From Arcticibacter svalbardensis MN12-7 (GTDB lineage Bacteria; Bacteroidota; Bacteroidia; Sphingobacteriales; Sphingobacteriaceae): DNA of 64,000 bases. Positions 1 through 64,000 of the stretch are shown here, in pieces. Position 1 is the first letter of the stretch. Each line of letters starts with the position of its first letter. Position numbers and translations under genes: made by a program. The notes under the pieces were generated by a model. That model made no database searches. It saw only the letters and a program-made list of their open reading frames with translations, and was not told the origin of the DNA. Location of the stretch: the NCBI RefSeq assembly GCF_000403135.1, contig NZ_AQPN01000100.1, positions 1 through 64,000 of the forward strand, given 5' to 3'.

Positions 1-55
1 TTCTAAATATTCTTAATCATACTATTCTTGTATTAAAATCAATTATTATTGCACC

Positions 56-481
56 ATGGCCCGAATACTAGCTTTTGATTATGGAACCAAACGGATTGGC
101 ATTGCCGTTACTGACCCGTTGCAAATTATAGCAACCGGTTTAACTACCATACATCCTAAAGATATTGTAGATTTTCTTAAAAAATACCTGGAGACCGAAC
201 AAGTAGAGCTTTTCGTTGTCGGCGAGCCCAAACAAATGGATGGCACAGCCTCCCAGTCTATGCCTCATGTGAAGGGATTTATGACTATCTTAAAAAAAGC
301 ATTCCCGGCTATTCCTATTGAAAAAATGGATGAACGTTTTACATCAAAAATGGCATCGGCTGCGATTACGCAAAGCGGACTAAAAAAAGCGGATAGGCAG
401 AGTAAGGAGTTGATCGATACCATATCGGCGACCATTATCCTGCAATCCTGGATGGAGAAAAGAAGTTACGGGGCTTTGTGA
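56..481 (+). CDS. ruvX: Putative pre-16S rRNA nuclease / Holliday junction resolvase-like YqgF (RuvX)
   Basis: A complete 141-residue protein of the usual length for the YqgF/RuvX RNase H-fold family, which acts in 16S rRNA 5'-end maturation in bacteria and was also proposed as a resolvase. Visible family motifs are the N-terminal FDYGTKRIGIAV strand with Asp8, the VVGEP segment with Glu57, the DERFTS motif at about residues 92-97, and the C-terminal helix with Asp121 in LIDTISATIIL; these acidic residues form the predicted metal site. The ATG at 56 is the only start that keeps the first beta-strand. It stands alone: the next gene is on the opposite strand. The exact cellular role (rRNA processing or recombination) cannot be told from sequence. 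Confidence 0.95.
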   Translation: MARILAFDYGTKRIGIAVTDPLQIIATGLTTIHPKDIVDFLKKYLETEQVELFVVGEPKQMDGTASQSMPHVKGFMTILKKAFPAIPIEKMDERFTSKMASAAITQSGLKKADRQSKELIDTISATIILQSWMEKRSYGAL

Positions 482-559
482 ATTAGCTAATCAACCGTCG
501 TACTTTACTTCTCAGGAAATTGAAAAACTAAATTAGCAGGTAATAATAAACGCCGGAAA

Positions 560-1525
560 TTAAATTTTTTTGAACGAAACCCGCTTCCCTGGTACTACAT
601 CTGGAATCACCTGTTTTGATTTTACTGTTTTGGCGCCCGAAGTAGCCTGTTTACCAAGTAAGGAATCCAGTCCCAGCATTAGGAGATTGCCTTTATAGAA
701 CATCTCTATTATCTTTTCTTCTCTGCCTGGATAGTTGGAAATTAGCATATCAACCTCTTTTAAAGGAAAATCTGAGGGATTTTCGGATTGAAAAGTACCG
801 ATAATAGCGCATGGACTGAACCCCTTACTGTTCAATAAGATGCTTTCATTGGTTTGGGCGATAGTGGAGTACAATATCAGGGACATACTGACTAGTACCA
901 GGCAATCTTCAGGAACCGCTTCTGTAAAAGTAATGACTTGTTCTTCTAAGGTTTGATATCCTTCTATGTCTATGTCCTGATACCCCAGGTTTTCGTAATA
1001 CTCTTCCCTGAAGTTAAAAGCGACCAGCATGATTCTTATGCGGTGTTTAATATAGGCTCCGCTTACCCCTTTAGGCCTTTTAATATCTGTTTGCGTTTTC
1101 AAGGAACCTAATGTAACACTCACCAAACCTTCCGTACTTTTACTAACCGAGTGGCTCATCTGAAGCACTTCATTGAGTTTACTATTTGCATTAAAGTCCA
1201 ATCCCTGTAAAAAAGAAAGGTCCCCATCATGCAAATCCCTTTTTCCGTTCTCTCCGCTTACATTATTCAATATCGACCGGTATACCATTTGCGTACTCCT
1301 GTAAGCTGCCGTTCCATCCTTAAAAAAATAAGCCGGTTCAAATGCAGTCCTAATCACAGCAGCCGCAGAACTCGAAAGTCCAAACTCGGTAGCGCTCCTC
1401 TTCGTTTTGTCGGTTTGCTTAAATACCTTTGCCTTGCCCTGGATAATGTTTTTTCCCCGGTACTCCCGGTAGATCACAGAACCTGCAGTTCCATGTACCA
1501 TTCCTTTATTATCTATACTAGCCAT
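560..1525 (-). CDS. DUF6266 family protein
   Basis: This 321-residue protein resembles a Bacteroidota family of unknown function (DUF6266) known from Pedobacter and relatives. The recognisable N-terminal part begins MASIDNKGMVHGTAGSVIYR and continues with a KVFKQTDKTKRSATEFGLSS segment, where a conserved 'T..T..s..FG..s' pattern precedes a hydrophobic helix. There is no signal peptide, membrane helix or catalytic motif that I can recognise. Family members are often present as isolated genes or in several copies per genome. It is monocistronic here, convergent with ruvX. Function is unknown; the family assignment is from memory of the N-terminal pattern. Confidence 0.75.
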   Translation of the reverse strand: MASIDNKGMVHGTAGSVIYREYRGKNIIQGKAKVFKQTDKTKRSATEFGLSSSAAAVIRTAFEPAYFFKDGTAAYRSTQMVYRSILNNVSGENGKRDLHDGDLSFLQGLDFNANSKLNEVLQMSHSVSKSTEGLVSVTLGSLKTQTDIKRPKGVSGAYIKHRIRIMLVAFNFREEYYENLGYQDIDIEGYQTLEEQVITFTEAVPEDCLVLVSMSLILYSTIAQTNESILLNSKGFSPCAIIGTFQSENPSDFPLKEVDMLISNYPGREEKIIEMFYKGNLLMLGLDSLLGKQATSGAKTVKSKQVIPDVVPGKRVSFKKI

Positions 1526-1987
1526 AATCTTAATGATTTACAGCAAAGTAATCGCTAAAGATTTCTAATAACAAAAGTCTAGCTAAATTTTCTCGAATCT
1601 TCTCTCCTACGTCATAAAACAACCAAAAAGAGCACATAAATCAGGATAACTGCTATAATAATTATAATTCACAGTATAAACAAAGCATTAAAAATCTAGA
1701 ATAAGTCCGACTTATAATAGTCTACATTGGACTCATTCTGGTTCCTTATTGCAGTTTTATTAGAGTATTTTAGTATCAGGGTTAGCAAATGCAAAACCAG
1801 CCAATTTGATTTATTTAAAACGGTAAAAATCAAGTTAAAGACTTCTTTGTTTAATAATTGAAAGGATAAACTGCCATTTGAGCCTGAACTCAAGGAATGC
1901 AGGAAAAGTATTGAGACCTTATTCGCTTAGATATGTGACTATTTCATGCTCAAAAATAATTATATTAAATTTTTGAAGGGTTTAGCT

Positions 1988-2089
1988 ATGAAGACCTTTG
2001 TCATACTTACCGCAGTTATTGCTTGCAGTATATTAATATCAAAAAATAACAAGCTCATTTATCAGCTTAAGTACCTGCTCACGTTTTAA
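1988..2089 (+). pseudogene. Possible 33-residue signal-peptide remnant
   Basis: The short frame reads MKTFVILTAVIACSILIS followed by about 15 polar residues and a stop. The first 18 residues look like a hydrophobic secretion signal with a basic start. Nothing recognisable follows, so it is either a decayed 5' end of an exported-protein gene or chance in AT-rich DNA. Confidence 0.2.
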
Positions 2090-2242
2090 TGGCACAATAT
2101 GCCCTAACTTTAAATGGATTCAGTAAGTGCTTACTAAAAAATATATCAGCCATGACAAGTTCGCATATATCAGGAATCTTCATATTTTTTAGTGATAATT
2201 CAAATAAACAAAGTGCCGAATAGGTTATTAGAACACTGTTTT

Positions 2243-2277
2243 TGATAATAAGCACAAGTTTTTAACTGATATTATCA
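2243..2277. promoter_or_regulatory. Inverted repeat upstream of the DUF4007 operon
   Basis: TGATAATA (2243-2250) and TATTATCA (2270-2277) form a perfect 8-bp inverted repeat with a 19-base spacer, about 85 bases before the first gene of the plus-strand island operon. It could be an operator or a hairpin in the leader. AT-rich repeats of this length can arise by chance, so support is weak. Confidence 0.3.
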
Positions 2278-2362
2278 TACCATCTGTGGACAGCATGATC
2301 GGTAAAGACTAATTTATCTGTTTAAATTGTTTGATATTTGTAGTAAATATTAGGCTAACAAT

Positions 2363-3238
2363 ATGCGTATTAGTTTTAGCGGCCACGAAACTTTTGTTTG
2401 CCGGCAGTTTTGGTTAAAAAAGGGTTATGAGCATTTACTTGCACATAGATCTTTTGTTGATGATGATGCTGTAGTGCATTTAGGAGTAGGTAAGAATATG
2501 ACCACAGCAATTAAGTTCTGGCTAAGAGGATTTAATATCGCAGATGATCATGACAAGATAACCACATTTGGTGATTATGTTTTTTCAGGAAAAGACCCAT
2601 ACTTGGAAGACTCAGCTTCACTTTGGTTGTTGCACTATATGGTAATCAATAATGAAAGGGTTTTTATCTTCAACAGCTTTTTCAATCAGTTTTTAAAAGA
2701 GAAAAATGAATTCACTAAGCCTCAGCTAATTTCATTTTTAAAGCGTAAAACGGAAGAAAGCGGAATAAAGCATTTCAGTGACAAAACATATGGTTCAGAC
2801 GCAAATGTATTTTTGCGTACTTATAATAGAGCAAATGACGGGAAAGCTGACATAGAAGAAGAGACCGCTAATTTATTGGTCGAATTGAATCTGATTCGAC
2901 CATTTACGAGGCTATCGCTGGATGGTAAAACTTCCATTCAATGGTTTAAGGTAATAAGGGAAAGTAGAGAAAATCTGCCTCGTGAAATACTAGCTTACGC
3001 CATTATCAATACTTTTGGTAATGAGGTTCAATCATTGTCTTTTAAAGATTTACTTGAGAGTGTTAATTCTCCAGGTAATATTTTTTGCTTAACTGAAAAA
3101 GGCCTTGAAGAAAAACTTGTTGAACTAGCACATGTATGGCCATTAGATTTTAATTATAACGAAACAGCTGGTAATCGGGTATTTCAGATTAAAAGAGAAT
3201 TAGATAAATGGGAGTTTTTAAATAGATATTATGGTTAA
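2363..3238 (+). CDS. DUF4007 family protein, first gene of a phosphorothioation-like operon
   Basis: A 291-residue protein with the signature start of DUF4007: FSGHETFVCRQFWLKKGYEHL, then LGVGKNMTTAIKFWL at about residues 41-55. DUF4007 proteins are known mainly from gene clusters with PAPS-reductase-like (DndC-like) proteins and are thought to belong to DNA sulfur-modification or related defence systems; the biochemical role is not known. I see no signal peptide, metal motif or P-loop. The C-terminal half is probably helical. The stop overlaps the start of the next gene by 8 bases, so the two are translationally coupled. The ATG at 2363 directly begins the conserved FSGHETF strand, which supports this start. 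Confidence 0.8.
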   Translation: MRISFSGHETFVCRQFWLKKGYEHLLAHRSFVDDDAVVHLGVGKNMTTAIKFWLRGFNIADDHDKITTFGDYVFSGKDPYLEDSASLWLLHYMVINNERVFIFNSFFNQFLKEKNEFTKPQLISFLKRKTEESGIKHFSDKTYGSDANVFLRTYNRANDGKADIEEETANLLVELNLIRPFTRLSLDGKTSIQWFKVIRESRENLPREILAYAIINTFGNEVQSLSFKDLLESVNSPGNIFCLTEKGLEEKLVELAHVWPLDFNYNETAGNRVFQIKRELDKWEFLNRYYG

Positions 3239-6200
3239 GCATTTTTCGCCTTCTCAGAATATACTGATCAATAATTTTAATGTTAGCGAATTTATAATAA
3301 CACCGAATACACAGGAGGTATTTGATGCTATTATAAACAATTATGAATCAGGAGTAAGATCAATTAATTTAATTGGAGCTTATGGCACTGGTAAATCCAC
3401 ATTCTTTAATGCTTTATCCTATCACCTGAATGAGGAAAAGATTTTTGTGCAAGGTAGGGAATGGACAAGTTATAGTAATTTCGATATTTTAAAGTTGGTT
3501 GGAAGTTATGACTCTATCATAGACAATGTTAAAAACCTTATTGGCTCATCCAGCAATAAACCATCAGAAGTGGTTAAAGAATTAGAAGGTCTTATCAAAA
3601 ATTCTAATAGGGAAAAAAGAGGTCTTATCTTGATGATAGATGAGTTTGGTAAGTTCTTGGAATATGCCTCAGTAAATGGTGCAGAAAAGGAGCTATACTT
3701 CTTACAACAAATTGCAGAGGTTTTCAATAATATAGAATATGAAGCTGCTTTTATAACAACTCTTCATCAAGATTTTTCAGCCTATGCTGTTGAGTTAAAT
3801 AACACCCAACGTAACGAGTGGATAAAGGTAAAAGGCCGATTTAAAGAACTCACTTTTAATGAGCCAGTAGAGCAACTTCTACTTCTCGCAAGTAAGACAA
3901 TAGCCGCCCAACCGAACCAAGATAACCTAGAAAAAATAAGATATTTAATAGGGATTATTAGTGATGCTAAAGCTTTTCCGCTAAAGGATTACTTTGATCA
4001 GAGAACAGCCAATAGTATATATCCCTTGGATCTATTGTCTGGGAGTATCCTTGCTTTAGCCCTTCAGCAATATGGACAGAACGAACGGTCACTCTTTACT
4101 TTTTTAAATGCTCATAGCTTTTATGGTTTAGACGATTTAAATAAAGGAAGCCAAAATTTTTATGCCATATCAAATGTGTATGACTATTTAAACTATAACC
4201 TTTATTCATTTCTGAATTCAAAAGCCAATATGCATTATAGTAAATGGGCGGAAATTAAAAATGCGTTGGAAAGAGTAGAAGGAGAAGTAGAAGAAAAAGA
4301 TCATAAACTGTATCAAACATTAATTAAAACTATTGGCTTACTAAATATTTTTAGCCATGCAGGGGCTAAATTAGATTTAAACTTTTTGACAAATTACATT
4401 GAGCTAACCGGTAAGCTCAATGATGTGGAAGCAGCTATTAAAAATCTTCAACGGTTAAATTTGTTATCATATAATCGGTATTCTCAACGCTATTTTTATT
4501 CGGATACGACTGCTGTTAATATTGATGATGCCATACATGAGGCAGGTCTGGAAATTAGTAGAGCGAATAATATTGTAAGCTTTTTAAATGGTTATTTCCC
4601 TTTAGCACCCGTTTCTGCAAAAAGAACTTATTACGAAAAAGGAACACCACGTATTTTTGAATATAAAATCAGTGACTCTCCATACTCAGCCTCAAAACCT
4701 ACAGGTCAGATAGATGGATTTATCAATCTGATCTTTAACGAAAAAATAAAAGAAGCCGACATTATAAAAGCATCTTCAAACACTGATCAAGCAATTATTT
4801 ATGCACATTTTCTAAGGGCTGATGCGATACAGCATGCTATTGAAGAAATTGAAAAGGCAGAAATTGCGAAAGCTAAATACCTCAATGATAAGATTATTCA
4901 AAGGGAGTTAAACGCAATAGTAGACATACAAAAAAATTTGCTCAACTATCTGTTATATGAAGGTTTTTATGATTGGGATTCTGTAAATTGGTATTATAAC
5001 GGCAAAAAAGTTACCTTGCAAAATAGCAGACACTTCAATGCTCTTTTGTCTGACATATCCGATCTTGTATATCCTTCAACACCTGTATTTATAAGCGAAC
5101 TTGCTAACAGAAATAAACTTTCTACTCCCATATCAGCGGCTAGAAAATCTTTGCTAGAAGCATTGATCAACTGTGGGGAAGAAGAAGGCTTAAGTATTGA
5201 AGGATTTCCACCTCAAAAAAGTATTTATCTCTCTTTGTTGTTACAGACAGGTATACATAGGAAAACTGATAACGGATGGTCGTTGCAGCCGCTAAATGAT
5301 TCCGCTCTGGATACCAACAACTTTTTGCCTTTATTTAAAACTTGTAATGCTTTTATAAATGGTACAAAGGGAGCCAAAAGGAGCATAAGTGAGTTATATG
5401 CTCTTTTGGAAGAACCTCCATTCAAACTAAAGAGAGGTTTTCTTGATTTTTGGATACCTATATACCTTTTAATGAAATCGGATGATTTTGCTATGTATGG
5501 GCAAAATGGTTTTATACCAGAAATCAATGCAGATATACTTGAGCTTTTAGTTAAAAATCCTAAACATTACGAGATCAAAGCTTTTGATACAGAAGGTATT
5601 AAAGTAAGCTTGTTCAACCGTTACCGCGATTTGTTATCACTAAGCGAAGAAAAACAAACTTCAACTGAGGGATTCATTAAAACGATCGTTCCTTTTTTTA
5701 AATTTTATAGAGACTTAAAGCCCTATGTAAAACAAACTAAAAGATTGAGTAAGAAGGTTCAAAATGTAAGAAAAGCACTTACAGAGGCTACAGATCCGGA
5801 GAAATTATTTTTCGAAGATTTACCAAGCGCACTTAATTATGATTTAATTCAGTTAAATAAAACCCCGGAGTTATTGATTGAATTTAGCACTGAGTTACAA
5901 AATTCGATTAGAGAATTGCGTAGTGCTTATGATGAATTATTAAATCATTTTGAAATCATTATTAATTCTTTGTGGAATATACCATACACTTTCCTTGAAT
6001 ACAAGGAACAATTAAGAAACAGATATTCAGGATCAGTGAAAAAATACCTGTTGTTATCTTATCAAAAAACTTTTTTTGATCGACTGTGTTCGCCACTTGA
6101 GGATAGAGGAGCATGGCTCTCATCAGTGGCACAGGCAACTGTTGGGAAAACATTAGACCAAATTACAGATAAGGAAGTTGAGCAATTGCAAGAGCGTTTT

Positions 6201-6467
6201 TTAACCCTTGTCCACGAATTAGATAATCTGAATGATATGGCATTGCAAAAAGTCAACCTTGAACAGGAAGATGTCTTTAAATTGGAGCTTACTACACCAG
6301 GAAATAACATTAGTCAAAAAATAGTTCGCATACCTAAAATACAAAGTGCCCAATTCCAAAATTTGGAAAGCGAATTGTCTGGTTTAATACAAAAAGAGAA
6401 TAAAACCACAAAAATTGCTATATTGGCAAAACTGCTAAAACAAGTATTAGATGACGATAGAAAATAA
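3231..6467 (+). CDS. Large P-loop ATPase of the island (BrxC/PglY-like in style)
   Basis: A 1078-residue protein with an N-terminal ATPase domain: Walker A GAYGTGKS at residues 49-56 and Walker B LILMIDEFGKF with Asp137-Glu138. The spacing and the words 'GaYGtGKStf' and 'mIDEfGKfley' recall BrxC/PglY ATPases of BREX systems and other large defence ATPases, but the similarity is by eye only. The remaining roughly 750 residues are predicted to be mostly helical, with charged coiled-coil-like stretches near residues 820-860 (KQTKRLSKKVQNVRKAL), and carry no nuclease or helicase motif I recognise. It is coupled to DUF4007 upstream (8-base overlap) and to the PP-loop gene downstream (17-base overlap), which suggests a stoichiometric complex. 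Inferred role: ATP-driven DNA-remodelling partner of the sulfur-transfer enzyme. Confidence 0.7.
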   Translation: MVKHFSPSQNILINNFNVSEFIITPNTQEVFDAIINNYESGVRSINLIGAYGTGKSTFFNALSYHLNEEKIFVQGREWTSYSNFDILKLVGSYDSIIDNVKNLIGSSSNKPSEVVKELEGLIKNSNREKRGLILMIDEFGKFLEYASVNGAEKELYFLQQIAEVFNNIEYEAAFITTLHQDFSAYAVELNNTQRNEWIKVKGRFKELTFNEPVEQLLLLASKTIAAQPNQDNLEKIRYLIGIISDAKAFPLKDYFDQRTANSIYPLDLLSGSILALALQQYGQNERSLFTFLNAHSFYGLDDLNKGSQNFYAISNVYDYLNYNLYSFLNSKANMHYSKWAEIKNALERVEGEVEEKDHKLYQTLIKTIGLLNIFSHAGAKLDLNFLTNYIELTGKLNDVEAAIKNLQRLNLLSYNRYSQRYFYSDTTAVNIDDAIHEAGLEISRANNIVSFLNGYFPLAPVSAKRTYYEKGTPRIFEYKISDSPYSASKPTGQIDGFINLIFNEKIKEADIIKASSNTDQAIIYAHFLRADAIQHAIEEIEKAEIAKAKYLNDKIIQRELNAIVDIQKNLLNYLLYEGFYDWDSVNWYYNGKKVTLQNSRHFNALLSDISDLVYPSTPVFISELANRNKLSTPISAARKSLLEALINCGEEEGLSIEGFPPQKSIYLSLLLQTGIHRKTDNGWSLQPLNDSALDTNNFLPLFKTCNAFINGTKGAKRSISELYALLEEPPFKLKRGFLDFWIPIYLLMKSDDFAMYGQNGFIPEINADILELLVKNPKHYEIKAFDTEGIKVSLFNRYRDLLSLSEEKQTSTEGFIKTIVPFFKFYRDLKPYVKQTKRLSKKVQNVRKALTEATDPEKLFFEDLPSALNYDLIQLNKTPELLIEFSTELQNSIRELRSAYDELLNHFEIIINSLWNIPYTFLEYKEQLRNRYSGSVKKYLLLSYQKTFFDRLCSPLEDRGAWLSSVAQATVGKTLDQITDKEVEQLQERFLTLVHELDNLNDMALQKVNLEQEDVFKLELTTPGNNISQKIVRIPKIQSAQFQNLESELSGLIQKENKTTKIAILAKLLKQVLDDDRK

Positions 6468-7566
6468 TAGTGTAAGGCATGTCTTAGGTATTTCAGGAGG
6501 GAAAGACAGTGCAGCATTAGCTATTTATATGAAAGAGTTATATCCACAAATGGATATAGAATTTTATACATGTGATACTGGCAAAGAACTTGACGAGACT
6601 TATCAGCTCATCCGTAATCTAGAATCTAAACTAGGCGTTAGCATTAATAAACTTTATGCTAAAGAAGGGGACAAAGGAAACCCTTTTGATTTTTACCATA
6701 ACCTTTATGGTGGCTATCTTCCATCTTCAAACGCTCGCTGGTGTACACAAAAACTAAAGATTGAACCTTTTGAAAATTACATTGGTACTACACCTGTAAT
6801 TTCATATGTGGGTATTCGCGGAGATGAAGACCGAGAGGGTTACATCTCTACCAAATCACACGTACAATCTATTTTCCCTTTCAGGGAAAATATTTGGAGT
6901 GAAGAGGTAATTGGTAAAGTATTAAAGAATGAAAATCAACAAAAGCTCCTTGCTTTATATAAAGAGTTTTTAAGTCAGAACTTATACCAAAGGGCTGTAG
7001 ATATTCTTAAAACACCCTTATCATTCTCGTATAATCAAAATCAAAAGTTGAAGGCGTTGATGGATCTAGGAATTAAGGAATTTAATCATGTGGCTTTCCA
7101 ATCTTTGAAAGATTCTAATCTTCCTATTGCTCTAGTTAACGATTTTCCCTTGCTAAACAACGAATCAGTCTTAATTCGCGATGATATATTTAGAATATTA
7201 CGCGAAAGCGGAGTAGGTGTACCTGCTTATTATGAAGAAATTCCTTACGAAGTTAATGGGCAGATAGGTAAGTATAATCGTAGCCGATCTGGGTGTTTCT
7301 TTTGTTTCTTTCAACGGAAAATTGAATGGGTTTGGCTGTATGAACAAAATCCTGTCAAATTCTTTTTGGCTGTTGAGTATGAAAAAGATGGCTACACCTG
7401 GATGCAAGATGAACGCTTAGAAGAACTAATTAATCCTGAGCGAATTAATCAAATTAAATTAGAATTTTTAACCAAACAGCAAAACGCTGCTCAAAATTAT
7501 CGATCAAATAAGTTAATTGATATTTTAGATGCGGAAGAAGAAGGTTGTTTAGCTTGTTTTATATAG
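6451..7566 (+). CDS. PAPS reductase family / DndC-like PP-loop protein
   Basis: A 371-residue adenylating PP-loop enzyme of the phosphoadenosine-phosphosulfate reductase superfamily. The pyrophosphate loop SGGKDS is at residues 15-20, followed by FYTCDTGKELDET (Cys41) and the substrate-site motif RWCTQKLK (Cys98). A CFFC pair at about residues 282-285 and a C-terminal CLAC pair at 366-369 give further cysteines that could hold an iron-sulfur cluster, as in DndC, which activates and transfers sulfur to the DNA backbone. It is longer than CysH (about 240 residues) and lies in a defence operon, not with sulfate-assimilation genes, which favours a DNA sulfur-modification role. No cysteine desulfurase (DndA/SspA/IscS) is nearby, so the housekeeping enzyme would have to supply sulfur. 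Role is inferred; the fold assignment is solid. Confidence 0.85.
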   Translation: MTIENNSVRHVLGISGGKDSAALAIYMKELYPQMDIEFYTCDTGKELDETYQLIRNLESKLGVSINKLYAKEGDKGNPFDFYHNLYGGYLPSSNARWCTQKLKIEPFENYIGTTPVISYVGIRGDEDREGYISTKSHVQSIFPFRENIWSEEVIGKVLKNENQQKLLALYKEFLSQNLYQRAVDILKTPLSFSYNQNQKLKALMDLGIKEFNHVAFQSLKDSNLPIALVNDFPLLNNESVLIRDDIFRILRESGVGVPAYYEEIPYEVNGQIGKYNRSRSGCFFCFFQRKIEWVWLYEQNPVKFFLAVEYEKDGYTWMQDERLEELINPERINQIKLEFLTKQQNAAQNYRSNKLIDILDAEEEGCLACFI

Positions 7567-7568
7567 TA

Positions 7569-8675
7569 ATGGAATATAAAATAGAAAAATGGCAATTAAG
7601 ACAATTGCTAAAAATTTTAGAGGAAAAGAAACTCGATTTAAATCCGCCATATCAAAGAAATGCCATTTGGCCCAAAAAGACTCAAAGATTTTTAATTAAT
7701 TCAATAAAATCTGGTATTCCCGTGCCCAGTATCTTTCTATATGAAAAAGAAGTCGAAAATTACGAGATGGTTGATGGACAACAACGCACAAGAGCGATCC
7801 ATCTTTATAACTCGACAGGGGAAATTGACCTATCATCAGACGACTCAGATTTCAAAAAGGATCATTTTTTGAGTTATGAAATACCAGTTACTATTATTAC
7901 GAAAGTGGAGATAGGGGAATCTATTGAAGAGTTTTACTACATGGTCAATTCAAGTGGGGTTAAACTAAATCGTCCAGAAACTTTGAAAGCGCAATATTTT
8001 GATTCAAAGTTTTTAAAATTAGTCCAAGATATAACTATTTCAGAGTCATTTAATAAATTAAATATTATTCCAGCTAACTCTCAAAAAAGAATGTTAGACA
8101 GGGATTTGGTTGAAGAATTATGTGCACTCGTAATTTATGGAATAACTGATAAGAAAGCTCAAGTAGACAAGTTATATATTAATGACATAAATGATGAGGA
8201 CGAAGCTATATGTAGATCAAAATTCAAAGAAATCTTAGACCATTTATCTAGATTTGATGAAATTCGTTTAATTAAAACAACTAGGTTTCGGCAAAGGAAT
8301 GATTTTTATACACTGTTTGGATTTATAAAAGATAATGTCAATATTGGAAATGACGCTTTAGATTATTTTTATAAATTATTGATAATTTTAGAAAAAGGTA
8401 TTCGTCCCAATAGTAGAAGTGCAGCTAGAGAATTGGCTGAATATGCTTTTAATTGTGTTAGCCAATCAAATTCTGCTAATGCTAGATTGAAAAGAATAGA
8501 AATCTTTAATAACTTATTTCTTAATGACAGTAAATTACCGAATACTTCTCAAGAAGAAATCAGAAGCTATTACCCTGCTGAAGGTGAATATTTTAAGCAA
8601 ATTGGTAAGTATTACACATTTAATGATATGACACTAAATCGGGCCGTTCTGGAAAAGGAACAGCAAAATTTTTAA
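7569..8675 (+). CDS. DUF262 (ParB/GmrSD-N-like) domain protein
   Basis: A 368-residue protein with an N-terminal DUF262 domain: NPPYQRNAIWP at about residues 25-35 and the diagnostic DGQQR at 69-73, a ParB-like NTP-binding fold. In GmrSD and SspE this domain hydrolyses nucleotides and senses modified DNA, and is normally followed by a DUF1524 HNH nuclease. Here I see no HNH motif in the C-terminal half, so this is a sensor-only version or uses another effector. The start is taken at the ATG at 7569, two bases after the PP-loop gene's stop; an upstream in-frame start at 7545 would overlap that gene. The kinase gene follows within 6 bases. Likely the modification reader of the island; this is inference. 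Confidence 0.8.
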   Translation: MEYKIEKWQLRQLLKILEEKKLDLNPPYQRNAIWPKKTQRFLINSIKSGIPVPSIFLYEKEVENYEMVDGQQRTRAIHLYNSTGEIDLSSDDSDFKKDHFLSYEIPVTIITKVEIGESIEEFYYMVNSSGVKLNRPETLKAQYFDSKFLKLVQDITISESFNKLNIIPANSQKRMLDRDLVEELCALVIYGITDKKAQVDKLYINDINDEDEAICRSKFKEILDHLSRFDEIRLIKTTRFRQRNDFYTLFGFIKDNVNIGNDALDYFYKLLIILEKGIRPNSRSAARELAEYAFNCVSQSNSANARLKRIEIFNNLFLNDSKLPNTSQEEIRSYYPAEGEYFKQIGKYYTFNDMTLNRAVLEKEQQNF

Positions 8676-8680
8676 TAATT

Positions 8681-9592
8681 ATGTATTTAGACGGTAGAAA
8701 TATAAAGCTTTCAACTAATCCGACAGAGAATCTACTCGAGTTGGAAGGGGAATATTACCAGATCGATTTCTTACATGAGACAAATAAATACGTACATGGT
8801 GGAAATGGCATTATTTTCAAACTTAGTGATGAGCAAAAGGGTATTGATTATGTTATTAAGTTTTTGAGATTTTCTGTTGAATATGCAAATAATGATTGGA
8901 AATTAAAAAAGAGATTAAAACGTTTTGACAGAGAAGTAGAGGCCCTCTATGTAGCCAAAACAAATAGTCTTTTAGGTATAGTTCAGATTGAGACGCATGG
9001 AGATTTTATTATTAGTGGAGAAACTTTCCCATATTATATAATGGAGAAATGTGATTTTACTTTAAATCAATATCTGCAGGATGAGGGGGATGATTTGAAT
9101 GTAATTCAAAAAACTATGTTATGCCATAAAATTTTAGAGGGTGTTCAGCAATTGCATGAATATAAAATATATCATCGTGATATAAAACATGATAATATAT
9201 ACTTTTTAGATGGAGAACCATTGATAGGTGATTTAGGTTTAGTAGATTTTCAAGATACTGATTATATAATAAATGAAAATGGGGAATTAATAGGACCAAC
9301 CGGATGGTTTTCTCCTGAAGCTTTGAATAAATATCTTGTTGAAAAAACACCAAACAAAAATAAGTTTGATTGTACTATTGACGAAAAATCAGAAGTTTTC
9401 CAGTTGGGTAAGCTTTTCTGGTATATATTTCAAGGAAACTTACCGATTGGTCAGATACAGGTAGAAGATTTCCTTCCTAACAATGAAATAATTTACGAGA
9501 TACTTTACAATATGCTCGTTTATTCTAAAAACAAGAGGTCGGATACAGAAAAGGTATCTTATCAAATCGGTAGTTTTTTATCTAGTAATTAA
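8681..9592 (+). CDS. Hanks-type serine/threonine protein kinase
   Basis: A 303-residue soluble kinase, essentially one catalytic domain. Visible elements are a glycine-rich loop HGGNGIIFKL (39-48), the VIK lysine (Lys60), a helix-C glutamate (Glu86), the catalytic loop HRDIKHDN (165-172), DLG in place of DFG (184-186), and GPTGWFSPEA in place of the APE motif. All catalytic residues are present, so it should be active. There is no transmembrane or PASTA segment. It is the last gene of the plus-strand operon, 6 bases after the DUF262 gene. Kinases occur in several defence systems (for example PglW in BREX type 2 and Stk2), where they regulate or execute the response. The substrate here is unknown; its operon partners are the obvious candidates. 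Confidence 0.85.
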   Translation: MYLDGRNIKLSTNPTENLLELEGEYYQIDFLHETNKYVHGGNGIIFKLSDEQKGIDYVIKFLRFSVEYANNDWKLKKRLKRFDREVEALYVAKTNSLLGIVQIETHGDFIISGETFPYYIMEKCDFTLNQYLQDEGDDLNVIQKTMLCHKILEGVQQLHEYKIYHRDIKHDNIYFLDGEPLIGDLGLVDFQDTDYIINENGELIGPTGWFSPEALNKYLVEKTPNKNKFDCTIDEKSEVFQLGKLFWYIFQGNLPIGQIQVEDFLPNNEIIYEILYNMLVYSKNKRSDTEKVSYQIGSFLSSN

Positions 9593-9818
9593 AAAAAATT
9601 TAAACTCTTCTCCCATTCTACCGCATATAATTTAATAACACTGAAAACATAATGCATATTTTAATTTCTTAATTTTCTATTATTGGTGGGATCATTTATT
9701 CTTTCATAGTCTGTTTTGTGCTCTGGTAATCAATTTACTTTCGAATAACTATATAACTGGTCAAAACACTCCATCCTTGGAATAGGAAGACCATTTAACT
9801 TGCTATTTAAATTAAAAT

Positions 9819-10304
9819 TTATTTTAGGCCATTAATCCGCTCAAATATCTCTCTAAAATAGTCATCTGCATAGTTAAATTTTGATTCCTGCCCTGATGTG
9901 CCTCTCAATTCTAATATATGTTTAGCACCGCCCTCTGCATATTCGCTAATTATCGTAAGAATTTCCCTTGAGTTTAATAATTCATCGGATGTAGAAACTT
10001 CCATTTTCCCAATTGCCATTAAAACAAGCGAATAGGCAATACTTTCAGATGCGTTAGAGATAACTTGGTATTCAAATGAGGTTCTGTTCTGCAGAAGATC
10101 ACCCTTTTCGCGTTTATTATGTAAAAAGCCTATTATAGAAGCCCATGCATATACTTGCCAATAGTTGGAAAAAAACTTATCATCTGCCCTTGTAATGTTT
10201 ACTCCTCGTTCCTCTTTGCGGCTAAAAAGATCCCGCACTTTAAGTAGTTCATTCCCATACCAAACCTTCTTTTTATTCACCTCAACAATTAATTTATCTT
10301 TCAT
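9819..10304 (-). CDS. Small protein of the island, possibly Dnd-associated protein 4-like
   Basis: A 161-residue protein that I do not firmly recognise. Its central part, with a hydrophobic helix leading into IIGFLHNKREKGD (about residues 58-70) followed by a long helix with YSLVLMAIGK, recalls the short 'Dnd system-associated protein 4' family, whose members carry a similar LGF..gkRe pattern. It is the last gene of the minus-strand operon, one base after the SMC-like ATPase gene, and converges with the kinase gene. The C-terminus contains EYAEGGAKHILEL and FREIFERI, consistent with a helical all-alpha fold. No catalytic motif is seen. Function is unknown; the family suggestion is tentative. 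Confidence 0.5.
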   Translation of the reverse strand: MKDKLIVEVNKKKVWYGNELLKVRDLFSRKEERGVNITRADDKFFSNYWQVYAWASIIGFLHNKREKGDLLQNRTSFEYQVISNASESIAYSLVLMAIGKMEVSTSDELLNSREILTIISEYAEGGAKHILELRGTSGQESKFNYADDYFREIFERINGLK

Positions 10305-10305
10305 A

Positions 10306-12432
10306 TCATTTGATTTTCGTGGTAATTGAACGTCTGTTTGTCCTTGATTTGCCTGCTGTAGGATTTATAAATTCACTTGTGATTTGATAAAAGTTTTTTA
10401 TGTCGGCTTCTATAATTAGTTTCGCGAGTTGCTCATTATCAAATTGTGTATAATCCTTTGACATAATGATAATTTGTTCAAATGATGCCCCAATATTAAC
10501 TGTTAAATTATAGGTATTACCTGCATCTAAATCTGATGAAGGAGCATCGGCTATTAGAGGATAAGATCTATTCATTTTTTTTGCACTTAAAGATAAGAAG
10601 GCATTAGCTAAAGCAAGCTTTTGCGCTACTAGTTCACCTTGATTCAGGTCATTAAGTTGCATTCCAGTTTTCATATCCACGACATGTGCAGAGTCATCTA
10701 TTTTTATTACACCTTGTTCCTTTCCGTCTAAATAAAGGGAATATAAACGATTGCTTTCTATCTCCAACTCTTTGATGAGCGTATTGTAAGCGGAATCTTT
10801 TAAAACAGAAATACTTTTTATAAACAAGCTTATATAATCGGAAGCAACACTTTCCGCTAAGTTAATATCCTGACTTTTCGTAAAATTATCCCTTAAAGCC
10901 TTTTTATTTGATAATTCTAATTTGGATGATAATAGTTCCTGCTCTAATACGGAAATTCTCTTTAGTTTAATACTTTTATCTGTTCGGTAAGTTTTATGTT
11001 TATTGATGTTTTGCTGTGCTATTGAAGCATTTGTTTCAAGATCCGCACGTTCTTCAAACCCTAGATCGTTAAACACATTTGATATCTGCTTTCCAAGTGA
11101 ATTCCTTTTTCTAATTAATGCATTTTTCTTATTCTCATTCTCAACTATCTCAGTATTAATATTAGGAAGGTCGTTCAAAAGTCTTTTACGGAAACGATTG
11201 AGATCCGCATAATTATCCTGAAGTGATTTAACATGTGCATTTTTTTGAAAGTCATTCAATCTCCTTTGAAGTGCTTCGTATGCCGCCTGATCATCTACAA
11301 TTGATCGCTCGCAGATATAGCATATTTTATCCACTAACATTTGCTCAACATATTCTGGACCAGGCAAATTCATTGGAATCGGATTACTATGAGCTTGCTT
11401 TATCTGAATTTCAGTATTCAATATATTCAAATTAGACTCAGCGGCTTTTATGAGCTCTGCGCAACCATTAAGCATCCAAACATTGATCAATCTTTCTTTA
11501 GTGTTTATCTCTATTGCATCTATTTGACTTTTAGTAATTTTTTGGTCAGCTTCTAATCTGGTTAAATCTATCTTATATTGCATAAAATGATCTATTCCTT
11601 CGAGTTTCTGCTCAATTTTAGTCAATTCTTCTTCCAAGCTTTGGGTTTGATTTACAAGATCAATCTTTTCTTGTTCATTTATAGAGATTTTATTTTCTAA
11701 TATTGTAATATCAAAATATATAGCATTTTGTTCTTTAGATAAGCGGTTTTGCTGTGCCAGTTCTTTGGCAATTTTCTTATTTATGCTTGCATCGGATGAC
11801 ATAACTACTTTATACATGAAGTCATATTTAGGAAAATAGGAGATTTCATGTATTGCATTTCTTAATGTGGCTTTACTGCTAAAATCATACAAATCATCCA
11901 TGGTTTCCCCTTGATACCACATGAATTTCCTAATGCTTTTGGGAAAGATTTTATTTAGCACTATTTCAAAATCAAAGCGTTGGACAATAAAAGTTTCCCC
12001 GCTTTGAACATATTCGATTTTTAATTCAGAAGGTAACAATGTTATTATTCCCCTATCTGTTTTTTTAAAAGTAACTACTCGTTTAAAATTATAAATGACA
12101 GTATCATCGGTAGTGAAATCAGCAGCCTGGTAATCATTTGCTTCGATGGTTACCTCAACTGATGTTTGAAATTGTTCATCAATGTCAAGTGAGTTTGATA
12201 TGGAATCCGGATAGATAGTCAAATTTTTATCGTCATCCCATGTTTTTTTCTTGTTTCCACTTCCTTCACCAGAATATATTTTATCAAAGAATGTCCAGTA
12301 AAATGCGTTAAAAAATTGTGATTTGCCACTGCCATTCCTTCCAGAGATAATATTTAATCCCCTTGTGAATGAGAAAGTATTTTTACCCAGATAACAAAAG
12401 AAATTATTGATTTGAACTTCGTTAATTACCAT
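10306..12432 (-). CDS. DndD/Rad50-like SMC-type ATPase with zinc hook
   Basis: A 708-residue ABC-type ATPase of the RecF/SMC/Rad50 group. Walker A GRNGSGKS is at residues 31-38 after a VINEVQINNFFCY strand typical of RecF-like N-termini. Long charged helices (about 205-350 and 385-540) form the coiled coil, interrupted near residue 371 by CYIC, a CxxC zinc hook. The C-terminus carries a signature-like LNQGELVAQKLALANA and a Walker B/D-loop LIADAPSSDLD. DndD of phosphorothioation systems has this same plan (about 650-700 residues with a CxxC), making a DndD-like role plausible, but other defence SMCs look similar. It overlaps the 81-residue gene by 11 bases and is followed after 1 base by the 161-residue gene. 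Confidence 0.8.
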   Translation of the reverse strand: MVINEVQINNFFCYLGKNTFSFTRGLNIISGRNGSGKSQFFNAFYWTFFDKIYSGEGSGNKKKTWDDDKNLTIYPDSISNSLDIDEQFQTSVEVTIEANDYQAADFTTDDTVIYNFKRVVTFKKTDRGIITLLPSELKIEYVQSGETFIVQRFDFEIVLNKIFPKSIRKFMWYQGETMDDLYDFSSKATLRNAIHEISYFPKYDFMYKVVMSSDASINKKIAKELAQQNRLSKEQNAIYFDITILENKISINEQEKIDLVNQTQSLEEELTKIEQKLEGIDHFMQYKIDLTRLEADQKITKSQIDAIEINTKERLINVWMLNGCAELIKAAESNLNILNTEIQIKQAHSNPIPMNLPGPEYVEQMLVDKICYICERSIVDDQAAYEALQRRLNDFQKNAHVKSLQDNYADLNRFRKRLLNDLPNINTEIVENENKKNALIRKRNSLGKQISNVFNDLGFEERADLETNASIAQQNINKHKTYRTDKSIKLKRISVLEQELLSSKLELSNKKALRDNFTKSQDINLAESVASDYISLFIKSISVLKDSAYNTLIKELEIESNRLYSLYLDGKEQGVIKIDDSAHVVDMKTGMQLNDLNQGELVAQKLALANAFLSLSAKKMNRSYPLIADAPSSDLDAGNTYNLTVNIGASFEQIIIMSKDYTQFDNEQLAKLIIEADIKNFYQITSEFINPTAGKSRTNRRSITTKIK

Positions 12433-12667
12433 TACTATGCCTTTTTGTTTTTATTGTATTAATTATATAGTTTTCAAATTCACCACGTGCTTTATCAATA
12501 TCTTCTAACTCAGCCTCTAGAAAGCGGTCTGCGGAAAGCAACTTTTCAAAGGCTCCTGATATAATTGTTGGATCAATTTTTTTTGCTATAATAAGGTTAG
12601 CAAATTGCGTTTGTTTCAATATTGTACCAAATTCTTCTCTAAGACTATCATTTAATGTCTTTTTCAT
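12422..12667 (-). CDS. 81-residue small partner protein
   Basis: A short, probably all-helical acidic protein that I do not recognise. It is likely real because it is locked between two large genes: its start overlaps the helicase stop by 4 bases (ATGA type) and its end overlaps the SMC-like gene by 11 bases. Residues 1-45 would form amphipathic helices (LREEFGTILKQTQFANLII), and residues 50-75 a charged helix (ELEDIDKARGEFENYI). Such small adaptors often bridge an ATPase and a helicase. No DndE-like sequence is evident, although DndE is also small and helical. Function unknown. Confidence 0.65.
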   Translation of the reverse strand: MKKTLNDSLREEFGTILKQTQFANLIIAKKIDPTIISGAFEKLLSADRFLEAELEDIDKARGEFENYIINTIKTKRHSNGN

Positions 12668-14916
12668 ATTTCGTATAAATCAAGTTCTGAATTCATCATT
12701 TCATAAATATCAATTTCATAAATACTTGCTAAGTCTTCCAGGCTTTTCATGACTTGCATTTTGTTTTCAGCTAGGGCTGCAAAATTGATCAATCTTTTAA
12801 GCTCACCCATTAATATGTTTTTTTCAACTTTGTGTTCTTGTGATTGCCCTTGAGTAATATCAACGGGAGGTTTCACAACCATATCGTAGATATATGCGTA
12901 AGGCTTGTTTTTATGGAATCTAAGAACACGCCCACGTCTTTGTACATATTGACGAGGATTACCTGTACTTGAGCAGAATACCGCATATTGTGTACGTGGT
13001 ACATCCACTCCTTCGTCCAGGCATTTCATTGCTAAAACAGCATCTATTTCCCCATTACGAAATTGACTGAGTATGGCCTCTCGGTCTTGAGTGTCACCAA
13101 GGAATTTCCGCATTTTGAAATGATGCTGCTGATATAACAAAGATGTATACCGATTTACTATACGCATATCATCCTCATCGCTGATAGTTGTATCCTGTTC
13201 ATCATAGTTTGCACTATTCCCTTCAGGTACATAAATAAAGACATACTTAAATTTATCAGGGCCAATTCTGTCTACTATTTCAAGAAGAGTCGATTCTTTT
13301 TGTCTTGCTTTGTGAATAACATTTTTTCTTTCAATTAAAAGCCTACTAACAGCGGGGCTTTCTCTGTAGCGACCAGTTACGGAATCAATATATTTTGCTA
13401 GTTTTTTAGTTATTGAACGATAAGCATCCAGTTCATCCGGTTCTAATGATACCATTACTGGATAGTAGTAATATTTACATAGAATCTTATCATTTATAGC
13501 CTGTTGCATATTATAGACAAACGTATAATGTGGAGGAAAGGCATTGAAAAAATTGCATAAGAGTTCTTGTCCAGTAGCGTCATATACTCGTTCAGGAGTT
13601 GCTGATAAGCCGATACGTTTATTGATTTTAACTGGTAATATTTTGAGTAGTTTTGCTGATCCAAGAGTATGTGCTTCATCTGCAATTAAAGTCAATAAGC
13701 TGAAGAACCCTTTAAAATTTCTTTCCCACGTAGTTTGAAACTTTAACCCCCGGAAAGTAGCATAAGTAACAATTAACCCGAAGTTATTGTTGCTGCCGAT
13801 AATAAAATTTCTGCCGAATTGATTCACTCTAGCCTCCCACCCTAGATGCTTACTCGAACAAATGACGATATCTGTATAATTAAACTTTTGGGTTGCCTCT
13901 TCATACCATTGATCTGCTAATGCAATAGTTGGAACTAATACTACAAAATTATATTGATTCTGAATGCGAAACTCTTGAAGAACACAATTTAAAGCTGTAA
14001 TGGTCTTACCAGTTCCAGTAGCCATTGCAAATAGTCCCTTGTAACCATTTGCAATCCAATTGTCATAAGCTTTTATCTGGTAATCTCTTGGACCTTCCTT
14101 ATAAGGAAATTTCGGTAAGAGATAATCTGAATCACCTTCAGCTATAAAGACAGGTTTAAGCTCCTTATGCTTATCCAATTTTAGATATCTCTTTTTTAAA
14201 TTAAGTAATTCCTTTTCCTGAACCAGTAATTCATCAATATCTTTATTAGCAAAAGTATTTATGATAATGGCTTGTATTTCCTCCACTGGAACATACTCCA
14301 CAAAATCTGCTCTTTCGGAATATATTTCTTCGAAATATTTATCCTGTTTTAAAATAAATTTATCAGATCGTAAATCATCTCCTAATATGTAAATTTCTAT
14401 TTCTTCAAGGTTAGATAGAAGACCATATGATGTGAAATTACAAGAGGCTTTAAAGCCTACTTTGTTAATTCCATCTCCAAATACTCCAGATTTGTAATGA
14501 GAAATCCCTTTCCCTTCTTTCGGACGTATGACCTTAAGTTGAATACGGTCCTGATTAATTAACCATGCAATACATTCGAAAAAATGATTACCATATTCAT
14601 CCAATGAATCTTTAATTGATTTAAAATCCGATAAATCTACCAATGTAGAAGATACGAAACTACTTTTCCCAAGTAATACTGCTTCTTTATCTTTTTCAGA
14701 CAGCACGTCGTTAATTAGCATCCGTAATTTACCACCTTTACTTATAAACGTTGCAAATCCTAGTGAAAGAAGATGGATTGCAGATGTGCTGAAATATCCT
14801 AACAGTAAATCTAAGATTGTACTGTTCATTAACGCATCTTGATAAAATTCATAGGGTTTGAATTCACTTCCTGATCGGTAGGACCGATCCTCAGGCCAGC
14901 TTACATCTTTAAGCAT
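12664..14916 (-). CDS. Superfamily 2 DEAD/DEAH helicase with N-terminal PLD-like domain
   Basis: A 750-residue protein. Residues about 25-200 look like a phospholipase D-type nuclease domain: HYKSGVFGDG (His140, Lys142) followed by FKASCNFTSYGLLSN, the pattern seen in PLD domains fused to restriction helicases; only one HxK copy is seen, so a dimer would be needed for catalysis. The helicase core follows: RDYQ Q-motif-like (277-280), Walker A MATGTGKT (298-305), ADEAH (412-416), GLSATPER, and C-terminal QYVQRRGRVLR (motif VI). The order fits restriction-type translocases. It is the first gene of the four-gene minus operon; a 9-bp inverted repeat lies 29-53 bases before its ATG. Expected role is DNA translocation with or without cleavage; specificity is unknown. 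Confidence 0.85.
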   Translation of the reverse strand: MLKDVSWPEDRSYRSGSEFKPYEFYQDALMNSTILDLLLGYFSTSAIHLLSLGFATFISKGGKLRMLINDVLSEKDKEAVLLGKSSFVSSTLVDLSDFKSIKDSLDEYGNHFFECIAWLINQDRIQLKVIRPKEGKGISHYKSGVFGDGINKVGFKASCNFTSYGLLSNLEEIEIYILGDDLRSDKFILKQDKYFEEIYSERADFVEYVPVEEIQAIIINTFANKDIDELLVQEKELLNLKKRYLKLDKHKELKPVFIAEGDSDYLLPKFPYKEGPRDYQIKAYDNWIANGYKGLFAMATGTGKTITALNCVLQEFRIQNQYNFVVLVPTIALADQWYEEATQKFNYTDIVICSSKHLGWEARVNQFGRNFIIGSNNNFGLIVTYATFRGLKFQTTWERNFKGFFSLLTLIADEAHTLGSAKLLKILPVKINKRIGLSATPERVYDATGQELLCNFFNAFPPHYTFVYNMQQAINDKILCKYYYYPVMVSLEPDELDAYRSITKKLAKYIDSVTGRYRESPAVSRLLIERKNVIHKARQKESTLLEIVDRIGPDKFKYVFIYVPEGNSANYDEQDTTISDEDDMRIVNRYTSLLYQQHHFKMRKFLGDTQDREAILSQFRNGEIDAVLAMKCLDEGVDVPRTQYAVFCSSTGNPRQYVQRRGRVLRFHKNKPYAYIYDMVVKPPVDITQGQSQEHKVEKNILMGELKRLINFAALAENKMQVMKSLEDLASIYEIDIYEMMNSELDLYEI

Positions 14917-14944
14917 GAATAAGTAAAGTTTTTTGCATCAAGTT

Positions 14945-14969
14945 AACTATCAAATTATTATTGATAGTT
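14945..14969. promoter_or_regulatory. Inverted repeat upstream of the helicase operon
   Basis: AACTATCAA (14945-14953) and TTGATAGTT (14961-14969) form a perfect 9-bp inverted repeat with a 7-base spacer. It sits in the 152-base gap between the winged-helix gene and the helicase start, where an operator would be expected. The upstream regulator gene is a natural candidate binder. Binding is inferred from position and symmetry only. Confidence 0.45.
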
Positions 14970-15068
14970 TGAGGGGGGTAAGATACATACTATATAATAC
15001 TTTGCCAAATTAGGCAGATAATTCATTGAAACTCATTTTATATGATGCTGTAGGTGCAATTATTACAA

Positions 15069-15644
15069 CTAGATTTTAGTGTACTGTTCAAGTATGATCA
15101 ATTTTATAGCAAGTTCTTTTTCTCTAACCTTTCCGACTCTTATAATGTCCGTTAAAGAAAGCAATTCATATAATTTATCGTTTTCTTGAATTGCTTCTGT
15201 TACTTTTGGATAAAGAGGGTCAATAGAAACTCCTTTTGTATTGCCATGTAGAGGTTGAGCAGTTATTATGCCTCGGCTAATTCTGCCTTGTATTGCCGGA
15301 AATACATATGGTAATCCGTATTGGATAAATTCAAGCAATGTATTAATTTGTACTTTATGCGACATAATTAATCCTGCAATTTTCGATCTGTTAATTGAAT
15401 TCCCTACTTCAGATAGGCTTATTCTTAAATCCCTTGAAAGCTCTATATTCATGGCTTGATGGTTAGCTAATACTATTTGATATAATATTGCAAGGTCATA
15501 AGGGCGCATTCCATTATGTGCTTTCATAAAACTAATAAACATATAATTTGCAATTTGCAAATCGCAAATTGCGACATTGTCCTCTGGTTTCGCAATCCTC
15601 TTATTACACTTCCATCCTTTTCCTTGTGAGAAAATTGCACACAT
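15069..15644 (-). CDS. Winged-helix (MarR-like) DNA-binding regulator of the island
   Basis: The longest frame gives 191 residues. The part from MRPYDLAILYQIVLA (residue 46) onwards resembles a Bacteroidota group of winged-helix proteins: a helix 'MkPyDl.iLlki', then ELSRDLRISLSEVGNSINRSKIAGLI, a clear helix-turn-helix with recognition helix at about residues 74-90. The first 45 residues (MCAIFSQGKGWKCNKR) are unusual; starts at residue 35 (15542), 40 (15527) or 46 (15509) are alternatives. AAGGA five bases before the 15644 ATG favours the long form, whereas a 9-bp inverted repeat inside the extension would be an operator if the short form is right. It lies on the same strand just upstream of the helicase operon and divergent from the sigma-factor remnant, so it probably regulates the island. 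Confidence 0.7.
   Translation of the reverse strand: MCAIFSQGKGWKCNKRIAKPEDNVAICDLQIANYMFISFMKAHNGMRPYDLAILYQIVLANHQAMNIELSRDLRISLSEVGNSINRSKIAGLIMSHKVQINTLLEFIQYGLPYVFPAIQGRISRGIITAQPLHGNTKGVSIDPLYPKVTEAIQENDKLYELLSLTDIIRVGKVREKELAIKLIILEQYTKI
15550..15572. promoter_or_regulatory. Inverted repeat overlapping the 5' part of the regulator gene
   Basis: GCAATTTGC (15550-15558) and GCAAATTGC (15564-15572) are a perfect 9-bp inverted repeat with a 5-base spacer. If translation starts at residue 35 or later of the longest frame, this lies directly upstream of the start and would suit an autoregulatory operator. Confidence 0.4.
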
Positions 15645-15716
15645 TCAGATCCTTATGATTTTAACAATTTGTTTTGTTTGAATTTTTCCTTATTTAACCT
15701 AACCAATTATTTACTT

Positions 15717-16107
15717 ATGTCTGATTTGTTCCTATACTCTGATCAAGATCTGCTGTTAAAAGGGGCATTAGGTAATGAACATGCATTCCGCCAACTATTT
15801 TCGAGGTATCATCAGCAATTAGGCGTTTATGTTTATCGTATTACTGATTCGGTTGATTTGGCTGAAGATATTATTCAGGATGTATTTCTTGAAATATGGA
15901 TGAGTCGTGAAGCATTGGCTGGTGTAGATAATTTTAAAGCTTATTTAGTTGTCATGTCTAAAAACCATACTTTAAATTGCTTATTGAAACTAAGCAGGGA
16001 GCGGTTAAAGAAAAAGGATGGGAGGATAATTTCAACAACGGTTTGAAATCAGGGGAGGAGGAGAGCAATGGTGGCAAACCGGGGAAGAACTATATTGCCT
16101 TTAGTTT
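15717..16107 (+). pseudogene. Broken ECF sigma factor gene (RNA polymerase sigma-70 region 2 only)
   Basis: From MSDLFLYSDQDLLLKGALGN the frame encodes sigma region 2: AFRQLFSRYHQQLGVYVYRI, DLAEDIIQDVFLEIWMSRE and a typical FKAYLVVMSKNHTLNCLL. After KKKD at about 16020 the frame ends (GRIISTTV, stop at 16046), but shifting by one base at 16018-16022 continues with WEDNFNNGLKSGEEESNGG until a stop near 16107. Region 4, needed for -35 recognition, is absent. So the gene carries a frameshift and has lost its 3' half; the IS4 element inserted 64 bases further on. The in-frame upstream ATG at 15669 adds an atypical 16-residue leader and is less likely. Such factors normally head FecR-SusCD operons; none is left here. 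Confidence 0.75.
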
Positions 16108-16171
16108 GTAAATTTTTTATCGGATTTATAAAGTTGGGATTTATGTGTTTATGGAGACTTTCAATGAATAA

Positions 16172-17738
16172 CTAAAGCTTCGCAGGAGACTTTTAGGGAT
16201 ATTTAAGGCATAAAAAAGCAGCAGTTTTTTTGAATAATACACTCAAAATGAGTATATTAAAGTCGCAAAACAAAACAAAAAAACATGCTGCAGTCCAAAG
16301 ATACCAATAGAATTTCTGAAATAAAAACGCAATTTGATTCTAAGGAAAATATCACATTGCGTTTTTTAAACTGGTTATCGTTCTTTGAATTTAAATCTGT
16401 ATATAAAACACTGAATCCGCTTAAGAAAAAAGGGTTTAAGGTTTCCGATTTACTCGGTATGCTTTTAGTTGTACCCTTTACCGGAAAAACGAATATGTAT
16501 TCTCTTTTACAAAGCAGCAGTGCACCTGGCATAGCCCGTAAGGACAGTTTTTACCGGATGAAAAAGATGCATGACATTAACTGGGAGAAGCTGCTGTTTG
16601 CATTCGCAGGACGATTTGTAAAAATCTGTTTAGCCAAAGGAACAGGTACTGCTCCAGGGCACCGGATGCTGATCATTGATGACAGCCTATTGCCTAAGTC
16701 GGGTACCATGATGGAAAATATCAGCCGTTTATGGGACCATGTATCCATGCGTTATGTGCTGGGATACCGGATGCTGGTACTGGGTTATTTTGACGGCAAA
16801 AGCTTTCTTCCTGTAAGTTTCTCGCTTCATCGGGAGAAGGGCAAAAGGGAGGCAAGTCCCTATGGATTGAAAAGAATGGAATACCAGGGCCAGTACCATA
16901 AAGAAAGAAATAGGGAGAGCCCTGCGGGCAAACGTACTGCAGAAATGGACAAGGACAAGATTACCACAGCTATCCGTATGATCAAACAGGCCTGCGGTAG
17001 CCTGCAAGTCGATTATCTGCTTATGGACAGCTGGTTTACCTGTGAGAAAATGCTGGCCTGCGCCCATTCAGTAAAGGTAAAGCTCATTGGAATGATGAAA
17101 ATGGGTAACGCCCGGTACCTCTTCAGAGGGAAAGAGTATACGGCCAAAGAATTGATTGTACTGTTAAAAAAAGAACAGAAAAGGTGCAGGAAGCTGGCCG
17201 CAATGTATATCGAAGTGCCTTTATTTTATAAGGGGTATCCGGTAAAACTGTTCTTTTCTAAGTTTGGAAGGAACGGTAACTGGCAGCTGCTTTTGTCTAC
17301 GGACCTGAACGCCGGCTATCTGAAAACAGTGGAACGTTATCAGGTTCGCTGGTCCATAGAAGTCTTCTTTAAAGAAAGTAAACAGTATCTGAAGATCGGT
17401 AAAAGCCAGGCTGCAGATATCGGTGCACAGTTCGCCGATATCACCATCAGTATGATCCAGTATATCCTGCTGACACTAAGAAAACGGTTCGGAGAATATG
17501 AAACCAAAGGTGCCGTATTCAGAGATGCAGAAGAGAAATTAAAAGACCTGACCCTGGATCAACGCTTATGGGGATTATTGTTAGAAATGGTCAAACTTAT
17601 TGTTGAAATATTAGGACTTCCATTAGATGATCTGGATCAGTTTATGACTAATTTAATTCAAGAAAATAAAGTTAAAAAACTCTTGAAACTTCATTTTTCA
17701 GTTTAAGATTAATCACAAATTCATGTGCGAAGCTTTAG
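16172..17738 (+). mobile_element. Complete IS4-family insertion sequence
   Basis: CTAAAGCTTCGCA at 16172-16184 is repeated inverted as TGCGAAGCTTTAG at 17726-17738, a perfect 13-bp terminal inverted repeat. TGAATAA flanks both sides directly (16165-16171 and 17739-17745), a 7-bp target duplication; alternatively the ends extend one base to a 14-bp repeat with a 5-bp duplication GAATA. One intact transposase gene fills the interior. The element is about 1.57 kb and appears intact and fairly recent. Confidence 0.9.
16285..17706 (+). CDS. IS4 family transposase
   Basis: A 473-residue DDE transposase. The first catalytic Asp lies in LIIDDSLLPKSG (about residue 132), the second in LLMDSWFTCEKM (about residue 247), and the Glu in YQVRWSIEVFFKESK, which is exactly the Y-2-R-3-E-6-K signature of the IS4 family (about residues 352-366). 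Length and the N-terminal FRMKK-type helical domain fit full-length enzymes. The gene is uninterrupted and sits between the inverted repeats, so it should be functional. It inserts beside the dead sigma-factor gene and upstream of the rimP promoter, about 90 bases away, without disturbing that promoter. Confidence 0.93.
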   Translation: MLQSKDTNRISEIKTQFDSKENITLRFLNWLSFFEFKSVYKTLNPLKKKGFKVSDLLGMLLVVPFTGKTNMYSLLQSSSAPGIARKDSFYRMKKMHDINWEKLLFAFAGRFVKICLAKGTGTAPGHRMLIIDDSLLPKSGTMMENISRLWDHVSMRYVLGYRMLVLGYFDGKSFLPVSFSLHREKGKREASPYGLKRMEYQGQYHKERNRESPAGKRTAEMDKDKITTAIRMIKQACGSLQVDYLLMDSWFTCEKMLACAHSVKVKLIGMMKMGNARYLFRGKEYTAKELIVLLKKEQKRCRKLAAMYIEVPLFYKGYPVKLFFSKFGRNGNWQLLLSTDLNAGYLKTVERYQVRWSIEVFFKESKQYLKIGKSQAADIGAQFADITISMIQYILLTLRKRFGEYETKGAVFRDAEEKLKDLTLDQRLWGLLLEMVKLIVEILGLPLDDLDQFMTNLIQENKVKKLLKLHFSV

Positions 17739-17829
17739 TGAATAATAATGGATCAATATTTTATTTCAGGAATTGAAAGTTTATTTTGTTATCAAACGCG
17801 CTACTAATTAAACAATTGCAAGATTCCCG

Positions 17830-17860
17830 TTTGGAAAAATCATTATTTTATCTATATTTG
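17830..17860 (+). promoter_or_regulatory. Bacteroidota-type promoter of rimP-nusA-infB
   Basis: TTTG at 17830-17833 and TATATTTG at 17853-17860 match the Bacteroidota -33/-7 consensus (TTG and TAnnTTTG) with 19 bases between TTG and TA. Transcription would begin around 17867, just at the hairpin that follows. Confidence 0.7.
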
Positions 17861-17869
17861 CATAAATCG

Positions 17870-17896
17870 AAAGAGGGGGCAGCATGTCCCCTCTTT
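17870..17896 (+). terminator. 5'-leader hairpin with T-tract before rimP (possible attenuator)
   Basis: AAAGAGGGG (17870-17878) pairs with CCCCTCTTT (17888-17896) around a 9-base loop, followed by a T-rich run (TCTTTTTT). It is shaped like an intrinsic terminator but lies between the promoter and the rimP start (17913), so it would occupy the very 5' end of the mRNA. It may act as an attenuator or mRNA-stabilising hairpin; alternatively it ends transcription coming from the IS side. Confidence 0.55.
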
Positions 17897-17912
17897 TCTT
17901 TTTTGCTAATTT

Positions 17913-18383
17913 ATGAATGTAGAGCAAAGGGTAAGACAACTTGTTGAAGAAAAAATAGCCGACCGCGAAGACCTCTTTATCGTTGATATAAAGATGCATT
18001 TAAATGGTACGCTGATGATTCTGATTGACAGTGATAATGGCATTGCAATTGAGGATTGTGCCATGGTAAGCCGTACAGTTGGTTTCTTTCTCGAAGAAGA
18101 AAATGTAATTGAGCAGGCGTATAATCTTGAAGTGTCATCACCGGGTATCGATTATCCCTTGGGTATGAAAAGGCAGTATGAAAAGAATATAGGACGTACT
18201 ATTTCGGTTCAGATGGTTGATGAGGTGAATAAGAAGAGAGAAGGAAAACTTCTTGACGTACAGGAAGAAGGTATTTTATTGGAAGAAAATATAAAGGAAA
18301 AGGGTAAAAAAGCAATCGTTCAGGAAAGCTTTATAGCCTTTGACCACATTACAGAAACAAAGGTTTTAATTTCATTTAAGTAG
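17913..18383 (+). CDS. rimP: Ribosome maturation factor RimP
   Basis: A 156-residue RimP, which binds the 30S subunit and helps its assembly. The N-terminal alpha/beta domain (VRQLVEEKIADREDLFIVDIKM) contains a segment IAIEDCAMVSRTVGFFLEE and the family hallmark LEVSSPGIDYPL at about residues 73-84. The C-terminal SH3-like beta barrel follows from about residue 90. Length is normal. It precedes nusA by 2 bases, the universal rimP-nusA-infB order, and the whole operon is driven from the promoter at 17830-17860. Confidence 0.97.
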   Translation: MNVEQRVRQLVEEKIADREDLFIVDIKMHLNGTLMILIDSDNGIAIEDCAMVSRTVGFFLEEENVIEQAYNLEVSSPGIDYPLGMKRQYEKNIGRTISVQMVDEVNKKREGKLLDVQEEGILLEENIKEKGKKAIVQESFIAFDHITETKVLISFK

Positions 18384-18385
18384 AA

Positions 18386-19621
18386 ATGAGCAATATTAAT
18401 TTAATTGATTCTTTTCAGGAATTTAAAGAATTTAAGAACATTGACCGTCCTACCGTCATCAGTGTATTGGAAGAAGTGTTCAGAAGTATGATCCGTAAAA
18501 AATACGGAACAGATGAAAACTGCGACGTGATTGTAAATCCAGACAATGGTGACCTGGAAATCTGGAGAACACGAACTGTAATGGAAGACGGTTTTTCTGA
18601 AGATGATGATTTGGAAATTGAATTGGCAGAAGTGCATAAGATCGATCCCGAATTGGAAGTGGGCGATGATTTTATCGAGCAGGTAACGTTGGAGACATTC
18701 GGACGTCGTGCTATCCTTGCCGCCAGACAAACATTGGTTTCTAAGGTTCTGGAACTGGAGAAAGATGAGATTTTCCGTAAATACAAGGATCGCGTAGGCG
18801 AGATTGTAACCGGTGAAGTTTACCAGGTTTGGAAAAAGGAAACCTTGGTGCTGGATGATGAAGGAAATGAATTACTTCTTCCTAAAACCGAACAAATCCC
18901 TGCAGATTACTACAAAAAAGGCGATACCGTTAGAGCGGTGATCTTGAAAGTGGATATGTTGAACACAAATCCAAAGATTATTATCTCTCGTACTGCACCT
19001 GAATTCCTTCAACGTTTATTCGAATTAGAAGTACCCGAAATATTTGATGGTCTGATTGTGATCAAAAAGATTGTTCGTGAACCAGGAGAGCGCGCTAAGG
19101 TAGCGGTAGAATCTTACGATGATCGTATCGATCCTGTAGGTGCCTGCGTAGGTATGAAAGGTTCCCGTATTCATGGTATCGTTAGAGAATTGAAAAATGA
19201 GAATATTGATGTGATTAACTTCACCCAAAATTCTTCGTTATATATACAACGTGCTTTAAGTCCGGCAAAAATTACAACAATCAAGCTGGATGATGTGGAT
19301 AAACGTGCCGCAGTGTATTTAAAGCCTGATCAAGTATCTTTAGCAATCGGTCGTGGTGGACATAATATTAAATTAGCCGGCAAGTTAACCGGTTATGAAA
19401 TTGATGTATACCGTGAGGCTGAAGTAGATGATGAGGATGTTGATCTGGAAGAATTCTCAGATGAAATTGATGGCTGGATTATTGATGAATTTAAACGTGT
19501 TGGTTTGGATACAGCTAAATCAGTATTAGAGCTAACTATTGATGAGTTAGTTAAGCGTACAGATTTGGAAGATGGTACAGTGAAAGAAGTGTTAAGTATA
19601 TTAAGAGCGGAATTTGAATAA
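18386..19621 (+). CDS. nusA: Transcription termination/antitermination factor NusA
   Basis: A 411-residue NusA, which binds RNA polymerase and modulates pausing, termination and antitermination. Domains in order: N-terminal polymerase-binding domain (about 1-125, with EEVFRSMIRKKYG), S1 domain (about 135-200, GEIVTGEVYQVWKKETLVL), KH1 (about 215-280, CVGMKGSRIHGIVREL) and KH2 (about 300-345, SLAIGRGGHNIKLAGKLTG). The C-terminus is a short acidic linker plus one helical module (EFKRVGLDTAKSVLEL); the duplicated acidic repeats of E. coli NusA are missing, as is usual in Bacteroidota. It starts 2 bases after rimP. Confidence 0.97.
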   Translation: MSNINLIDSFQEFKEFKNIDRPTVISVLEEVFRSMIRKKYGTDENCDVIVNPDNGDLEIWRTRTVMEDGFSEDDDLEIELAEVHKIDPELEVGDDFIEQVTLETFGRRAILAARQTLVSKVLELEKDEIFRKYKDRVGEIVTGEVYQVWKKETLVLDDEGNELLLPKTEQIPADYYKKGDTVRAVILKVDMLNTNPKIIISRTAPEFLQRLFELEVPEIFDGLIVIKKIVREPGERAKVAVESYDDRIDPVGACVGMKGSRIHGIVRELKNENIDVINFTQNSSLYIQRALSPAKITTIKLDDVDKRAAVYLKPDQVSLAIGRGGHNIKLAGKLTGYEIDVYREAEVDDEDVDLEEFSDEIDGWIIDEFKRVGLDTAKSVLELTIDELVKRTDLEDGTVKEVLSILRAEFE

Positions 19622-19667
19622 GTAATACTGTTTCGGTTTCCTTCTATTAAATATGGGATAAAAGTCC

Positions 19668-19675
19668 TATTTTTG
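19668..19675 (+). promoter_or_regulatory. Possible internal promoter before infB
   Basis: TATTTTTG matches the TAnnTTTG -7 element in the 83-base gap between nusA and infB. No good -33 TTG is seen at the right distance, so it would at most be a weak secondary start. Confidence 0.3.
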
Positions 19676-19704
19676 TTAAAATAATTTTGAGGTAATTTTT
19701 TTAA

Positions 19705-22700
19705 ATGTCAGAAGGTAAAAGTATAAATTTACTAAAAGCTGCAAAAGAGCTTAATATTGGGTTGTCAACAGCCGTGGAATCTTTGAGTAAAAAGGGATTT
19801 AAGGTTGATGCAAAGCCTAATACAAAGCTTTCAGAAGAAATGTATGGTGCTTTATTGCAGGAGTACCAAGGTGATAAAATTGTCCGTGAAGAAGCCAGAC
19901 AAATCGTTATAGGAAAAATACGTCGTGATGATGTACCAACTCCGGCTCCTGAAAGACATGAACCCCGCAGAGAAAAGGAATTCGAACAGGAAGAGATCCT
20001 GATTAAGAATACTGGTTCATTTGGACACAGTCCAGCTGCAGAAAAACCGAAAGTAGTAGTACCTGTGGTAGCTCCCGTTATCGCAGAAGAACCTGTAGCA
20101 GAACCTGCTAAGGGAGAAAATCATATTGCAGGTGTAAAAGTTGTTGGCAAAATTGATCTCGAATCATTTAACCGCAGACCCAAGCATGAGGTAAAGCCCC
20201 CCGTAGTAGCAGTGGTTAAGGAAAAGGAACCTGAAAAGGCAGTTGTAGCAGAACCTGTTGCATCTCAACCCGTCCCAGTTGTAGAAGTACCTGTTGCTCC
20301 CGTACCTGTTGTTGAAGCGAAAGTGGAAGCAACACCTCCGGTTGAAGTGAAGGAAACACCTAAACCTGTCCCGGTTGCTGAAATTCCAAAACCAGATGTA
20401 CCAGTTGAGGTAGAAGTTAAACCTACTGAACCCATAGCAGAAGTAAAAGCAGAGCCCGTTGTTGAAAAACAACCAGAGCCTGTTGTTGCACCTGTTCCAG
20501 CTGCTGCACCTGCCCCCCTTGCTATTGTTAAAGAAGAGAAGAAAGAAGTAGCCCCTCAGGCTGCTCCTGAAAATAAAATTATGGAAACTCCTGATGCCCC
20601 TGTCGTGGAGCAACCTGTAAAAGTAGAACAAGCGCCTGAAGATGACGTTATCCGTGCAAGAGCACAACGTCTGACCGGACCAAACGTAATTGGTAAAATT
20701 GATTTGTCTGCACAGCAGCCACAGCGTCGTAAAGATCAGCCTGTAGCTTCTTCCTCAGCAGCAAACAGTGATCATAACAAACGTAAGCGTAAACGTAAAG
20801 ATGCTCCCGGTTATCAGGGAGGACAAGGTCAGGGTGCTGGCCAGGCACAAGGAAGTACACCTGCAACGCAAGGTGGAGCTCCACGTCCAGCTGCACCGGT
20901 TCCGGCCCCTCATACTGGTCCAAGACCCGATTTTCGTGGCGGTGCCTTAAATCATGGTGGCGCAAGACCTGATTTTAGAGGTGGTACAAGGAACCATGGT
21001 GGTGCTTCAACTGGAGGAGGTCCTAAAGAGGAACCAACAGAAAAAGAAATACAGGATCAGATCAGAGCAACCCTTGCCCGCTTAAGTGGAGCAGGTAAAT
21101 CTGGAAAGTTCGCACAACGTGCTAAATTCCGTCGTCAGAAACGTGATGATGTTGCTCAGTCTGCTGAAGATGCTGCAATGGAAAAAGAACTTCAGTCTAA
21201 AGTACTGAAGGTTACAGAATTTGTTACAGCAAATGAACTGGCTAGCATGATGGATGTTCCGGTAACACAAATTATCTCTACGTGTATGAGTTTAGGGATG
21301 TTCGTGTCTATCAATCAACGTCTGGATGCCGAAACACTAAGTATTGTTGCTGATGAGTTTGGTTATAATTTAGAGTTCGTTAAACCGGATGATGAGGAAG
21401 CCAGTCTGGAGATTGAAGATGAACCGGATACATTAATTCCACGTGCTCCTATTGTTACTGTAATGGGTCACGTTGACCATGGTAAAACATCATTACTTGA
21501 CTTTGTTCGTAAAACGAATGTGTTAGGTGGAGAAGCCGGGGGAATTACCCAGCATATTGGAGCATACGCAGTTCAACTGGAAGATGGACGTAAAATTACA
21601 TTCCTGGATACACCGGGTCACGAAGCCTTTACGGCTATGCGTGCTCGTGGTGCGAAGGTTACCGATATCGCCATTATTGTAATTGCTGCGGATGATAGTG
21701 TGATGCCTCAAACACGTGAAGCAATCAATCACGCTCAAGCTGCAAATGTTCCTATTGTATTTGCCTTTAGTAAAGTAGATAAACCGGGAGCAAATACAGA
21801 CCGGATTCGTGAACAACTTTCGCAGATGAATATCCTGGTGGAAGACTGGGGAGGTAAATATCAGAGTCAGGAAATATCCGGTAAAACAGGTATGAACGTC
21901 GACTTGCTTTTAGAAAAGGTATTACTGGAAGCAGAATTATTGGAACTAAAAGCTAATCCAAATAAGAGAGCAACTGGTACCGTTATTGAAGCGGCATTAG
22001 ATAAAGGCCGTGGAATTGTTACCACTGTGTTAATATTAGCCGGTACATTAAGAGTGGGTGATCCTATTCTTGCGGGAAGTTATAGTGGTCGTGTCAAGGC
22101 ACTGACTAATGAACGCGGACAGAAAGTTGAGTTTGCAGGACCATCTACACCGGTACAGGTGTTAGGTATGTCTGGCGCACCAACTGCCGGTGATAAGTTC
22201 AACTCGATGGATAGTGAGGTTGAAGCCCGTGAAATTGCAAATAAACGTCTGCAGTTACAACGTGAGCAGGGACTTCGTACTCAGAAACATATCACGCTTG
22301 ATGAAATTGGTCGCCGTTTAGCTATCGGAAACTTCAGGGAACTTAACATCATTGTTAAGGGTGACGTGGATGGTTCAATTGAGGCGTTATCCGATTCCTT
22401 GTTGAAGATGTCTACAGAACAGATCCAGGTGAACATCATACACAAGTCAGTAGGTCAGATTTCCGAATCAGACGTATTATTGGCTTCTGCATCCGATGCA
22501 ATCATTATCGGTTTCCAGGTACGACCTTCCGCAAGTGCGCGTAAGCTAGCTGAACAGGAATCAATCGACATTCGTTTATATTCTATCATCTACGATGCGA
22601 TTAACGAAGTGAAGGCTGCGATGGAAGGTATGCTTGCTCCTGAATTCGAAGAGAAGATCATTGCTAACGTAGAAATACGTGAAACATTCAAGATCAGCAA

Positions 22701-22947
22701 GGTTGGTACTATCGCAGGTTGTATGGTACTCGACGGTAAGCTGAATCGTAACAGTAAGATCCGTATTATACGTGATGGTGTTGTGGTTTATACAGGCGAG
22801 CTGGCTTCATTGAAACGTTTCAAGGATGATGTGAAAGAGGTTACTAAGGGTTATGAATGTGGTTTAAATATTCAAAACTTTAATGACATTGAAGTAGGAG
22901 ACATTGTTGAAGGCTACGAAAGTGTTGAAGTGAAGAGAAAATTGTAA
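19705..22947 (+). CDS. infB: Translation initiation factor IF-2
   Basis: A 1080-residue IF-2, the GTPase that places initiator tRNA on the 30S subunit. The N-terminal IF2N module (about 1-50) is followed by a very long low-complexity linker (about 70-450) rich in Pro, Val, Glu and Lys, then Gly/Arg-rich with two copies of RPDFRGG...NHGGA. A second IF2N-like module (about 495-560) precedes the G domain: GHVDHGKTS (about 588-596), DTPGHEAF, and SKVD where most proteins have NKxD (G4). Domains II, III and IV follow to the end. The linker makes it longer than E. coli IF-2 (890), as is common in Bacteroidota. A strong terminator follows the stop. Confidence 0.97.
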
Positions 22948-22972
22948 GTCATATTCTTACAGCAGTATATAT

Positions 22973-23003
22973 AAGGCAACCTTTTTCCAGGTTGCCTTTT
23001 TTT
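22973..23003 (+). terminator. Intrinsic terminator of the rimP-nusA-infB operon
   Basis: AAGGCAACCT (22973-22982) pairs with AGGTTGCCTT (22989-22998) over a 6-base loop and is followed by a run of T. It lies 25 bases after the infB stop. Confidence 0.9.
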
Positions 23004-23020
23004 GATTATAAATTATAAAA

Positions 23021-23842
23021 ATGATTAGTATTATCACATGTGTTCATAATCAGTTAGGAATGAATAAGCTTTTTGTAGAGCTTTTGAGAAAAAACACAGA
23101 CGGAGAAATTGAATTGATTGTAATAGATAATAATTCAACAGATGGTTCAAGGGAATTCTTCAAAGAACATGCTGATAAGCTGATTTTGAATGATAAAAAC
23201 TATTCCTATTCTTACTGTCAGAATCAAGGTATTCAAGTAGCTAAATATGATTACCTCGCATTTTTTAATAATGACATGTTACTTTCTAAAAGTTGGGACG
23301 CACATTCACTGGAATTGATGAGGCAAAAGCCATTTGATATTATTTCATTTGCTAGTGATTTTTGGGAGCAAGACAAACTTAAGAAACAGAAACAACGACA
23401 GTGGAAGAGAATTAAATATCCTTTTATAGCTCTATTTGGAAGAGGGTATAATGCATTGAAAATCATGGCATTTCTTATGTATGGTGATTGGGATGACTTT
23501 TGTAAAAAACGCTTTGAAAAGTTTGGCTATACAACTATAGAGGGTTTTAGTGGTTCTTCCATTTTTATGCGACGCTCTGTTTTAGACAAAGTGGGTATTT
23601 GGGATAATAGGATTCATGATGCTGACTTTGATATTTATATGCGAGTGAAAGCGAGAAACTTGGAAGTTGGGGATATTGAGCCTCTTCAAATAGCAATCGG
23701 TATATTTTTTCACCATTATTCAAGGCTCACCTTAAGGTCCAAGCATGAGCCTTTTGCAGATGCAAGTAAACTGATTACCTTGAAAGAGAAATGGGGGCAA
23801 AGGGGAACTTTGTTATTGAAAGATATTGGTTATTCGCTATAA
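23021..23842 (+). CDS. Glycosyltransferase family 2
   Basis: A 273-residue GT-A fold glycosyltransferase. The first strand is ISIITCVHNQ (2-11); the UDP-binding VIDNNSTDGS is at 34-43; the acidic metal motif is FNNDM at about 82-86 (NND in place of DxD). A C-terminal GFSGSSIFMRRSVLDKVGIWD with DADFDIYMRVK is typical of GT2 enzymes that modify surface glycans. It is cytoplasmic, with no clear membrane helix. It begins directly after the infB terminator and is convergent with the GT90 gene, so it opens the glycan cluster. Sugar specificity cannot be read from sequence. Confidence 0.85.
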   Translation: MISIITCVHNQLGMNKLFVELLRKNTDGEIELIVIDNNSTDGSREFFKEHADKLILNDKNYSYSYCQNQGIQVAKYDYLAFFNNDMLLSKSWDAHSLELMRQKPFDIISFASDFWEQDKLKKQKQRQWKRIKYPFIALFGRGYNALKIMAFLMYGDWDDFCKKRFEKFGYTTIEGFSGSSIFMRRSVLDKVGIWDNRIHDADFDIYMRVKARNLEVGDIEPLQIAIGIFFHHYSRLTLRSKHEPFADASKLITLKEKWGQRGTLLLKDIGYSL

Positions 23843-23889
23843 TAACCTCTTCATGATGATTAGTAATACTATCATTCTTTATTAGCCAA

Positions 23890-24864
23890 TTAAAGAGAAA
23901 GCTCTTTTATTTGGGAAGTATAATAAAAGTATTTTTCCAATACAAGTAAAGAGATCAAATCTTCCTGTTTTGAATTTAGAAACTGCTTTATATATTGATG
24001 AGCATTGTTTACAATGATTTGAGCTTCTTCGGGATGGTTAATGTAAAAATTTAATCTTTCTTCAAGATCTGAATAGTCATCCTTTATTAAAATATAGTGA
24101 AAATCAGGTATAAGTCTCCCTTCCATAAACCAAGTTTCATAAACAGGTTTGCGCATTACAGCTATTGAATTGGATGACATAATCCATTTTAGATTTGTCG
24201 CTACATCATTACCTTCTAAACTGAGTATAAACTTGTAATTTAAATGAGCAATTATTGACATCTTTGGCTTAAGCCATTCAGGATTACCACCCTTTTTATT
24301 TACTTGTCCTATATCACACATCGGATGGTTAAAATACATTTTCATAAAGCTTATCCGGTGCGGTTGAGTAATAACTGCCCTACCAATGAGGGTGTTTGTT
24401 TTTTCTTCTAGCTTCTTATGGTCATGAATAAAAAAAAAATGCCTCTTTTTGTCTAAGTTCAACACAATTGCCTTGGCATTGTCGCCTGCAATAGGTCTGC
24501 TTTTTTGTATCGTTGGCACCTTTGGAATCGTAATGATATCACCGAAGAGAAAGTTTGCCAGGAAGCTTTTTTTAAAATAACGTGTGTACTCATAAGTATC
24601 AAAACGATATGCTTTAGGACTCTTAATTGCCAGTAATTGCTTTAGTGGCGTGGAATGAATTCCAAGCGGAGTAAAATCTTTGAGTTTATTATAATAGTTT
24701 ACCCGGTCAGTAAGATAGACAATATCAAATTTATGTATAGATGAAAGCTTTTCAGACAATGAGTTTTCATAAAATATAGTTGGAGTAACCTGTCTTAAGA
24801 AGTTTTTTGCATAATAAAGGAACTTATTTTTTCTAATTTTAAGATATACTTCTTGTAAAAACAT
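23890..24864 (-). CDS. Glycosyltransferase family 90 (CAP10/LpsA-like)
   Basis: A 324-residue protein resembling the CAP10/lipopolysaccharide-modifying GT90 family. Characteristic parts are RPIAGDNAKAIVLNLDKKRHFFFIHDH in the middle and the C-terminal LSLEGNDVATNLKWIMSSNSIAVM, where family members bind the nucleotide sugar, followed by YWEG-like helical repeats (DYSDLEERLNFYINHPEEA). Bacterial members add xylose, galactose or similar sugars to LPS. The start region is basic and hydrophobic (KFLYYAKNFLRQV), possibly membrane-associated. It is divergent from the next gene; a TAACTTTG element lies between them. Confidence 0.8.
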   Translation of the reverse strand: MFLQEVYLKIRKNKFLYYAKNFLRQVTPTIFYENSLSEKLSSIHKFDIVYLTDRVNYYNKLKDFTPLGIHSTPLKQLLAIKSPKAYRFDTYEYTRYFKKSFLANFLFGDIITIPKVPTIQKSRPIAGDNAKAIVLNLDKKRHFFFIHDHKKLEEKTNTLIGRAVITQPHRISFMKMYFNHPMCDIGQVNKKGGNPEWLKPKMSIIAHLNYKFILSLEGNDVATNLKWIMSSNSIAVMRKPVYETWFMEGRLIPDFHYILIKDDYSDLEERLNFYINHPEEAQIIVNNAHQYIKQFLNSKQEDLISLLVLEKYFYYTSQIKELSL

Positions 24865-24930
24865 ACTGCAAACTTAGGGTTAATACTACAAATATCCTCT
24901 CATTATAAGTGTTCAAGAGGGTTAATTCGT

Positions 24931-24938
24931 TAACTTTG
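24931..24938 (+). promoter_or_regulatory. Candidate promoter -7 element for the 24986 glycosyltransferase operon
   Basis: TAACTTTG matches TAnnTTTG and lies 48 bases before the ATG at 24986 in a divergent intergenic region, a normal distance. A good -33 TTG is not evident. Confidence 0.4.
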
Positions 24939-24985
24939 CCACTTTTAAACAGAGAAATGGTGTTATTAGCATAGTTCATCAATTT

Positions 24986-25837
24986 ATGAAAGATATTCCT
25001 TTAATTTTTGTTCATAAGGGTAATTCATCGTACCTGAAACCCGTATTAGCACATAATTACGCTTTTAATAAAGTCGCGGACATCTATCTTCTTGGGGATG
25101 AACAAAACGGCAAAATACCCTTTGTGAAACATGAAATGATGGAGCAGTATTCCGCTACAGCTGATAAATTTGCCAAGATTTATGAACACATGTCCAGTAA
25201 TCCCTATCAATTTGAGCTCGGATGCTTTCAACGCTGGTTTATTATCAATGAATTTGTTAAGCAGAAAGGAATAGAACATTTTTTATATTTAGATTCTGAT
25301 GTGATGCTATTCTGTAACGTGAAAGAAGTATTTAATCATTTTTTGCCATATGATTTTACCATAAGTCAGGCACATTCTCCACATATTACGCTCTTCAATA
25401 GCGCTTCATTAGATAGATTTTGCAATTACATTACCGAATTATATAGCAAACCTGAGTATATAGCAAGGTTCAAATTAAGTTATCAGGAATTTAAAGATGC
25501 TAACAGACTGGGAGGAATTTGTGATATGTTTGCTTTTTCTTTATACCAGCAAGATGTTTCGGATCATGTAAAGGAGATCTCAGAACCCTCAGGTGCGTAT
25601 TATTTTGATAGTAACATCAATGAAAGTGATGGCTTCGAGATGAAAGCAGGATTGAAAAAGGTGTATTGGAAAAACAATCTGCCTTATGCAAAAACTACTG
25701 GTGGAGAGTCTTATGTGCAATTATATGCGCTCCATTTTCAGGGTGCTGCAAAATCACAGGTTTCCAGATATGCACTAAATCAAAGATTGGAACGTCCCGG
25801 TATTATTTCTTTTATTAAACAAATCATTTTTCAATAA
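24986..25837 (+). CDS. GT-A type glycosyltransferase (nucleotide-diphospho-sugar transferase)
   Basis: A 283-residue protein with an N-terminal PLIFVHKGNSSYLKPVLA strand-helix unit and the metal-binding DSD at residues 103-105 in HFLYLDSDVMLF. The region GGICDMFAFSLYQQ near residues 172-185 and ALHFQGAAK near 250 look like acceptor-side loops of GT8/GT32-like enzymes. No membrane helix is visible. It is followed 4 bases later by another DxD transferase, so the two probably act on one glycan. I cannot assign a CAZy family or donor sugar with confidence. Confidence 0.7.
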   Translation: MKDIPLIFVHKGNSSYLKPVLAHNYAFNKVADIYLLGDEQNGKIPFVKHEMMEQYSATADKFAKIYEHMSSNPYQFELGCFQRWFIINEFVKQKGIEHFLYLDSDVMLFCNVKEVFNHFLPYDFTISQAHSPHITLFNSASLDRFCNYITELYSKPEYIARFKLSYQEFKDANRLGGICDMFAFSLYQQDVSDHVKEISEPSGAYYFDSNINESDGFEMKAGLKKVYWKNNLPYAKTTGGESYVQLYALHFQGAAKSQVSRYALNQRLERPGIISFIKQIIFQ

Positions 25838-25841
25838 GTTC

Positions 25842-26834
25842 ATGCTACACTACTGTACGTTGTTTAATTCCGCTTACCTATCCAGGGGGCTTGCGATGTA
25901 TTATTCACTTGAAGACCATTGCAACGATTTTCATCTTTATATTTTCGCTTTTGATAACGACTGCCTGACTGTTTTATTAAACTTAAAACTGAAACACGCC
26001 ACTATCATTTCTTTAAAGGAATTTGAGGACGATGAGCTGTTAGCTGTAAAACCCGGACGTACTTCAGGTGAATATTGCTGGACCTGTACCTCCTCAACAA
26101 TCTGGTATTGCTTAAAAACGTATGCACTGGACCATTGTACCTATATAGATGCCGACCTGCTTTTCTTTAGTAACCCAAAGGGAATAATGGACGAAATGAA
26201 CGAAAAGTCAATACTCATAACGGCGCACCGCTATACTGCGGAGCATGATCAGTCCGCACTGAGTGGCTATTATTGTGTACAATACATCACCTTTAAAAAC
26301 ACAGCAGAAGGGTTGACCGCATTAAACTGGTGGCGCAATGCCTGTTTGGAATGGTGTTATAAACGATTTGAAGATGGAAAGTTTGGTGATCAGAAATATT
26401 TAGATGACTGGACCACCCGATTCAAAGGTGTGCATGAATTGGCAAATATTGGAGCAGGAGTTGCACCTTGGAATGTGCAGCAATACGATCTTCTCCATAA
26501 AGCAAATAAAATACAAGTTCTGGATACCACTTTCCTAAAAGAGGATGAACTTATTTTTTACCATTTTCATGATTTCAGGTATTGCATCAAGAAATCGTTT
26601 CGCCTAACAGCAGAGCAGTATTACCTATCAAAAGCTGTTATAAAAGACATTTACAAGCCTTATATCAAGGCATTGGTAGCTGCCGAAAACAAAATAAGGA
26701 CAATAAATAAAGAAATAACCTTTCACGAACCTTTGCTTAATTTTGATTGGATTAAACGCGTAACAGGCAGAAGGGTAACTTTTATATTTAAAGGATATTA
26801 CAGGAACTATTACAAAAAAAGAAAATTGATCTAA
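25842..26834 (+). CDS. GT8-like glycosyltransferase
   Basis: A 330-residue transferase whose start, HYCTLFNSAYLSRGLAMYYSLEDHC, is the 'f..n..Yl..glal..Sl' pattern of GT8-like proteins. The DAD metal motif is at 103-105 in CTYIDADLLFFSNP. LANIGAGVAPWNVQQY and FYHFHDFRY near residues 205-250 match the acceptor and product-release region. The C-terminal 70 residues are strongly basic (KKRKLI at the end), suggesting membrane-surface association. It lies 4 bases after the previous transferase and 39 before the ketoisomerase gene, likely one operon. Confidence 0.75.
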   Translation: MLHYCTLFNSAYLSRGLAMYYSLEDHCNDFHLYIFAFDNDCLTVLLNLKLKHATIISLKEFEDDELLAVKPGRTSGEYCWTCTSSTIWYCLKTYALDHCTYIDADLLFFSNPKGIMDEMNEKSILITAHRYTAEHDQSALSGYYCVQYITFKNTAEGLTALNWWRNACLEWCYKRFEDGKFGDQKYLDDWTTRFKGVHELANIGAGVAPWNVQQYDLLHKANKIQVLDTTFLKEDELIFYHFHDFRYCIKKSFRLTAEQYYLSKAVIKDIYKPYIKALVAAENKIRTINKEITFHEPLLNFDWIKRVTGRRVTFIFKGYYRNYYKKRKLI

Positions 26835-26873
26835 AGAAAGAACCAGCATCTCATATCACCATAAAAAACTAAA

Positions 26874-27242
26874 GTGGCCGAACTATTAAATCTGAAAACA
26901 TTTACCGATAAACGTGGAAACCTGACTGTTATAGAAAAGGTAATCCCTTTTGATATTAAGCGTATTTTTTATATTTACGGTGTAGATGACTCTGTAAGAG
27001 GCGGTCACAGACATCACCAAACTATTCAGGCCGCGATCTGTATTAAAGGAAGCTGTACAATTTTTAACCACAATCACGTGTTAAAGGAAGAATTTCTGTT
27101 AGATACACCCGATAAATGTCTGTTAATTCAGCCGGAAGATTGGCATCAAATGCACAGTTTTAGTGAAGATGCAATCCTAATGGTGCTGGCATCAGAGTTT
27201 TTTGACGCAGCAGATTATATATATGACCCTTATCATGATTGA
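26874..27242 (+). CDS. FdtA/QdtA-type dTDP-sugar 3,4-ketoisomerase (WxcM-like cupin)
   Basis: A 122-residue cupin starting at a GTG. The core [22 protein letters not shown] (about 43-64) and [14 protein letters not shown] (about 83-96) are those of FdtA/QdtA/TylM3-type ketoisomerases, which convert dTDP-4-keto-6-deoxyglucose to the 3-keto isomer in the cytoplasm. Length is typical. Its stop overlaps the next gene, a matching aminotransferase, by 8 bases, so the pair makes a dTDP-3-amino-3,6-dideoxyhexose. Whether the product is the Fuc3N (FdtA) or Qui3N (QdtA) precursor cannot be read by eye. The upstream enzymes RmlA/RmlB are not in this window. Confidence 0.85.
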
Positions 27243-28320
27243 ATACGAAAGTCTTAAGCTCCTGAATACCCCCTTTATGGAAAGCTATAAAAAGAGCTTT
27301 GCAGATACATTGGAGAGTGGTTGGTTTATCCTGGGAAATAATGTTTCGACATTTGAACAGGAATTTGCTGTCTACAATGGGTCAAACTACTGTGCAGGAT
27401 TAGCTTCCGGACTCGATGCCCTTATCCTGGCCTTACGCTGTTTCGATTTTCCTGCAGGCAGCGAAGTCATCGTTCCCTCAAATACCTATATTGCTACCAT
27501 TCTTGCCGTGTATCACAATAACCTGGTACCAGTCCTCGTAGAGCCCGATCCGCTTACATATAACATTGATCCATCAAAAATTGAGGCAAGTATAACCGCG
27601 AAGACAAAGGCCATTCTCGTAGTTCATTTGTATGGAAAGGCCTGTGATATGGATCCTATTATGTCAATCGCAGGTCAGTATAACCTAAAAGTGGTAGAAG
27701 ATTGCGCACAGTCACATGGAGCTGAGTACAAAGGGAAAAAAACAGGAACCTTTGGCGATTTCGGTGCATTTAGCTTTTATCCCACTAAAAACCTGGGCGC
27801 ACTGGGCGATGCAGGAGCCATTACTACCGACGATAAAGAACTCTATGAGAAGATAAAGGCACTTCGTAATTACGGATCAAAAGTCAAATACATAAATAAA
27901 TATATAGGTACAAATTCCAGGCTCGATGAAATACAGGCAGGTTTTCTTTCCGTAAAGTTAAAGCGGCTCAATGAGATCAACAGCCATAAACGCCGTTTGG
28001 CCTCATTATACCAGGAATGGCTGAGTGTAGATTTCATAAAACCCGTCGTACATGACGATTACTTCGACGTATTTCATATCTATACGATCAGGCATCCCGA
28101 AAGAGATCAGCTAAGAGCCTACTTGCTGGAGCATCACATAAAAACCGAAATCCATTATCCCATTCCACCGCATCAGCAGAAAGCTCTTGAAGGTAAGTTT
28201 GAAGGATTCCATTACCCGATATCAGAAGAAATACATCAAACAACACTAAGTTTACCCATTTCATTCTGCCACACCGAACAAGATATAGGCCGCATAATAG
28301 AAGTATTAAACCAGTTTTAA
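27235..28320 (+). CDS. DegT/DnrJ/EryC1/StrS aminotransferase (FdtB/QdtB-like)
   Basis: A 361-residue PLP enzyme that would aminate the C3 ketone made by the preceding isomerase. The start is placed at 27235 ([11 protein letters not shown]), which overlaps the isomerase stop by 8 bases; an earlier in-frame ATG at 27202 adds 11 residues not seen in the family. PLP-binding features are [10 protein letters not shown] near 55-65, [13 protein letters not shown] (Asp at about 157) and the Schiff-base Lys185 in [16 protein letters not shown]-terminal [12 protein letters not shown]...[10 protein letters not shown] is typical of sugar aminotransferases. A 3-N-acyltransferase (FdtC/QdtC) that would complete the pathway is not next door. 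Confidence 0.9.
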
Positions 28321-28475
28321 AACGCCCAATAATATCAACAAAACCCCCCTTAACCCCCATAATACCCCCTTCAAACAGCAAAAACGCCATTATCATTAAA
28401 TTAAATTCCATATTTAAAATATTTAGTATTAAAATTGATTGGTCATTGCATGCATTGAACCACCAATTTTAGCAG

Positions 28476-29279
28476 ATGATAAAGTACTTCAAAAATAAGT
28501 TTAGGAAAAAGCCTAAAGAAGAATATGGCTGGTTTGGCAACTATCCCTCCTGGGAAGAGGCCGTTGCGCATACGGATGGATACGACAAAGAAAATATCTT
28601 AGCCAAGACAAAGGCTTCTTTATTAAAGATAAAGTCAGGAGAAGCCATCTATGAGCGCGATTCAGTTATTTTTGATCAGAAGGAATATCCCTTTCCTTTA
28701 ATTACTTTTTTGCTGCATAGTGCTAATCAAAAAGGAACAGCCCTGCATGTACTTGATTTCGGAGGATCATTAGGAAGCACTTATTTTCAAGTCAAGGAGT
28801 TTTTAACCCCACAAATCTGCGCCAGTTGGGATGTCGTAGAACAGCCTCACTATGTAAGTTGCGGTAAGCAATATTTCGAAGACAATACCCTGCATTTCGC
28901 AGATTCCATCGAAGAAGTTCTTGCCGTTCATCCTATTGACTTGGTGCTTTTATCGAGTGTGGTGCAATATCTGCCAGAGCCTCATGTCTTTCTGGAAAAG
29001 CTGGTATCATTCGGATTTAAGTACATCATTATAGACCGAACCGCTTTTGTAGACGAACCCTCCGATAGGCTGACCATCCAAAAGGTATGGCCCTCTGTTT
29101 ACGAAGCCTCCTATCCCTCCTGGTTCTTCAATCAAAAAGGATTTTTACACCATTTCAAACAAAAATATACCCTTGAAGCGCAGTTCACAACCTATGTAGA
29201 AGGCGAATCGATCATCGAAATCGATCATGAACCCATTGGCAGAGATAAGGGATTTTATCTGGTTATAAATAAAGATTGA
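28476..29279 (+). CDS. TIGR04325-type methyltransferase
   Basis: A 267-residue SAM-dependent methyltransferase resembling the TIGR04325 family found in surface-polysaccharide clusters. The family start YGWFGNYPSWEEA is at about 17-29 and the SAM motif I, VLDFGGSLGSTYF, at about 91-103; later strands VVEQPHYVS and LVLLSSVVQYL match motifs II and IV. It probably O-methylates a sugar of the glycan. It lies 155 bases after the aminotransferase gene and converges with the 29291 gene. Confidence 0.85.
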   Translation: MIKYFKNKFRKKPKEEYGWFGNYPSWEEAVAHTDGYDKENILAKTKASLLKIKSGEAIYERDSVIFDQKEYPFPLITFLLHSANQKGTALHVLDFGGSLGSTYFQVKEFLTPQICASWDVVEQPHYVSCGKQYFEDNTLHFADSIEEVLAVHPIDLVLLSSVVQYLPEPHVFLEKLVSFGFKYIIIDRTAFVDEPSDRLTIQKVWPSVYEASYPSWFFNQKGFLHHFKQKYTLEAQFTTYVEGESIIEIDHEPIGRDKGFYLVINKD

Positions 29280-29290
29280 TTTGTAGCTAA

Positions 29291-30232
29291 CTAAATAGAC
29301 TTTGATATTTTCAACCATCTTTTAAGCCTCCTTGTGAGTTTCTTATATTTTCTTTTTTTATCATCAATATTAAAACCACTTCCTACCATAATATAGTCAG
29401 CTTCATTTTCAGGCATTATGTATTCTGGATGGGTGATTTCAGTGATATTAAAGGAAGGAATATTAGCATCTGTACTACTAATATCAAAAGTATGCGTTGC
29501 GCCTTCTCCAAATCCTATATTGGTAATTAGATTTATATTTGGAACGATACAAAGGAAACTATTAAAGTAAGAGGTAAAAGCAAACTGATAATCCCAATAG
29601 TTACCCTTACCTTCTTTTATTTCATGAAAAATATAAAGGAGTTCTTTTGTTATAAAGGGATCGTTAAAGACAGATGGAATTCTTTCTATTGCTTGTTTGT
29701 CATTATAATTTACTAGTTCTTTATCATAGTCCTTCCAAACGCGCCTCCATGAAGCCCATCCCCATATATGCACCTGTTTAGAGAAATAATAAGAAGCATC
29801 CCCCCAGACACGTCCATGTTGAAGATTACAACCACCAATGGACCCTATTCTTGCATCATATCTGTATTTTTCCAATAGGGTATCACAAAAATAAAAGAAG
29901 CTGTTATTTGGTAGGCAGTCATCTTCAAGAATAATGCCTTCTTCTTCAGAATCGAAAAACCACCTAATAGCATCCGATACCGCATCTTTTGCTCCCATGT
30001 TTTGTTCCCTGAATAAAGTCTTTATTTCACAAGGCCAGTTAATGTTTTCAATAATCTTTCGGGCCTCTCTGCACAGCAAATCTTCACCTTCACGATCCCG
30101 ACGAGGTCCATCAGCAGCAATATATAACCTGGCAGGCTTAGCTTCACAGATTTGTTCAAAGACCTTCTGAGTGGTATCCGGACGGTTAAATATAAGAAAG
30201 AGAACGGGAGATGTAGTTTGATATGCAGGCAT
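29291..30232 (-). CDS. GT2-like nucleotide-diphospho-sugar transferase
   Basis: A 313-residue protein of the 'SPVLFLIFNRPDTTQKVF' type (residues 8-25), a GT-A fold group sometimes labelled HlpA-like or GT2-like in Bacteroidota LPS clusters. The metal-binding triad is EDD at about 103-105 in GIILEDDCLPNNSFFYFCD. WGWASWRRVWKDYD near residue 155 is a second family hallmark. The C-terminus is very basic. It shares its start base with the stop of the upstream gene at 30232, so the two minus-strand transferase genes form an operon. Confidence 0.8.
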   Translation of the reverse strand: MPAYQTTSPVLFLIFNRPDTTQKVFEQICEAKPARLYIAADGPRRDREGEDLLCREARKIIENINWPCEIKTLFREQNMGAKDAVSDAIRWFFDSEEEGIILEDDCLPNNSFFYFCDTLLEKYRYDARIGSIGGCNLQHGRVWGDASYYFSKQVHIWGWASWRRVWKDYDKELVNYNDKQAIERIPSVFNDPFITKELLYIFHEIKEGKGNYWDYQFAFTSYFNSFLCIVPNINLITNIGFGEGATHTFDISSTDANIPSFNITEITHPEYIMPENEADYIMVGSGFNIDDKKRKYKKLTRRLKRWLKISKSI

Positions 30233-30966
30233 CAGTGATTATACTTTTTTCTTTTGTTTTTAAATTGTCTCCACCGATACTTAAAATAAACAGTCAAGCT
30301 GCAGTACTTCATTACAATTCCGGGGAAATCCTGATCAAACAATGGATCAGGAACAGATTGGGAAATTCCTCCCTGTGCAAAATTAGCTATAATTAAAGGA
30401 TGATATGCCTTTTTAATTGACGAGTCGTTCCAACATTGAATATTAAGCAGATGATCGCCCCCTGTAGGGTATTTTTCACAGTATCTGTATTTATCAAAAA
30501 CACGTTTTGGATATAGCACACTATGATGGCAAATGCAGTCGTAGGTCAAACGATAGGGACTAAATACTCCTCCAAGCGTCATGTCGCCCCAGGAACACTG
30601 CCCATAGTAAATCGTGTCCCGGTCCTTTAGTAATGCTGCCATAGTCGAAAATGCGGGGTATAACGTATCATCCGCGCCAAGAAAGTAAATCCAGTCGCCT
30701 TTTGCCTGTTTCAATCCCTTATTCATTGCATTAAAAATACCAGTGTCTGCTTCGCTCTTCCAGTAAGCTATTTTTGAGTCATTATGCTCCAGGATTTCCA
30801 TAGTTCCATCCGTACTGCCACCATCAATAATGATATGTTCTATATTCGGATAGGACTGTGTCTGGATGCTATCTATACATTTTTGAATATGCTGATGAGC
30901 ATTAAACGTTACTGTGATGATGCTTATAAGTGGCTTATGTAAGATTGCTTTATTTGAAGGCTTCAT
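30232..30966 (-). CDS. Glycosyltransferase family 2 (WcaA-like)
   Basis: A 244-residue GT2 enzyme with SIITVTFNAHQHI (15-27), IIIDGGSTDGT (45-55), and the ADD metal motif at 98-100 in WIYFLGADD. It is clearly related to the transferases at 38741-39424 and 33390-34178: all three share 'IAYWKSE.D.G.f.AMNK' and the CHH/CHQ segment later on (CHHSVLYPKRVF here). This suggests repeated gene duplication inside the cluster. It is co-transcribed with the downstream 313-residue transferase (1-base overlap). Confidence 0.88.
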   Translation of the reverse strand: MKPSNKAILHKPLISIITVTFNAHQHIQKCIDSIQTQSYPNIEHIIIDGGSTDGTMEILEHNDSKIAYWKSEADTGIFNAMNKGLKQAKGDWIYFLGADDTLYPAFSTMAALLKDRDTIYYGQCSWGDMTLGGVFSPYRLTYDCICHHSVLYPKRVFDKYRYCEKYPTGGDHLLNIQCWNDSSIKKAYHPLIIANFAQGGISQSVPDPLFDQDFPGIVMKYCSLTVYFKYRWRQFKNKRKKYNH

Positions 30967-31039
30967 TCGAATTTGAATTAAGCAAAATTAAGCAATTTAA
31001 TAGTGTGACCACGAAATTCAGAAAAATTAGTAGGTTTGA

Positions 31040-32080
31040 ATGATGTCTGAAAAACTACTTTTAAAAGCGTACACCATTAACAGTCAAATGCCTAAAAATT
31101 ATGTTGAAGGCGAATTGGATTTTTGTAGAAGAGAATTTACATACCAAACTTTTGACGTAGAGCTAATAGAAGTCGATGATTGTCTTGTTAATGATCAGGG
31201 ATTTATATACACCAGTTACTTCAACGTGCACAAAAAATCGTTGCTTAATCCTGATTATTATTCCGGATACTTTAATCTCAAGCATTATTTAAAAAAGGTT
31301 ATATTTAGAAATAAAAAAGAGACAGATCCCGATAAAAAATATCTGCTTGCATTTAACGAATGGGGCCATGCTCATTATCACTGGTTTTGTGATACCCTTC
31401 CCCGCATTTATAGTGTTAAAGAATCTTTAAAGGATTATTATTTATTGCTGCCTGATCATTCTTCCTATATAAAAGAAATTGGATTGAAAAGCCTTGAGTT
31501 ATTGGGCTTGCATCCTAAAGGAATTGAATTTATCAAGAGTAATGAATTACTTCAGGTGAAGCATTTATCATTAGTTACTTTAAGCTGCTTGCCTGGTTAT
31601 ATAAATGATCACCTTATAAGCAGAATCTCTGAAGATATATTGAGGCGTTCTGGAAATAATAGCCTTAAACCGAAACGCAAACTTTATATAATACGAGGAA
31701 ATGTCAGGTATAGAAAGGTCTTGAATGAAGATCAGGTGCTTGATGTAATGAAACACTTTGGGTATGAAATAATCAATTATGAAAATATGAGTTTAGAGGA
31801 GCAAATAAGTGTTACTGCCTCCGCCAGATGTATGGTTTCCATTCATGGGGCAGGTTTAACCAACATGATATATATGCAGCCAGGTAGTAATGTGCTGGAG
31901 TTTAGGAGGGATCGGATCTATCATAATCAATGTTATTGGCATTTAGCCGATGCTGTTCATCTTAATTATCATTATCTTTTTGGCACTCCTGATGATGATT
32001 TACTTGTAATTGAGAGTGAGGGCTGCAATCTTACAATTGATATTGGTAAATTAGTTGCAGTTCTTAATCAAATGGAGTAG
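31040..32080 (+). CDS. Glycosyltransferase family 61
   Basis: A 346-residue protein with the two GT61 (DUF563) hallmarks: NEWGHAHYHWFCDTLPRIY at about 109-127 and SIHGAGLTNMIYMQPGSNVLEF near 270-290. GT61 enzymes act on surface glycans or O-linked sugars. Two adjacent ATG codons (31040 and 31043) are possible starts. It is the first gene of a short plus-strand group with the FkbM methyltransferase 44 bases downstream. Confidence 0.88.
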   Translation: MMSEKLLLKAYTINSQMPKNYVEGELDFCRREFTYQTFDVELIEVDDCLVNDQGFIYTSYFNVHKKSLLNPDYYSGYFNLKHYLKKVIFRNKKETDPDKKYLLAFNEWGHAHYHWFCDTLPRIYSVKESLKDYYLLLPDHSSYIKEIGLKSLELLGLHPKGIEFIKSNELLQVKHLSLVTLSCLPGYINDHLISRISEDILRRSGNNSLKPKRKLYIIRGNVRYRKVLNEDQVLDVMKHFGYEIINYENMSLEEQISVTASARCMVSIHGAGLTNMIYMQPGSNVLEFRRDRIYHNQCYWHLADAVHLNYHYLFGTPDDDLLVIESEGCNLTIDIGKLVAVLNQME

Positions 32081-32124
32081 GTCTTAGTTTTGAATATTTA
32101 AGCATAAATATATAATATAGGAAC

Positions 32125-32961
32125 ATGTATAGTAATAAACCAAGTGATCAAGGGGAGGTTAATCGTATACCTGTAGTTGAGGTCCTCAGCAAAGAAGATA
32201 TCATACGTGATGAGCTGGAACGTTTATCGCTGTTACCACGTTTCGAGGTAGGCTATACGCATGTTATATTTCATAAACCATTTAAGTTTCATGACGGATT
32301 AAGCTTTGTAGCTACCTACAAAGAACTTTTTGAAACCGGAATCTATAAATTTAATCCATCAGAAACAGCCAGAACAATTTTAGATTGTGGTGCTAATATG
32401 GGTCTGAGTGTCTTATATTTTGCATTAAATTATAAAGAGCACCAGATAATTGCCTTTGAGCCCGAAGAACATATTTTCAATATCTTACAAGAAAATGTAG
32501 AAACGTTTAAATTGGAAAATGTTAAGCTTTTCAAGAAAGCGGTATGGGATAAAGTTGGCAATCTGAGCTTCTATACAGACGGAGGAATGGGCGGCAGAGT
32601 GCTAAATGCTTACGCCAATCAGCAGCCTAAATCTATTGAAGCAGTGCCTTTAAAAGACTTTCTAACAGATGATGTCGACTTACTTAAAATAGATATTGAA
32701 GGGGCTGAAGATCTTGTTCTACGATCATGTAAGGGCCTTCTAAAACAAGCTAATCATATTTTTTTCGAATATCATAATCATATAGGTTCAAAACAGACCC
32801 TGCATGAGTTACTTCTGCTTATGCAGGATGAAGGATTTCACTATTATATCAAAGAGTCAGCTGTTCTGAATAGTCCATTTACTGATAAAATATTGATCTG
32901 TGAAGCTTTTGATATGGCAATTAATGTTTTCTGCTATAAAGAGATCAGGAAGAAGCTTTAG
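32125..32961 (+). CDS. FkbM family methyltransferase
   Basis: A 278-residue SAM-dependent methyltransferase. SAM motif I ILDCGANMGLSVLYFAL is at about 89-105, followed by IIAFEPEEHIFNIL, the acidic ribose-binding strand, and DLLKIDIEGAEDLVL near 188-202, the FkbM hallmark. FkbM enzymes O-methylate sugars or other hydroxyls, commonly in O-antigen or capsule clusters. It follows the GT61 gene and probably decorates the same glycan. The N-terminal 45 residues are extra compared with the core domain. Confidence 0.9.
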   Translation: MYSNKPSDQGEVNRIPVVEVLSKEDIIRDELERLSLLPRFEVGYTHVIFHKPFKFHDGLSFVATYKELFETGIYKFNPSETARTILDCGANMGLSVLYFALNYKEHQIIAFEPEEHIFNILQENVETFKLENVKLFKKAVWDKVGNLSFYTDGGMGGRVLNAYANQQPKSIEAVPLKDFLTDDVDLLKIDIEGAEDLVLRSCKGLLKQANHIFFEYHNHIGSKQTLHELLLLMQDEGFHYYIKESAVLNSPFTDKILICEAFDMAINVFCYKEIRKKL

Positions 32962-33144
32962 TTTTTTAAAAATCATCCATTGCGTCTTTTTGCCATAATG
33001 CTTTAAACAATGCACATAGGTCTCCAGCTGTTTGATTCTTCCTGCCATTTTTTCTACTACAACAACTTTTTCCCTGATTAAAGATGCCAGTGTTTCCTTT
33101 GCAGGAATAGTGCTGTCATTATCATAAATGTAAAACTTCTTCAC
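32857..33144 (-). CDS. Doubtful 95-residue gene opposite the end of the FkbM gene
   Basis: The frame begins MKKFYIYDNDSTIPAKETL and continues with a heptad-like charged segment VVEKMAGRIKQLETYVHCLKHYGKK. The N-terminal 60 residues look like coding sequence, but the last third is antisense to the FkbM gene and the protein ends without a fold I recognise. It may be a small real gene, a truncated glycosyltransferase remnant, or chance. The rest of the 428-base gap (to 33389) shows nothing else. Confidence 0.3.
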   Translation of the reverse strand: MKKFYIYDNDSTIPAKETLASLIREKVVVVEKMAGRIKQLETYVHCLKHYGKKTQWMIFKKLKLLPDLFIAENINCHIKSFTDQYFISKWTIQNS

Positions 33145-33389
33145 TTCTATTTTTCTATGATAGTCAATCCATTCAGCCAGATATTAATTCTCATCTTTCA
33201 TAATGCAGCAAAGTGAAAGGTAGTTGCTTTTTTTATTGAAGAAAAACATAGGATTAGTATTTCTAAACAGATACAAAATGTATCTATTTAAAAAGTATTG
33301 AGGAGTGTTAGGAAGCCAAATAAAACATGAAACTGATATTAATTTTCCCGATTTAAATTAGAACTTTAACTTTACTTCTACAAATACTA

Positions 33390-34178
33390 ATGCGAGACTT
33401 AATGATTGACAAGCCGATAAAAAGTTTAATATCCATCATAATACCTACCTACAATTCGGAAACGAGTATTAAAGAATGCCTGTTAAGTGTCCTTAATCAG
33501 AGCGTAGATAATTATGAGATCCTAATAATTGATAACGTTTCAAGTGATGAGACAATCCGTATTGCAAGTGATTTTAATGATAATAAGATCAATATTGTAA
33601 GTCAAAAGGATAAAGGTGTATATGATGCTATGAATACAGGTATTCAACTTTCGAAAGGAGAATGGTTATACTTTTTAGGTAGTGATGATATTTTAAAAGA
33701 TAATGATGTATTATATGACATAAATAATTATATAAAATTGTCTGACTCCAATTTTATATATGGAAATGCCTATTTTAAAAATAGTGGTTATATATACGGC
33801 GAAGAATCTTCGATAGAAAGGCTCCTTATAGAGGGTAATATATGTCATCAGGCGATATTTTACCACTACAGCATTTTTTCGTTAGTAGGATTGTACAATT
33901 TAAAGTACCCTATTTGGGCAGATTGGGATTTCAATATTAAATGTTTTAAATTTTCTGCCATAAAGACTGAGTATGTGAATAGAATTATTGCGGTTTATAA
34001 TGATTACAAGGGGATTTCACGTGATGATGATGAGGTTTTTAAAAAACAACTGCCCAATTTTTATATACAGGAAATAGATAGGCTAAACATAGAAATAGGC
34101 ACCCTTAATAAAAAACTAAATTCTTTTCCTTATAATATTGTCGAGTTTGTAAAAAAACCATTTATAAAGCGAAGATAA
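33390..34178 (+). CDS. Glycosyltransferase family 2
   Basis: A 262-residue GT2 enzyme with SLISIIIPTYNSETSI (13-28), LIIDNVSSDET and the metal motif GSDD in WLYFLGSDDIL. Related by eye to the 30232 and 38741 transferases (shared GVYDAMN and ICHQAIFY), so it is a third paralogue. A second ATG (33402) is a possible alternative start. The coding sequence is more AT-rich than that of its neighbours, hinting at a separate origin. It is followed by the DUF5672 gene after 55 bases. Confidence 0.87.
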   Translation: MRDLMIDKPIKSLISIIIPTYNSETSIKECLLSVLNQSVDNYEILIIDNVSSDETIRIASDFNDNKINIVSQKDKGVYDAMNTGIQLSKGEWLYFLGSDDILKDNDVLYDINNYIKLSDSNFIYGNAYFKNSGYIYGEESSIERLLIEGNICHQAIFYHYSIFSLVGLYNLKYPIWADWDFNIKCFKFSAIKTEYVNRIIAVYNDYKGISRDDDEVFKKQLPNFYIQEIDRLNIEIGTLNKKLNSFPYNIVEFVKKPFIKRR

Positions 34179-34233
34179 GCCAAGATCAGTTTAATATTAA
34201 TACGTATAAAAATGCCCATATTGCAAATCATAA

Positions 34234-35019
34234 ATGGTAGAATTAGTTAGAGTGATTATTCCTGTCTATAAAGGATTAAGTTATTACGAAACGGTTTCGT
34301 TAAGACAGTGTTTCAGTGTGTTGTTTAATCATCCGGTTACATTAATTTGCCCTCCCCATCTTAACATAGACGATTATTTAACTGTCGCTAAGGATTGCAG
34401 CAAAGAATTGGCGGTAGAACGATTCAATGCCGAATTCTTTGATGGCATTGATGGATATAACAAGTTAATGATGAGTCTCGATTTATACGAGCGCTTTAAA
34501 AATAGCACCTATTTGCTTATTTATCAAACCGATGCATTCGTGTTTAAAGATGATCTCCAGTATTGGTGCGACCGCAATTACGATTACATTGGAGCACCAT
34601 GGCCCTTTGATGTTACCGGCTGGTTAGATGCCGGATACCCAAGAGAAGTAATCCGGTATCATAAAATATTTGGTAGAAAAAAGGTTTCTTCAGTAGGAAA
34701 CGGTGGACTTTCATTACGAAAAACAAGCTCGTTCATCAACAATCTTCGGTTTTTTAAGCCCTTTATGAAAAGATGGAAATTTAATGAAGATATGTTCTTT
34801 AGTCATTATGTAAATGCAATGAATCCTTTCTTCAAAATACCCAAAATCAAAATAGCCCGACGATTTGCATTTGACGTCAATCCAGCCGAATTTCTTGAAC
34901 TTAATGATCATGAACTTCCTTTCGGCTGCCATGGATGGTATCGCGATGATTCGGATTACGAAGGCAACTTATTATTCTGGAAAAAGTTTATTGAAGCTTA
35001 CGGATATTCCTTGCCTTAA
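34234..35019 (+). CDS. DUF5672 family protein, probable glycosyltransferase
   Basis: A 261-residue protein of the DUF5672 type: VRVIIPVYKGLSYYETVSL at the start, YLLIYQTDAFVF near 104-115, YDYIGAPWPFD near 127-137 and SVGNGGLSLRK near 153-163. Members occur in glycan clusters and have a GT-A-like layout with an acidic QTDAF in place of DxD; activity is inferred from context. Its stop codon overlaps that of the convergent 35016 gene by 3-4 bases, so there is no terminator between them. Confidence 0.82.
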   Translation: MVELVRVIIPVYKGLSYYETVSLRQCFSVLFNHPVTLICPPHLNIDDYLTVAKDCSKELAVERFNAEFFDGIDGYNKLMMSLDLYERFKNSTYLLIYQTDAFVFKDDLQYWCDRNYDYIGAPWPFDVTGWLDAGYPREVIRYHKIFGRKKVSSVGNGGLSLRKTSSFINNLRFFKPFMKRWKFNEDMFFSHYVNAMNPFFKIPKIKIARRFAFDVNPAEFLELNDHELPFGCHGWYRDDSDYEGNLLFWKKFIEAYGYSLP

Positions 35020-35900
35020 CCCTTAAATACATAGCTTTTTAAAGCATAATAATAAAGCTTTACATATAAAAAGGGATCTAGTTTTAACACACTGGAATAA
35101 CGTAATACATTTAAAATAGCTTTTAAATCGTAATGCCTCTTCATCAGTTCCAAAACAATATACCGGTAAGATCTTTTTTCTGTGTAATGAATATCTTTAT
35201 CGCTATATCCAGCCTTATTAACAGGTAAGTAATCTCTCCATTTTTTATGTAGCTTGAATGTTTCGTTCATCCATTCTTTTTCAAATTTACCCTCTGAATA
35301 ATGTTCTAATAAGATGTCAAATATCACTGCAACCTTATATTTCTGTCCTATAGCTAGCGAAATGTCAATATCATAACAATGAAATCCTTTGAAGGTCTGT
35401 TCATCAAAAGGAAACTCCTTCCAGATATGCCTTTTTGTGCAAAGCCATACGCCATCTAAAACAGCTACTTCTTTTATTAGCTCATTCCCTGGATTACTTA
35501 AATAAAGATGACTAGTCTCTTTTTTGTACTTATAAGTTTGAATGATATTGACAAAATTTACGCCATATGAACATATGTGGGGGAAACAACCAGAAAAAAC
35601 GCTTGATTTATAACTACTTCCCGCAATGCCTATTAAGCCCAGGTTCTGATCAAGATCAAAATGATTTATAACGTTTTTACCCCAACCAGCTGTTTTAATG
35701 TTTATGTCCTCATGCATAAAACATAAAAACTCAAAGGTCGCTTGTTTTGCTCCCTCATTATAAACCTCACATATTCCTTTCTCGCCCGATTGATTATCCA
35801 TGGCAATGATTTCATAAGGAACTCCAATTGTTTCTTCAATGTTCTTTCCAACAGCCTTAAGTTGCTCTGGATTAACTGATGATATAATAATAGAGATCAT
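35016..35900 (-). CDS. Glycosyltransferase-like protein (GT2 superfamily)
   Basis: A 294-residue protein with a shortened GT-A start: ISIIISSVNPEQLKAV (2-17), IIAMDNQSGEKGICEVYNEGAKQA, and FLCFMHEDINI with the HED acidic motif at 63-65. Such 'glycosyltransferase-like family 2' domains are frequent in surface glycan clusters; FHCYDIDISLAIGQKYK near residue 165 matches the C-terminal half of the domain. Located 15 bases downstream of the MsbA-like exporter gene, on the same strand, so probably co-transcribed. Confidence 0.8.
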   Translation of the reverse strand: MISIIISSVNPEQLKAVGKNIEETIGVPYEIIAMDNQSGEKGICEVYNEGAKQATFEFLCFMHEDINIKTAGWGKNVINHFDLDQNLGLIGIAGSSYKSSVFSGCFPHICSYGVNFVNIIQTYKYKKETSHLYLSNPGNELIKEVAVLDGVWLCTKRHIWKEFPFDEQTFKGFHCYDIDISLAIGQKYKVAVIFDILLEHYSEGKFEKEWMNETFKLHKKWRDYLPVNKAGYSDKDIHYTEKRSYRYIVLELMKRHYDLKAILNVLRYSSVLKLDPFLYVKLYYYALKSYVFKG

Positions 35901-35915
35901 GCTTAACTTTTATTC

Positions 35916-37736
35916 TTATTCACTAAACGTCTGCATTTCCACCAACCGTCTATATACGCCGTCATGTGCCATCAATTGCGAATGTGTACCCGTTTCAACT
36001 ATCTTACCCGAATCCAGCACCGCAATCATATCCGCATCCTTTATCGTGCTAAGCCTGTGCGCAATCACCAGCGTCGTACGGTTCTTCATTAACTTATTCA
36101 ATGCATCCTGAACTGACTTTTCAGACTCAGTATCCAATGCAGAAGTCGCTTCATCCAGCAGCATGATCGGTGGATTCTTCAAAACAGCCCGGGCAATATT
36201 AATACGTTGCTTTTGTCCGCCTGATAATTTAATTCCACGGTCGCCAATGTTCGTTTGATACCCATTATCGGTATTCAAAATAAACTCATGCGCGTTAGCA
36301 ATACGGGCAGCAGCCTCAACCGCTTCCTTAGTAGAATCGGGTTTACCAAAGGCGATATTGTTAAAAATCGTATCATTAAAAAGAATAGACTCCTGGTTCA
36401 CAAAGCCGATCTGCTTGCGCAGGGAATCCATGGTGATGTTTTTAATGTCTAAGCCGTCAAAGTGAACACTACCACCCTGAGGTTCTATAAAGCGGGGAAT
36501 CAGGTCCATTAAGGTAGATTTACCTCCACCTGATGGCCCTACCAGCGCAATGGTTTTTCCAATTGGGATAGTCAGGGATACATTACTTAATATCACTTTA
36601 TCTCCATAGCTGAAATCGATGTTTTGCAGCGATATGGATTCTTTAAATTCGGTTACTTCAACTGCTTTGGGTGCATCCTGAATACTGGGTCTCATATCAA
36701 TGAGTTCTAATATACGCTCACCTGCCGCTAAACCCAGGTTGACCCCTGTAAATGAATCGGAGAGTGCTTTAGCCGGACGGGTTAACTGGGAAAAGATCCC
36801 GATATACCCGATAAACATGGGAGCAGTGAAATTAGGATCGCCGCCAAGCACCATACTTCCTCCATATAATACGATGACCACGATCATCAGTACACCCAGA
36901 AATTCCGATATAGGTGATGCCAACTGTTGCTTAATGGCCATCTGTCTTCCCAACTCCGAAAAATTCTCATTTTCATCATTGAACCTTTTGGTGATAAAAG
37001 GCGTGGCATTAAATGCTTTTATGATTTTTACTCCCGTTAGCGCTTCTTCCAGGTTACTGACCATCACCCCAAAGGACGACTGCGAATTGGAAGCCACATT
37101 CTTTAAACTCTTTACCAGTTTAGCTATAAATATGGCCGAAATAGGAATAAATAGGATGGATATGAATGATAGTTTAGGCGATATAGCAAAAAGTGCGACC
37201 AGGTAGGCAATAAGCTGAAAGGGCTCGCGAAATACCACCTGCAGTGTGCCGGTAACGGTAAACTGAACCACCTGCACATCATTGGTAATCTTCGATATGA
37301 TATCTCCTTTGCGTTCATTATTGAAAAAGCCAAGATGCATGTTCATTACACTCTCAAAAACAGTTCTCCGGATGTTAAGAAGGGTATGGATCCTTAAATT
37401 CTCCATGATGCGCTGAGAGGTATACTTAAAGAGGTTGCTCAATAAAACAGAAATCAATATAATGCCGCAGATATACTGTAAAGCGCCATAAGTTCCAAAG
37501 GCTTTATTGAATTCCTGTGAGTAATAATTAAAATTACCCATCATGTTAAAAGCACTTTCTGGTTTTACGTAAACAGTGCCCTTTGCAGAAGTATTAAACA
37601 GGAATGTAAGTAATGGAACAATCAAAGCCATATTCAATGTATTAAATACGACCGCTAGCAGTGTGGTTACAATATACGGAATTGCAAATTTTTCAATAGG
37701 TTTTGCAAATAATAGTAATCGGAAATATGTCTTCAT
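35916..37736 (-). CDS. MsbA-like ABC exporter (fused permease and ATPase)
   Basis: A 606-residue half-transporter with six membrane helices in the first 330 residues (for example FAIPYIVTTLLAVVFNTLNMALIVPLLTFLF), then a nucleotide-binding domain: Walker A GPSGGGKST, signature LSGGQKQR, Walker B IMLLDEATSALD and a switch His in IAHRLS. This fits the lipid flippase MsbA group, which moves lipid A-core or glycolipids across the inner membrane as a homodimer. The position inside an LPS/glycan cluster supports that substrate; the substrate itself is inference. It starts the minus-strand unit and is divergent from the 37857 gene. Confidence 0.88.
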   Translation of the reverse strand: MKTYFRLLLFAKPIEKFAIPYIVTTLLAVVFNTLNMALIVPLLTFLFNTSAKGTVYVKPESAFNMMGNFNYYSQEFNKAFGTYGALQYICGIILISVLLSNLFKYTSQRIMENLRIHTLLNIRRTVFESVMNMHLGFFNNERKGDIISKITNDVQVVQFTVTGTLQVVFREPFQLIAYLVALFAISPKLSFISILFIPISAIFIAKLVKSLKNVASNSQSSFGVMVSNLEEALTGVKIIKAFNATPFITKRFNDENENFSELGRQMAIKQQLASPISEFLGVLMIVVIVLYGGSMVLGGDPNFTAPMFIGYIGIFSQLTRPAKALSDSFTGVNLGLAAGERILELIDMRPSIQDAPKAVEVTEFKESISLQNIDFSYGDKVILSNVSLTIPIGKTIALVGPSGGGKSTLMDLIPRFIEPQGGSVHFDGLDIKNITMDSLRKQIGFVNQESILFNDTIFNNIAFGKPDSTKEAVEAAARIANAHEFILNTDNGYQTNIGDRGIKLSGGQKQRINIARAVLKNPPIMLLDEATSALDTESEKSVQDALNKLMKNRTTLVIAHRLSTIKDADMIAVLDSGKIVETGTHSQLMAHDGVYRRLVEMQTFSE

Positions 37737-37826
37737 TTATTAAATCAATCTGCAAAAGTATTAAAAAGGACTGGATTGAGCTCTAATTATCATGTAATAA
37801 GGAATATTACCTCGATCGTAAAACTA

Positions 37827-37834
37827 TATATTTG
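37827..37834 (+). promoter_or_regulatory. Candidate promoter -7 element for the 37857 glycosyltransferase
   Basis: TATATTTG matches TAnnTTTG and lies 23 bases before the ATG at 37857, in a divergent intergenic gap. The leader would be only about 15 bases long. No clear -33 element. Confidence 0.35.
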
Positions 37835-37856
37835 CGGAGCTCAGACTTTATAGTAT

Positions 37857-38732
37857 ATGCTGCCCTTAAAAAGCTATCCCAAAATATCAATTATTACTCC
37901 CTCTTTCAACCAGGGAAAGTACTTGGAAGAAACTATTCTTTCTGTAATTTGTCAGCATTACCCCAATCTGGAGTATATAATTATTGATGGAGGAAGTACT
38001 GATAACTCAATAGAGATTATAAAGAAATATGAAAAGCACCTTTCATACTGGGTAACTGAGCCGGATGAAGGTTTGTATAATGCCTTACAAAAGGGTTTTG
38101 AACGTTCAACGGGAGATATCATGGCCTGGATTAATTCGGATGATATGTACCATCGGAAATGTTTATTTACCGTTTCGGCAATATTTAACTCCTTTCCAGA
38201 GCTGAAATGGTTAACCGGGTACAATACGTTCTTTAACGAAGAAGGACAAGTATTTACGTACGATAATGAACCTTATCAGCAACGCTGGTCAAAATGGCGA
38301 ATGTACGCGCTGAAAGGAAAGTTTATTCAGCAGGAATCAGTGTTTTGGAAGAGAACTTTATGGGAAAAAGCAGGTGCAAAAATTAATGTTCAATATACCT
38401 TAGCGGCAGACCTTGATCTTTGGATGCGTTTTTTTAGACATGAACGCTTATATAGTTGCGCTTTTATGTTGGCTGGCTTCCGTTTCAGACGCGAAAATCA
38501 AAAGAGTAACCAGCAAAGAGGTGAATATATGGAGCAGGTTGAGCAGATTGTTGGAAGAGAAAAGGACATAAATAAAGATGCCCTGAATTCATTTATGCGT
38601 CAGCTGATGATTATAATGTTGCGCATTGTTCCTTTTGGAAAATTCAATGAGCGGCTTGCTTACAAAGTATTACAATTGCCTCGGAAAATTGTATTTTCTT
38701 TGGAAAAAGGATTTATTCTAAGTAAAAGATAA
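37857..38732 (+). CDS. Glycosyltransferase family 2
   Basis: A 291-residue GT2 enzyme: PKISIITPSFNQGKYL (8-23), YIIIDGGSTDNSIEII, and the acidic INSDDMYH near residue 92. WVTEPDEGLYNALQKGF marks the subgroup that resembles WcaA/SpsA-type LPS transferases. The C-terminal 70 residues are rich in hydrophobic and basic residues (FMRQLMIIMLRIVPFGKF), suggesting membrane association. It stands alone, convergent with the 38741 gene. Confidence 0.88.
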   Translation: MLPLKSYPKISIITPSFNQGKYLEETILSVICQHYPNLEYIIIDGGSTDNSIEIIKKYEKHLSYWVTEPDEGLYNALQKGFERSTGDIMAWINSDDMYHRKCLFTVSAIFNSFPELKWLTGYNTFFNEEGQVFTYDNEPYQQRWSKWRMYALKGKFIQQESVFWKRTLWEKAGAKINVQYTLAADLDLWMRFFRHERLYSCAFMLAGFRFRRENQKSNQQRGEYMEQVEQIVGREKDINKDALNSFMRQLMIIMLRIVPFGKFNERLAYKVLQLPRKIVFSLEKGFILSKR

Positions 38733-38740
38733 TATGTTTT

Positions 38741-39424
38741 TTAAAAAGATTCTTTAAGTCTCTTGAAAAGGAACCGTAGCCAAATCATTATCCCATAGTT
38801 CTCTAAAATCAAGGATGATTTCCTTTTTTCAAATAGGGCATCTTTCTTCACTGATGAGATGCCAGTATGGTTGAATATGGCTACCATATGGTCTTTGAAT
38901 TCAAAATCAAATAACTTGTCCTTCCAACACCACATATTGAGAACCTGATCAGCGGAAATAGAATAATCATCCGGAAAAGTATATTTTTTAAACACAGAAG
39001 AAGGGTAGATCATTGCCTGATGGCATATCCCTGTCTTAGCGTGAAGATAATCGGATAAACGTCCGAGATATTTCATGCTATCTTTTAAAACACTTCCATA
39101 GTAGATAGTAGACTGGCTTTTCAATTCTTCAGCTAAATCAGAAAAGCCTTGCAGTAATTCATCGTCAGCACCCAGAAAATAAACCCATTCACCTGAAACA
39201 TGATCGAGTGCTTTATTCATAGCATCATAAACACCATAATCTTTTTCACTCTTCCAGTAGGCTATTGAAGGGTGATTAGCTTTCAATATATCTACCGTAC
39301 CGTCGGTACTTCCTCCATCAATAACGATAATTTCCAAATCGGAATAGTGCTGGTTATAGATGCTGTCTAGGCATTTCTGCAATATTGTTGCTACATTTAA
39401 AGTGACAATAACAATAGAAATCAT
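38741..39424 (-). CDS. Glycosyltransferase family 2
   Basis: A 227-residue GT2 enzyme with ISIVIVTLNVATIL (2-15), VIDGGSTDGTVDIL (35-48) and the ADD motif at 86-88 in WVYFLGADDELL. Closely similar to the 30232-30966 transferase through most of its length. It is the last of three minus-strand transferase genes (39426 and 40264 upstream), starting 1 base after the previous stop, so it belongs to a three-gene operon. Confidence 0.88.
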   Translation of the reverse strand: MISIVIVTLNVATILQKCLDSIYNQHYSDLEIIVIDGGSTDGTVDILKANHPSIAYWKSEKDYGVYDAMNKALDHVSGEWVYFLGADDELLQGFSDLAEELKSQSTIYYGSVLKDSMKYLGRLSDYLHAKTGICHQAMIYPSSVFKKYTFPDDYSISADQVLNMWCWKDKLFDFEFKDHMVAIFNHTGISSVKKDALFEKRKSSLILENYGIMIWLRFLFKRLKESF

Positions 39425-39425
39425 G

Positions 39426-40259
39426 TTAAATGCTCATCTGAGGCTGAGGTGCGAATTGATAATATTGACTGATTCCACGACTGCAATACGTAATCTTATC
39501 CTTGATCGCATGTGCCAGCCGGTGTTCATTTTCATGATTGCGCACTAAACAATGGTTCCCATGATACATGTGGAAAACAACGCCTCCAAACTTAATCGCC
39601 CGTTTTTTAATCCCCGAATTGATCAATCGCACCGCAATTTCATTGTCTTCCTTACCCCAACCACAAAAATCTTCATTATATCCGTTCACTTTTATCAGGT
39701 CGCTTTTCCAAAAAGCCATGTTGCATCCCCGCAGATATAGGTTATCACCTTGTTTATAACGGTCCGCAAAATAGTCCCTCAAAAATTTAATCCGCATTCG
39801 GTTCGTATGGTTCTTTAACCCCGGCAAAAGAAGGCCTGTCTGAGTTTGATTATTTTTCATCACTACTTCCGTGCGCGACTTGTCCATCAAAACACGACTC
39901 CCCGTAATAAATGCTCCCTTTTGACTTAGTTCTATATGATCTTTAATAAAGTGCTTGTGCAAGGTAAGGTCTCCGTCAATCTGGATAATATACTCATGTT
40001 GAGCCTGAGCAATGGCTTTATTCCTAATTTTTGCCAATTGGAACCCTTCATCTTCCTGCCACACATACCGAAGCGGTACAGGAAAATCCTTGATATATTT
40101 TTCAACTAATGCAAGAGTTTCCCATGTCGATCCATCGTCCGCAATGATTACCTCATCGGGCATAATAGATTGTTTGCTCACACTCAATAAGCATAAGCTC
40201 AGCGCCTCAGGCCAATTGTATGTTGAAATAATTAAAGATGTTTTTATGTTATTAGCCAT
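39426..40259 (-). CDS. Glycosyltransferase family 2 with GT7-C-terminal-like domain
   Basis: A 277-residue enzyme when started at MANNIKTSLIISTYN (40259); the ATG at 40286 would overlap the upstream gene by 23 bases and adds residues not expected before the first strand. It has LIISTYNWPEAL (9-20), EVIIADDGS, the DGD metal motif at 95-97, and a C-terminal GWGKEDNEIAVRLINSG that matches the galactosyltransferase C-terminal domain of chondroitin-polymerase-type enzymes. A tandem paralogue lies immediately upstream (40264-41052). Confidence 0.88.
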   Translation of the reverse strand: MANNIKTSLIISTYNWPEALSLCLLSVSKQSIMPDEVIIADDGSTWETLALVEKYIKDFPVPLRYVWQEDEGFQLAKIRNKAIAQAQHEYIIQIDGDLTLHKHFIKDHIELSQKGAFITGSRVLMDKSRTEVVMKNNQTQTGLLLPGLKNHTNRMRIKFLRDYFADRYKQGDNLYLRGCNMAFWKSDLIKVNGYNEDFCGWGKEDNEIAVRLINSGIKKRAIKFGGVVFHMYHGNHCLVRNHENEHRLAHAIKDKITYCSRGISQYYQFAPQPQMSI

Positions 40260-40263
40260 ATAA

Positions 40264-41052
40264 TCAATTGTTATACCCTTGAACACAAGTTTTTAACTTA
40301 TTATTTACTGTGTTTTTTACCAAATCTGCATGTGCAGGTTCGTTTTTTCGGGATGCTACTGCGTGATATAAATGAAATTGAACGGCACACAGCTTTACTA
40401 TCTTTTTAATAATGTGATTATTGATAAACCGGGCAGCTAGCTCTTCGTCTTCATGTCCCCAACCCTTTAACTGGTTGTCGTATCCGTTTACCCGGATGAA
40501 ATCCGATTTCCAGAACGCTAAATTACTGCCTCTAACACTTCGTGATGACCAGACTTTTCGAATCCCCAATTGCCTGAGCATGGGAATATGAAATGCATTT
40601 ATCCGGTGTTGTACTCCTTTTGAAAAAAAATGTAGTCTGATATCTCCTGTTTTCAGCACTTCGATTGTTTTTGTGTGTGTCAGCATTGCTCTTGTACCCC
40701 TTACAAAGGCGCCTTCCTCTCTCACCAATAGATGATCTTTTATAAAATCAGGATGAAGAATTACATCCCCATCAATTTGTACTACATAAGTAAACGAACT
40801 TTCCCTGATCGTTTTGTTTAATATTTCGGCCTTTCTAAAGCCTTCATCCTGTTGCCAGACATGGATCAATGGAACCGGAAAAATGGACTTAAAATAGTCG
40901 ATCACCTTTTTCGTTTCCTCCCCCGATCCGTCATCTGCAATCAGTACCTCATCAGGTAGTTGTTTTTGATTCAATATACTTAATAAGCATATCTCTAGTG
41001 CTTTAGGCCAGTTATATGTCGATATTATTAAGGATACTGAAGATTTTTGCAT
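40264..41052 (-). CDS. Glycosyltransferase family 2 with GT7-C-terminal-like domain (tandem paralogue)
   Basis: A 262-residue enzyme of the same subgroup as its downstream neighbour: SLIISTYNWPKALEICLLS (7-25), EVLIADDGSGEE, DGD at 94-96, and GWGHEDEELAARFINNH near 188-204. The two share the same domain order and many identical words, so one arose by tandem duplication. First gene of the three-gene minus operon; its upstream gap of about 670 bases separates the glycan cluster from the OmpA gene. Confidence 0.88.
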   Translation of the reverse strand: MQKSSVSLIISTYNWPKALEICLLSILNQKQLPDEVLIADDGSGEETKKVIDYFKSIFPVPLIHVWQQDEGFRKAEILNKTIRESSFTYVVQIDGDVILHPDFIKDHLLVREEGAFVRGTRAMLTHTKTIEVLKTGDIRLHFFSKGVQHRINAFHIPMLRQLGIRKVWSSRSVRGSNLAFWKSDFIRVNGYDNQLKGWGHEDEELAARFINNHIIKKIVKLCAVQFHLYHAVASRKNEPAHADLVKNTVNNKLKTCVQGYNN

Positions 41053-41724
41053 GCATTCGTATTGAAAATGTTACCTAACTTACGCATTCAAATGATATAA
41101 CGCTACATATATATTATATTAATAGTTTAAAAATTATATGTTCGATGTTATGATAAAGCAATTTCACTTGCTGTCTTTTTGTATTACGTAGAGATAATAG
41201 AAAAGGATACTTGTGCTGAACAATTAATTTTTTACTTATGAATCTTTCCATAAAGTTCATATTCCTTATTTATCTTTTGACCTGTTTTTAGGTCGTTATT
41301 CCCTTTTAATCGGCAATCATTCGGGTAATTGCTAATTTGTTATACAATTTGTATAAAATAATATACTACAGTGTGTAGCGAAATGGCATGTAAAGTTTAA
41401 ATTAAATCGCTACGATTAATGAATTGTCTTTTTAATGGCACAAACTAAAAAAAATGAGTTTTAATAAAAGAAAAATTATTTCTTTTGTATGTATTTAATT
41501 ATCAAGGCTCTATTAAACATCAAATACAGCCGATTTGTTAAATATGGGTGTTTCGATTTAAATCGGACCGTTATTTTCAAATATTAATAAAACCTTTTAC
41601 TACACTTGATGTTTATTTTTGAAAATTGGTATAATGTTTGATTATTTGTGAATGTCAAACTTATATTTACTTTTGTCAAAATTATTACAATTAAAAATTT
41701 GTTTAACCTTAAAACAAACTAGAA
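41053..41724. other. Long AT-rich intergenic region upstream of the OmpA-like gene
   Basis: No gene was found in these 672 bases. TATTTTTG at 41614-41621 matches the -7 consensus and could be the start of a roughly 100-base leader for the porin gene, though the -33 element is poor. A small hairpin GACCT/AGGTC lies at 41279-41294. Long leaders are common for abundant porins. Confidence 0.4.
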
Positions 41725-43008
41725 ATGAATTATTCTACAATTAAGAAGGTTGTTGCTGGATCTTTGTTCTCGATGGCTGCATTAGCTGCATCAGCACAGG
41801 ACTCAACTTCTACAACAACTTCAACAACTTCTGCTACAGTGTTTGGCGGAAGATCTCAGTACAGAACCTGGTCAATCGGTATCAATGGCGGTGTTTTATC
41901 TCCAGTGATCCCTTTTGGAACCAATGATTACAATGATTGGGACGCTAACTTCGGTTACGGTCTATTCATTAAGAAACAACTTGCTCCTTCTTTCGCTTTG
42001 AAATTAGACGGACATGCAGGTAAAGTATCAGGAGCATTTGATGCTAATGATGGAAGATCAGGAACAGCTACTGGTTTACGTCAAGACTTCGAAACTGATA
42101 TCAACTATGCAGTATCTTTAAAAGGTGTTGTTAATGTTGGAACTGTTTCTTTCTTAAGCAGACAAAAAAATGTTGACTTTTTCGTACAGGCTGGTGCTGG
42201 TTTAACTGGTTACACTCCTGATGATGATGGCGACAGAACTGAATTATTTATTCCGGTTGGTGTTGGTATGAACTTCAGATTAGGTGAAGTTGTAGCTTTC
42301 AACTTAGGTTACGATGCTAACTTCTTAGATGCTGATAACTTAGACAGAACTTGGGCTAACGGTGCATCCAACAAAGACAAATGGTCTTACGGATATGCTG
42401 GTCTTGAATTTACTTTAGGTAGCAAATCAAAACCAAGTCTACAATGGTCTAACCCAGTAGCTTTAATGTATGATGAATTAAAAGATCCTACATTACGTCA
42501 GGAAGTTGAAGCTTTAAAGACTCGCGTAAGCACTTTAGAGAATACTGTTAATCAACTTGCTGCTGATGCTGATGGTGATGGTGTATCTGATCGTTTTGAC
42601 AAATGCCCAGGAACTCCTGCAGGTACTGTAGTTGATGGTTCAGGTTGTCCAATTGTATTCCCTGCTGCTGATTCTTCTGCTGCTGGTCAATACGGAACAA
42701 TCCAATTCGAATTCGATAGCTCAGTATTAAAGACTTCTTCTTACCCTACATTGGATAAGGTGTCTTCAGACTTAAGAGCTAATTCAACTACTGTATTAGA
42801 CTTACAAGGTCATGCATCTGCTGAAGGAACTGAAGAGTACAACATGAGTCTTTCTAGAGATAGGGCTAACTCAGTTAAAACTTACTTAGTAAACTCAGGA
42901 GTTGACGCTAACCGTGTAACTGTTGAAGCATTCGGAGAAAGCAAACCTATCGCTTCTAATACTACAGAAGAAGGTCGTATGCAAAACCGTCGTGTTGAGA
43001 TCAAGTAA
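41725..43008 (+). CDS. OmpA family outer-membrane porin with TSP3 repeat
   Basis: A 427-residue exported protein. Signal peptide: MNYSTIKKVVAGSLFSMAALAASAQ, predicted cut after Ala-Ser-Ala. An N-terminal beta-barrel (about 35-245) with alternating aromatic strands is followed by a short coiled segment (EVEALKTRVSTLENTVNQLA), a calcium-binding thrombospondin type-3 unit (DADGDGVSDRFDKCPGTPAG, about 286-305), and the OmpA C-terminal domain (about 325-427), with NMSLSRDRANSVKTYL and GRMQNRRVEIK that bind peptidoglycan. It would tie the outer membrane to the cell wall and is probably abundant: codon use is strongly biased, with many GCT, GGT and TTA. A strong terminator follows. Confidence 0.95.
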   Translation: MNYSTIKKVVAGSLFSMAALAASAQDSTSTTTSTTSATVFGGRSQYRTWSIGINGGVLSPVIPFGTNDYNDWDANFGYGLFIKKQLAPSFALKLDGHAGKVSGAFDANDGRSGTATGLRQDFETDINYAVSLKGVVNVGTVSFLSRQKNVDFFVQAGAGLTGYTPDDDGDRTELFIPVGVGMNFRLGEVVAFNLGYDANFLDADNLDRTWANGASNKDKWSYGYAGLEFTLGSKSKPSLQWSNPVALMYDELKDPTLRQEVEALKTRVSTLENTVNQLAADADGDGVSDRFDKCPGTPAGTVVDGSGCPIVFPAADSSAAGQYGTIQFEFDSSVLKTSSYPTLDKVSSDLRANSTTVLDLQGHASAEGTEEYNMSLSRDRANSVKTYLVNSGVDANRVTVEAFGESKPIASNTTEEGRMQNRRVEIK

Positions 43009-43040
43009 TTTGATAATATAGTATATAAGCATATTATCTG

Positions 43041-43070
43041 AAAAGGGCCCCAAAAGGGCCCTTTTTTTTG
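43041..43070 (+). terminator. Intrinsic terminator after the OmpA-like gene
   Basis: AAAAGGGCCC (43041-43050) pairs with GGGCCCTTTT (43056-43065) across a 5-base loop and runs into eight T. It is 33 bases after the stop. Confidence 0.92.
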
Positions 43071-43077
43071 TCTAAAA

Positions 43078-43120
43078 ACTAGCTATTTTAGGACGAGATA
43101 CTAGCTATATCAGGACGAGC
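43078..43120. repeat. Two-copy 22-base direct repeat
   Basis: ACTAGCTATTTTAGGACGAG at 43078-43097 recurs at 43100-43119 as ACTAGCTATATCAGGACGAG (two differences), a period of 22. It lies between the porin terminator and the small membrane-protein gene, in otherwise unannotated sequence. Further down, CCGCACCTT occurs twice around 43170-43188. Confidence 0.6.
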
Positions 43121-43372
43121 TACTCCTGATTTTGCTCTTAATTTTTCCGCAGCTTCTGCCCACCTCCTCCGCACCTTCTCCGCACCTTGTCCGCTCGCCA
43201 AGCGAGTAAGCTGCGTCTCAGGTCAAAATTAAATCCCTTTCAGTTACCTTCTTTCCAGAACTTTCTTCCTGCCTGATTCTAACTTATTTTTGTTGTTTGT
43301 AAACCATTTCGTAAATTGGATCTGTAAGCGCTTTTCATACCAACCTTTGTTAAATTTTAGTAAGTTTGTTTT

Positions 43373-43510
43373 ATGTATTTCTTTAGAAAAAAAGATTCAG
43401 ACCGCCCGCAAAGCATTAACCTGAAGGTGATGCATATCATCAATACAATAGCTATTCTTATGTTCCTTTTCGGGATCATTTACAAAATAATTGATTGGTA
43501 TTTTCTATAA
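43373..43510 (+). CDS. Small membrane protein, DUF6728-like
   Basis: A 45-residue protein: MYFFRKKDSDRPQSINLKVM followed by one hydrophobic helix (IINTIAILMFLFGIIYKIIDWYF). The pattern of a short basic 'yF.rKKDpdRP..fNLk.MH.iN' lead and a single membrane helix resembles a small family known in Bacteroidota (DUF6728). It is too short for ordinary gene calling but directly precedes ridA by 2 bases, which supports translation and an operon. Function unknown; predicted inner-membrane protein. Confidence 0.7.
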   Translation: MYFFRKKDSDRPQSINLKVMHIINTIAILMFLFGIIYKIIDWYFL

Positions 43511-43512
43511 TC

Positions 43513-43890
43513 ATGAAGCAAATAATTAAAACAGAACGCGCACCAGCTCCTATCGGTCCCTACAACCAGGCTATTTTAGCCAATGGGGTATTATATGTAT
43601 CCGGTCAGATTGCCATAAACCCCGACACCAACGAACTCGTTACCTCTTCAGTGGAACTGGAAACGCAACAGGTGATGTCCAATTTAGATGCGATTCTGAA
43701 TGAAGCAGGATATAGCTTTTCCGATGTGGTAAAAACGACTATCTTTTTAACCGATATGAGTCTATTCTCAGTGGTGAATACCATTTATGGCGCCTATTTT
43801 ACAACCGACTTTCCAGCACGTGAAACCGTTGGGGTAGCTGGATTGCCAAAAGGGGTTCGTGTAGAAATTTCTGTTCTTGCCACTAAATAA
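43513..43890 (+). CDS. ridA: RidA family protein (reactive enamine/imine deaminase)
   Basis: A 125-residue RidA/YER057c/UK114 protein starting at 43513 (MKQIIKTERAPAPIGPYNQA). An upstream in-frame start at 43495 would overlap the small membrane-protein gene and adds 6 non-family residues. Visible hallmarks are APIGPYNQAI, LYVSGQIAINP and the C-terminal FPARETVGVAGLPKGVRVEISVLA, with the catalytic arginine (FPAR) present. These trimers hydrolyse reactive 2-aminoacrylate formed by PLP enzymes. It precedes recG by 62 bases on the same strand. Confidence 0.93.
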   Translation: MKQIIKTERAPAPIGPYNQAILANGVLYVSGQIAINPDTNELVTSSVELETQQVMSNLDAILNEAGYSFSDVVKTTIFLTDMSLFSVVNTIYGAYFTTDFPARETVGVAGLPKGVRVEISVLATK

Positions 43891-43952
43891 TCACATTCCC
43901 AAATAATCAGATCATTCCGTACCTGAAACCGTTTAATCGCCTTTTATAAGAT

Positions 43953-46061
43953 ATGGGGGCCGAACTCAACTTACAAACTCCTATAGAGTACCTAAAAGGC
44001 GTAGGTCTGCATAAAGCCGATCTGCTTAAAAAGGAATTGGGCATTCATAATTTCGAGGATCTTTTACTGTTTTACCCTTTCCGTTATATCGACAGAACGC
44101 GTTTCTACAAGATCCAGGAGCTCAATGGCGATTTGCCTATTATCCAGGTGATTGGTCGTGTGATAGCGAAGGAAATTATAGGAGAGAAGCAAGCCCGGCG
44201 ATTGGTGGTGCAATTGAAGGATGAAACCGGTGTGATGGAACTGGTCTGGTTCAGGTCGCTTTCCTGGATCGACCGCATTGTGCACGCCGGACTTGTGGTC
44301 ATCGTCTTTGGTAAACCCAACGAGTTTAATGGCAAGATCTCCATTTCGCATCCGGAACTGGAGATTTATAATCCGACCCTGAAAAAGTCCGGCAACCCAA
44401 CCCTGCAGCCTGTTTACAATTCTACGGAGAAACTAAAACAGAGTCACCTCGATAGTAAAGGCATCCAGAAGCTGCAGGAAATCCTGGTCGACACCGTGGC
44501 CGCACAACTCAGCGAAACCATTCCCGATTATATCCGCCAAAAGTATGCACTCGTTGGTAAAGTTCAGGCCATCAGGGAAATCCACTTTCCGGCTACGATG
44601 CAGTCGCTGGATCAGGCCATTAAACGATTGAAGTTTGAGGAGCTTTTCCTCATTCAGCTCCGCCTCTTGCATAATAAACGGCTCAGGACTGATAAGTTTA
44701 AAGGCGCCGTATTTGCCACAGTAGGCGATAAATTCAATGAATTTTATGCCACTAAGTTACCTTTCGACCTCACGAATGCGCAAAAGCGTGTGCTCAAGGA
44801 AATCAGGATGGATACACAGCGTGGCGTGCAAATGAACCGTTTGCTGCAGGGTGATGTGGGCAGTGGCAAGACCGTTGTGGCACTCATGACCATGCTTTTG
44901 GCGGTCGATAATGGTTACCAGGCCTGCATCATGGCGCCTACAAGCATCCTGGCTAACCAGCATTTGAAATCTATTCAGCACCTGATTGGCGATGATTTCA
45001 TCAGGATCGCTTTATTAACAGGAGCGACACCTAAAAAAGAGCGGCGTAAATTACATGAAGCACTGCTTGATGGAAGTCTGAATATTTTAATTGGCACCCA
45101 TGCGCTGATTGAAGATCCTGTTCAGTTTCATAACCTGGGCCTGGCGGTTATTGACGAGCAGCACCGCTTTGGTGTGGAACAAAGAGCCAAATTGTGGAGA
45201 AAGAATAAAATACCTCCACACATGTTAGTCATGACGGCTACCCCAATTCCACGAACTTTAGCCATGACCCTGTACGGCGACCTCGATATTTCCGTCATCG
45301 ATGAGTTGCCGGCAGGCAGGAAACCCATCAAAACCATCCACCTGTACGAAAATCAGCGACTACGGATGCTGGGTTTCATGCGGCAGGAAATAGCAAAAGG
45401 CAGACAGGTGTACCTCGTTTATCCCTTAATAAAGGAAAGCGAGAAATTAGATCTGCTTTACCTCGAAGCGGGCATTGAAGATATTTCAACCGCATTCCCC
45501 TTGCCCGATTATCGGATCAGTATAGTGCACGGTAAATTAAACGCAGCAGATAAGGAATTCGAAATGCAACGTTTTGTTAAAGGCGAAACGCAGATCATGG
45601 TGGCCACAACCGTGATTGAGGTAGGCGTTAATGTGCCCAACGCCAGTGTGATGGTGATTGAAAATGCAGAGCGTTTCGGACTTTCCCAGCTACACCAGTT
45701 GAGGGGCAGGGTAGGCAGAGGTGCCGAGCAATCCTATTGTATCCTGATGAGTACCAATAAATTGAGTGCCGACGGACGAATTCGTCTCAATACCATGGTG
45801 CGCACCAATGACGGCTTTGAAATTTCGGAAACAGACCTGAAGTTACGGGGACCGGGTAACCTGGAGGGCACACAACAAAGTGGGGTGCTGGACTTGAAGC
45901 TGGCCGATTTAGTGCATGACCAGGAGCTGTTGCAAACCGTCCGCAATGAAGTAATAGACCTGTTCGATCGGGATCCCGAACTAGCAGCAGAGCAAAACAA
46001 GATCCTGAAAGAATTCTTTCAAGACGCCAATCCCGGCATTCATTACAATAAAATCTCCTAG
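43953..46061 (+). CDS. recG: ATP-dependent DNA helicase RecG
   Basis: A 702-residue RecG, which regresses stalled replication forks and processes recombination intermediates. The N-terminal wedge/OB domain spans about 1-250 (VIGRVIAKEIIGEKQARRLVV). Helicase motifs: GDVGSGKTVVAL (motif I, about 294-305), IDEQHRFGVEQR (DEQH in place of DEAH, typical of RecG), MTATPIPRTLAMT (motif III), and QLRGRVGRGAEQSYC (motif VI). Length matches the family. It follows ridA and precedes an independent ribosomal-protein promoter. Confidence 0.97.
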   Translation: MGAELNLQTPIEYLKGVGLHKADLLKKELGIHNFEDLLLFYPFRYIDRTRFYKIQELNGDLPIIQVIGRVIAKEIIGEKQARRLVVQLKDETGVMELVWFRSLSWIDRIVHAGLVVIVFGKPNEFNGKISISHPELEIYNPTLKKSGNPTLQPVYNSTEKLKQSHLDSKGIQKLQEILVDTVAAQLSETIPDYIRQKYALVGKVQAIREIHFPATMQSLDQAIKRLKFEELFLIQLRLLHNKRLRTDKFKGAVFATVGDKFNEFYATKLPFDLTNAQKRVLKEIRMDTQRGVQMNRLLQGDVGSGKTVVALMTMLLAVDNGYQACIMAPTSILANQHLKSIQHLIGDDFIRIALLTGATPKKERRKLHEALLDGSLNILIGTHALIEDPVQFHNLGLAVIDEQHRFGVEQRAKLWRKNKIPPHMLVMTATPIPRTLAMTLYGDLDISVIDELPAGRKPIKTIHLYENQRLRMLGFMRQEIAKGRQVYLVYPLIKESEKLDLLYLEAGIEDISTAFPLPDYRISIVHGKLNAADKEFEMQRFVKGETQIMVATTVIEVGVNVPNASVMVIENAERFGLSQLHQLRGRVGRGAEQSYCILMSTNKLSADGRIRLNTMVRTNDGFEISETDLKLRGPGNLEGTQQSGVLDLKLADLVHDQELLQTVRNEVIDLFDRDPELAAEQNKILKEFFQDANPGIHYNKIS

Positions 46062-46082
46062 ATATAATAAACTGAATAACAG

Positions 46083-46113
46083 TTTGGTAATTAAACAATT
46101 TAGCCTATCTTTG
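46083..46113 (+). promoter_or_regulatory. Bacteroidota-type promoter of rplM-rpsI-rpsB
   Basis: TTTG at 46083-46086 and TATCTTTG at 46106-46113, with 19 bases between TTG and TA, the same geometry as the rimP promoter. It lies 52 bases before the rplM start. Confidence 0.75.
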
Positions 46114-46165
46114 CAAACCCTTTTTAAGGGTAAGTAAATTGTTTAATTAATTTAATATCAAGCAA

Positions 46166-46609
46166 GTGAATACGTTAAGTTACAAAACTGTCTCAGCCAA
46201 CAAAAAAACCGTTAATAAAGAATGGGTAGTTGTTGACGCACAAGGCGAGATTTTGGGGCGCTTGTCTACTAAGATCGCAGTGATGATCCGTGGTAAGCAC
46301 AAGCCTACTTTCACCCCGAACGTAGACTGCGGTGATAACGTCATTGTTATCAATGCAGACAAGGTAAAACTGACCGGAAACAAACTAAGTGATAAAACTT
46401 ATGTTCGTTACACCGGATATCCAGGAGGTCAGCGCTTCATTTCTCCTAAGGAGTTAATGGCTAAGCATCCAGAACGCATCATTGAAAAGGCTGTTCGCGG
46501 AATGTTACCTAAAAATCGTTTGGGCCGAGCATTATTCGGAAATCTGCATGTATATGCAGGTGGTGAGCATCCTCATGCCGCACAAAGTCCAAAAGAAATC
46601 AAACTTTAA
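46166..46609 (+). CDS. rplM: 50S ribosomal protein L13
   Basis: A 147-residue L13 that begins with GTG (46166). Family segments are KEWVVVDAQGEILGRLSTKIA, GKHKPTFTPNVDCGD and the C-terminal LPKNRLGRALFGNLHVYAGGEHPHAAQ. It binds 23S rRNA domain VI in the large subunit. Normal length. It is the first gene of rplM-rpsI-rpsB, with rpsI 16 bases downstream behind a good AAAGGAG ribosome binding site. Confidence 0.97.
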   Translation: MNTLSYKTVSANKKTVNKEWVVVDAQGEILGRLSTKIAVMIRGKHKPTFTPNVDCGDNVIVINADKVKLTGNKLSDKTYVRYTGYPGGQRFISPKELMAKHPERIIEKAVRGMLPKNRLGRALFGNLHVYAGGEHPHAAQSPKEIKL

Positions 46610-46625
46610 TTAAAGGAGAAAAGAA

Positions 46626-47012
46626 ATGTCGACTACAAACACTTCAGGAAGAAGAAAAACTGCAGTTGCCCGAATTTATTTAAACGATGGAACTGGCAAC
46701 ATCATTGTTAATAAAAAGGAGTACAAAGAATACTTCCCAACCTTACCGTTACAGTACATTGTGAATCAGTCATTAGAAGTTTCAGGCAATGCCGGAAAAT
46801 TCGATATCACTGTAAACGTTGCTGGTGGCGGAGTAAAAGGACAAGCGGAAGCAGTTCGTTTGGCAATTGCAAAAGCTATTGTTGAGTTAGATCCGGAAGC
46901 TAAACCAGGTTTAAGAGCAAAAGGTCTCGTAACACGCGATGACAGAATGGTTGAACGTAAAAAACCAGGACGTAAGAAAGCTCGTAAAAAATTCCAATTT
47001 AGTAAACGTTAA
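46626..47012 (+). CDS. rpsI: 30S ribosomal protein S9
   Basis: A 128-residue S9 with the N-terminal GRRKTAVARIYLNDGTGNI, the GGGVKGQAEAVRLAIAKA segment, and the conserved basic tail ending KKFQFSKR, which reaches the P-site tRNA. The Lys/Arg tail and length are standard. It is co-transcribed with rplM and followed 18 bases later by rpsB. Confidence 0.97.
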   Translation: MSTTNTSGRRKTAVARIYLNDGTGNIIVNKKEYKEYFPTLPLQYIVNQSLEVSGNAGKFDITVNVAGGGVKGQAEAVRLAIAKAIVELDPEAKPGLRAKGLVTRDDRMVERKKPGRKKARKKFQFSKR

Positions 47013-47030
47013 TTTCAGGGAGATCACACA

Positions 47031-47834
47031 ATGGCAAGAACAACATATCAGGATTTACTGGATGCAGGTGTACACTTTGGCCACCTTACCCGTAAATGGG
47101 ATCCGAAAATGTCACAGTACATTTTCATGGAGCGTAATGGCATCCACATTATAGATTTAAATAAGACTTTAATAAAAGTTGAAGAAGCTGCAGCAGCAAT
47201 CAAACAGATTGTAAAATCAGGCCGTAAGGTTTTATTTGTAGCGACTAAAAAACAAGCGAAGGACATCGTTGCTGAACAAGCAAAATCAGTTAATATGCCT
47301 TTTATTACCGAACGTTGGTTGGGTGGTATGTTAACCAACTTCTCTACTGTGCGCAAGTCAATCAAAAAGATGTCTAACATCGATAAGATGACTAAAGACG
47401 GTACTTATGATGTATTATCTAAGAAAGAGAAATTGATGATCCAGCGTGAGCGTATTAAATTAGAAGTACTTCTTGGAGGTATTGCTGATTTGAACCGTTT
47501 ACCTGCAGCATTATTCTTAATCGACGTAAAGAAAGAGCACATTGCTGTAACTGAAGCATTAAAGTTGAATATCCCTACTTTCGCAATGGTGGATACAAAC
47601 TCAGATCCTTCAAACATCGATTTTGCTATTCCATCGAATGATGATGCTACTAAGTCTATCCTTTTGATCACTGATATCATTATCAAGGCGATTCATGAAG
47701 GATTAGATGAACGTAAACGTGAAAAAGAAGATGAAGCAGAAAAAGAAGCTGCTGCTGCCAAAGCAAAGATCGATAGCGGTCATGTTGCTGAAGTTGCTGC
47801 TGCCAATGAAGCTGCTGCAGCTAAAGGAGAGTAA
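47031..47834 (+). CDS. rpsB: 30S ribosomal protein S2
   Basis: A 267-residue S2: LLDAGVHFGHLTRKWDPKM at the start, FVATKKQAKDIVAEQA, and RWLGGMLTNFSTVRKSI, the family hallmarks. The C-terminus carries an Ala/Glu/Lys-rich extension (EAEKEAAAAKAKIDSGH) beyond the core, common in Bacteroidota. Third gene of the rplM-rpsI-rpsB set; a hairpin lies between it and tsf. Confidence 0.97.
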   Translation: MARTTYQDLLDAGVHFGHLTRKWDPKMSQYIFMERNGIHIIDLNKTLIKVEEAAAAIKQIVKSGRKVLFVATKKQAKDIVAEQAKSVNMPFITERWLGGMLTNFSTVRKSIKKMSNIDKMTKDGTYDVLSKKEKLMIQRERIKLEVLLGGIADLNRLPAALFLIDVKKEHIAVTEALKLNIPTFAMVDTNSDPSNIDFAIPSNDDATKSILLITDIIIKAIHEGLDERKREKEDEAEKEAAAAKAKIDSGHVAEVAAANEAAAAKGE

Positions 47835-47867
47835 TTCTTCGCTCTATTAAAAGAGCATAACATATTT

Positions 47868-47907
47868 GAAGGTCGGAATTCGGTTAAGAAGCCGGCCTTC
47901 TTTATTT
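47868..47907 (+). terminator. Hairpin between rpsB and tsf (probable partial terminator)
   Basis: GAAGGTCGG (47868-47876) pairs with CCGGCCTTC (47892-47900), with one G-T pair, followed by TTTATTT. The weak T-tract suggests partial termination, allowing some transcription into tsf. Confidence 0.6.
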
Positions 47908-47937
47908 ATAACCTATTTCTAAAATAAACTTTAAAAA

Positions 47938-48777
47938 ATGTCAACCGTACAAATATCCGCTTCAGACGTAAACAAACTGCGCCAGCAAACAGGTGCAGGG
48001 ATGATGGATTGCAAGAAAGCATTAACAGAATCAAATGGTGATTTTGAAGCTGCTATCGACTACCTTCGTAAAAAAGGGGCTAAAGTTGCTGCAAGTCGTC
48101 AGGACCGTGAATCTAATGAAGGTGTAGTAATTGCTAAAACAACTGCCGATGGTAAACACGGAATTATTGTTGAAGTAAATTGCGAAACAGACTTCGTAGC
48201 TAAAAATGCCGATTTCGTTGCATTTGCGAACAGTATCGCTGATTTAGCTATCGCTAAGAACCCATCTACTTTAGCAGAACTTACTGCTTTGGACCTGAAT
48301 GGAACTTCTATTGCTGATCAGGTTATTGATCAGACTGGAAAGATTGGTGAAAAGATTGGAGTAAACAAATTCGAAATCTTAACAGGAGAAAGAGTAATTG
48401 CCTACATCCACGGGAACTACCGTTTAGGTGTATTAGTTGCTTTAAGTGCTAATGTGGAAGGTATTGAAGCTGCCGGAAAAGATGTATCGATGCAAATCGC
48501 TGCAATGAATCCAGTTGCAATTGATAAAGATGGTGTGGATACCCATACTATCGAACGTGAAATGGCTATTGCTGTGGAACAGATCCGTGCTGAAGGAAAA
48601 CCAGAAGCGATGATCGAAAAGATTGCTCAGGGTAAGTTAAACAAGTTTTACAAAGATTCTACTTTATTAAACCAGGAGTTTGTAAAGGATTCTTCAAAAA
48701 CTGTCGCTCAATTCTTAGATTCAGTATCAAAAGGATTAACCGTTACTGCATTCAAACGTGTTCAATTAGGAGCATAA
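47938..48777 (+). CDS. tsf: Translation elongation factor Ts
   Basis: A 279-residue EF-Ts, the guanine nucleotide exchange factor of EF-Tu. The N-terminal UBA-like segment DVNKLRQQTGAGMMDCKKALTESNGDFEAAIDYLRKKG is present, as is the TDFVAKNADF motif that contacts the EF-Tu G domain (about residues 82-91). Length is normal for Bacteroidota. It follows rpsB as in most bacteria and ends at a strong terminator. Confidence 0.97.
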   Translation: MSTVQISASDVNKLRQQTGAGMMDCKKALTESNGDFEAAIDYLRKKGAKVAASRQDRESNEGVVIAKTTADGKHGIIVEVNCETDFVAKNADFVAFANSIADLAIAKNPSTLAELTALDLNGTSIADQVIDQTGKIGEKIGVNKFEILTGERVIAYIHGNYRLGVLVALSANVEGIEAAGKDVSMQIAAMNPVAIDKDGVDTHTIEREMAIAVEQIRAEGKPEAMIEKIAQGKLNKFYKDSTLLNQEFVKDSSKTVAQFLDSVSKGLTVTAFKRVQLGA

Positions 48778-48807
48778 CCTGTATTCAGGAAATATCATGA
48801 ACTTATT

Positions 48808-48846
48808 AAAGGGGTTCTTTTGCGCAAGTGAAAGAACCCCTTTTTT
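48808..48846 (+). terminator. Intrinsic terminator after tsf
   Basis: AAAGGGGTTCTTT (48808-48820) pairs perfectly with AAAGAACCCCTTT (48831-48843) over a 10-base loop and runs into T. Confidence 0.93.
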
Positions 48847-48864
48847 ATTTACTACATAAATACT

Positions 48865-48872
48865 TACCTTTG
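48865..48872 (+). promoter_or_regulatory. Candidate -7 promoter element of pyrH-frr
   Basis: TACCTTTG matches TAnnTTTG and lies 42 bases before the pyrH start, just after the tsf terminator. The -33 position falls in the terminator's T-tract and is not a good TTG. Confidence 0.5.
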
Positions 48873-48914
48873 GCCGGCTTCAACAGGCTATTATCATAAA
48901 AACATCTTCTCAAA

Positions 48915-49622
48915 ATGAAATATAAGCGTATCCTTCTGAAACTAAGCGGTGAGGCCTTAATGGGCGATAAACAATACGGAATTGACAGCGATCGGGTGCT
49001 TCAATATGCAAAAGACATCAAAGCGGTTTTTGATACTGGTATTGAAATAGCGGTCGTAATTGGCGGTGGAAACATTTTCCGTGGGTTGAGTGCAGAAAAA
49101 GCTGGAATGGATCGTGTACAAGCAGATTATATGGGGATGCTTGCTACCGTAATTAACAGTATGGCTTTACAGGATGCTCTTGAAAAACTGGACATTAAGA
49201 CCAGGCTGATGACTGCGATCAAAATGGAGCAGATTTGCGAACCATTTATCCGTAGAAGAGCAGTACGTCACCTTGAAAAAAGGCGGATCGTTATTTTTGG
49301 TGCCGGAACAGGGAATCCATATTTTACAACAGATACCTGTGCCTCGTTACGTGCAATTGAAGTGAATGCCGATGTGGTACTGAAAGGTACTCGTGTGGAT
49401 GGCATTTATACCGCAGATCCCGAAAAGGACCCTACTGCAACTAAATTTGATGAAATTACATTCCAGGAAGTTTATGAGAAAGGGCTGAACGTGATGGATA
49501 AAACCGCATTTACGTTATGCCAGGAAAATAATCTTCCCATTATTGTTTTTGATATGAACAAACCGGGTAACTTTATGCGTATTTCGCAGGGAGAAGCAAT
49601 CGGGACATTGGTTAGAGGATAA
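48915..49622 (+). CDS. pyrH: UMP kinase
   Basis: A 235-residue bacterial UMP kinase of the amino acid kinase fold, which makes UDP from UMP. Features: [19 protein letters not shown] (4-22), [48 protein letters not shown] (UMP and ATP site) and [12 protein letters not shown]. Hexameric and feedback-inhibited by UTP in this family. It precedes frr by 31 bases, the common pyrH-frr pair. Confidence 0.97.
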
Positions 49623-49653
49623 AAATTAATAATTGATATAATAATTCTGGTTT

Positions 49654-50217
49654 ATGAACGACCTTATAAAAAAGCAACTGACTGACGCAAAGACTTCGAT
49701 GGAAAAAGCCATTGATCATGCCGAGTCAGAGATGTTAAAAATACGTGCCGGTAAAGCAATGCCTTCGATGCTTGATTCGGTGATGGTGGAATACTACGGT
49801 ACGCTTACTCCAATTAGCCAGGTATCGAGTATCAATACGCCCGATGCACGTACCATTGTAGTACAACCATGGGAAAAACCCCTGTTGGTTAAGATTGAAA
49901 AAGCGATCATTGATTCCAATGTGGGCTTAAATCCACAGAATGATGGCATGGTGATCCGGATGAATGTACCTCCACTTACCGAAGAGCGTCGCCGCGACCT
50001 GGTAAAAAAAGTGAAGGAAGAAGCAGAACGTGGACGGATCGCTATTCGTAATATCCGTAAGGATGTGAATAATAAAATTCAGAAATTGAAGGCTGATGGT
50101 GTTTCAGAAGATGAAATCAAAACAGGTGAGATTGATGTACAAAAAGTAACAGATGGTTTCATTGTACAAATAGACCGTTTAGCTGAGATAAAAGAGAAGG
50201 ATATAATGACTGTTTAA
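49654..50217 (+). CDS. frr: Ribosome recycling factor
   Basis: A 187-residue RRF, which with EF-G splits the post-termination ribosome. It has the helical N-terminus with KIRAGKAMPSMLDSVMVEYYG, the beta-domain TPISQVSSINTPDARTIVVQPW, and PPLTEERRRDLVKKVKEEAE leading into the long C-terminal helices. Normal length. Last gene of the pyrH unit, followed by a terminator. Confidence 0.97.
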   Translation: MNDLIKKQLTDAKTSMEKAIDHAESEMLKIRAGKAMPSMLDSVMVEYYGTLTPISQVSSINTPDARTIVVQPWEKPLLVKIEKAIIDSNVGLNPQNDGMVIRMNVPPLTEERRRDLVKKVKEEAERGRIAIRNIRKDVNNKIQKLKADGVSEDEIKTGEIDVQKVTDGFIVQIDRLAEIKEKDIMTV

Positions 50218-50248
50218 ACACGGTATATCTTATTTAAGTAAAGTTAAG

Positions 50249-50287
50249 AAGGGAATGGTGTCGATCACTGTTCCCTTTATTATTTTT
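50249..50287 (+). terminator. Intrinsic terminator after frr
   Basis: AAGGGAATGGTG (50249-50260) pairs with CACTGTTCCCTT (50266-50277), with two G-U pairs, over a 5-base loop, followed by a T-rich tract. The same tract contains TATTTTTG (50281-50288), a possible -7 element for the ABC exporter gene. Confidence 0.8.
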
Positions 50288-50312
50288 GTACCGCTACAAA
50301 ACCCATTTTTTA

Positions 50313-52061
50313 ATGAAGATTCTGATTGATTATTTAAAGAAATACAAAAGTCTAATTGCATTAGCCTTACTCCTTGCTGCAATTAATCAGATCTTTTCTT
50401 TTCTTGATCCCTGGATTTTCAGGAAGATCATTGATAAGTATGTGACGCATTACCACGATTACACCACGCAGGAGTTTTTTCAAGGTGCGGGACTCTTGGT
50501 TCTGGCAGCAATGGGAGTGGCCATGGTATCGCGGATAGCCAAGAATTTCCAGGATTACTATGTGAACGTGATCACCCAGCGTCTGGGGGCAAAGCTTTAT
50601 TCCGATGGATTGGCGCATTCGCTGGAGCTTCCTTACCAGGTGTTTGAAGATCAGCGGAGTGGGGAAACCTTAGGCATCCTTCAGAAGGTGCGACTGGATA
50701 CTGAGAAGCTCATCATTGCCACCATTAATATTGTTTTCACCAGTGTCATCGGGATTACCTTTGTGTTTTTCTATGCGATCAATATCCATTGGCTGATTGC
50801 GGTATTCTATATTGCGGTGATCCCTGTATTGGGAACGATAAGTTCTATTCTGAGTAAACGCATCAAGGTGGTGCAAAAGAGTATTGTATCCGAGACGACA
50901 GCTCTTGCCGGATCCACTACAGAATCGTTAAGAAACATTGAGCTGGTTAAGAGTTTAGGTCTGGCCGCACAAGAAATAAAGCGTTTGAATAGCACTACGG
51001 ATCGGATCCTGGTGCTGGAGCTTAAAAAAGTAAAGTACGTCCGCAGTCTGAGTTTTATACAAGGCACCCTGGTTAACCTCTTGCGAAATGGGATCCTGTT
51101 CCTGATGATGTACCTGATCTACGATAATCAGATTTCCGTTGGTGAGTTTTTCTCCCTGTTCCTATACTCCTTCTTTATTTTCGGTCCGCTCCAGGAACTA
51201 GGAAATATCATCAATACCTATCGGGAAACGGAAGTATCGCTGGCCAACTTTAAAGCGATCATGAGCTCTCCAATCGAGGAGAAACCGCTTAATCCGGTTA
51301 AGCTGGATCACATCAGGGAGTTGAGTTTCAAAAATGTTAGTTTCAAACATCAGACCGCCAGTACCAACGCACTGAATCACATTAGCTTTACCTCACTTAC
51401 CGGACAAACCATTGCCTTTGTAGGGCCTTCAGGCTCAGGGAAAACGACCTTAGTGAAGCTTTTGGTTGGTCTGTATAGCCCCAAAGAGGGAGGTATCATG
51501 TATAATAATATTCCTACAGCCGAAATAGACCTCGATCAGCTTAGAGAGCGGATTGGTTTTGTGACACAGGATACGCAGTTGTTTTCGGGAACGATCAGGG
51601 AGAATTTATTGTTTGTGCGGCCAGATGCAACAGATGAAGAGTGTCTGGATGTGATGCGCAAAGCAGCATGTCAGAGTTTACTCGCTCGTGCAGATAAGGG
51701 GCTGGATTCCGTTATTGGAGAAGGTGGCGTTAAAGTATCCGGTGGAGAGAAACAACGATTGTCTATTGCCCGTTCCTTGCTTCGCAGACCCGATATCCTT
51801 GTATTTGATGAAGCGACCTCAGCTTTGGATTCCATTACAGAAGAAGAAATCACCAAGACCATACGGGATGTTTCCAATATGGATAAAAGAATCACCATAT
51901 TGATTGCACATCGCCTTTCCACTATTATGCATGCCGACAAGATCTTTGTTTTGGAGAAAGGGCATATCATTGAGTCGGGTAAACACGCCGAGCTTTTAGA
52001 AGAAAAGGGGCTTTATTATGCGATGTGGAGACAGCAGATTGGTGAGCGGGTAATGGTATAG
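50313..52061 (+). CDS. ABC exporter, fused permease and ATPase
   Basis: A 582-residue half-transporter starting at ATG 50313; an in-frame TTG at 50286 lies inside the candidate promoter element and is rejected. Six membrane helices occupy about residues 1-310 (LIALALLLAAINQIFSFL first). The ATPase domain has Walker A GPSGSGKTT, the signature VSGGEKQR, Walker B ILVFDEATSALD and IAHRLS. It belongs to the MsbA/lipid-multidrug exporter type. Substrate is unknown; it is not near glycan genes, unlike the exporter at 35916, so drug or lipid export are both possible. Confidence 0.88.
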   Translation: MKILIDYLKKYKSLIALALLLAAINQIFSFLDPWIFRKIIDKYVTHYHDYTTQEFFQGAGLLVLAAMGVAMVSRIAKNFQDYYVNVITQRLGAKLYSDGLAHSLELPYQVFEDQRSGETLGILQKVRLDTEKLIIATINIVFTSVIGITFVFFYAINIHWLIAVFYIAVIPVLGTISSILSKRIKVVQKSIVSETTALAGSTTESLRNIELVKSLGLAAQEIKRLNSTTDRILVLELKKVKYVRSLSFIQGTLVNLLRNGILFLMMYLIYDNQISVGEFFSLFLYSFFIFGPLQELGNIINTYRETEVSLANFKAIMSSPIEEKPLNPVKLDHIRELSFKNVSFKHQTASTNALNHISFTSLTGQTIAFVGPSGSGKTTLVKLLVGLYSPKEGGIMYNNIPTAEIDLDQLRERIGFVTQDTQLFSGTIRENLLFVRPDATDEECLDVMRKAACQSLLARADKGLDSVIGEGGVKVSGGEKQRLSIARSLLRRPDILVFDEATSALDSITEEEITKTIRDVSNMDKRITILIAHRLSTIMHADKIFVLEKGHIIESGKHAELLEEKGLYYAMWRQQIGERVMV

Positions 52062-52080
52062 GGATCTGATTAAATTTGCT

Positions 52081-52467
52081 TTATAAGTTTTCAATTTCCT
52101 CTATGGATAGGTCTGTTATTTCAGCAATTTCAGCAAATGAGTAACCTTTGGCTTTCATTTTACGAGCGGTATCTATTTTATTTTCTTTTTTTCCTTTTTT
52201 CTCTCCTTCACCATACTTCTTTTTGCCCTCCTCTTGAACAGCATAATTCATTACGTTTTCGTAATCCCACTTTTGCTCTAAACTTGTTCTGTATGACATA
52301 AACTCCTCCTTTGTTTTAGTAAATTTAGGTAATTCCAAAAACTTATAACCCAGTTTCTTATAAAATGTTGTGCCTGTAGAAAATACGAGACATGTCTCGT
52401 ATTTTCTAAAAGAATGCGTGCTATGTAATACCCACAAGAACCAACATAATACCTCATTTAAGCGCAA
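52081..52467 (-). pseudogene. Rpn-family recombination-promoting nuclease remnant
   Basis: The frame of 128 residues carries the words FYKKLGYKFLELPKFTKTKEEF and, at the end, ARKMKAKGYSFAEIAEITDLSIEEIENL, which flank the middle of Rpn-family (PD-(D/E)XK transposase-like) proteins in Bacteroidota. The N-terminal nuclease core is missing, the usual roughly 60-residue helical segment between the two words seems deleted, and the first 35 residues (MRLNEVLCWFLW) are unrelated and include a 32-base palindrome. So this is a truncated, internally deleted gene end. Full-length members are about 280-310 residues. Confidence 0.7.
52377..52408. repeat. Perfect 32-base palindrome
   Basis: TAGAAAATACGAGACA (52377-52392) is followed immediately by its exact reverse complement (52393-52408), with no spacer. 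It lies in the unrelated 5' part of the Rpn remnant. A palindrome this long is not expected by chance. It may be a dispersed repeat (REP/MITE-like) or a protein-binding site. Confidence 0.85.
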
Positions 52468-52569
52468 CGCCTTGCAAACGTTAAATGTTAAAAATTAATG
52501 TAAATCCAATGTGATTTATAATCGGTTGATTTGGGTTTTTAGTTAACAATTATAAACCTTAAACCTTTT

Positions 52570-54106
52570 ATGAACCTTTATTTTCTTCGCAGTTATGCGC
52601 CAATGAATGATGGCCGCAAATGGAAAGCGCAAAACGTTATCAATCAGTTTACTGCTTTTTACAATAAAAGCAATCATGGAAAGTTCCAGATCAAAGTACC
52701 CACACAGCGGGAAATGGTTGCAGAGTACGATATCTGTACTTGCGAGGTGCAAAAGGCTTACAAAAAGCTGAGGGAGGACGGAATCCTGACATCAAGGGGT
52801 ACGAGCGGAACCTATTTTACTGCAAAACCATTGGAGGAGAGACTGATCGTTTATCCCTTTGATTTTGCGGACACGGGACAGCGGTCGTATCACACGCTTG
52901 CCAGTAAAATGCCTGCAGCTGCATTTGAGCGGCAGATGCTGATGCTCGAAATGGATGTCTGTCCGATTTCCACAGTGGAAGGTCGTCAATTGGCTACTAT
53001 GCAGAGGAAGCTGATGCGGGATCACCCTTTATCATCCGATGCGAGTATGCAGGTCATCAAGGCGGCAATCGTGAGGAAGCTGCTGCTAGAGGAGCTGCGG
53101 GTCAAGATGGGACATTTGTTGCCGGTGTCACAGGGCAAGGGATTGGAGGTTGTGGCCGATGCATTGCTGACGACGGGTGACCTGGTGGTTATGGAAACTC
53201 CGCGGGATCATCATGCCTTGCAGACTTTCCTGCGCCTGCATTGTGAGGTGCAATTTACCGGGCATAAGAAGGGCTGTGGAATGGATATGCGTGCTTTGCG
53301 AAAGATCTGTGCTGCCCGTGACGTGCGGGTTGTATTTATTCGTGCGGATTCTTCCTGGCTGGATGAATGGGTGACCAGTGACCAGGATCGGGATTCACTG
53401 ATCGCGCTGGCTCATGAATTTAACTTCCAGATTGTGGAGTATGAAGTGGAGTCGGAATTTGCGCAATTCACATTGCCCGATAGGTTGGCAGTGCGGGTAC
53501 ATCATGCCCGGGTAATTTTTATATCTGTATTGAGCAAATTAAACCGGCTTTGGGAGAACATCAATTACGTAGTGGCCGAAGCGCCATTCATAGAAGTACT
53601 TAAAACGCATATTGCGGTACTTCCCGAACATCATACCTATGAGTTCGAACATGCTGCTGCGCTTTTGCTAGAGAGCGGACAGATGGAAATCTACCTCAGG
53701 AAAGAGCACAAGGGGTTTAAAAAGCAGTTGGTGCAGATCAAGAAGAAGTCTTTTGACGCATTGTCGCTTTATGCGTATGTGCGCCGTCCTGTTTGTGGTC
53801 GTTACATTAACATTTTTTTTTAAAGAAAACCGGGATGTAACCGAACTCACTAAGAAGCTACGAGAGCTCTGCATTTACCCATTCAACAGGAATGAACACC
53901 TCGATCTACCTAAAGGCGTCTCAGGCCTTCATATCGAGTTCTCGCGTTATAATGAACCAGTATGGGATAAGCTACTGGAAATTTTGCGGCATTTTGTTTC
54001 AAGGAAAGAAACATCCGAATTTATTAAATCTATAAAACGTGATACACGTAACAAAAAGAAAGAAAATGAGGAATTACATGTTAGAAATCAGTCGAAGCCT
54101 GTTTAA
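52570..54106 (+). pseudogene. MocR/GntR-like transcriptional regulator split at a T9 run
   Basis: The first frame (52570-53823, 417 residues) has a GntR-type winged helix (about 30-85: PTQREMVAEYDICTCEVQKAYKKLREDGILTSRG) and an aminotransferase-like domain with VLSKLNRLWENINYVVA, where the Lys corresponds to the PLP lysine of MocR proteins. It stops at VCGRYINIFF right in nine T (53813-53821). The neighbouring frame continues from the same T run with FKENRDVTELTKKLRELCIYPF...GLHIEFSRYNEPVWDKLLEILRHF, exactly the missing MocR C-terminus, to 54106. Removing one T would give one protein of about 511 residues, a normal MocR length. It is either a slippage-controlled (phase-variable) gene, a mutation, or an assembly error. 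The core otherwise looks intact. It lies upstream of the export locus and may regulate it. Confidence 0.75.
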
Positions 54107-54359
54107 GGCAATAGACCTGCTGGATAAGCTATTTCAGCAAACGTTTGTTATTATAACCGTGATGCGGGAGGTACGGCAGCTGCTGCTGGATCAAATAGGA
54201 CAGACAGAGGGAGAGGCGCTGTTGAGTATGGATGAGATGGCAAGCAAGCTTCGGGTAAGCCGGAGGACCATTGACATTTGGACAAAGGGTGGAAAATTGG
54301 ATGAATACCGGGTTGGGAACAAGCCGTATTATAGGTTTAGTGAGTGTGTGAGGGGGTAA
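54066..54359 (+). CDS. Small helix-turn-helix (excisionase/MerR-like) DNA-binding protein
   Basis: A 97-residue protein if started at 54066 (MRNYMLEISRSLFKAIDLL); 54039 is an alternative start. Residues 60-97 hold a helix-turn-helix of the excisionase/MerR type: LLSMDEMASKLRVSRRTIDIWTKGGKLDEYRVGNKPYYRFSE. The N-terminal 50 residues are helical and may dimerise. Such proteins occur widely in Bacteroidota as one-domain regulators. It overlaps the end of the MocR-like gene by about 40 bases and is followed by a terminator, then the polysaccharide operon 226 bases on. Confidence 0.75.
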   Translation: MRNYMLEISRSLFKAIDLLDKLFQQTFVIITVMREVRQLLLDQIGQTEGEALLSMDEMASKLRVSRRTIDIWTKGGKLDEYRVGNKPYYRFSECVRG

Positions 54360-54371
54360 ATTAGTTTTTTT

Positions 54372-54400
54372 AGGGCCAGTTGGGGGGCTGGCCCTTTTTT
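54372..54400 (+). terminator. Intrinsic terminator after the HTH gene
   Basis: AGGGCCAG (54372-54379) pairs with CTGGCCCT (54388-54395) across an 8-base loop, followed by six T. Confidence 0.9.
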
Positions 54401-54542
54401 AGCTTAGGATGGGAAATTATTTCCCAGTTGTGAAGTAGCGTAATTCGTATTGCACGCGTATCAGCTTTGACAAATGTGCAACAATTGATCACTAGGATTT
54501 CAATTCTGTGATAAAGATCACTTAATATTGTTTAGAATGTGG

Positions 54543-54550
54543 TACTTTTG
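54543..54550 (+). promoter_or_regulatory. Candidate -7 promoter element of the polysaccharide export operon
   Basis: TACTTTTG matches TAnnTTTG and lies 35 bases before the SLBB gene start. A -33 TTG at the right distance is not clear. Confidence 0.5.
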
Positions 54551-54584
54551 TCTATTACAACTATAATAATACCTCTCCATATTC

Positions 54585-57089
54585 ATGAATTTTAGACGAA
54601 TTGCCGCTACATTACTCTTTATATGTAGTATACTAATTTCCCCATATATCTTTGCGCAAACCAATTATTCCGATGTAAAAGTTGATGAATTAACCGATGC
54701 ACAAGTGCGGCAGTTGATCCAGAAAGCCGAGTCTGTTGGGTATAATGATGCTCAATTGGAGCAAATGGCGACTGCTCAGGGAATGAAAGCGGAAGAGGTT
54801 TCAAAGTTAAGAACACGAGTTGAAAAAATACGAAAATCAAGTCCTGCGTCAAGTGTTACTACTAATTCAGAGAAAGAACAGAATGATGATGGGGCCGTTA
54901 GATCGTATGATCAACCAGATGCCTCCATTAATAGTAAAAATTTAGCAAATCAAAATACAGCACAAGTAAAGGATGCTTTTGGTAACCTGATTCCTAAGAT
55001 CTTCGGTGCTGAGTTATTCAAAAACAACGATATTAAGTTTGAGCCAAACCTAAGAATGGCTACTCCTAAAGGATATATCATTGGACCTGATGATCAATTG
55101 TTAATTGATTTGACTGGTGATAATGAGGCTAATTATAAATTACAGGTGAGTCCTGATGGAACGATCCGTCTTCAATATGTAGGTTTAATATCAGTAGGAG
55201 GGTTATCTATAGAGCAAGCAACTTCAAAGATTCGCTCTGCAATGGGCAGCACTTATCCAAGTTTAAGAAGTGGTCGTACCAACGTTGCCATTAACCTGGG
55301 TAATATTAGGAGTATTAAAATTACGCTATTAGGCGAAGTAGTGAAGCCAGGTTCTTATACCCTTTCTTCTTTATCTACTGTGTTTAACGCTTTAAATGCT
55401 TCAGGTGGGCCTAATGAAAACGGGTCATTTAGAAAGATCCAGGTAATCCGTAATAATCGAATTGTTTCCACTATAGATGTTTATAATTTCCTTTTAAAAG
55501 GGATGCAAACTGGTAATATTCGTTTGCAGGACCAGGATGTGATTAATATTCCGGTATATCAGGCAAGAGTTGAGATGTCGGGTGAAGTGAAAAGGCCAGC
55601 CTTATATGAGGTGCTTAGTACTGAGTCACTGGCTGACGTGGTTAAATTTGCCGGAGGATTCTCTAATAAAGCCTATTCGGCCAAGATCAAAGTTTTGCAG
55701 AATACCAATAAGGAAAGACAAATTACAGATGTTAATGCAGATGATTTTGGCGGTTACAGACCAAAGAATGGTGATAAATATATTGTAGAAACGATATTAG
55801 ACCGTTTTGCTAATCGTGTAGAAATTGAGGGAGCAGTATTTCGACCCGGACAATATGCATTAGAAAGTGGTTTGACTTTGAAACAATTGATCGAAAAAGC
55901 AGATGGCTTAAAAGAAGATGCCTTTTTAAACCGAGGTTATATATCAAGGTTAAATACAGACAATACATTGGCGCTATTGTCTTTTGATGTAGATAAAGTG
56001 TTAAAGGGAACTCAGGAAGATATTCTTTTAAGGAGAGAGGATAAAGTAACTATTTCTTCCATTTTTGATCTGAGAGAAGAGTTTAAAGTTGATATTAAAG
56101 GGGAAGTCAGAGCACCTGGTACTTTCGAGTATGCCGAGGGAATGACACTTGAGGCATTGATTCAGATGGCTGGCGGTTTCAAAGAGGGTGCTACACCTAA
56201 TCGGATTGAAATTGCACGAAGAGTTAAGAACAGTGATGCTACTTCGTTGTCAGCAAAAACTGCAGATATTATTAATGTAAATATTCCGGTTGATTTGAAA
56301 TTACGGGATTCCGTAATCATATTACAACCCTTTGATGTAGTTTCGATCCGGAGTTCAGAAGGTTACCAGATACAGCAACAGGTTAAAGTAGAGGGAGAGG
56401 TATTATATCCTGGAATCTATACCATTAGTCATAAAGATGAGCGGATCTCTGATGTGATTAAAAGGGCCGGTGGTTTAACAGCTCTTTCATTTGTTGAAGG
56501 AGCTTCATTAAAACGACCTGGGGCAGATGAGGCCAAAGATAGCAGAAGTGGTAATGCCATTGATACTCAGGAAGAAGATAAACAAAAGATGGTTAATTTA
56601 TCCAGGCTAAAAGGAGAAGGAGTAAAGGATACATCTAGTCAGGAAATCCTATTATTAGAAAGTGATTTAGTAGGAATTGATTTGAAGAAAATTCTGAATA
56701 AACCTCTATCTAGATTTGATTTACTGTTGGAGGGTGGAGATATAATCAGGGTGCCGAAGCAATTGCAAACGGTAAAGGTTACAGGAGAGGTACTCAGACC
56801 CATAAATGTTGTTTATCGACATGGTAGGGGAATGAAAGGGTATATCAAAGGAGCTGGGGGTTATACTTATAATGCTAATAAAAAAGGAGCTTATATTCAA
56901 TATGCGAATGGTTCTGTTGATGCAGTAGGTCATGTGTTGTTTTTTAATTTCTATCCAAATGTTAAGCCTGGTGCTGAGATCTTTGTGCCTAAACGGGCTC
57001 CCAGAGAAAAAGTTGGAGTTCAGGGATGGATAAGTATTGGGACAGCCTTGTCTTCATTGGCATTGATAATTATAAGTTTATATAAATAG
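54585..57089 (+). CDS. SLBB-domain polysaccharide export protein (Wza-like)
   Basis: An 834-residue outer-membrane export protein. Signal peptide: MNFRRIAATLLFICSILISPYIFAQ, cut after Phe-Ala-Gln or just before it. The Poly_export domain is near residues 160-230 (YIIGPDDQLLIDLTGD, GTIRLQYVGLISVGGLS), followed by five or six SLBB repeats (VKITLLGEVVKPGSYTL, VEMSGEVKRPALYEV, VEIEGAVFRPGQYAL, VDIKGEVRAPGTFEY, VKVEGEVLYPGIYTI, VKVTGEVLRPINVVY). A C-terminal membrane segment SIGTALSSLALIIISLY ends the protein. It is far larger than E. coli Wza (379), the usual Bacteroidota form. First gene of an operon with wzz-like, flippase and polymerase genes. Confidence 0.93.
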   Translation: MNFRRIAATLLFICSILISPYIFAQTNYSDVKVDELTDAQVRQLIQKAESVGYNDAQLEQMATAQGMKAEEVSKLRTRVEKIRKSSPASSVTTNSEKEQNDDGAVRSYDQPDASINSKNLANQNTAQVKDAFGNLIPKIFGAELFKNNDIKFEPNLRMATPKGYIIGPDDQLLIDLTGDNEANYKLQVSPDGTIRLQYVGLISVGGLSIEQATSKIRSAMGSTYPSLRSGRTNVAINLGNIRSIKITLLGEVVKPGSYTLSSLSTVFNALNASGGPNENGSFRKIQVIRNNRIVSTIDVYNFLLKGMQTGNIRLQDQDVINIPVYQARVEMSGEVKRPALYEVLSTESLADVVKFAGGFSNKAYSAKIKVLQNTNKERQITDVNADDFGGYRPKNGDKYIVETILDRFANRVEIEGAVFRPGQYALESGLTLKQLIEKADGLKEDAFLNRGYISRLNTDNTLALLSFDVDKVLKGTQEDILLRREDKVTISSIFDLREEFKVDIKGEVRAPGTFEYAEGMTLEALIQMAGGFKEGATPNRIEIARRVKNSDATSLSAKTADIINVNIPVDLKLRDSVIILQPFDVVSIRSSEGYQIQQQVKVEGEVLYPGIYTISHKDERISDVIKRAGGLTALSFVEGASLKRPGADEAKDSRSGNAIDTQEEDKQKMVNLSRLKGEGVKDTSSQEILLLESDLVGIDLKKILNKPLSRFDLLLEGGDIIRVPKQLQTVKVTGEVLRPINVVYRHGRGMKGYIKGAGGYTYNANKKGAYIQYANGSVDAVGHVLFFNFYPNVKPGAEIFVPKRAPREKVGVQGWISIGTALSSLALIIISLYK

Positions 57090-57139
57090 GGATTTCATTT
57101 ATATAAACCTCTTATAATTTATGACAAATTATTAAATAC

Positions 57140-58207
57140 ATGAATACGGATAGTCTAGAAAATAGTACTAATGCACAAAAGGATGAAATTTCCCTTGGAG
57201 AGCTATTTTTAAAATTAAGGAAATGGATTAATTACTTGTTTTCAAAATGGGTATTAATAATGACTTTTGGAATAGTCGGTGGTATTCTAGGTTTGACTTA
57301 TGCATATTTTAAAAAGCCATTATATACAGCCAGTACTACTTTTGTTCTGGAAGAAGAAAAATCAGGAGGAATGGGTTCTCTTTCTAGCTTGGCATCCCTT
57401 GCTGGCGTAGATTTGGGAGGAGGAGGTGGTATATTTCAAGGCGACAATATACTTGAATTATACAAATCAAGAAATATGATTCAAAAGACACTTTTGACTA
57501 AAATAATTTTTCAAGGCAAGGAAGAATCATTGATTGAACATTACATATCCTTCAATAAAATGAAGGACAAATGGACGAAAAAGAAGGAATTATTAAATAT
57601 AAATTTTAATTCTAATAAATGGGGGAATTTTACCAGATTACAAGATAGTGTGTTAGGTGTCGTTGTGAAAGATGTTAATAAATACAATCTTCAAGTTACT
57701 AAACCAGACAAAAAATTAAGTATTATTAAAGTTGATGTTAGGTGTAAAGATGAATTTTTTGCCAAATCATTTAACAATGAAATAGTAAAAAATGTAAATG
57801 AATTTTATGTCCAAACAAAGACAAAGAAGTATATTGACAACATAAACATCTTACAACAAAAAACAGATTCTGTTAGAGCTGTTATGAATGGGAATATTTT
57901 TTCAGCGGCAGCTATTGCTGATGCTACACCAAACCTCAATCCAACAAGACAGGTACAAAGAATTGCTCCAGTTCAACGATCCCAGTTTTCTGCTGAAACA
58001 AATAAAGCACTTTTAGGAGAATTGGTTAAAAATTTGGAAATGTCAAAAATAGCATATAGAAAAGAAGCTCCACTTATACAAATTGTAGATGAGCCTATTT
58101 TGCCTTTAGAAGTTGAAGACAATGTTATGTTTCTATATAGTATTATATTCAGTGTAATTTCGATGATCTTTACTGGTATCTACGTAATTTTAAAAAAGGG
58201 CTTATAA
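57140..58207 (+). CDS. Wzz-like chain-length / polysaccharide co-polymerase protein
   Basis: A 355-residue inner-membrane protein with the Wzz plan: N-terminal helix near 37-57 (WVLIMTFGIVGGILGLTYAYF), a periplasmic domain with YTASTTFVLEEEKSGGMGSL after it, coiled-coil at about 230-290, and a C-terminal helix near 325-352 (MFLYSIIFSVISMIFTGIYVIL). It has no cytoplasmic tyrosine kinase domain; that would have to be a separate gene. It controls length of the exported chain, acting with the SLBB exporter 50 bases upstream. Confidence 0.88.
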   Translation: MNTDSLENSTNAQKDEISLGELFLKLRKWINYLFSKWVLIMTFGIVGGILGLTYAYFKKPLYTASTTFVLEEEKSGGMGSLSSLASLAGVDLGGGGGIFQGDNILELYKSRNMIQKTLLTKIIFQGKEESLIEHYISFNKMKDKWTKKKELLNINFNSNKWGNFTRLQDSVLGVVVKDVNKYNLQVTKPDKKLSIIKVDVRCKDEFFAKSFNNEIVKNVNEFYVQTKTKKYIDNINILQQKTDSVRAVMNGNIFSAAAIADATPNLNPTRQVQRIAPVQRSQFSAETNKALLGELVKNLEMSKIAYRKEAPLIQIVDEPILPLEVEDNVMFLYSIIFSVISMIFTGIYVILKKGL

Positions 58208-58220
58208 AGGCAAAATCGAC

Positions 58221-59069
58221 ATGTTTATTCTAGATTATTTAATACATCAAGTTTTTTCAAGACTTAAAATACCTTTTGCTTTTCTTTATAGTAAATATAA
58301 TATTCCAACGAAGGAAGCTTACCCAATAATTGACTTGTTAATTCCTTTAGTTGAAAAGGATATACCCTCCATTGAAAATTGTATCAATTCGCTGAAAAAA
58401 TATTCTGTTAATCCTATCAGAAAGATATTTGTGGTTTCCCCTGAAAGTGAATTGATACGAAACTTATGTGAAAATTTGGAATTGTATTTTATCAATGAAG
58501 ATGATATATTACCAGTTTCTAAACAAAATCTCATTTCCATAATTAAAGATAAAACTAAGATCGGGTGGTATATACAGCAATTGATTAAATTAAATAGTGA
58601 TACAATTATAGACTTAGCAGAGAACTATTTGGTGTTGGATGCAGATACAATTATGCTTAGTACACAATTCTTTTTATCTAAGGAGGAAACAATAATTAAG
58701 TTTTCAGATGAGTTTCATATTCTTTATAGACTTACAAATGCGAAAATATTGGGGTTTTGGAATTTGAAGCCAAAATCATTTATATGCCATCATATGATTT
58801 TTAACAAGAATCATCTAGTTAAATTGAAGGCGTATATCGAAGAAATCCATAGGATAAATTGGGTTTCAGTTATATTGTTGGAAGCAGAAAAAAATTATTA
58901 TATGTTTTCTGAATATGAATTATATGCTCAGTTTTTGTTAAAAAAATCGAATATTAAATACAAAATACAGTATTGGTTTAATAAAAATTCCTTTTTGAAA
59001 GAAGATAATGATATCTCTAAAGTAGAAGAGCGATATCAATCTGTATCATATCATAATTATAAAAGATAA
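58221..59069 (+). CDS. DUF6492-like probable glycosyltransferase
   Basis: A 282-residue protein with PIIDLLIPLVEKDIPSIENCINSL at about 35-58 and the metal motif DAD at 140-142 in YLVLDADTIML, a GT-A-like layout seen in DUF6492 proteins of polysaccharide clusters. FICHHMIFNKNHL near 183-196 and FSEYELYAQFLL near 230 are further recognisable parts. It lies 13 bases after the wzz-like gene and 4 before the next, so it is in the operon. Substrate unknown. Confidence 0.7.
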   Translation: MFILDYLIHQVFSRLKIPFAFLYSKYNIPTKEAYPIIDLLIPLVEKDIPSIENCINSLKKYSVNPIRKIFVVSPESELIRNLCENLELYFINEDDILPVSKQNLISIIKDKTKIGWYIQQLIKLNSDTIIDLAENYLVLDADTIMLSTQFFLSKEETIIKFSDEFHILYRLTNAKILGFWNLKPKSFICHHMIFNKNHLVKLKAYIEEIHRINWVSVILLEAEKNYYMFSEYELYAQFLLKKSNIKYKIQYWFNKNSFLKEDNDISKVEERYQSVSYHNYKR

Positions 59070-59073
59070 TATT

Positions 59074-59883
59074 TTGAAAAGTAATATAACAATGATTGTG
59101 AATTCCTCTGATGGGTTTGAAGACTGTTGGGAGCCATTTTTTACTTTACTAAAGAAAAACTGGCCTGATTTCGATTACTCTTTGATTCTCAATACTGAAT
59201 TCAAAAATTATAGTTTTGATGGATTGAAAATAGTATCGTCTAAAGTACATGAAGGAATATTAGATAGGAAATTATCATGGAGTGAATGTTTAATTAAAGC
59301 AATTGAACTTGTTGACACTCCTTTAATACTTTATGTTCAAGAGGACTACTTTATAGAGAAACCTGTTTTAAAAGATACTATAGACGAGTTTTCCCGATTA
59401 ATGGAAGGTGGAGTTATAAAGTATATAGGCTTAACCGATATAGGGAATTTTGGTCCATTTAAAAATTATGAACATGATAAAAGGTTAGTAGTTGTTGGTA
59501 ACAGTAAGTATCGGATTTCTACTCAAGCTGCATTATGGGATAAAGATACGCTACTCTCTTACTTGCGTCCTGCAGAAAATGGCTGGATGTTTGAAATCTT
59601 CGGTACTCAAAGAGCTAAAAGGAGATCGGATTTATTTCTTACAGCGAATAGGTTAATGTATTCGAGTAAAAATAATCCAATAATAACCTATATGCATACT
59701 GGTATCATTAAAGGGCAGTGGCATGAAAATATTCCTGAATTATTTAAAAAGGAAAATATTTCAATCGATGTCTCTTTAAGAGGGATTTACAAACCAAAGG
59801 CATTTTTAAGAAGAAAATTTGAAACAGGTAGAAAACTTCTGAATAATCCTTTGAGGTTTATAATAGGGATGTTAGGAAAGTAG
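59074..59883 (+). CDS. Probable glycosyltransferase of the capsule/O-antigen operon
   Basis: A 269-residue protein starting at TTG 59074; an ATG at 59092 (MIVNSSDGFEDCW) would cut the first beta-strand, so the TTG is preferred. ITMIVNSSDGFEDCWEPFF at the start and the acidic LYVQEDYFIEKP (Glu90-Asp91) resemble GT-A transferases. No family can be named with confidence. The C-terminus is basic (LRRKFETGRKLLNNPLRF), consistent with membrane attachment. It is 4 bases after the DUF6492-like gene and 1 before the flippase gene. Confidence 0.6.
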   Translation: MKSNITMIVNSSDGFEDCWEPFFTLLKKNWPDFDYSLILNTEFKNYSFDGLKIVSSKVHEGILDRKLSWSECLIKAIELVDTPLILYVQEDYFIEKPVLKDTIDEFSRLMEGGVIKYIGLTDIGNFGPFKNYEHDKRLVVVGNSKYRISTQAALWDKDTLLSYLRPAENGWMFEIFGTQRAKRRSDLFLTANRLMYSSKNNPIITYMHTGIIKGQWHENIPELFKKENISIDVSLRGIYKPKAFLRRKFETGRKLLNNPLRFIIGMLGK

Positions 59884-59884
59884 T

Positions 59885-61432
59885 ATGTTTAAATCCTCTA
59901 TTATTGTAACTGTACTTTCGCTAATTTTAAGCGGTGTAGGATTTATTAGCCAAGTTTTAATTGCCAAATACTTTGGAGCAGGTAAAGATTTAGATATATT
60001 TTTAACTTTTTCAAGCCTACCTGTTTTGGTCGCAGCCATACTTTCTTCGGCACTTAGCTATTCACTAACACCAACACTCATTGATGCGAAAAGGATATTT
60101 GATATAGAATTTAAGAATATTGTAGGTAATTTGATAAAAAGAATTCTATTCTATGTTAGTATAATAGTGGTTTTTGTCGCTACAGGAATAAATTTTTTAA
60201 TACCAAGGGTTTATACAGAAATAAATATTGCTATGTATGGTGTTGGAAAGCAAGTGCTCCTGTTGTCCTCCATAACAGTTATTGCAACTCTTTTTGCGGG
60301 TTTTTTCGCAAGTCAATTCAATTCTGATAAGCATTTTGTAAAACCACTTTTATTAAACTTTTTACCCTATTTATTTTCAATAGCTTTCCTTTTACTATTT
60401 CATGCCTCTTTAGGAATTGTCAGTATTCCCTTAGGTATAATGATTGGAACTTTCATATCGGTATGTATATCAATTTTTATATTGAAGAGCCAGATTTCAT
60501 TCAATAAGTTATCTCCGTCTGCAAATGCGTATGTAAATAAGTACTTAAAAAAAATTCCAATTGCAGCAGTTGCAATGCTTTGTTTTACTATTTATCAAAG
60601 TATTGATGCTTATTGGGCGCCAAAACTAGGACCGTCCTATCTTTCTTATTTGAGCTATTGTCAAAGATTACTTATAGCGGTTGGCGCTTTGGTAATAACT
60701 GGACCATCTACTGTATTGATACCAAGGCTCACTTTAGCCGTTTTGGAAAAAAGATCAAATGACTTTTTAATGGATGTTAATCTTATTCTGAAGGTCATAT
60801 TTAGTTTAGCATCTGTTATAGCAATAATAGGATCATTATTATCCAAGGAAATTATTGAAATAATGTTTCAGAGGGGAGCCTTTATTGTAAATGATACTGT
60901 TGCAATTGCCTCTATCCTACCATATATGCTAGTGGGTATGATTTTTATGCTTTGCGTAGTAATCATGTTTAGAATGCTTTTTGTGCAAAAAAAAATAAAA
61001 TTTGTTGCTCTTATAGGAATCCTTTCAACTATTCTATATTTTGTTTTTAGTGGCATAGCAGTATATTTTTCTACTATTAAAGGGATTTGTATGTCGTATA
61101 TATTGACATGGGTAATCTTATTTATTTTGTGTTTAAGCAAAATATTCATTGGAAATACGAGTATGTATCTCAATAAAGGCAATTTCTCATTTTTAGTTAA
61201 GCAAGGCTTTATTGTTATGGTTGTCGGTGTGTTTGTCGGTGTAATTAAAGAACAATTGCTTACACATATTAATACTCAACATATATCAGGTAAAGTAATC
61301 ATTGTATTGATATGTGGTAATATAGGGCTGATGGTTTTTGTCGCTATGTCAACTTACGTTATCAAGCAGAAAGAGGTTATTTTTTTAATAAATGGTTTAA
61401 AGTCAATCGTTAAAAAGGATAAAAATGTTTGA
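59885..61432 (+). CDS. MurJ/Wzx-like lipid-linked oligosaccharide flippase
   Basis: A 515-residue integral membrane protein with about 14 hydrophobic helices. The N-terminus SIIVTVLSLILSGVGFISQVLIAKYFGAGKDLDIFLTF resembles the MurJ-type start (the 'fG.g...D.y..a' motif) of the MVF/MATE flippase fold. In the context of glycosyltransferase and polymerase genes it is expected to flip undecaprenyl-linked repeat units across the inner membrane. It overlaps the next gene by 8 bases, and the operon is tight on both sides. MurJ for lipid II itself would normally be a separate gene elsewhere. Confidence 0.85.
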   Translation: MFKSSIIVTVLSLILSGVGFISQVLIAKYFGAGKDLDIFLTFSSLPVLVAAILSSALSYSLTPTLIDAKRIFDIEFKNIVGNLIKRILFYVSIIVVFVATGINFLIPRVYTEINIAMYGVGKQVLLLSSITVIATLFAGFFASQFNSDKHFVKPLLLNFLPYLFSIAFLLLFHASLGIVSIPLGIMIGTFISVCISIFILKSQISFNKLSPSANAYVNKYLKKIPIAAVAMLCFTIYQSIDAYWAPKLGPSYLSYLSYCQRLLIAVGALVITGPSTVLIPRLTLAVLEKRSNDFLMDVNLILKVIFSLASVIAIIGSLLSKEIIEIMFQRGAFIVNDTVAIASILPYMLVGMIFMLCVVIMFRMLFVQKKIKFVALIGILSTILYFVFSGIAVYFSTIKGICMSYILTWVILFILCLSKIFIGNTSMYLNKGNFSFLVKQGFIVMVVGVFVGVIKEQLLTHINTQHISGKVIIVLICGNIGLMVFVAMSTYVIKQKEVIFLINGLKSIVKKDKNV

Positions 61433-62699
61433 TATATTTCTTTTAATATTTTATACCTTATTTTTTATTTACTCATTTCAATATATTTTACGAAAGAATA
61501 TTCTGTTTGGTAGTATTTATTTTTTCTTATTCATATATAATATTTTTGCTCAAATTGGATATTGTTTTGTACCGGAACTTTCAGAAATTATCAAAGCCTA
61601 TTTTGGTCATAATTATTTTTATCAGTTTTATATTTTTAATTTCTTATCATTTCTCACTTTTTACGTATTATTTAAGACTTCGTTCCCCTACTTGGAGCGG
61701 ATCAAAAGATATGAGATAGTTAGGGTCAGAAGCTCCACTAACTACATGATATTTATAATCATAATTTCAGTGATGTGGCTTTTTTTATTCTTTTTTTCAA
61801 TTACCAGAGGAAACGCGATTGATTATAATACAGCATATGATGAGGATTATGTTGATGCACAGGGACCCTTATACAAGCTTTTTAGGATTGGGTTCAAGCT
61901 TATGGTTCCAATCTCTGTAATCTTATACGCTCAAGCCAGGTTTAAATCTAAGTTTAATCAAATATCTTATTCAAGCTCCTCTTTGATTACTTTTATTGCT
62001 GTTGCATTTATAGGCCTCTTTTTGTTTTTAGCTAATAAGCTTGGAAGTAGAAGTGACATTGTAGCTTTAACCTTGGGGGTATTGATTTTGGAATTTAAAC
62101 TGGGATTAAATTTAAAGAAAATTTTAACTATTGGTGCATTAGGGTTTGGTCTTGTCCTATTCTTATTGTATATAGAACAGACAAGGACAGAATCTTCTAT
62201 TGAAGATCTTAGTTTTGCTCATAAATTTTTATTAAAGGACTATTACGCGCCTGCTCATATTTTATATGCAGCGATGGCATATGATTATGTTAAACCATTT
62301 GAAGTAATTCAATCCAATATAAGCAATTCTTTGATTATGTTAAATTACCCTTACTTACAAGCGCCGGTTACGGATTTATTTAATCCTGGTGTTGCGACAC
62401 GAAGTGCTGGATATGCGTTTTATCTTTTTACAGAAGGTTATATTTTCATGGGCAATCTGGGATTTTTGTATAATGGATTCATGCTTATGGTAGGACTATC
62501 TGTTTGGTACCTTATTCAAAATAGTTCAAACAAGTACTATAACTATATTATAGTAGCGATCATGTGTACTCAGCTCGCTAACTTAGCAAGAAACCAGAGC
62601 TCATATATTTACAAAGACATTTATATATTTTTCATACCAATTCTTGTAATTCTTTATTTTTCATCTGGGCTACGTCCAAAATTTAAGTTGTTAAAATGA
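61425..62699 (+). CDS. Wzy-like O-antigen / oligosaccharide repeat polymerase
   Basis: A 424-residue protein with about 10-12 membrane helices and a large loop (about 120-140, SITRGNAIDYNTAYDEDYVDAQG). A further soluble loop has KDYYAPAHILYAAMAYDYVKPFEV and TRSAGYAFYLFTEGYIFMG. Sequence conservation in Wzy proteins is low, so the call rests on topology, the 'G.R.di..L..G' type segment NKLGSRSDIVALTLGVLI, and position between a flippase and glycosyltransferase. It overlaps neighbours by 8 and 4 bases. Confidence 0.75.
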   Translation: MFDIFLLIFYTLFFIYSFQYILRKNILFGSIYFFLFIYNIFAQIGYCFVPELSEIIKAYFGHNYFYQFYIFNFLSFLTFYVLFKTSFPYLERIKRYEIVRVRSSTNYMIFIIIISVMWLFLFFFSITRGNAIDYNTAYDEDYVDAQGPLYKLFRIGFKLMVPISVILYAQARFKSKFNQISYSSSSLITFIAVAFIGLFLFLANKLGSRSDIVALTLGVLILEFKLGLNLKKILTIGALGFGLVLFLLYIEQTRTESSIEDLSFAHKFLLKDYYAPAHILYAAMAYDYVKPFEVIQSNISNSLIMLNYPYLQAPVTDLFNPGVATRSAGYAFYLFTEGYIFMGNLGFLYNGFMLMVGLSVWYLIQNSSNKYYNYIIVAIMCTQLANLARNQSSYIYKDIYIFFIPILVILYFSSGLRPKFKLLK

Positions 62700-63922
62700 A
62701 TGTTTGGATAATTAACCCATATGGAAGTTTACCTGAAGAGGGCTGGAGAACTTACAGAAGTACAATGATTGCTAATGCATTAGTTAAGAGCGGACATCAT
62801 GTAGTGCAATTTATTTCAAATTTTGAGCATCGAAGTAAAACTTTTAGAACAGAGTCTTATGAGATAAGAGATATTAACCCATCTTATAAAATACATATTA
62901 TTCCTACTTCTTCCTATTCATCTCATATCTCTTTTGATCGGATAAAATACGAACGTAGTTTCGGAAAGTATCTCTTAAGTCTTGTTGATCTGGATTCACC
63001 AGATGTTGTTATTCTTGCTGAGCCTGCAATCTGTTACTTTAATATTATCATTAAATGGATTAAAGTCGATTTGAAAGCAAAACTTGTTATAGATTTAATA
63101 GATATTTGGCCTGAGTTATTTCATTTATTATTCCCTAAAGAGTTAGATCTTCTAGCAAAAGTTATATTTTCTCCGTTGTACTTTTGGAGAAAGAGGTTAT
63201 ATAGACAAGCAGATGGCCTTATTGCAGTTTCTCAAAACTACCAACACATAGGCTTAAAAATAAAGCCATTTGAAAAGTTGAAAACTGATGTTGTGTATTG
63301 GAGTATACCAAAATCAGAACTATCCAATAAGATTTCATCAACCAATGATGTTATTGCCAACATGATTAAATTTAAACATGAGGATGAAGTCTGGTGCATA
63401 TATGCAGGAACATTAGGTGAAAATTATGATGTTCATTCTATAATGGAAGCTGGAAAAAGATTAAGTAAAAAATATCATTCTACAAAATTCAAGTTGTTAG
63501 TAGCGGGTGATGGTCCGATGTCAGAGTATTGTAGAAAGAACAGCGATGGAATTACTGTAGTCTTTTTAGCTAGATTAAACTCTTTGGATTTAGAAGAAGT
63601 ATTTAAAAAATGTGATTTGGCATTAAGTACTTATAAAGGGCGTTCCACTGTTTCAATGCCTATAAAAGCGTTTGATTATTTAGCATTTGGCTTGCCTCTT
63701 ATAAATTCTTTAGGCAGAGATTTGGGGCACTTTGTTGAAAAATATAATGTTGGTATCAATTATGTACCTGAGTCTGTCGAAGCGCTTTTTATTGCAATAT
63801 GTAAAATCGTCGATGATGAAAATCTGAGAGATGAAATGCGAAAGAATGCATTTCATCTCTCAGAATCTTTCTCTGAAGACAAACAATATGCTAAATTTGT
63901 CTCTGTTGTTGAAAACGTTTGA
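62696..63922 (+). CDS. Glycosyltransferase family 4
   Basis: A 408-residue GT-B fold enzyme. The N-terminal domain has NPYGSLPEEGWRTYRSTMIANALVKSGHHVVQF (8-40), DLIDIWPELFHLLFP near residue 140, and the C-terminal domain YAGTLGENYDVHSIMEAGKRL, KLLVAGDGPMSEYC and STVSMPIKAFDYLAFGLPLINS (the donor-sugar site, replacing the E-x7-E motif). It resembles WbuB-type LPS transferases. It overlaps the polymerase gene by 4 bases. Confidence 0.88.
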   Translation: MNVWIINPYGSLPEEGWRTYRSTMIANALVKSGHHVVQFISNFEHRSKTFRTESYEIRDINPSYKIHIIPTSSYSSHISFDRIKYERSFGKYLLSLVDLDSPDVVILAEPAICYFNIIIKWIKVDLKAKLVIDLIDIWPELFHLLFPKELDLLAKVIFSPLYFWRKRLYRQADGLIAVSQNYQHIGLKIKPFEKLKTDVVYWSIPKSELSNKISSTNDVIANMIKFKHEDEVWCIYAGTLGENYDVHSIMEAGKRLSKKYHSTKFKLLVAGDGPMSEYCRKNSDGITVVFLARLNSLDLEEVFKKCDLALSTYKGRSTVSMPIKAFDYLAFGLPLINSLGRDLGHFVEKYNVGINYVPESVEALFIAICKIVDDENLRDEMRKNAFHLSESFSEDKQYAKFVSVVENV

Positions 63923-63938
63923 AAAATAAAAATAGTTT

Positions 63939-64000
63939 ATGGAAAAATTCTTAGAAATTATAAAGTTAGAATTAGCTGATACTCATTCTACTATTGACGA
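63939..64000 (+). CDS. Partial gene at the window end
   Basis: The frame MEKFLEIIKLELADTHSTID begins 16 bases after the GT4 stop and runs off the window. Only about 20 residues are present. The start is helical and acidic and could belong to an acyl-carrier-like protein or another small enzyme of the operon; no family can be assigned. Confidence 0.45.
   Translation, partial: MEKFLEIIKLELADTHSTID

Follow-up and report, generated by a model that had tools for sequence, protein, structure and literature searches.

PbeABCD cassette beside an Ssp-type phosphorothioation module in Arcticibacter svalbardensis MN12-7

Described phosphorothioation systems

The Pbe cassette was named by Xiong et al. 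(2019) in the archaeal system DndCDEA-PbeABCD (PMC6459918). According to the available text of that paper, PbeB, PbeC, and PbeD are absolutely required in this studied homologue while PbeA is required partly. Viral DNA remains intact, and the pbe genes are not toxic without phosphorothioation (PT). Dependence on PT and a block of replication were both shown for this Dnd-linked homologue (PMC6459918). From the text available, the CxC ABC ATPase-DndE systems of Rakesh, Aravind, and Krishnan (2024; PMC10853773) are the same system under another name. They are coupled to DndD systems and methylases in section 16 of that paper, where Ssp is unmentioned.

Another kind of PT writer, Ssp, is accompanied by a different adjoining effector in SspABCD-SspE and SspABCD-SspFGH, as far as the available texts describe them (PMC9646914, PMC8092258). 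SspE combines DUF262 with a C-terminal nuclease half in one protein. SspFGH has a Walker A motif and an FtsK-like C-terminus, and neither helicase nor PLD is named for it in the text available (PMC8092258). In the accessible parts of the PT-defence literature (PMC6459918, PMC10853773, PMC8092258, PMC9646914, PMC8053081, PMC9239217, PMC11662687, PMC12707154, PMC11676413, PMC7461809, PMC11931770, PMC12839542, PMC7464106), the pairing of Ssp with Pbe was not found. Judging from its available text, PMC7464106 pools strains that have any PT writer (dnd or ssp) and pbeA-D. Ssp-Pbe strains may hide in these data because dnd and ssp are counted together.

The Pbe cassette of the window

The window analysed here is a stretch of 64,000 nucleotides of A. 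svalbardensis MN12-7 (contig NZ_AQPN01000100.1, positions 1 to 64,000). Four ORFs on the minus strand (9819-14916), each with an ATG start in the ORF list, make up pbeABCD. pbeA and pbeB overlap by 4 bases (12664-12667), pbeB and pbeC overlap by 11 bases (12422-12432), and a single base (10305) lies between pbeC and pbeD. These coordinates bear out the layout given in the original prediction. The cassette is like DndCDEA-PbeABCD in its four genes, their order, domain make-up, and tie to PT. While PbeB and PbeD have 66 and 152 residues in that system, they have 81 and 161 in the window. The writers also differ: SspBCD, which makes single-strand PT in studied relatives, is found in the window, whereas DndCDEA modifies GATC on both strands or one. 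No dndCDEA adjoins the cassette here.

pbeA (12664..14916, minus strand) encodes a 750-aa protein with an N-terminal PLD (HKD) nuclease domain and an SF2 helicase (ResIII/Helicase_C). It matches PADLOC PbeA (E=8.4e-284), ResIII (1.7e-22), and Helicase_C (8.3e-14); TIGR04095 gives 383.5 bits, below its cut-off of 600. The PADLOC match rules out a new, unnamed four-gene system. The Pfam PLD model has no listed match to this protein, and the PLD domain is recognized by its motif and by the PLD anti-phage model NF042964 (2.3e-08, residues 23-171, below cut-off). The catalytic stretch is located at 14404..14499 (minus strand; residues 140-171). H140, K142, S158, N160, and E171 are invariant in an alignment of nine sequences including that of the window. 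Residue 148, which is D in the window, differs in some of the nine.

pbeB (12422..12667, minus strand) encodes 81 amino acids with four predicted helices. Searches with Pfam, PADLOC, and NCBIfam profiles give zero matches for PbeB, and it is assigned by its position between A and C and its size only. The small second ORF is not a matter of chance because 52 of the 60 distinct loci that have both PbeA and PbeC keep an ORF of 50-90 aa between the two. The AF2 model has a mean pLDDT of 80.6 and a pTM of 0.47, with a pLDDT of at least 70 in 68 of the 81 residues. These properties bear on the suicide model of Rakesh et al. (2024), in which PbeB is a brake freed by a phage trigger, the PLD of PbeA then cuts host DNA, the infected cell dies, and PT only marks or tunes. 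The model is argued for in section 16 of PMC10853773, and it is in keeping with the PLD motif of PbeA and with the small size and fast evolution of PbeB. The well-predicted helical part of PbeB, however, speaks against it, as do the intact viral DNA and the non-toxic PT-less pbe genes of the 2019 study. For the window, we regard the suicide model as unlikely.

pbeC (10306..12432, minus strand) encodes a DndD/Rad50-like ABC ATPase of 708 aa, which matches PADLOC PbeC (2e-30) and has an N-terminal AAA_23 (3.6e-08; 34.7 bits, cut-off 27). It contains Walker A, LNQGE, and LIADAP, the latter two of which we read as the probable signature and Walker B motifs. The zinc-hook motif is CYIC (11311..11322, minus strand; residues 371-374). 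While the systems of Rakesh et al. have CxC, the hook here is CxxC. CxxC is found in all 18 loci of the window's clade and CxC in 36 of the 42 other loci.

pbeD (9819..10304, minus strand) encodes a DndE-like protein of 161 aa. Its sequence matches are weak (PADLOC PbeD, 0.0042; TIGR04062, 0.0011 and 19.1 bits, its cut-off being 74.25). When its AF2 model (pLDDT 85.5) is compared with 179 chains, DndE entries alone reach Z 2; the top Z of 8.3 (5wtu, rmsd 2.9, 97 residues) is near the level that the comparison tool calls common. Foldseek gives zero significant matches with this model, the top DndE having E=2.9. The predicted fold of PbeD is DndE-like, which adds support to its assignment as phosphorothioation-associated protein 4, the fourth gene in the expected order. 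It also agrees with the DndE cognate that partners the ATPase in the CxC-DndE systems.

The original prediction had described a restriction-type set of helicase, PLD, and SMC/Rad50-like ATPase. The motifs of the 750-aa and 708-aa proteins confirm this composition; any cleavage of invader DNA by this family is putative, viral DNA having stayed intact in the 2019 study. The two small proteins had been taken as unrecognized and likely obligate subunits. The set was in fact named in 2019 and described again in 2024, and the homologue does need them. A suspected Dnd association of the 161-residue protein fits its weak TIGR04062 and PbeD matches and its predicted fold. The cassette is not mostly solitary: at least one writer gene is found in 45 of 73 distinct Pbe loci. 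The suspected tie to sulfur modification stands, with Ssp rather than Dnd as the adjacent writer. The cassette itself is already known; its partner, an Ssp writer, looks new. Upstream of pbeA is a 191-aa gene (15069..15644, minus strand; PADLOC PDC-M21A, 2.3e-28), whose membership in the system is uncertain.

The Ssp module and the DUF262-kinase pair

On the plus strand, sspB (2363..3238; DUF4007, 1.9e-70; PADLOC SspB, 2.2e-86), the ATPase gene sspC (3231..6467; PADLOC SspC, E=0 and 1142.1 bits; top BrxC, 240.6 bits), and sspD of the PAPS-reductase type (6451..7566; PADLOC SspD, 2.3e-86) follow one another in this order. Single-strand PT in a CCA-type motif is expected of an Ssp module, and the module of the window presumably makes PT as well. 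sspA is located outside the island. As a source of sulfur (SspA or IscS), the genome has a cysteine desulfurase gene on contig C101, the nearest one at 48% identity, which may serve Ssp. No dnd genes are found within the 64-kb window, nor does a DndC query that is positive in two other genomes find a match in this one, which rules out Dnd linkage for this genome. According to the available text, BREX type 4 has SspB, SspC, and PAPS-reductase homologues in common with Ssp (PMC12839542). The sulfurtransferase of the window scores 287.9 bits with SspD versus 25.2 with BrxP, a BREX type 4 protein. PglZ and BrxL are not found among the ten neighbours scanned, a partial check.

Two more plus-strand genes follow sspD. 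One (7545..8675) encodes a 376-aa DUF262 protein with GmrSD_N (1.7e-18) as its sole Pfam match, a YQR motif at residue 36, and a DGQQR motif at residue 77. The other (8681..9592) encodes a Ser/Thr protein kinase (Pkinase, 8.7e-17) with HRD and DLG motifs. sspBCD and this pair converge on pbeABCD, and the two convergent gene sets are separate operons rather than one.

Another reading is that the pair is the working effector of the Ssp module and Pbe a passenger. The pair also occurs with SspBCD but without Pbe in two loci (L045 and L049), and the PT-sensing SspE requires DGQQR to hydrolyse GTP, according to the available text (PMC9646914). Unlike SspE, however, the DUF262 protein of the window has no C-terminal nuclease domain detectable with Pfam. 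YQR and DGQQR are common to DUF262 proteins at large, which also counts against this reading. Among annotated Ssp-Pbe loci, just three have the pair: the window, L063, and L250. Note that L110-L133 and L138-L202, whose similarity is weaker and mostly confined to the helicase, are outside the annotated set, and that "only seen with Ssp" is biased because all annotated loci were retrieved via PbeA or SspC. Altogether, the pair as the effector seems very unlikely to us.

The window is instead probably an Ssp-type PT immune island with PbeABCD as its effector. SspB, SspC, and SspD, with sulfur from a desulfurase encoded elsewhere, would place single-strand PT on host DNA. The zinc-hook protein PbeC, a Rad50-like ATPase, and PbeD, with its predicted DndE-like fold, would form a DNA-scanning clamp that reads the Ssp marks. 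PbeB may be a small adapter or brake, and PbeA, with its SF2 translocase and PLD nuclease site, a blade or a roadblock. PT-marked self DNA would license the machine, in which PbeA acts with PbeB, and be spared, and replication of unmarked incoming DNA would then be stopped by nicking or clamping. Dependence on PT and the block of replication would carry over by analogy from the archaeal homologue.

Recurrence of the Ssp-Pbe linkage

The linkage of Ssp and Pbe is well supported. Among 395 genomes of the window's phylum, PbeA is found in 10, SspC in 22, and both in 7, always on a single contig with less than 9 kb between them. Among 299 Bacillota genomes, PbeA is found in 15, SspC in 16, and both in 7, the distance being less than 6 kb in six pairs and 32 kb in the seventh. 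In one Bacillota pair (G635) PbeA is broken. The Bacillota count (7 of 15) is a minimum because a genome with SspBCD beside Pbe (G489) was missed by the SspC threshold. With the centre genome removed and without correction for genomes generally rich in defence genes, the co-occurrence is 6 of 9 versus 21 of 394 in the window's phylum (Fisher p=8e-7) and 6 of 14 versus 15 of 298 in Bacillota (p=1.3e-5).

Of 29 distinct Ssp-labelled loci, 20 have PbeA starting at most 20 nt from an upstream writer gene on the same strand, the gene being an sspA-type desulfurase in 15 and sspD in 5. Where these 15 loci have the sspA-type gene, the window has the 191-aa gene, and it is among the nine of 29 loci with no writer gene directly upstream of pbeA. 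This placement, the convergent operons, and the location of sspA outside the island speak against the reading of Pbe as the effector.

In a PbeA tree of 63 rows, of the quick type without bootstrap, 33 Ssp-linked rows fall in three separate clades, and the Ssp label changes 4 times versus 21.3 in shuffles. A first tree omits PbeA shorter than 600 aa and L135, L106, and L102; the 63-row tree also omits the long L136, L096, L206, and L105, the exact duplicate L244, and L253 with its broken PbeA. Every one of the 15 rows that form the Bacillota Ssp clade keeps Ssp, within 3.4 kb in 14 and 32 kb off in one. The sulfurtransferase tested from this clade (L064) is BrxP-like rather than SspD-like. PbeA and SspC distances are correlated (rho 0.61, n=19, p=0.0005), and a value similar to this overall one is obtained for Dnd loci (rho 0.58, n=11). 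Within the Bacillota clade the correlation falls short of significance (rho 0.29, n=6, p=0.22). As proof of pairing, strong writer-effector co-evolution is partly borne out at most.

PbeABCD and Ssp could also be mere neighbours in a defence island, where defence genes cluster and Pbe is autonomous or uses another mark. The two operons of the window are indeed convergent and separable. In addition, DndC and SspC queries find neither gene in 8 of 12 tested genomes that lack a writer near Pbe, and therefore Pbe may occur without PT. (The label "none" means that no writer is inside the retrieved stretch.) Of the other four, two carry DndC some 11 and 14 kb away from Pbe (G021 and an Exiguobacterium genome, provided that L067 belongs to its contig C1); the remaining two have an SspC-like gene farther away or on another contig. 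The short distance from the writer gene to PbeA, the co-occurrence far beyond chance in two phyla (in a test uncorrected for defence-rich genomes), and the constancy of Ssp in its Bacillota clade argue against mere neighbourhood, which seems quite unlikely.

Few viral matches are found (four phage records for PbeA, one for PbeC), and 4 of 69 IMG/VR loci are taken as true relatives (L134-L137, with L134 and L135 alike). Carriage on viral contigs does occur; a phage-borne cassette as the rule is rejected. PbeA is found in 23 plasmid records, all below 60% identity, nine of them from Lactiplantibacillus. Of four plasmid loci inspected, dnd genes are present in one (L205), while the other three show no PT writer within the 12 kb scanned.

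A candidate partner for Ssp writers

The presence of Pbe beside Ssp, here and in many other microbes, suggests a plug-in effector. A tentative, broader reading is that PbeABCD is independent of the writer and has changed partners between Dnd and Ssp on three or more occasions, being a main effector of "orphan" Ssp systems. Here it would stand beside a second, split reader, an SspE-like DUF262 GTPase that signals via a protein kinase rather than a fused nuclease. If this is true, Pbe either senses a shared feature (one sulfur on one strand) or re-tunes its PbeC-PbeD reader at each swap.

According to the available text of Wang et al. (2021), 2,211 of 2,678 sspBCD modules are without sspFGH and sspE, and further restriction partners are asked about (PMC8092258). 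Pbe is a candidate partner for such seemingly partnerless systems and a testable answer for part of them: it accompanies 7 of 22 SspC loci in the sample of the window's phylum and 7 of 16, one of them 32 kb away, in that of Bacillota. Since the same machine occurs with two kinds of writer, the linkage offers an evolutionary approach to the question of which feature is read by Pbe.

The PbeABCD cassette and its island

The cassette at 9819-14916 is the already known system PbeABCD. It comprises pbeA, a PLD-helicase gene (12664-14916), pbeB, for an 81-residue protein (12422-12667), pbeC, for an SMC/Rad50-like ATPase (10306-12432), and pbeD, for a DndE-like protein (9819-10304), all in the ORF listing on the minus strand. 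The listing bears out the spacing (overlaps of 4 and 11 bases and a 1-base gap) given in the original prediction, which took the cassette for a restriction-type machine tied to sulfur modification. PbeA has ResIII and Helicase_C, both over the Pfam cut-off, and residues H140, K142, S158, N160, and E171 of its PLD motif are invariant in an alignment of the window protein with eight homologues. A Walker A motif is present in PbeC, as is a hook of sequence CYIC. PbeB and PbeD have no match in Pfam. PADLOC identifies the first gene as PbeA (E=8.4e-284) and the third as PbeC (2e-30), with a weak PbeD hit for the fourth (0.0042). In NCBIfam, PbeA matches 'DNA phosphorothioation system restriction enzyme' (383.5 bits, below the cut-off of 600), and PbeD has a weak match to 'phosphorothioation-associated protein 4' (19.1 bits vs a cut-off of 74.25). 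Order, sizes, and domains match those of pbeABCD from Haloterrigena jeotgali as described in PMC6459918, where PbeB has 66 residues and PbeD 152.

PbeB, which has no sequence match, is recognized by its position; an ORF of 50-90 aa occupies this place in 52 of the 60 distinct loci with both PbeA and PbeC. Four helices are predicted for it with middling confidence, a prediction that does not fit well with 'mostly disordered'. The AlphaFold2 model of PbeD (mean pLDDT 85.5) has no significant Foldseek match. When it is re-aligned to 179 PDB chains, only DndE entries reach Z 2, the best being 5wtu (Z 8.3, rmsd 2.9, 97 residues). This predicted fold agrees with the 2024 view of PbeD as a DndE cognate (PMC10853773, section 16).

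The plus-strand genes sspB, sspC, and sspD (ORF listing and PADLOC) converge on pbeD. Also on the plus strand, 7545-9592 encodes a DUF262 protein of 376 aa, which carries YQR and DGQQR motifs, and a protein kinase of 303 aa with HRD and DLG. Dnd genes are found nowhere in the 64-kb window, nor is DndC found in the window's own genome by a query that does match other genomes. Another contig encodes a cysteine desulfurase with 48% identity to an SspA. The annotated flanks are ruvX (56-481) and rimP-nusA-infB (from 17913). In one congener (G698), matches to window positions 456 and 17794 lie only about 70 bases apart, and this genome therefore represents an empty site. In another (G695), the matched regions are the ruvX-proximal stretch 1-1784 and portions of the sequence from 15422 onward; the Ssp-Pbe block is unmatched within the stretches fetched. 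By our reading, the variable block spans roughly 1785-15421. The island edge carries a truncated sigma factor that retains just region 2 (15669-16046, plus strand), and in G695 about 13 kb separates the parts matching its two sides. A DDE_5-type transposase (16285-17706) adjoins the island and is unmatched in the corresponding G695 stretch.

Association of Pbe with Ssp writers

The repeated joining of Pbe to Ssp writers is well supported, and a functional partnership is a candidate. Among 395 genomes of the window's phylum (Bacteroidota), PbeA is found in 10, SspC in 22, and both in 7; in all seven the two lie on the same contig with less than 9 kb between them. With the window's genome left out, SspC is present in 6/9 PbeA genomes vs 21/394 (Fisher p=8e-7, a test that ignores the general richness of genomes in defence genes, which the PbeA-SspC distances do take into account). 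Among 299 genomes of Bacillota, the phylum of the centre locus L064 (a Lachnospiraceae record), PbeA is in 15, SspC in 16, and both in 7. Six of these pairs are less than 6 kb apart (PbeA is broken in one, G635) and one is 32 kb apart (G482); without the centre genome, co-occurrence gives p=1.3e-5. G489 has SspBCD beside Pbe, though below the SspC threshold. The Lachnospiraceae genome with an Ssp-Pbe operon carries a second, more distant PbeA-like gene (G395:C3:1077-3074).

Two or three ssp genes accompany 26 of 73 distinct annotated Pbe loci, and two or three dnd genes 14. A single ssp gene is present in 3, a single dnd gene in 2, and neither kind in 28, of which 12 have a short PbeA. Ssp and dnd sets never occur together (0/73). 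In 20 of the 29 distinct Ssp-labelled loci, a same-strand writer gene lies upstream within 20 nt of the PbeA start; in 15 cases this gene is an sspA-type desulfurase and in 5 it is sspD. The window belongs to the remaining nine. Seven loci of a Bacillota and Methanobrevibacter type (L064, L071, L079, L080, L097, L246, and L252) share the order sulfurtransferase-sspB-sspC-sspA-pbeA-pbeC-pbeD; pbeB, where tabulated, lies between pbeA and pbeC. The L064 sulfurtransferase, the only one of this type scanned, scores as BrxP-like (3e-77) over SspD-like (5e-14). Judging from these scores, writers of this type resemble a mixture of Ssp and BREX-4.

The PbeA tree has 63 rows, of which the 33 linked to Ssp fall into three starred clades. 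The window's clade has 19 rows (15 Ssp, 2 Dnd, and 2 unlabelled). One unlabelled row is from a genome with DndC 11 kb from Pbe; in the other, a contig ends near Pbe and sspA precedes pbeA. A clade of Bacillota, Methanobrevibacter, and Fusobacteriota has Ssp in 15/15 rows, one at 32 kb, and the small third clade consists of a Rhodobacteraceae, an Acidobacteriota, and genome G167. The Ssp label changes 4 times on this tree vs 21.3 in shuffles, and the starred branches force 4 changes; Ssp and Dnd rows alone give 3. An earlier 55-row tree gave 5 and 4. The PbeC hook is CxxC in 18/18 loci with PbeC in the window's clade, and among the other 42 it is CxC in 36, CxxC in 5, and not read in 1. PbeA and SspC distances are correlated overall (rho 0.61, n=19, p=0.0005) and in the Bacteroidota clade (rho 0.52, n=10, p=0.002), and not significantly in the Bacillota clade (rho 0.29, n=6, p=0.22). 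Dnd loci show the same kind of correlation (rho 0.58, n=11, p=0.003).

Sigma-like neighbours and other Ssp partners

Sigma-70-like proteins adjoin Pbe genes in Ssp-linked, Dnd-linked, and unlinked loci. Five (L064:14882-16042, L071:14875-15927, L079:14873-16480, L252:15561-16649, and L241:15253-16353) are 350-535 aa long, have Pfam regions 2 and 4, and lie 4-25 bases past pbeD. An HMM built from these five found six of 717-1308 aa (E 1e-17 to 5e-4) that directly precede pbeA (L074:7743-9962, L076:253-4179, L098:77-2230, L136:6517-9918, L205:8846-11899, also annotated as sigma-like, and L248:9638-13045). Counted from the first start codon, they either overlap pbeA by 4-17 bases or are separated from it by 0-7. 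Others follow pbeD: L109:14935-17181 (Pfam region 4), L070:6365-8320 (0.4 kb off), and L245:4229-5338 (1.5 kb off). The L079 protein is from the archaeon Methanobrevibacter, whose RNA polymerase is not known to use a sigma factor. It is possible that this neighbour is a fifth Pbe subunit, for DNA melting or target finding. The window cassette has no such protein in it.

Another recurrent set beside SspB-SspC, with no Pbe in the annotated stretch, consists of a PLD-less SF2 helicase, a GHKL (MzaB-like) ATPase, and a small PLD protein (L044:3595-8107, L046:14345-18761, L047:15844-19355, L048:1241-7310, L051:14987-20000, L053:12268-16705, L265:3469-7650, and L268:1013-5475). The 22 SspC loci of the window's phylum have Pbe in 7, this set in 6 (counting L047, whose PLD gene is past the stretch end, and L051, whose PLD gene is cut), a DUF262-kinase pair without Pbe in 2, and none of these complete in the annotated stretch in 7. 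The 16 Bacillota loci have Pbe close by in 6, Pbe 32 kb off in 1, the helicase set in 2, and none in 7. The set does not resemble SspE or SspFGH in the descriptions covered, and it may be another Ssp effector.

The DUF262-kinase pair occurs in the window (7545-9592), L045, L049, L063, and L250. All five loci, fetched by PbeA or SspC, have ssp genes and three also have Pbe; L250, from a second phylum, has the pair together with Ssp and Pbe. A DndB-like protein is present in Ssp loci L036:8827-10080 (the sole one scanned; PADLOC DndB, 9e-25), L043:3552-4799, L054:16139-17392, L056:7613-8848, and L268:6654-7907, in some of them near the position of the DUF262-kinase pair.

A proposed role for the one-strand mark

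In the open-library passages covered, PbeABCD appears with Dnd genes or is listed beside Ssp, and no Ssp-Pbe locus is stated; prior notice elsewhere is possible. The pbeA-D counts in PMC7464106 pool dnd and ssp writers. Xiong et al. (2019; PMC6459918) sought pbe genes adjoining dndCD, and by the dates in reference lists that paper predates the Ssp paper by a year; this could account for the pairing having been missed. As far as this literature goes, the recurrent marriage of Pbe and Ssp is a new variant of a known system.

According to PMC6459918, every pbe gene of H. jeotgali contributes: pbeB, pbeC, and pbeD are strictly needed, pbeA partly. PbeABCD depends on host phosphorothioation (PT) and shows no toxicity when PT is absent. 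It leaves virus with PT marks unharmed, and the replication block comes with no visible cleavage. Carrying this behaviour over to the window system by analogy, SspBCD would mark one DNA strand, PbeC and PbeD would scan DNA and read the mark, and unmarked DNA would be the target of PbeA together with PbeB. We infer that single-strand marks would be accepted by the Pbe reader. Because 47-73% of PT sites are hemimodified in four haloarchaea (PMC6459918), the one-strand mark may be the signal common to the writers.
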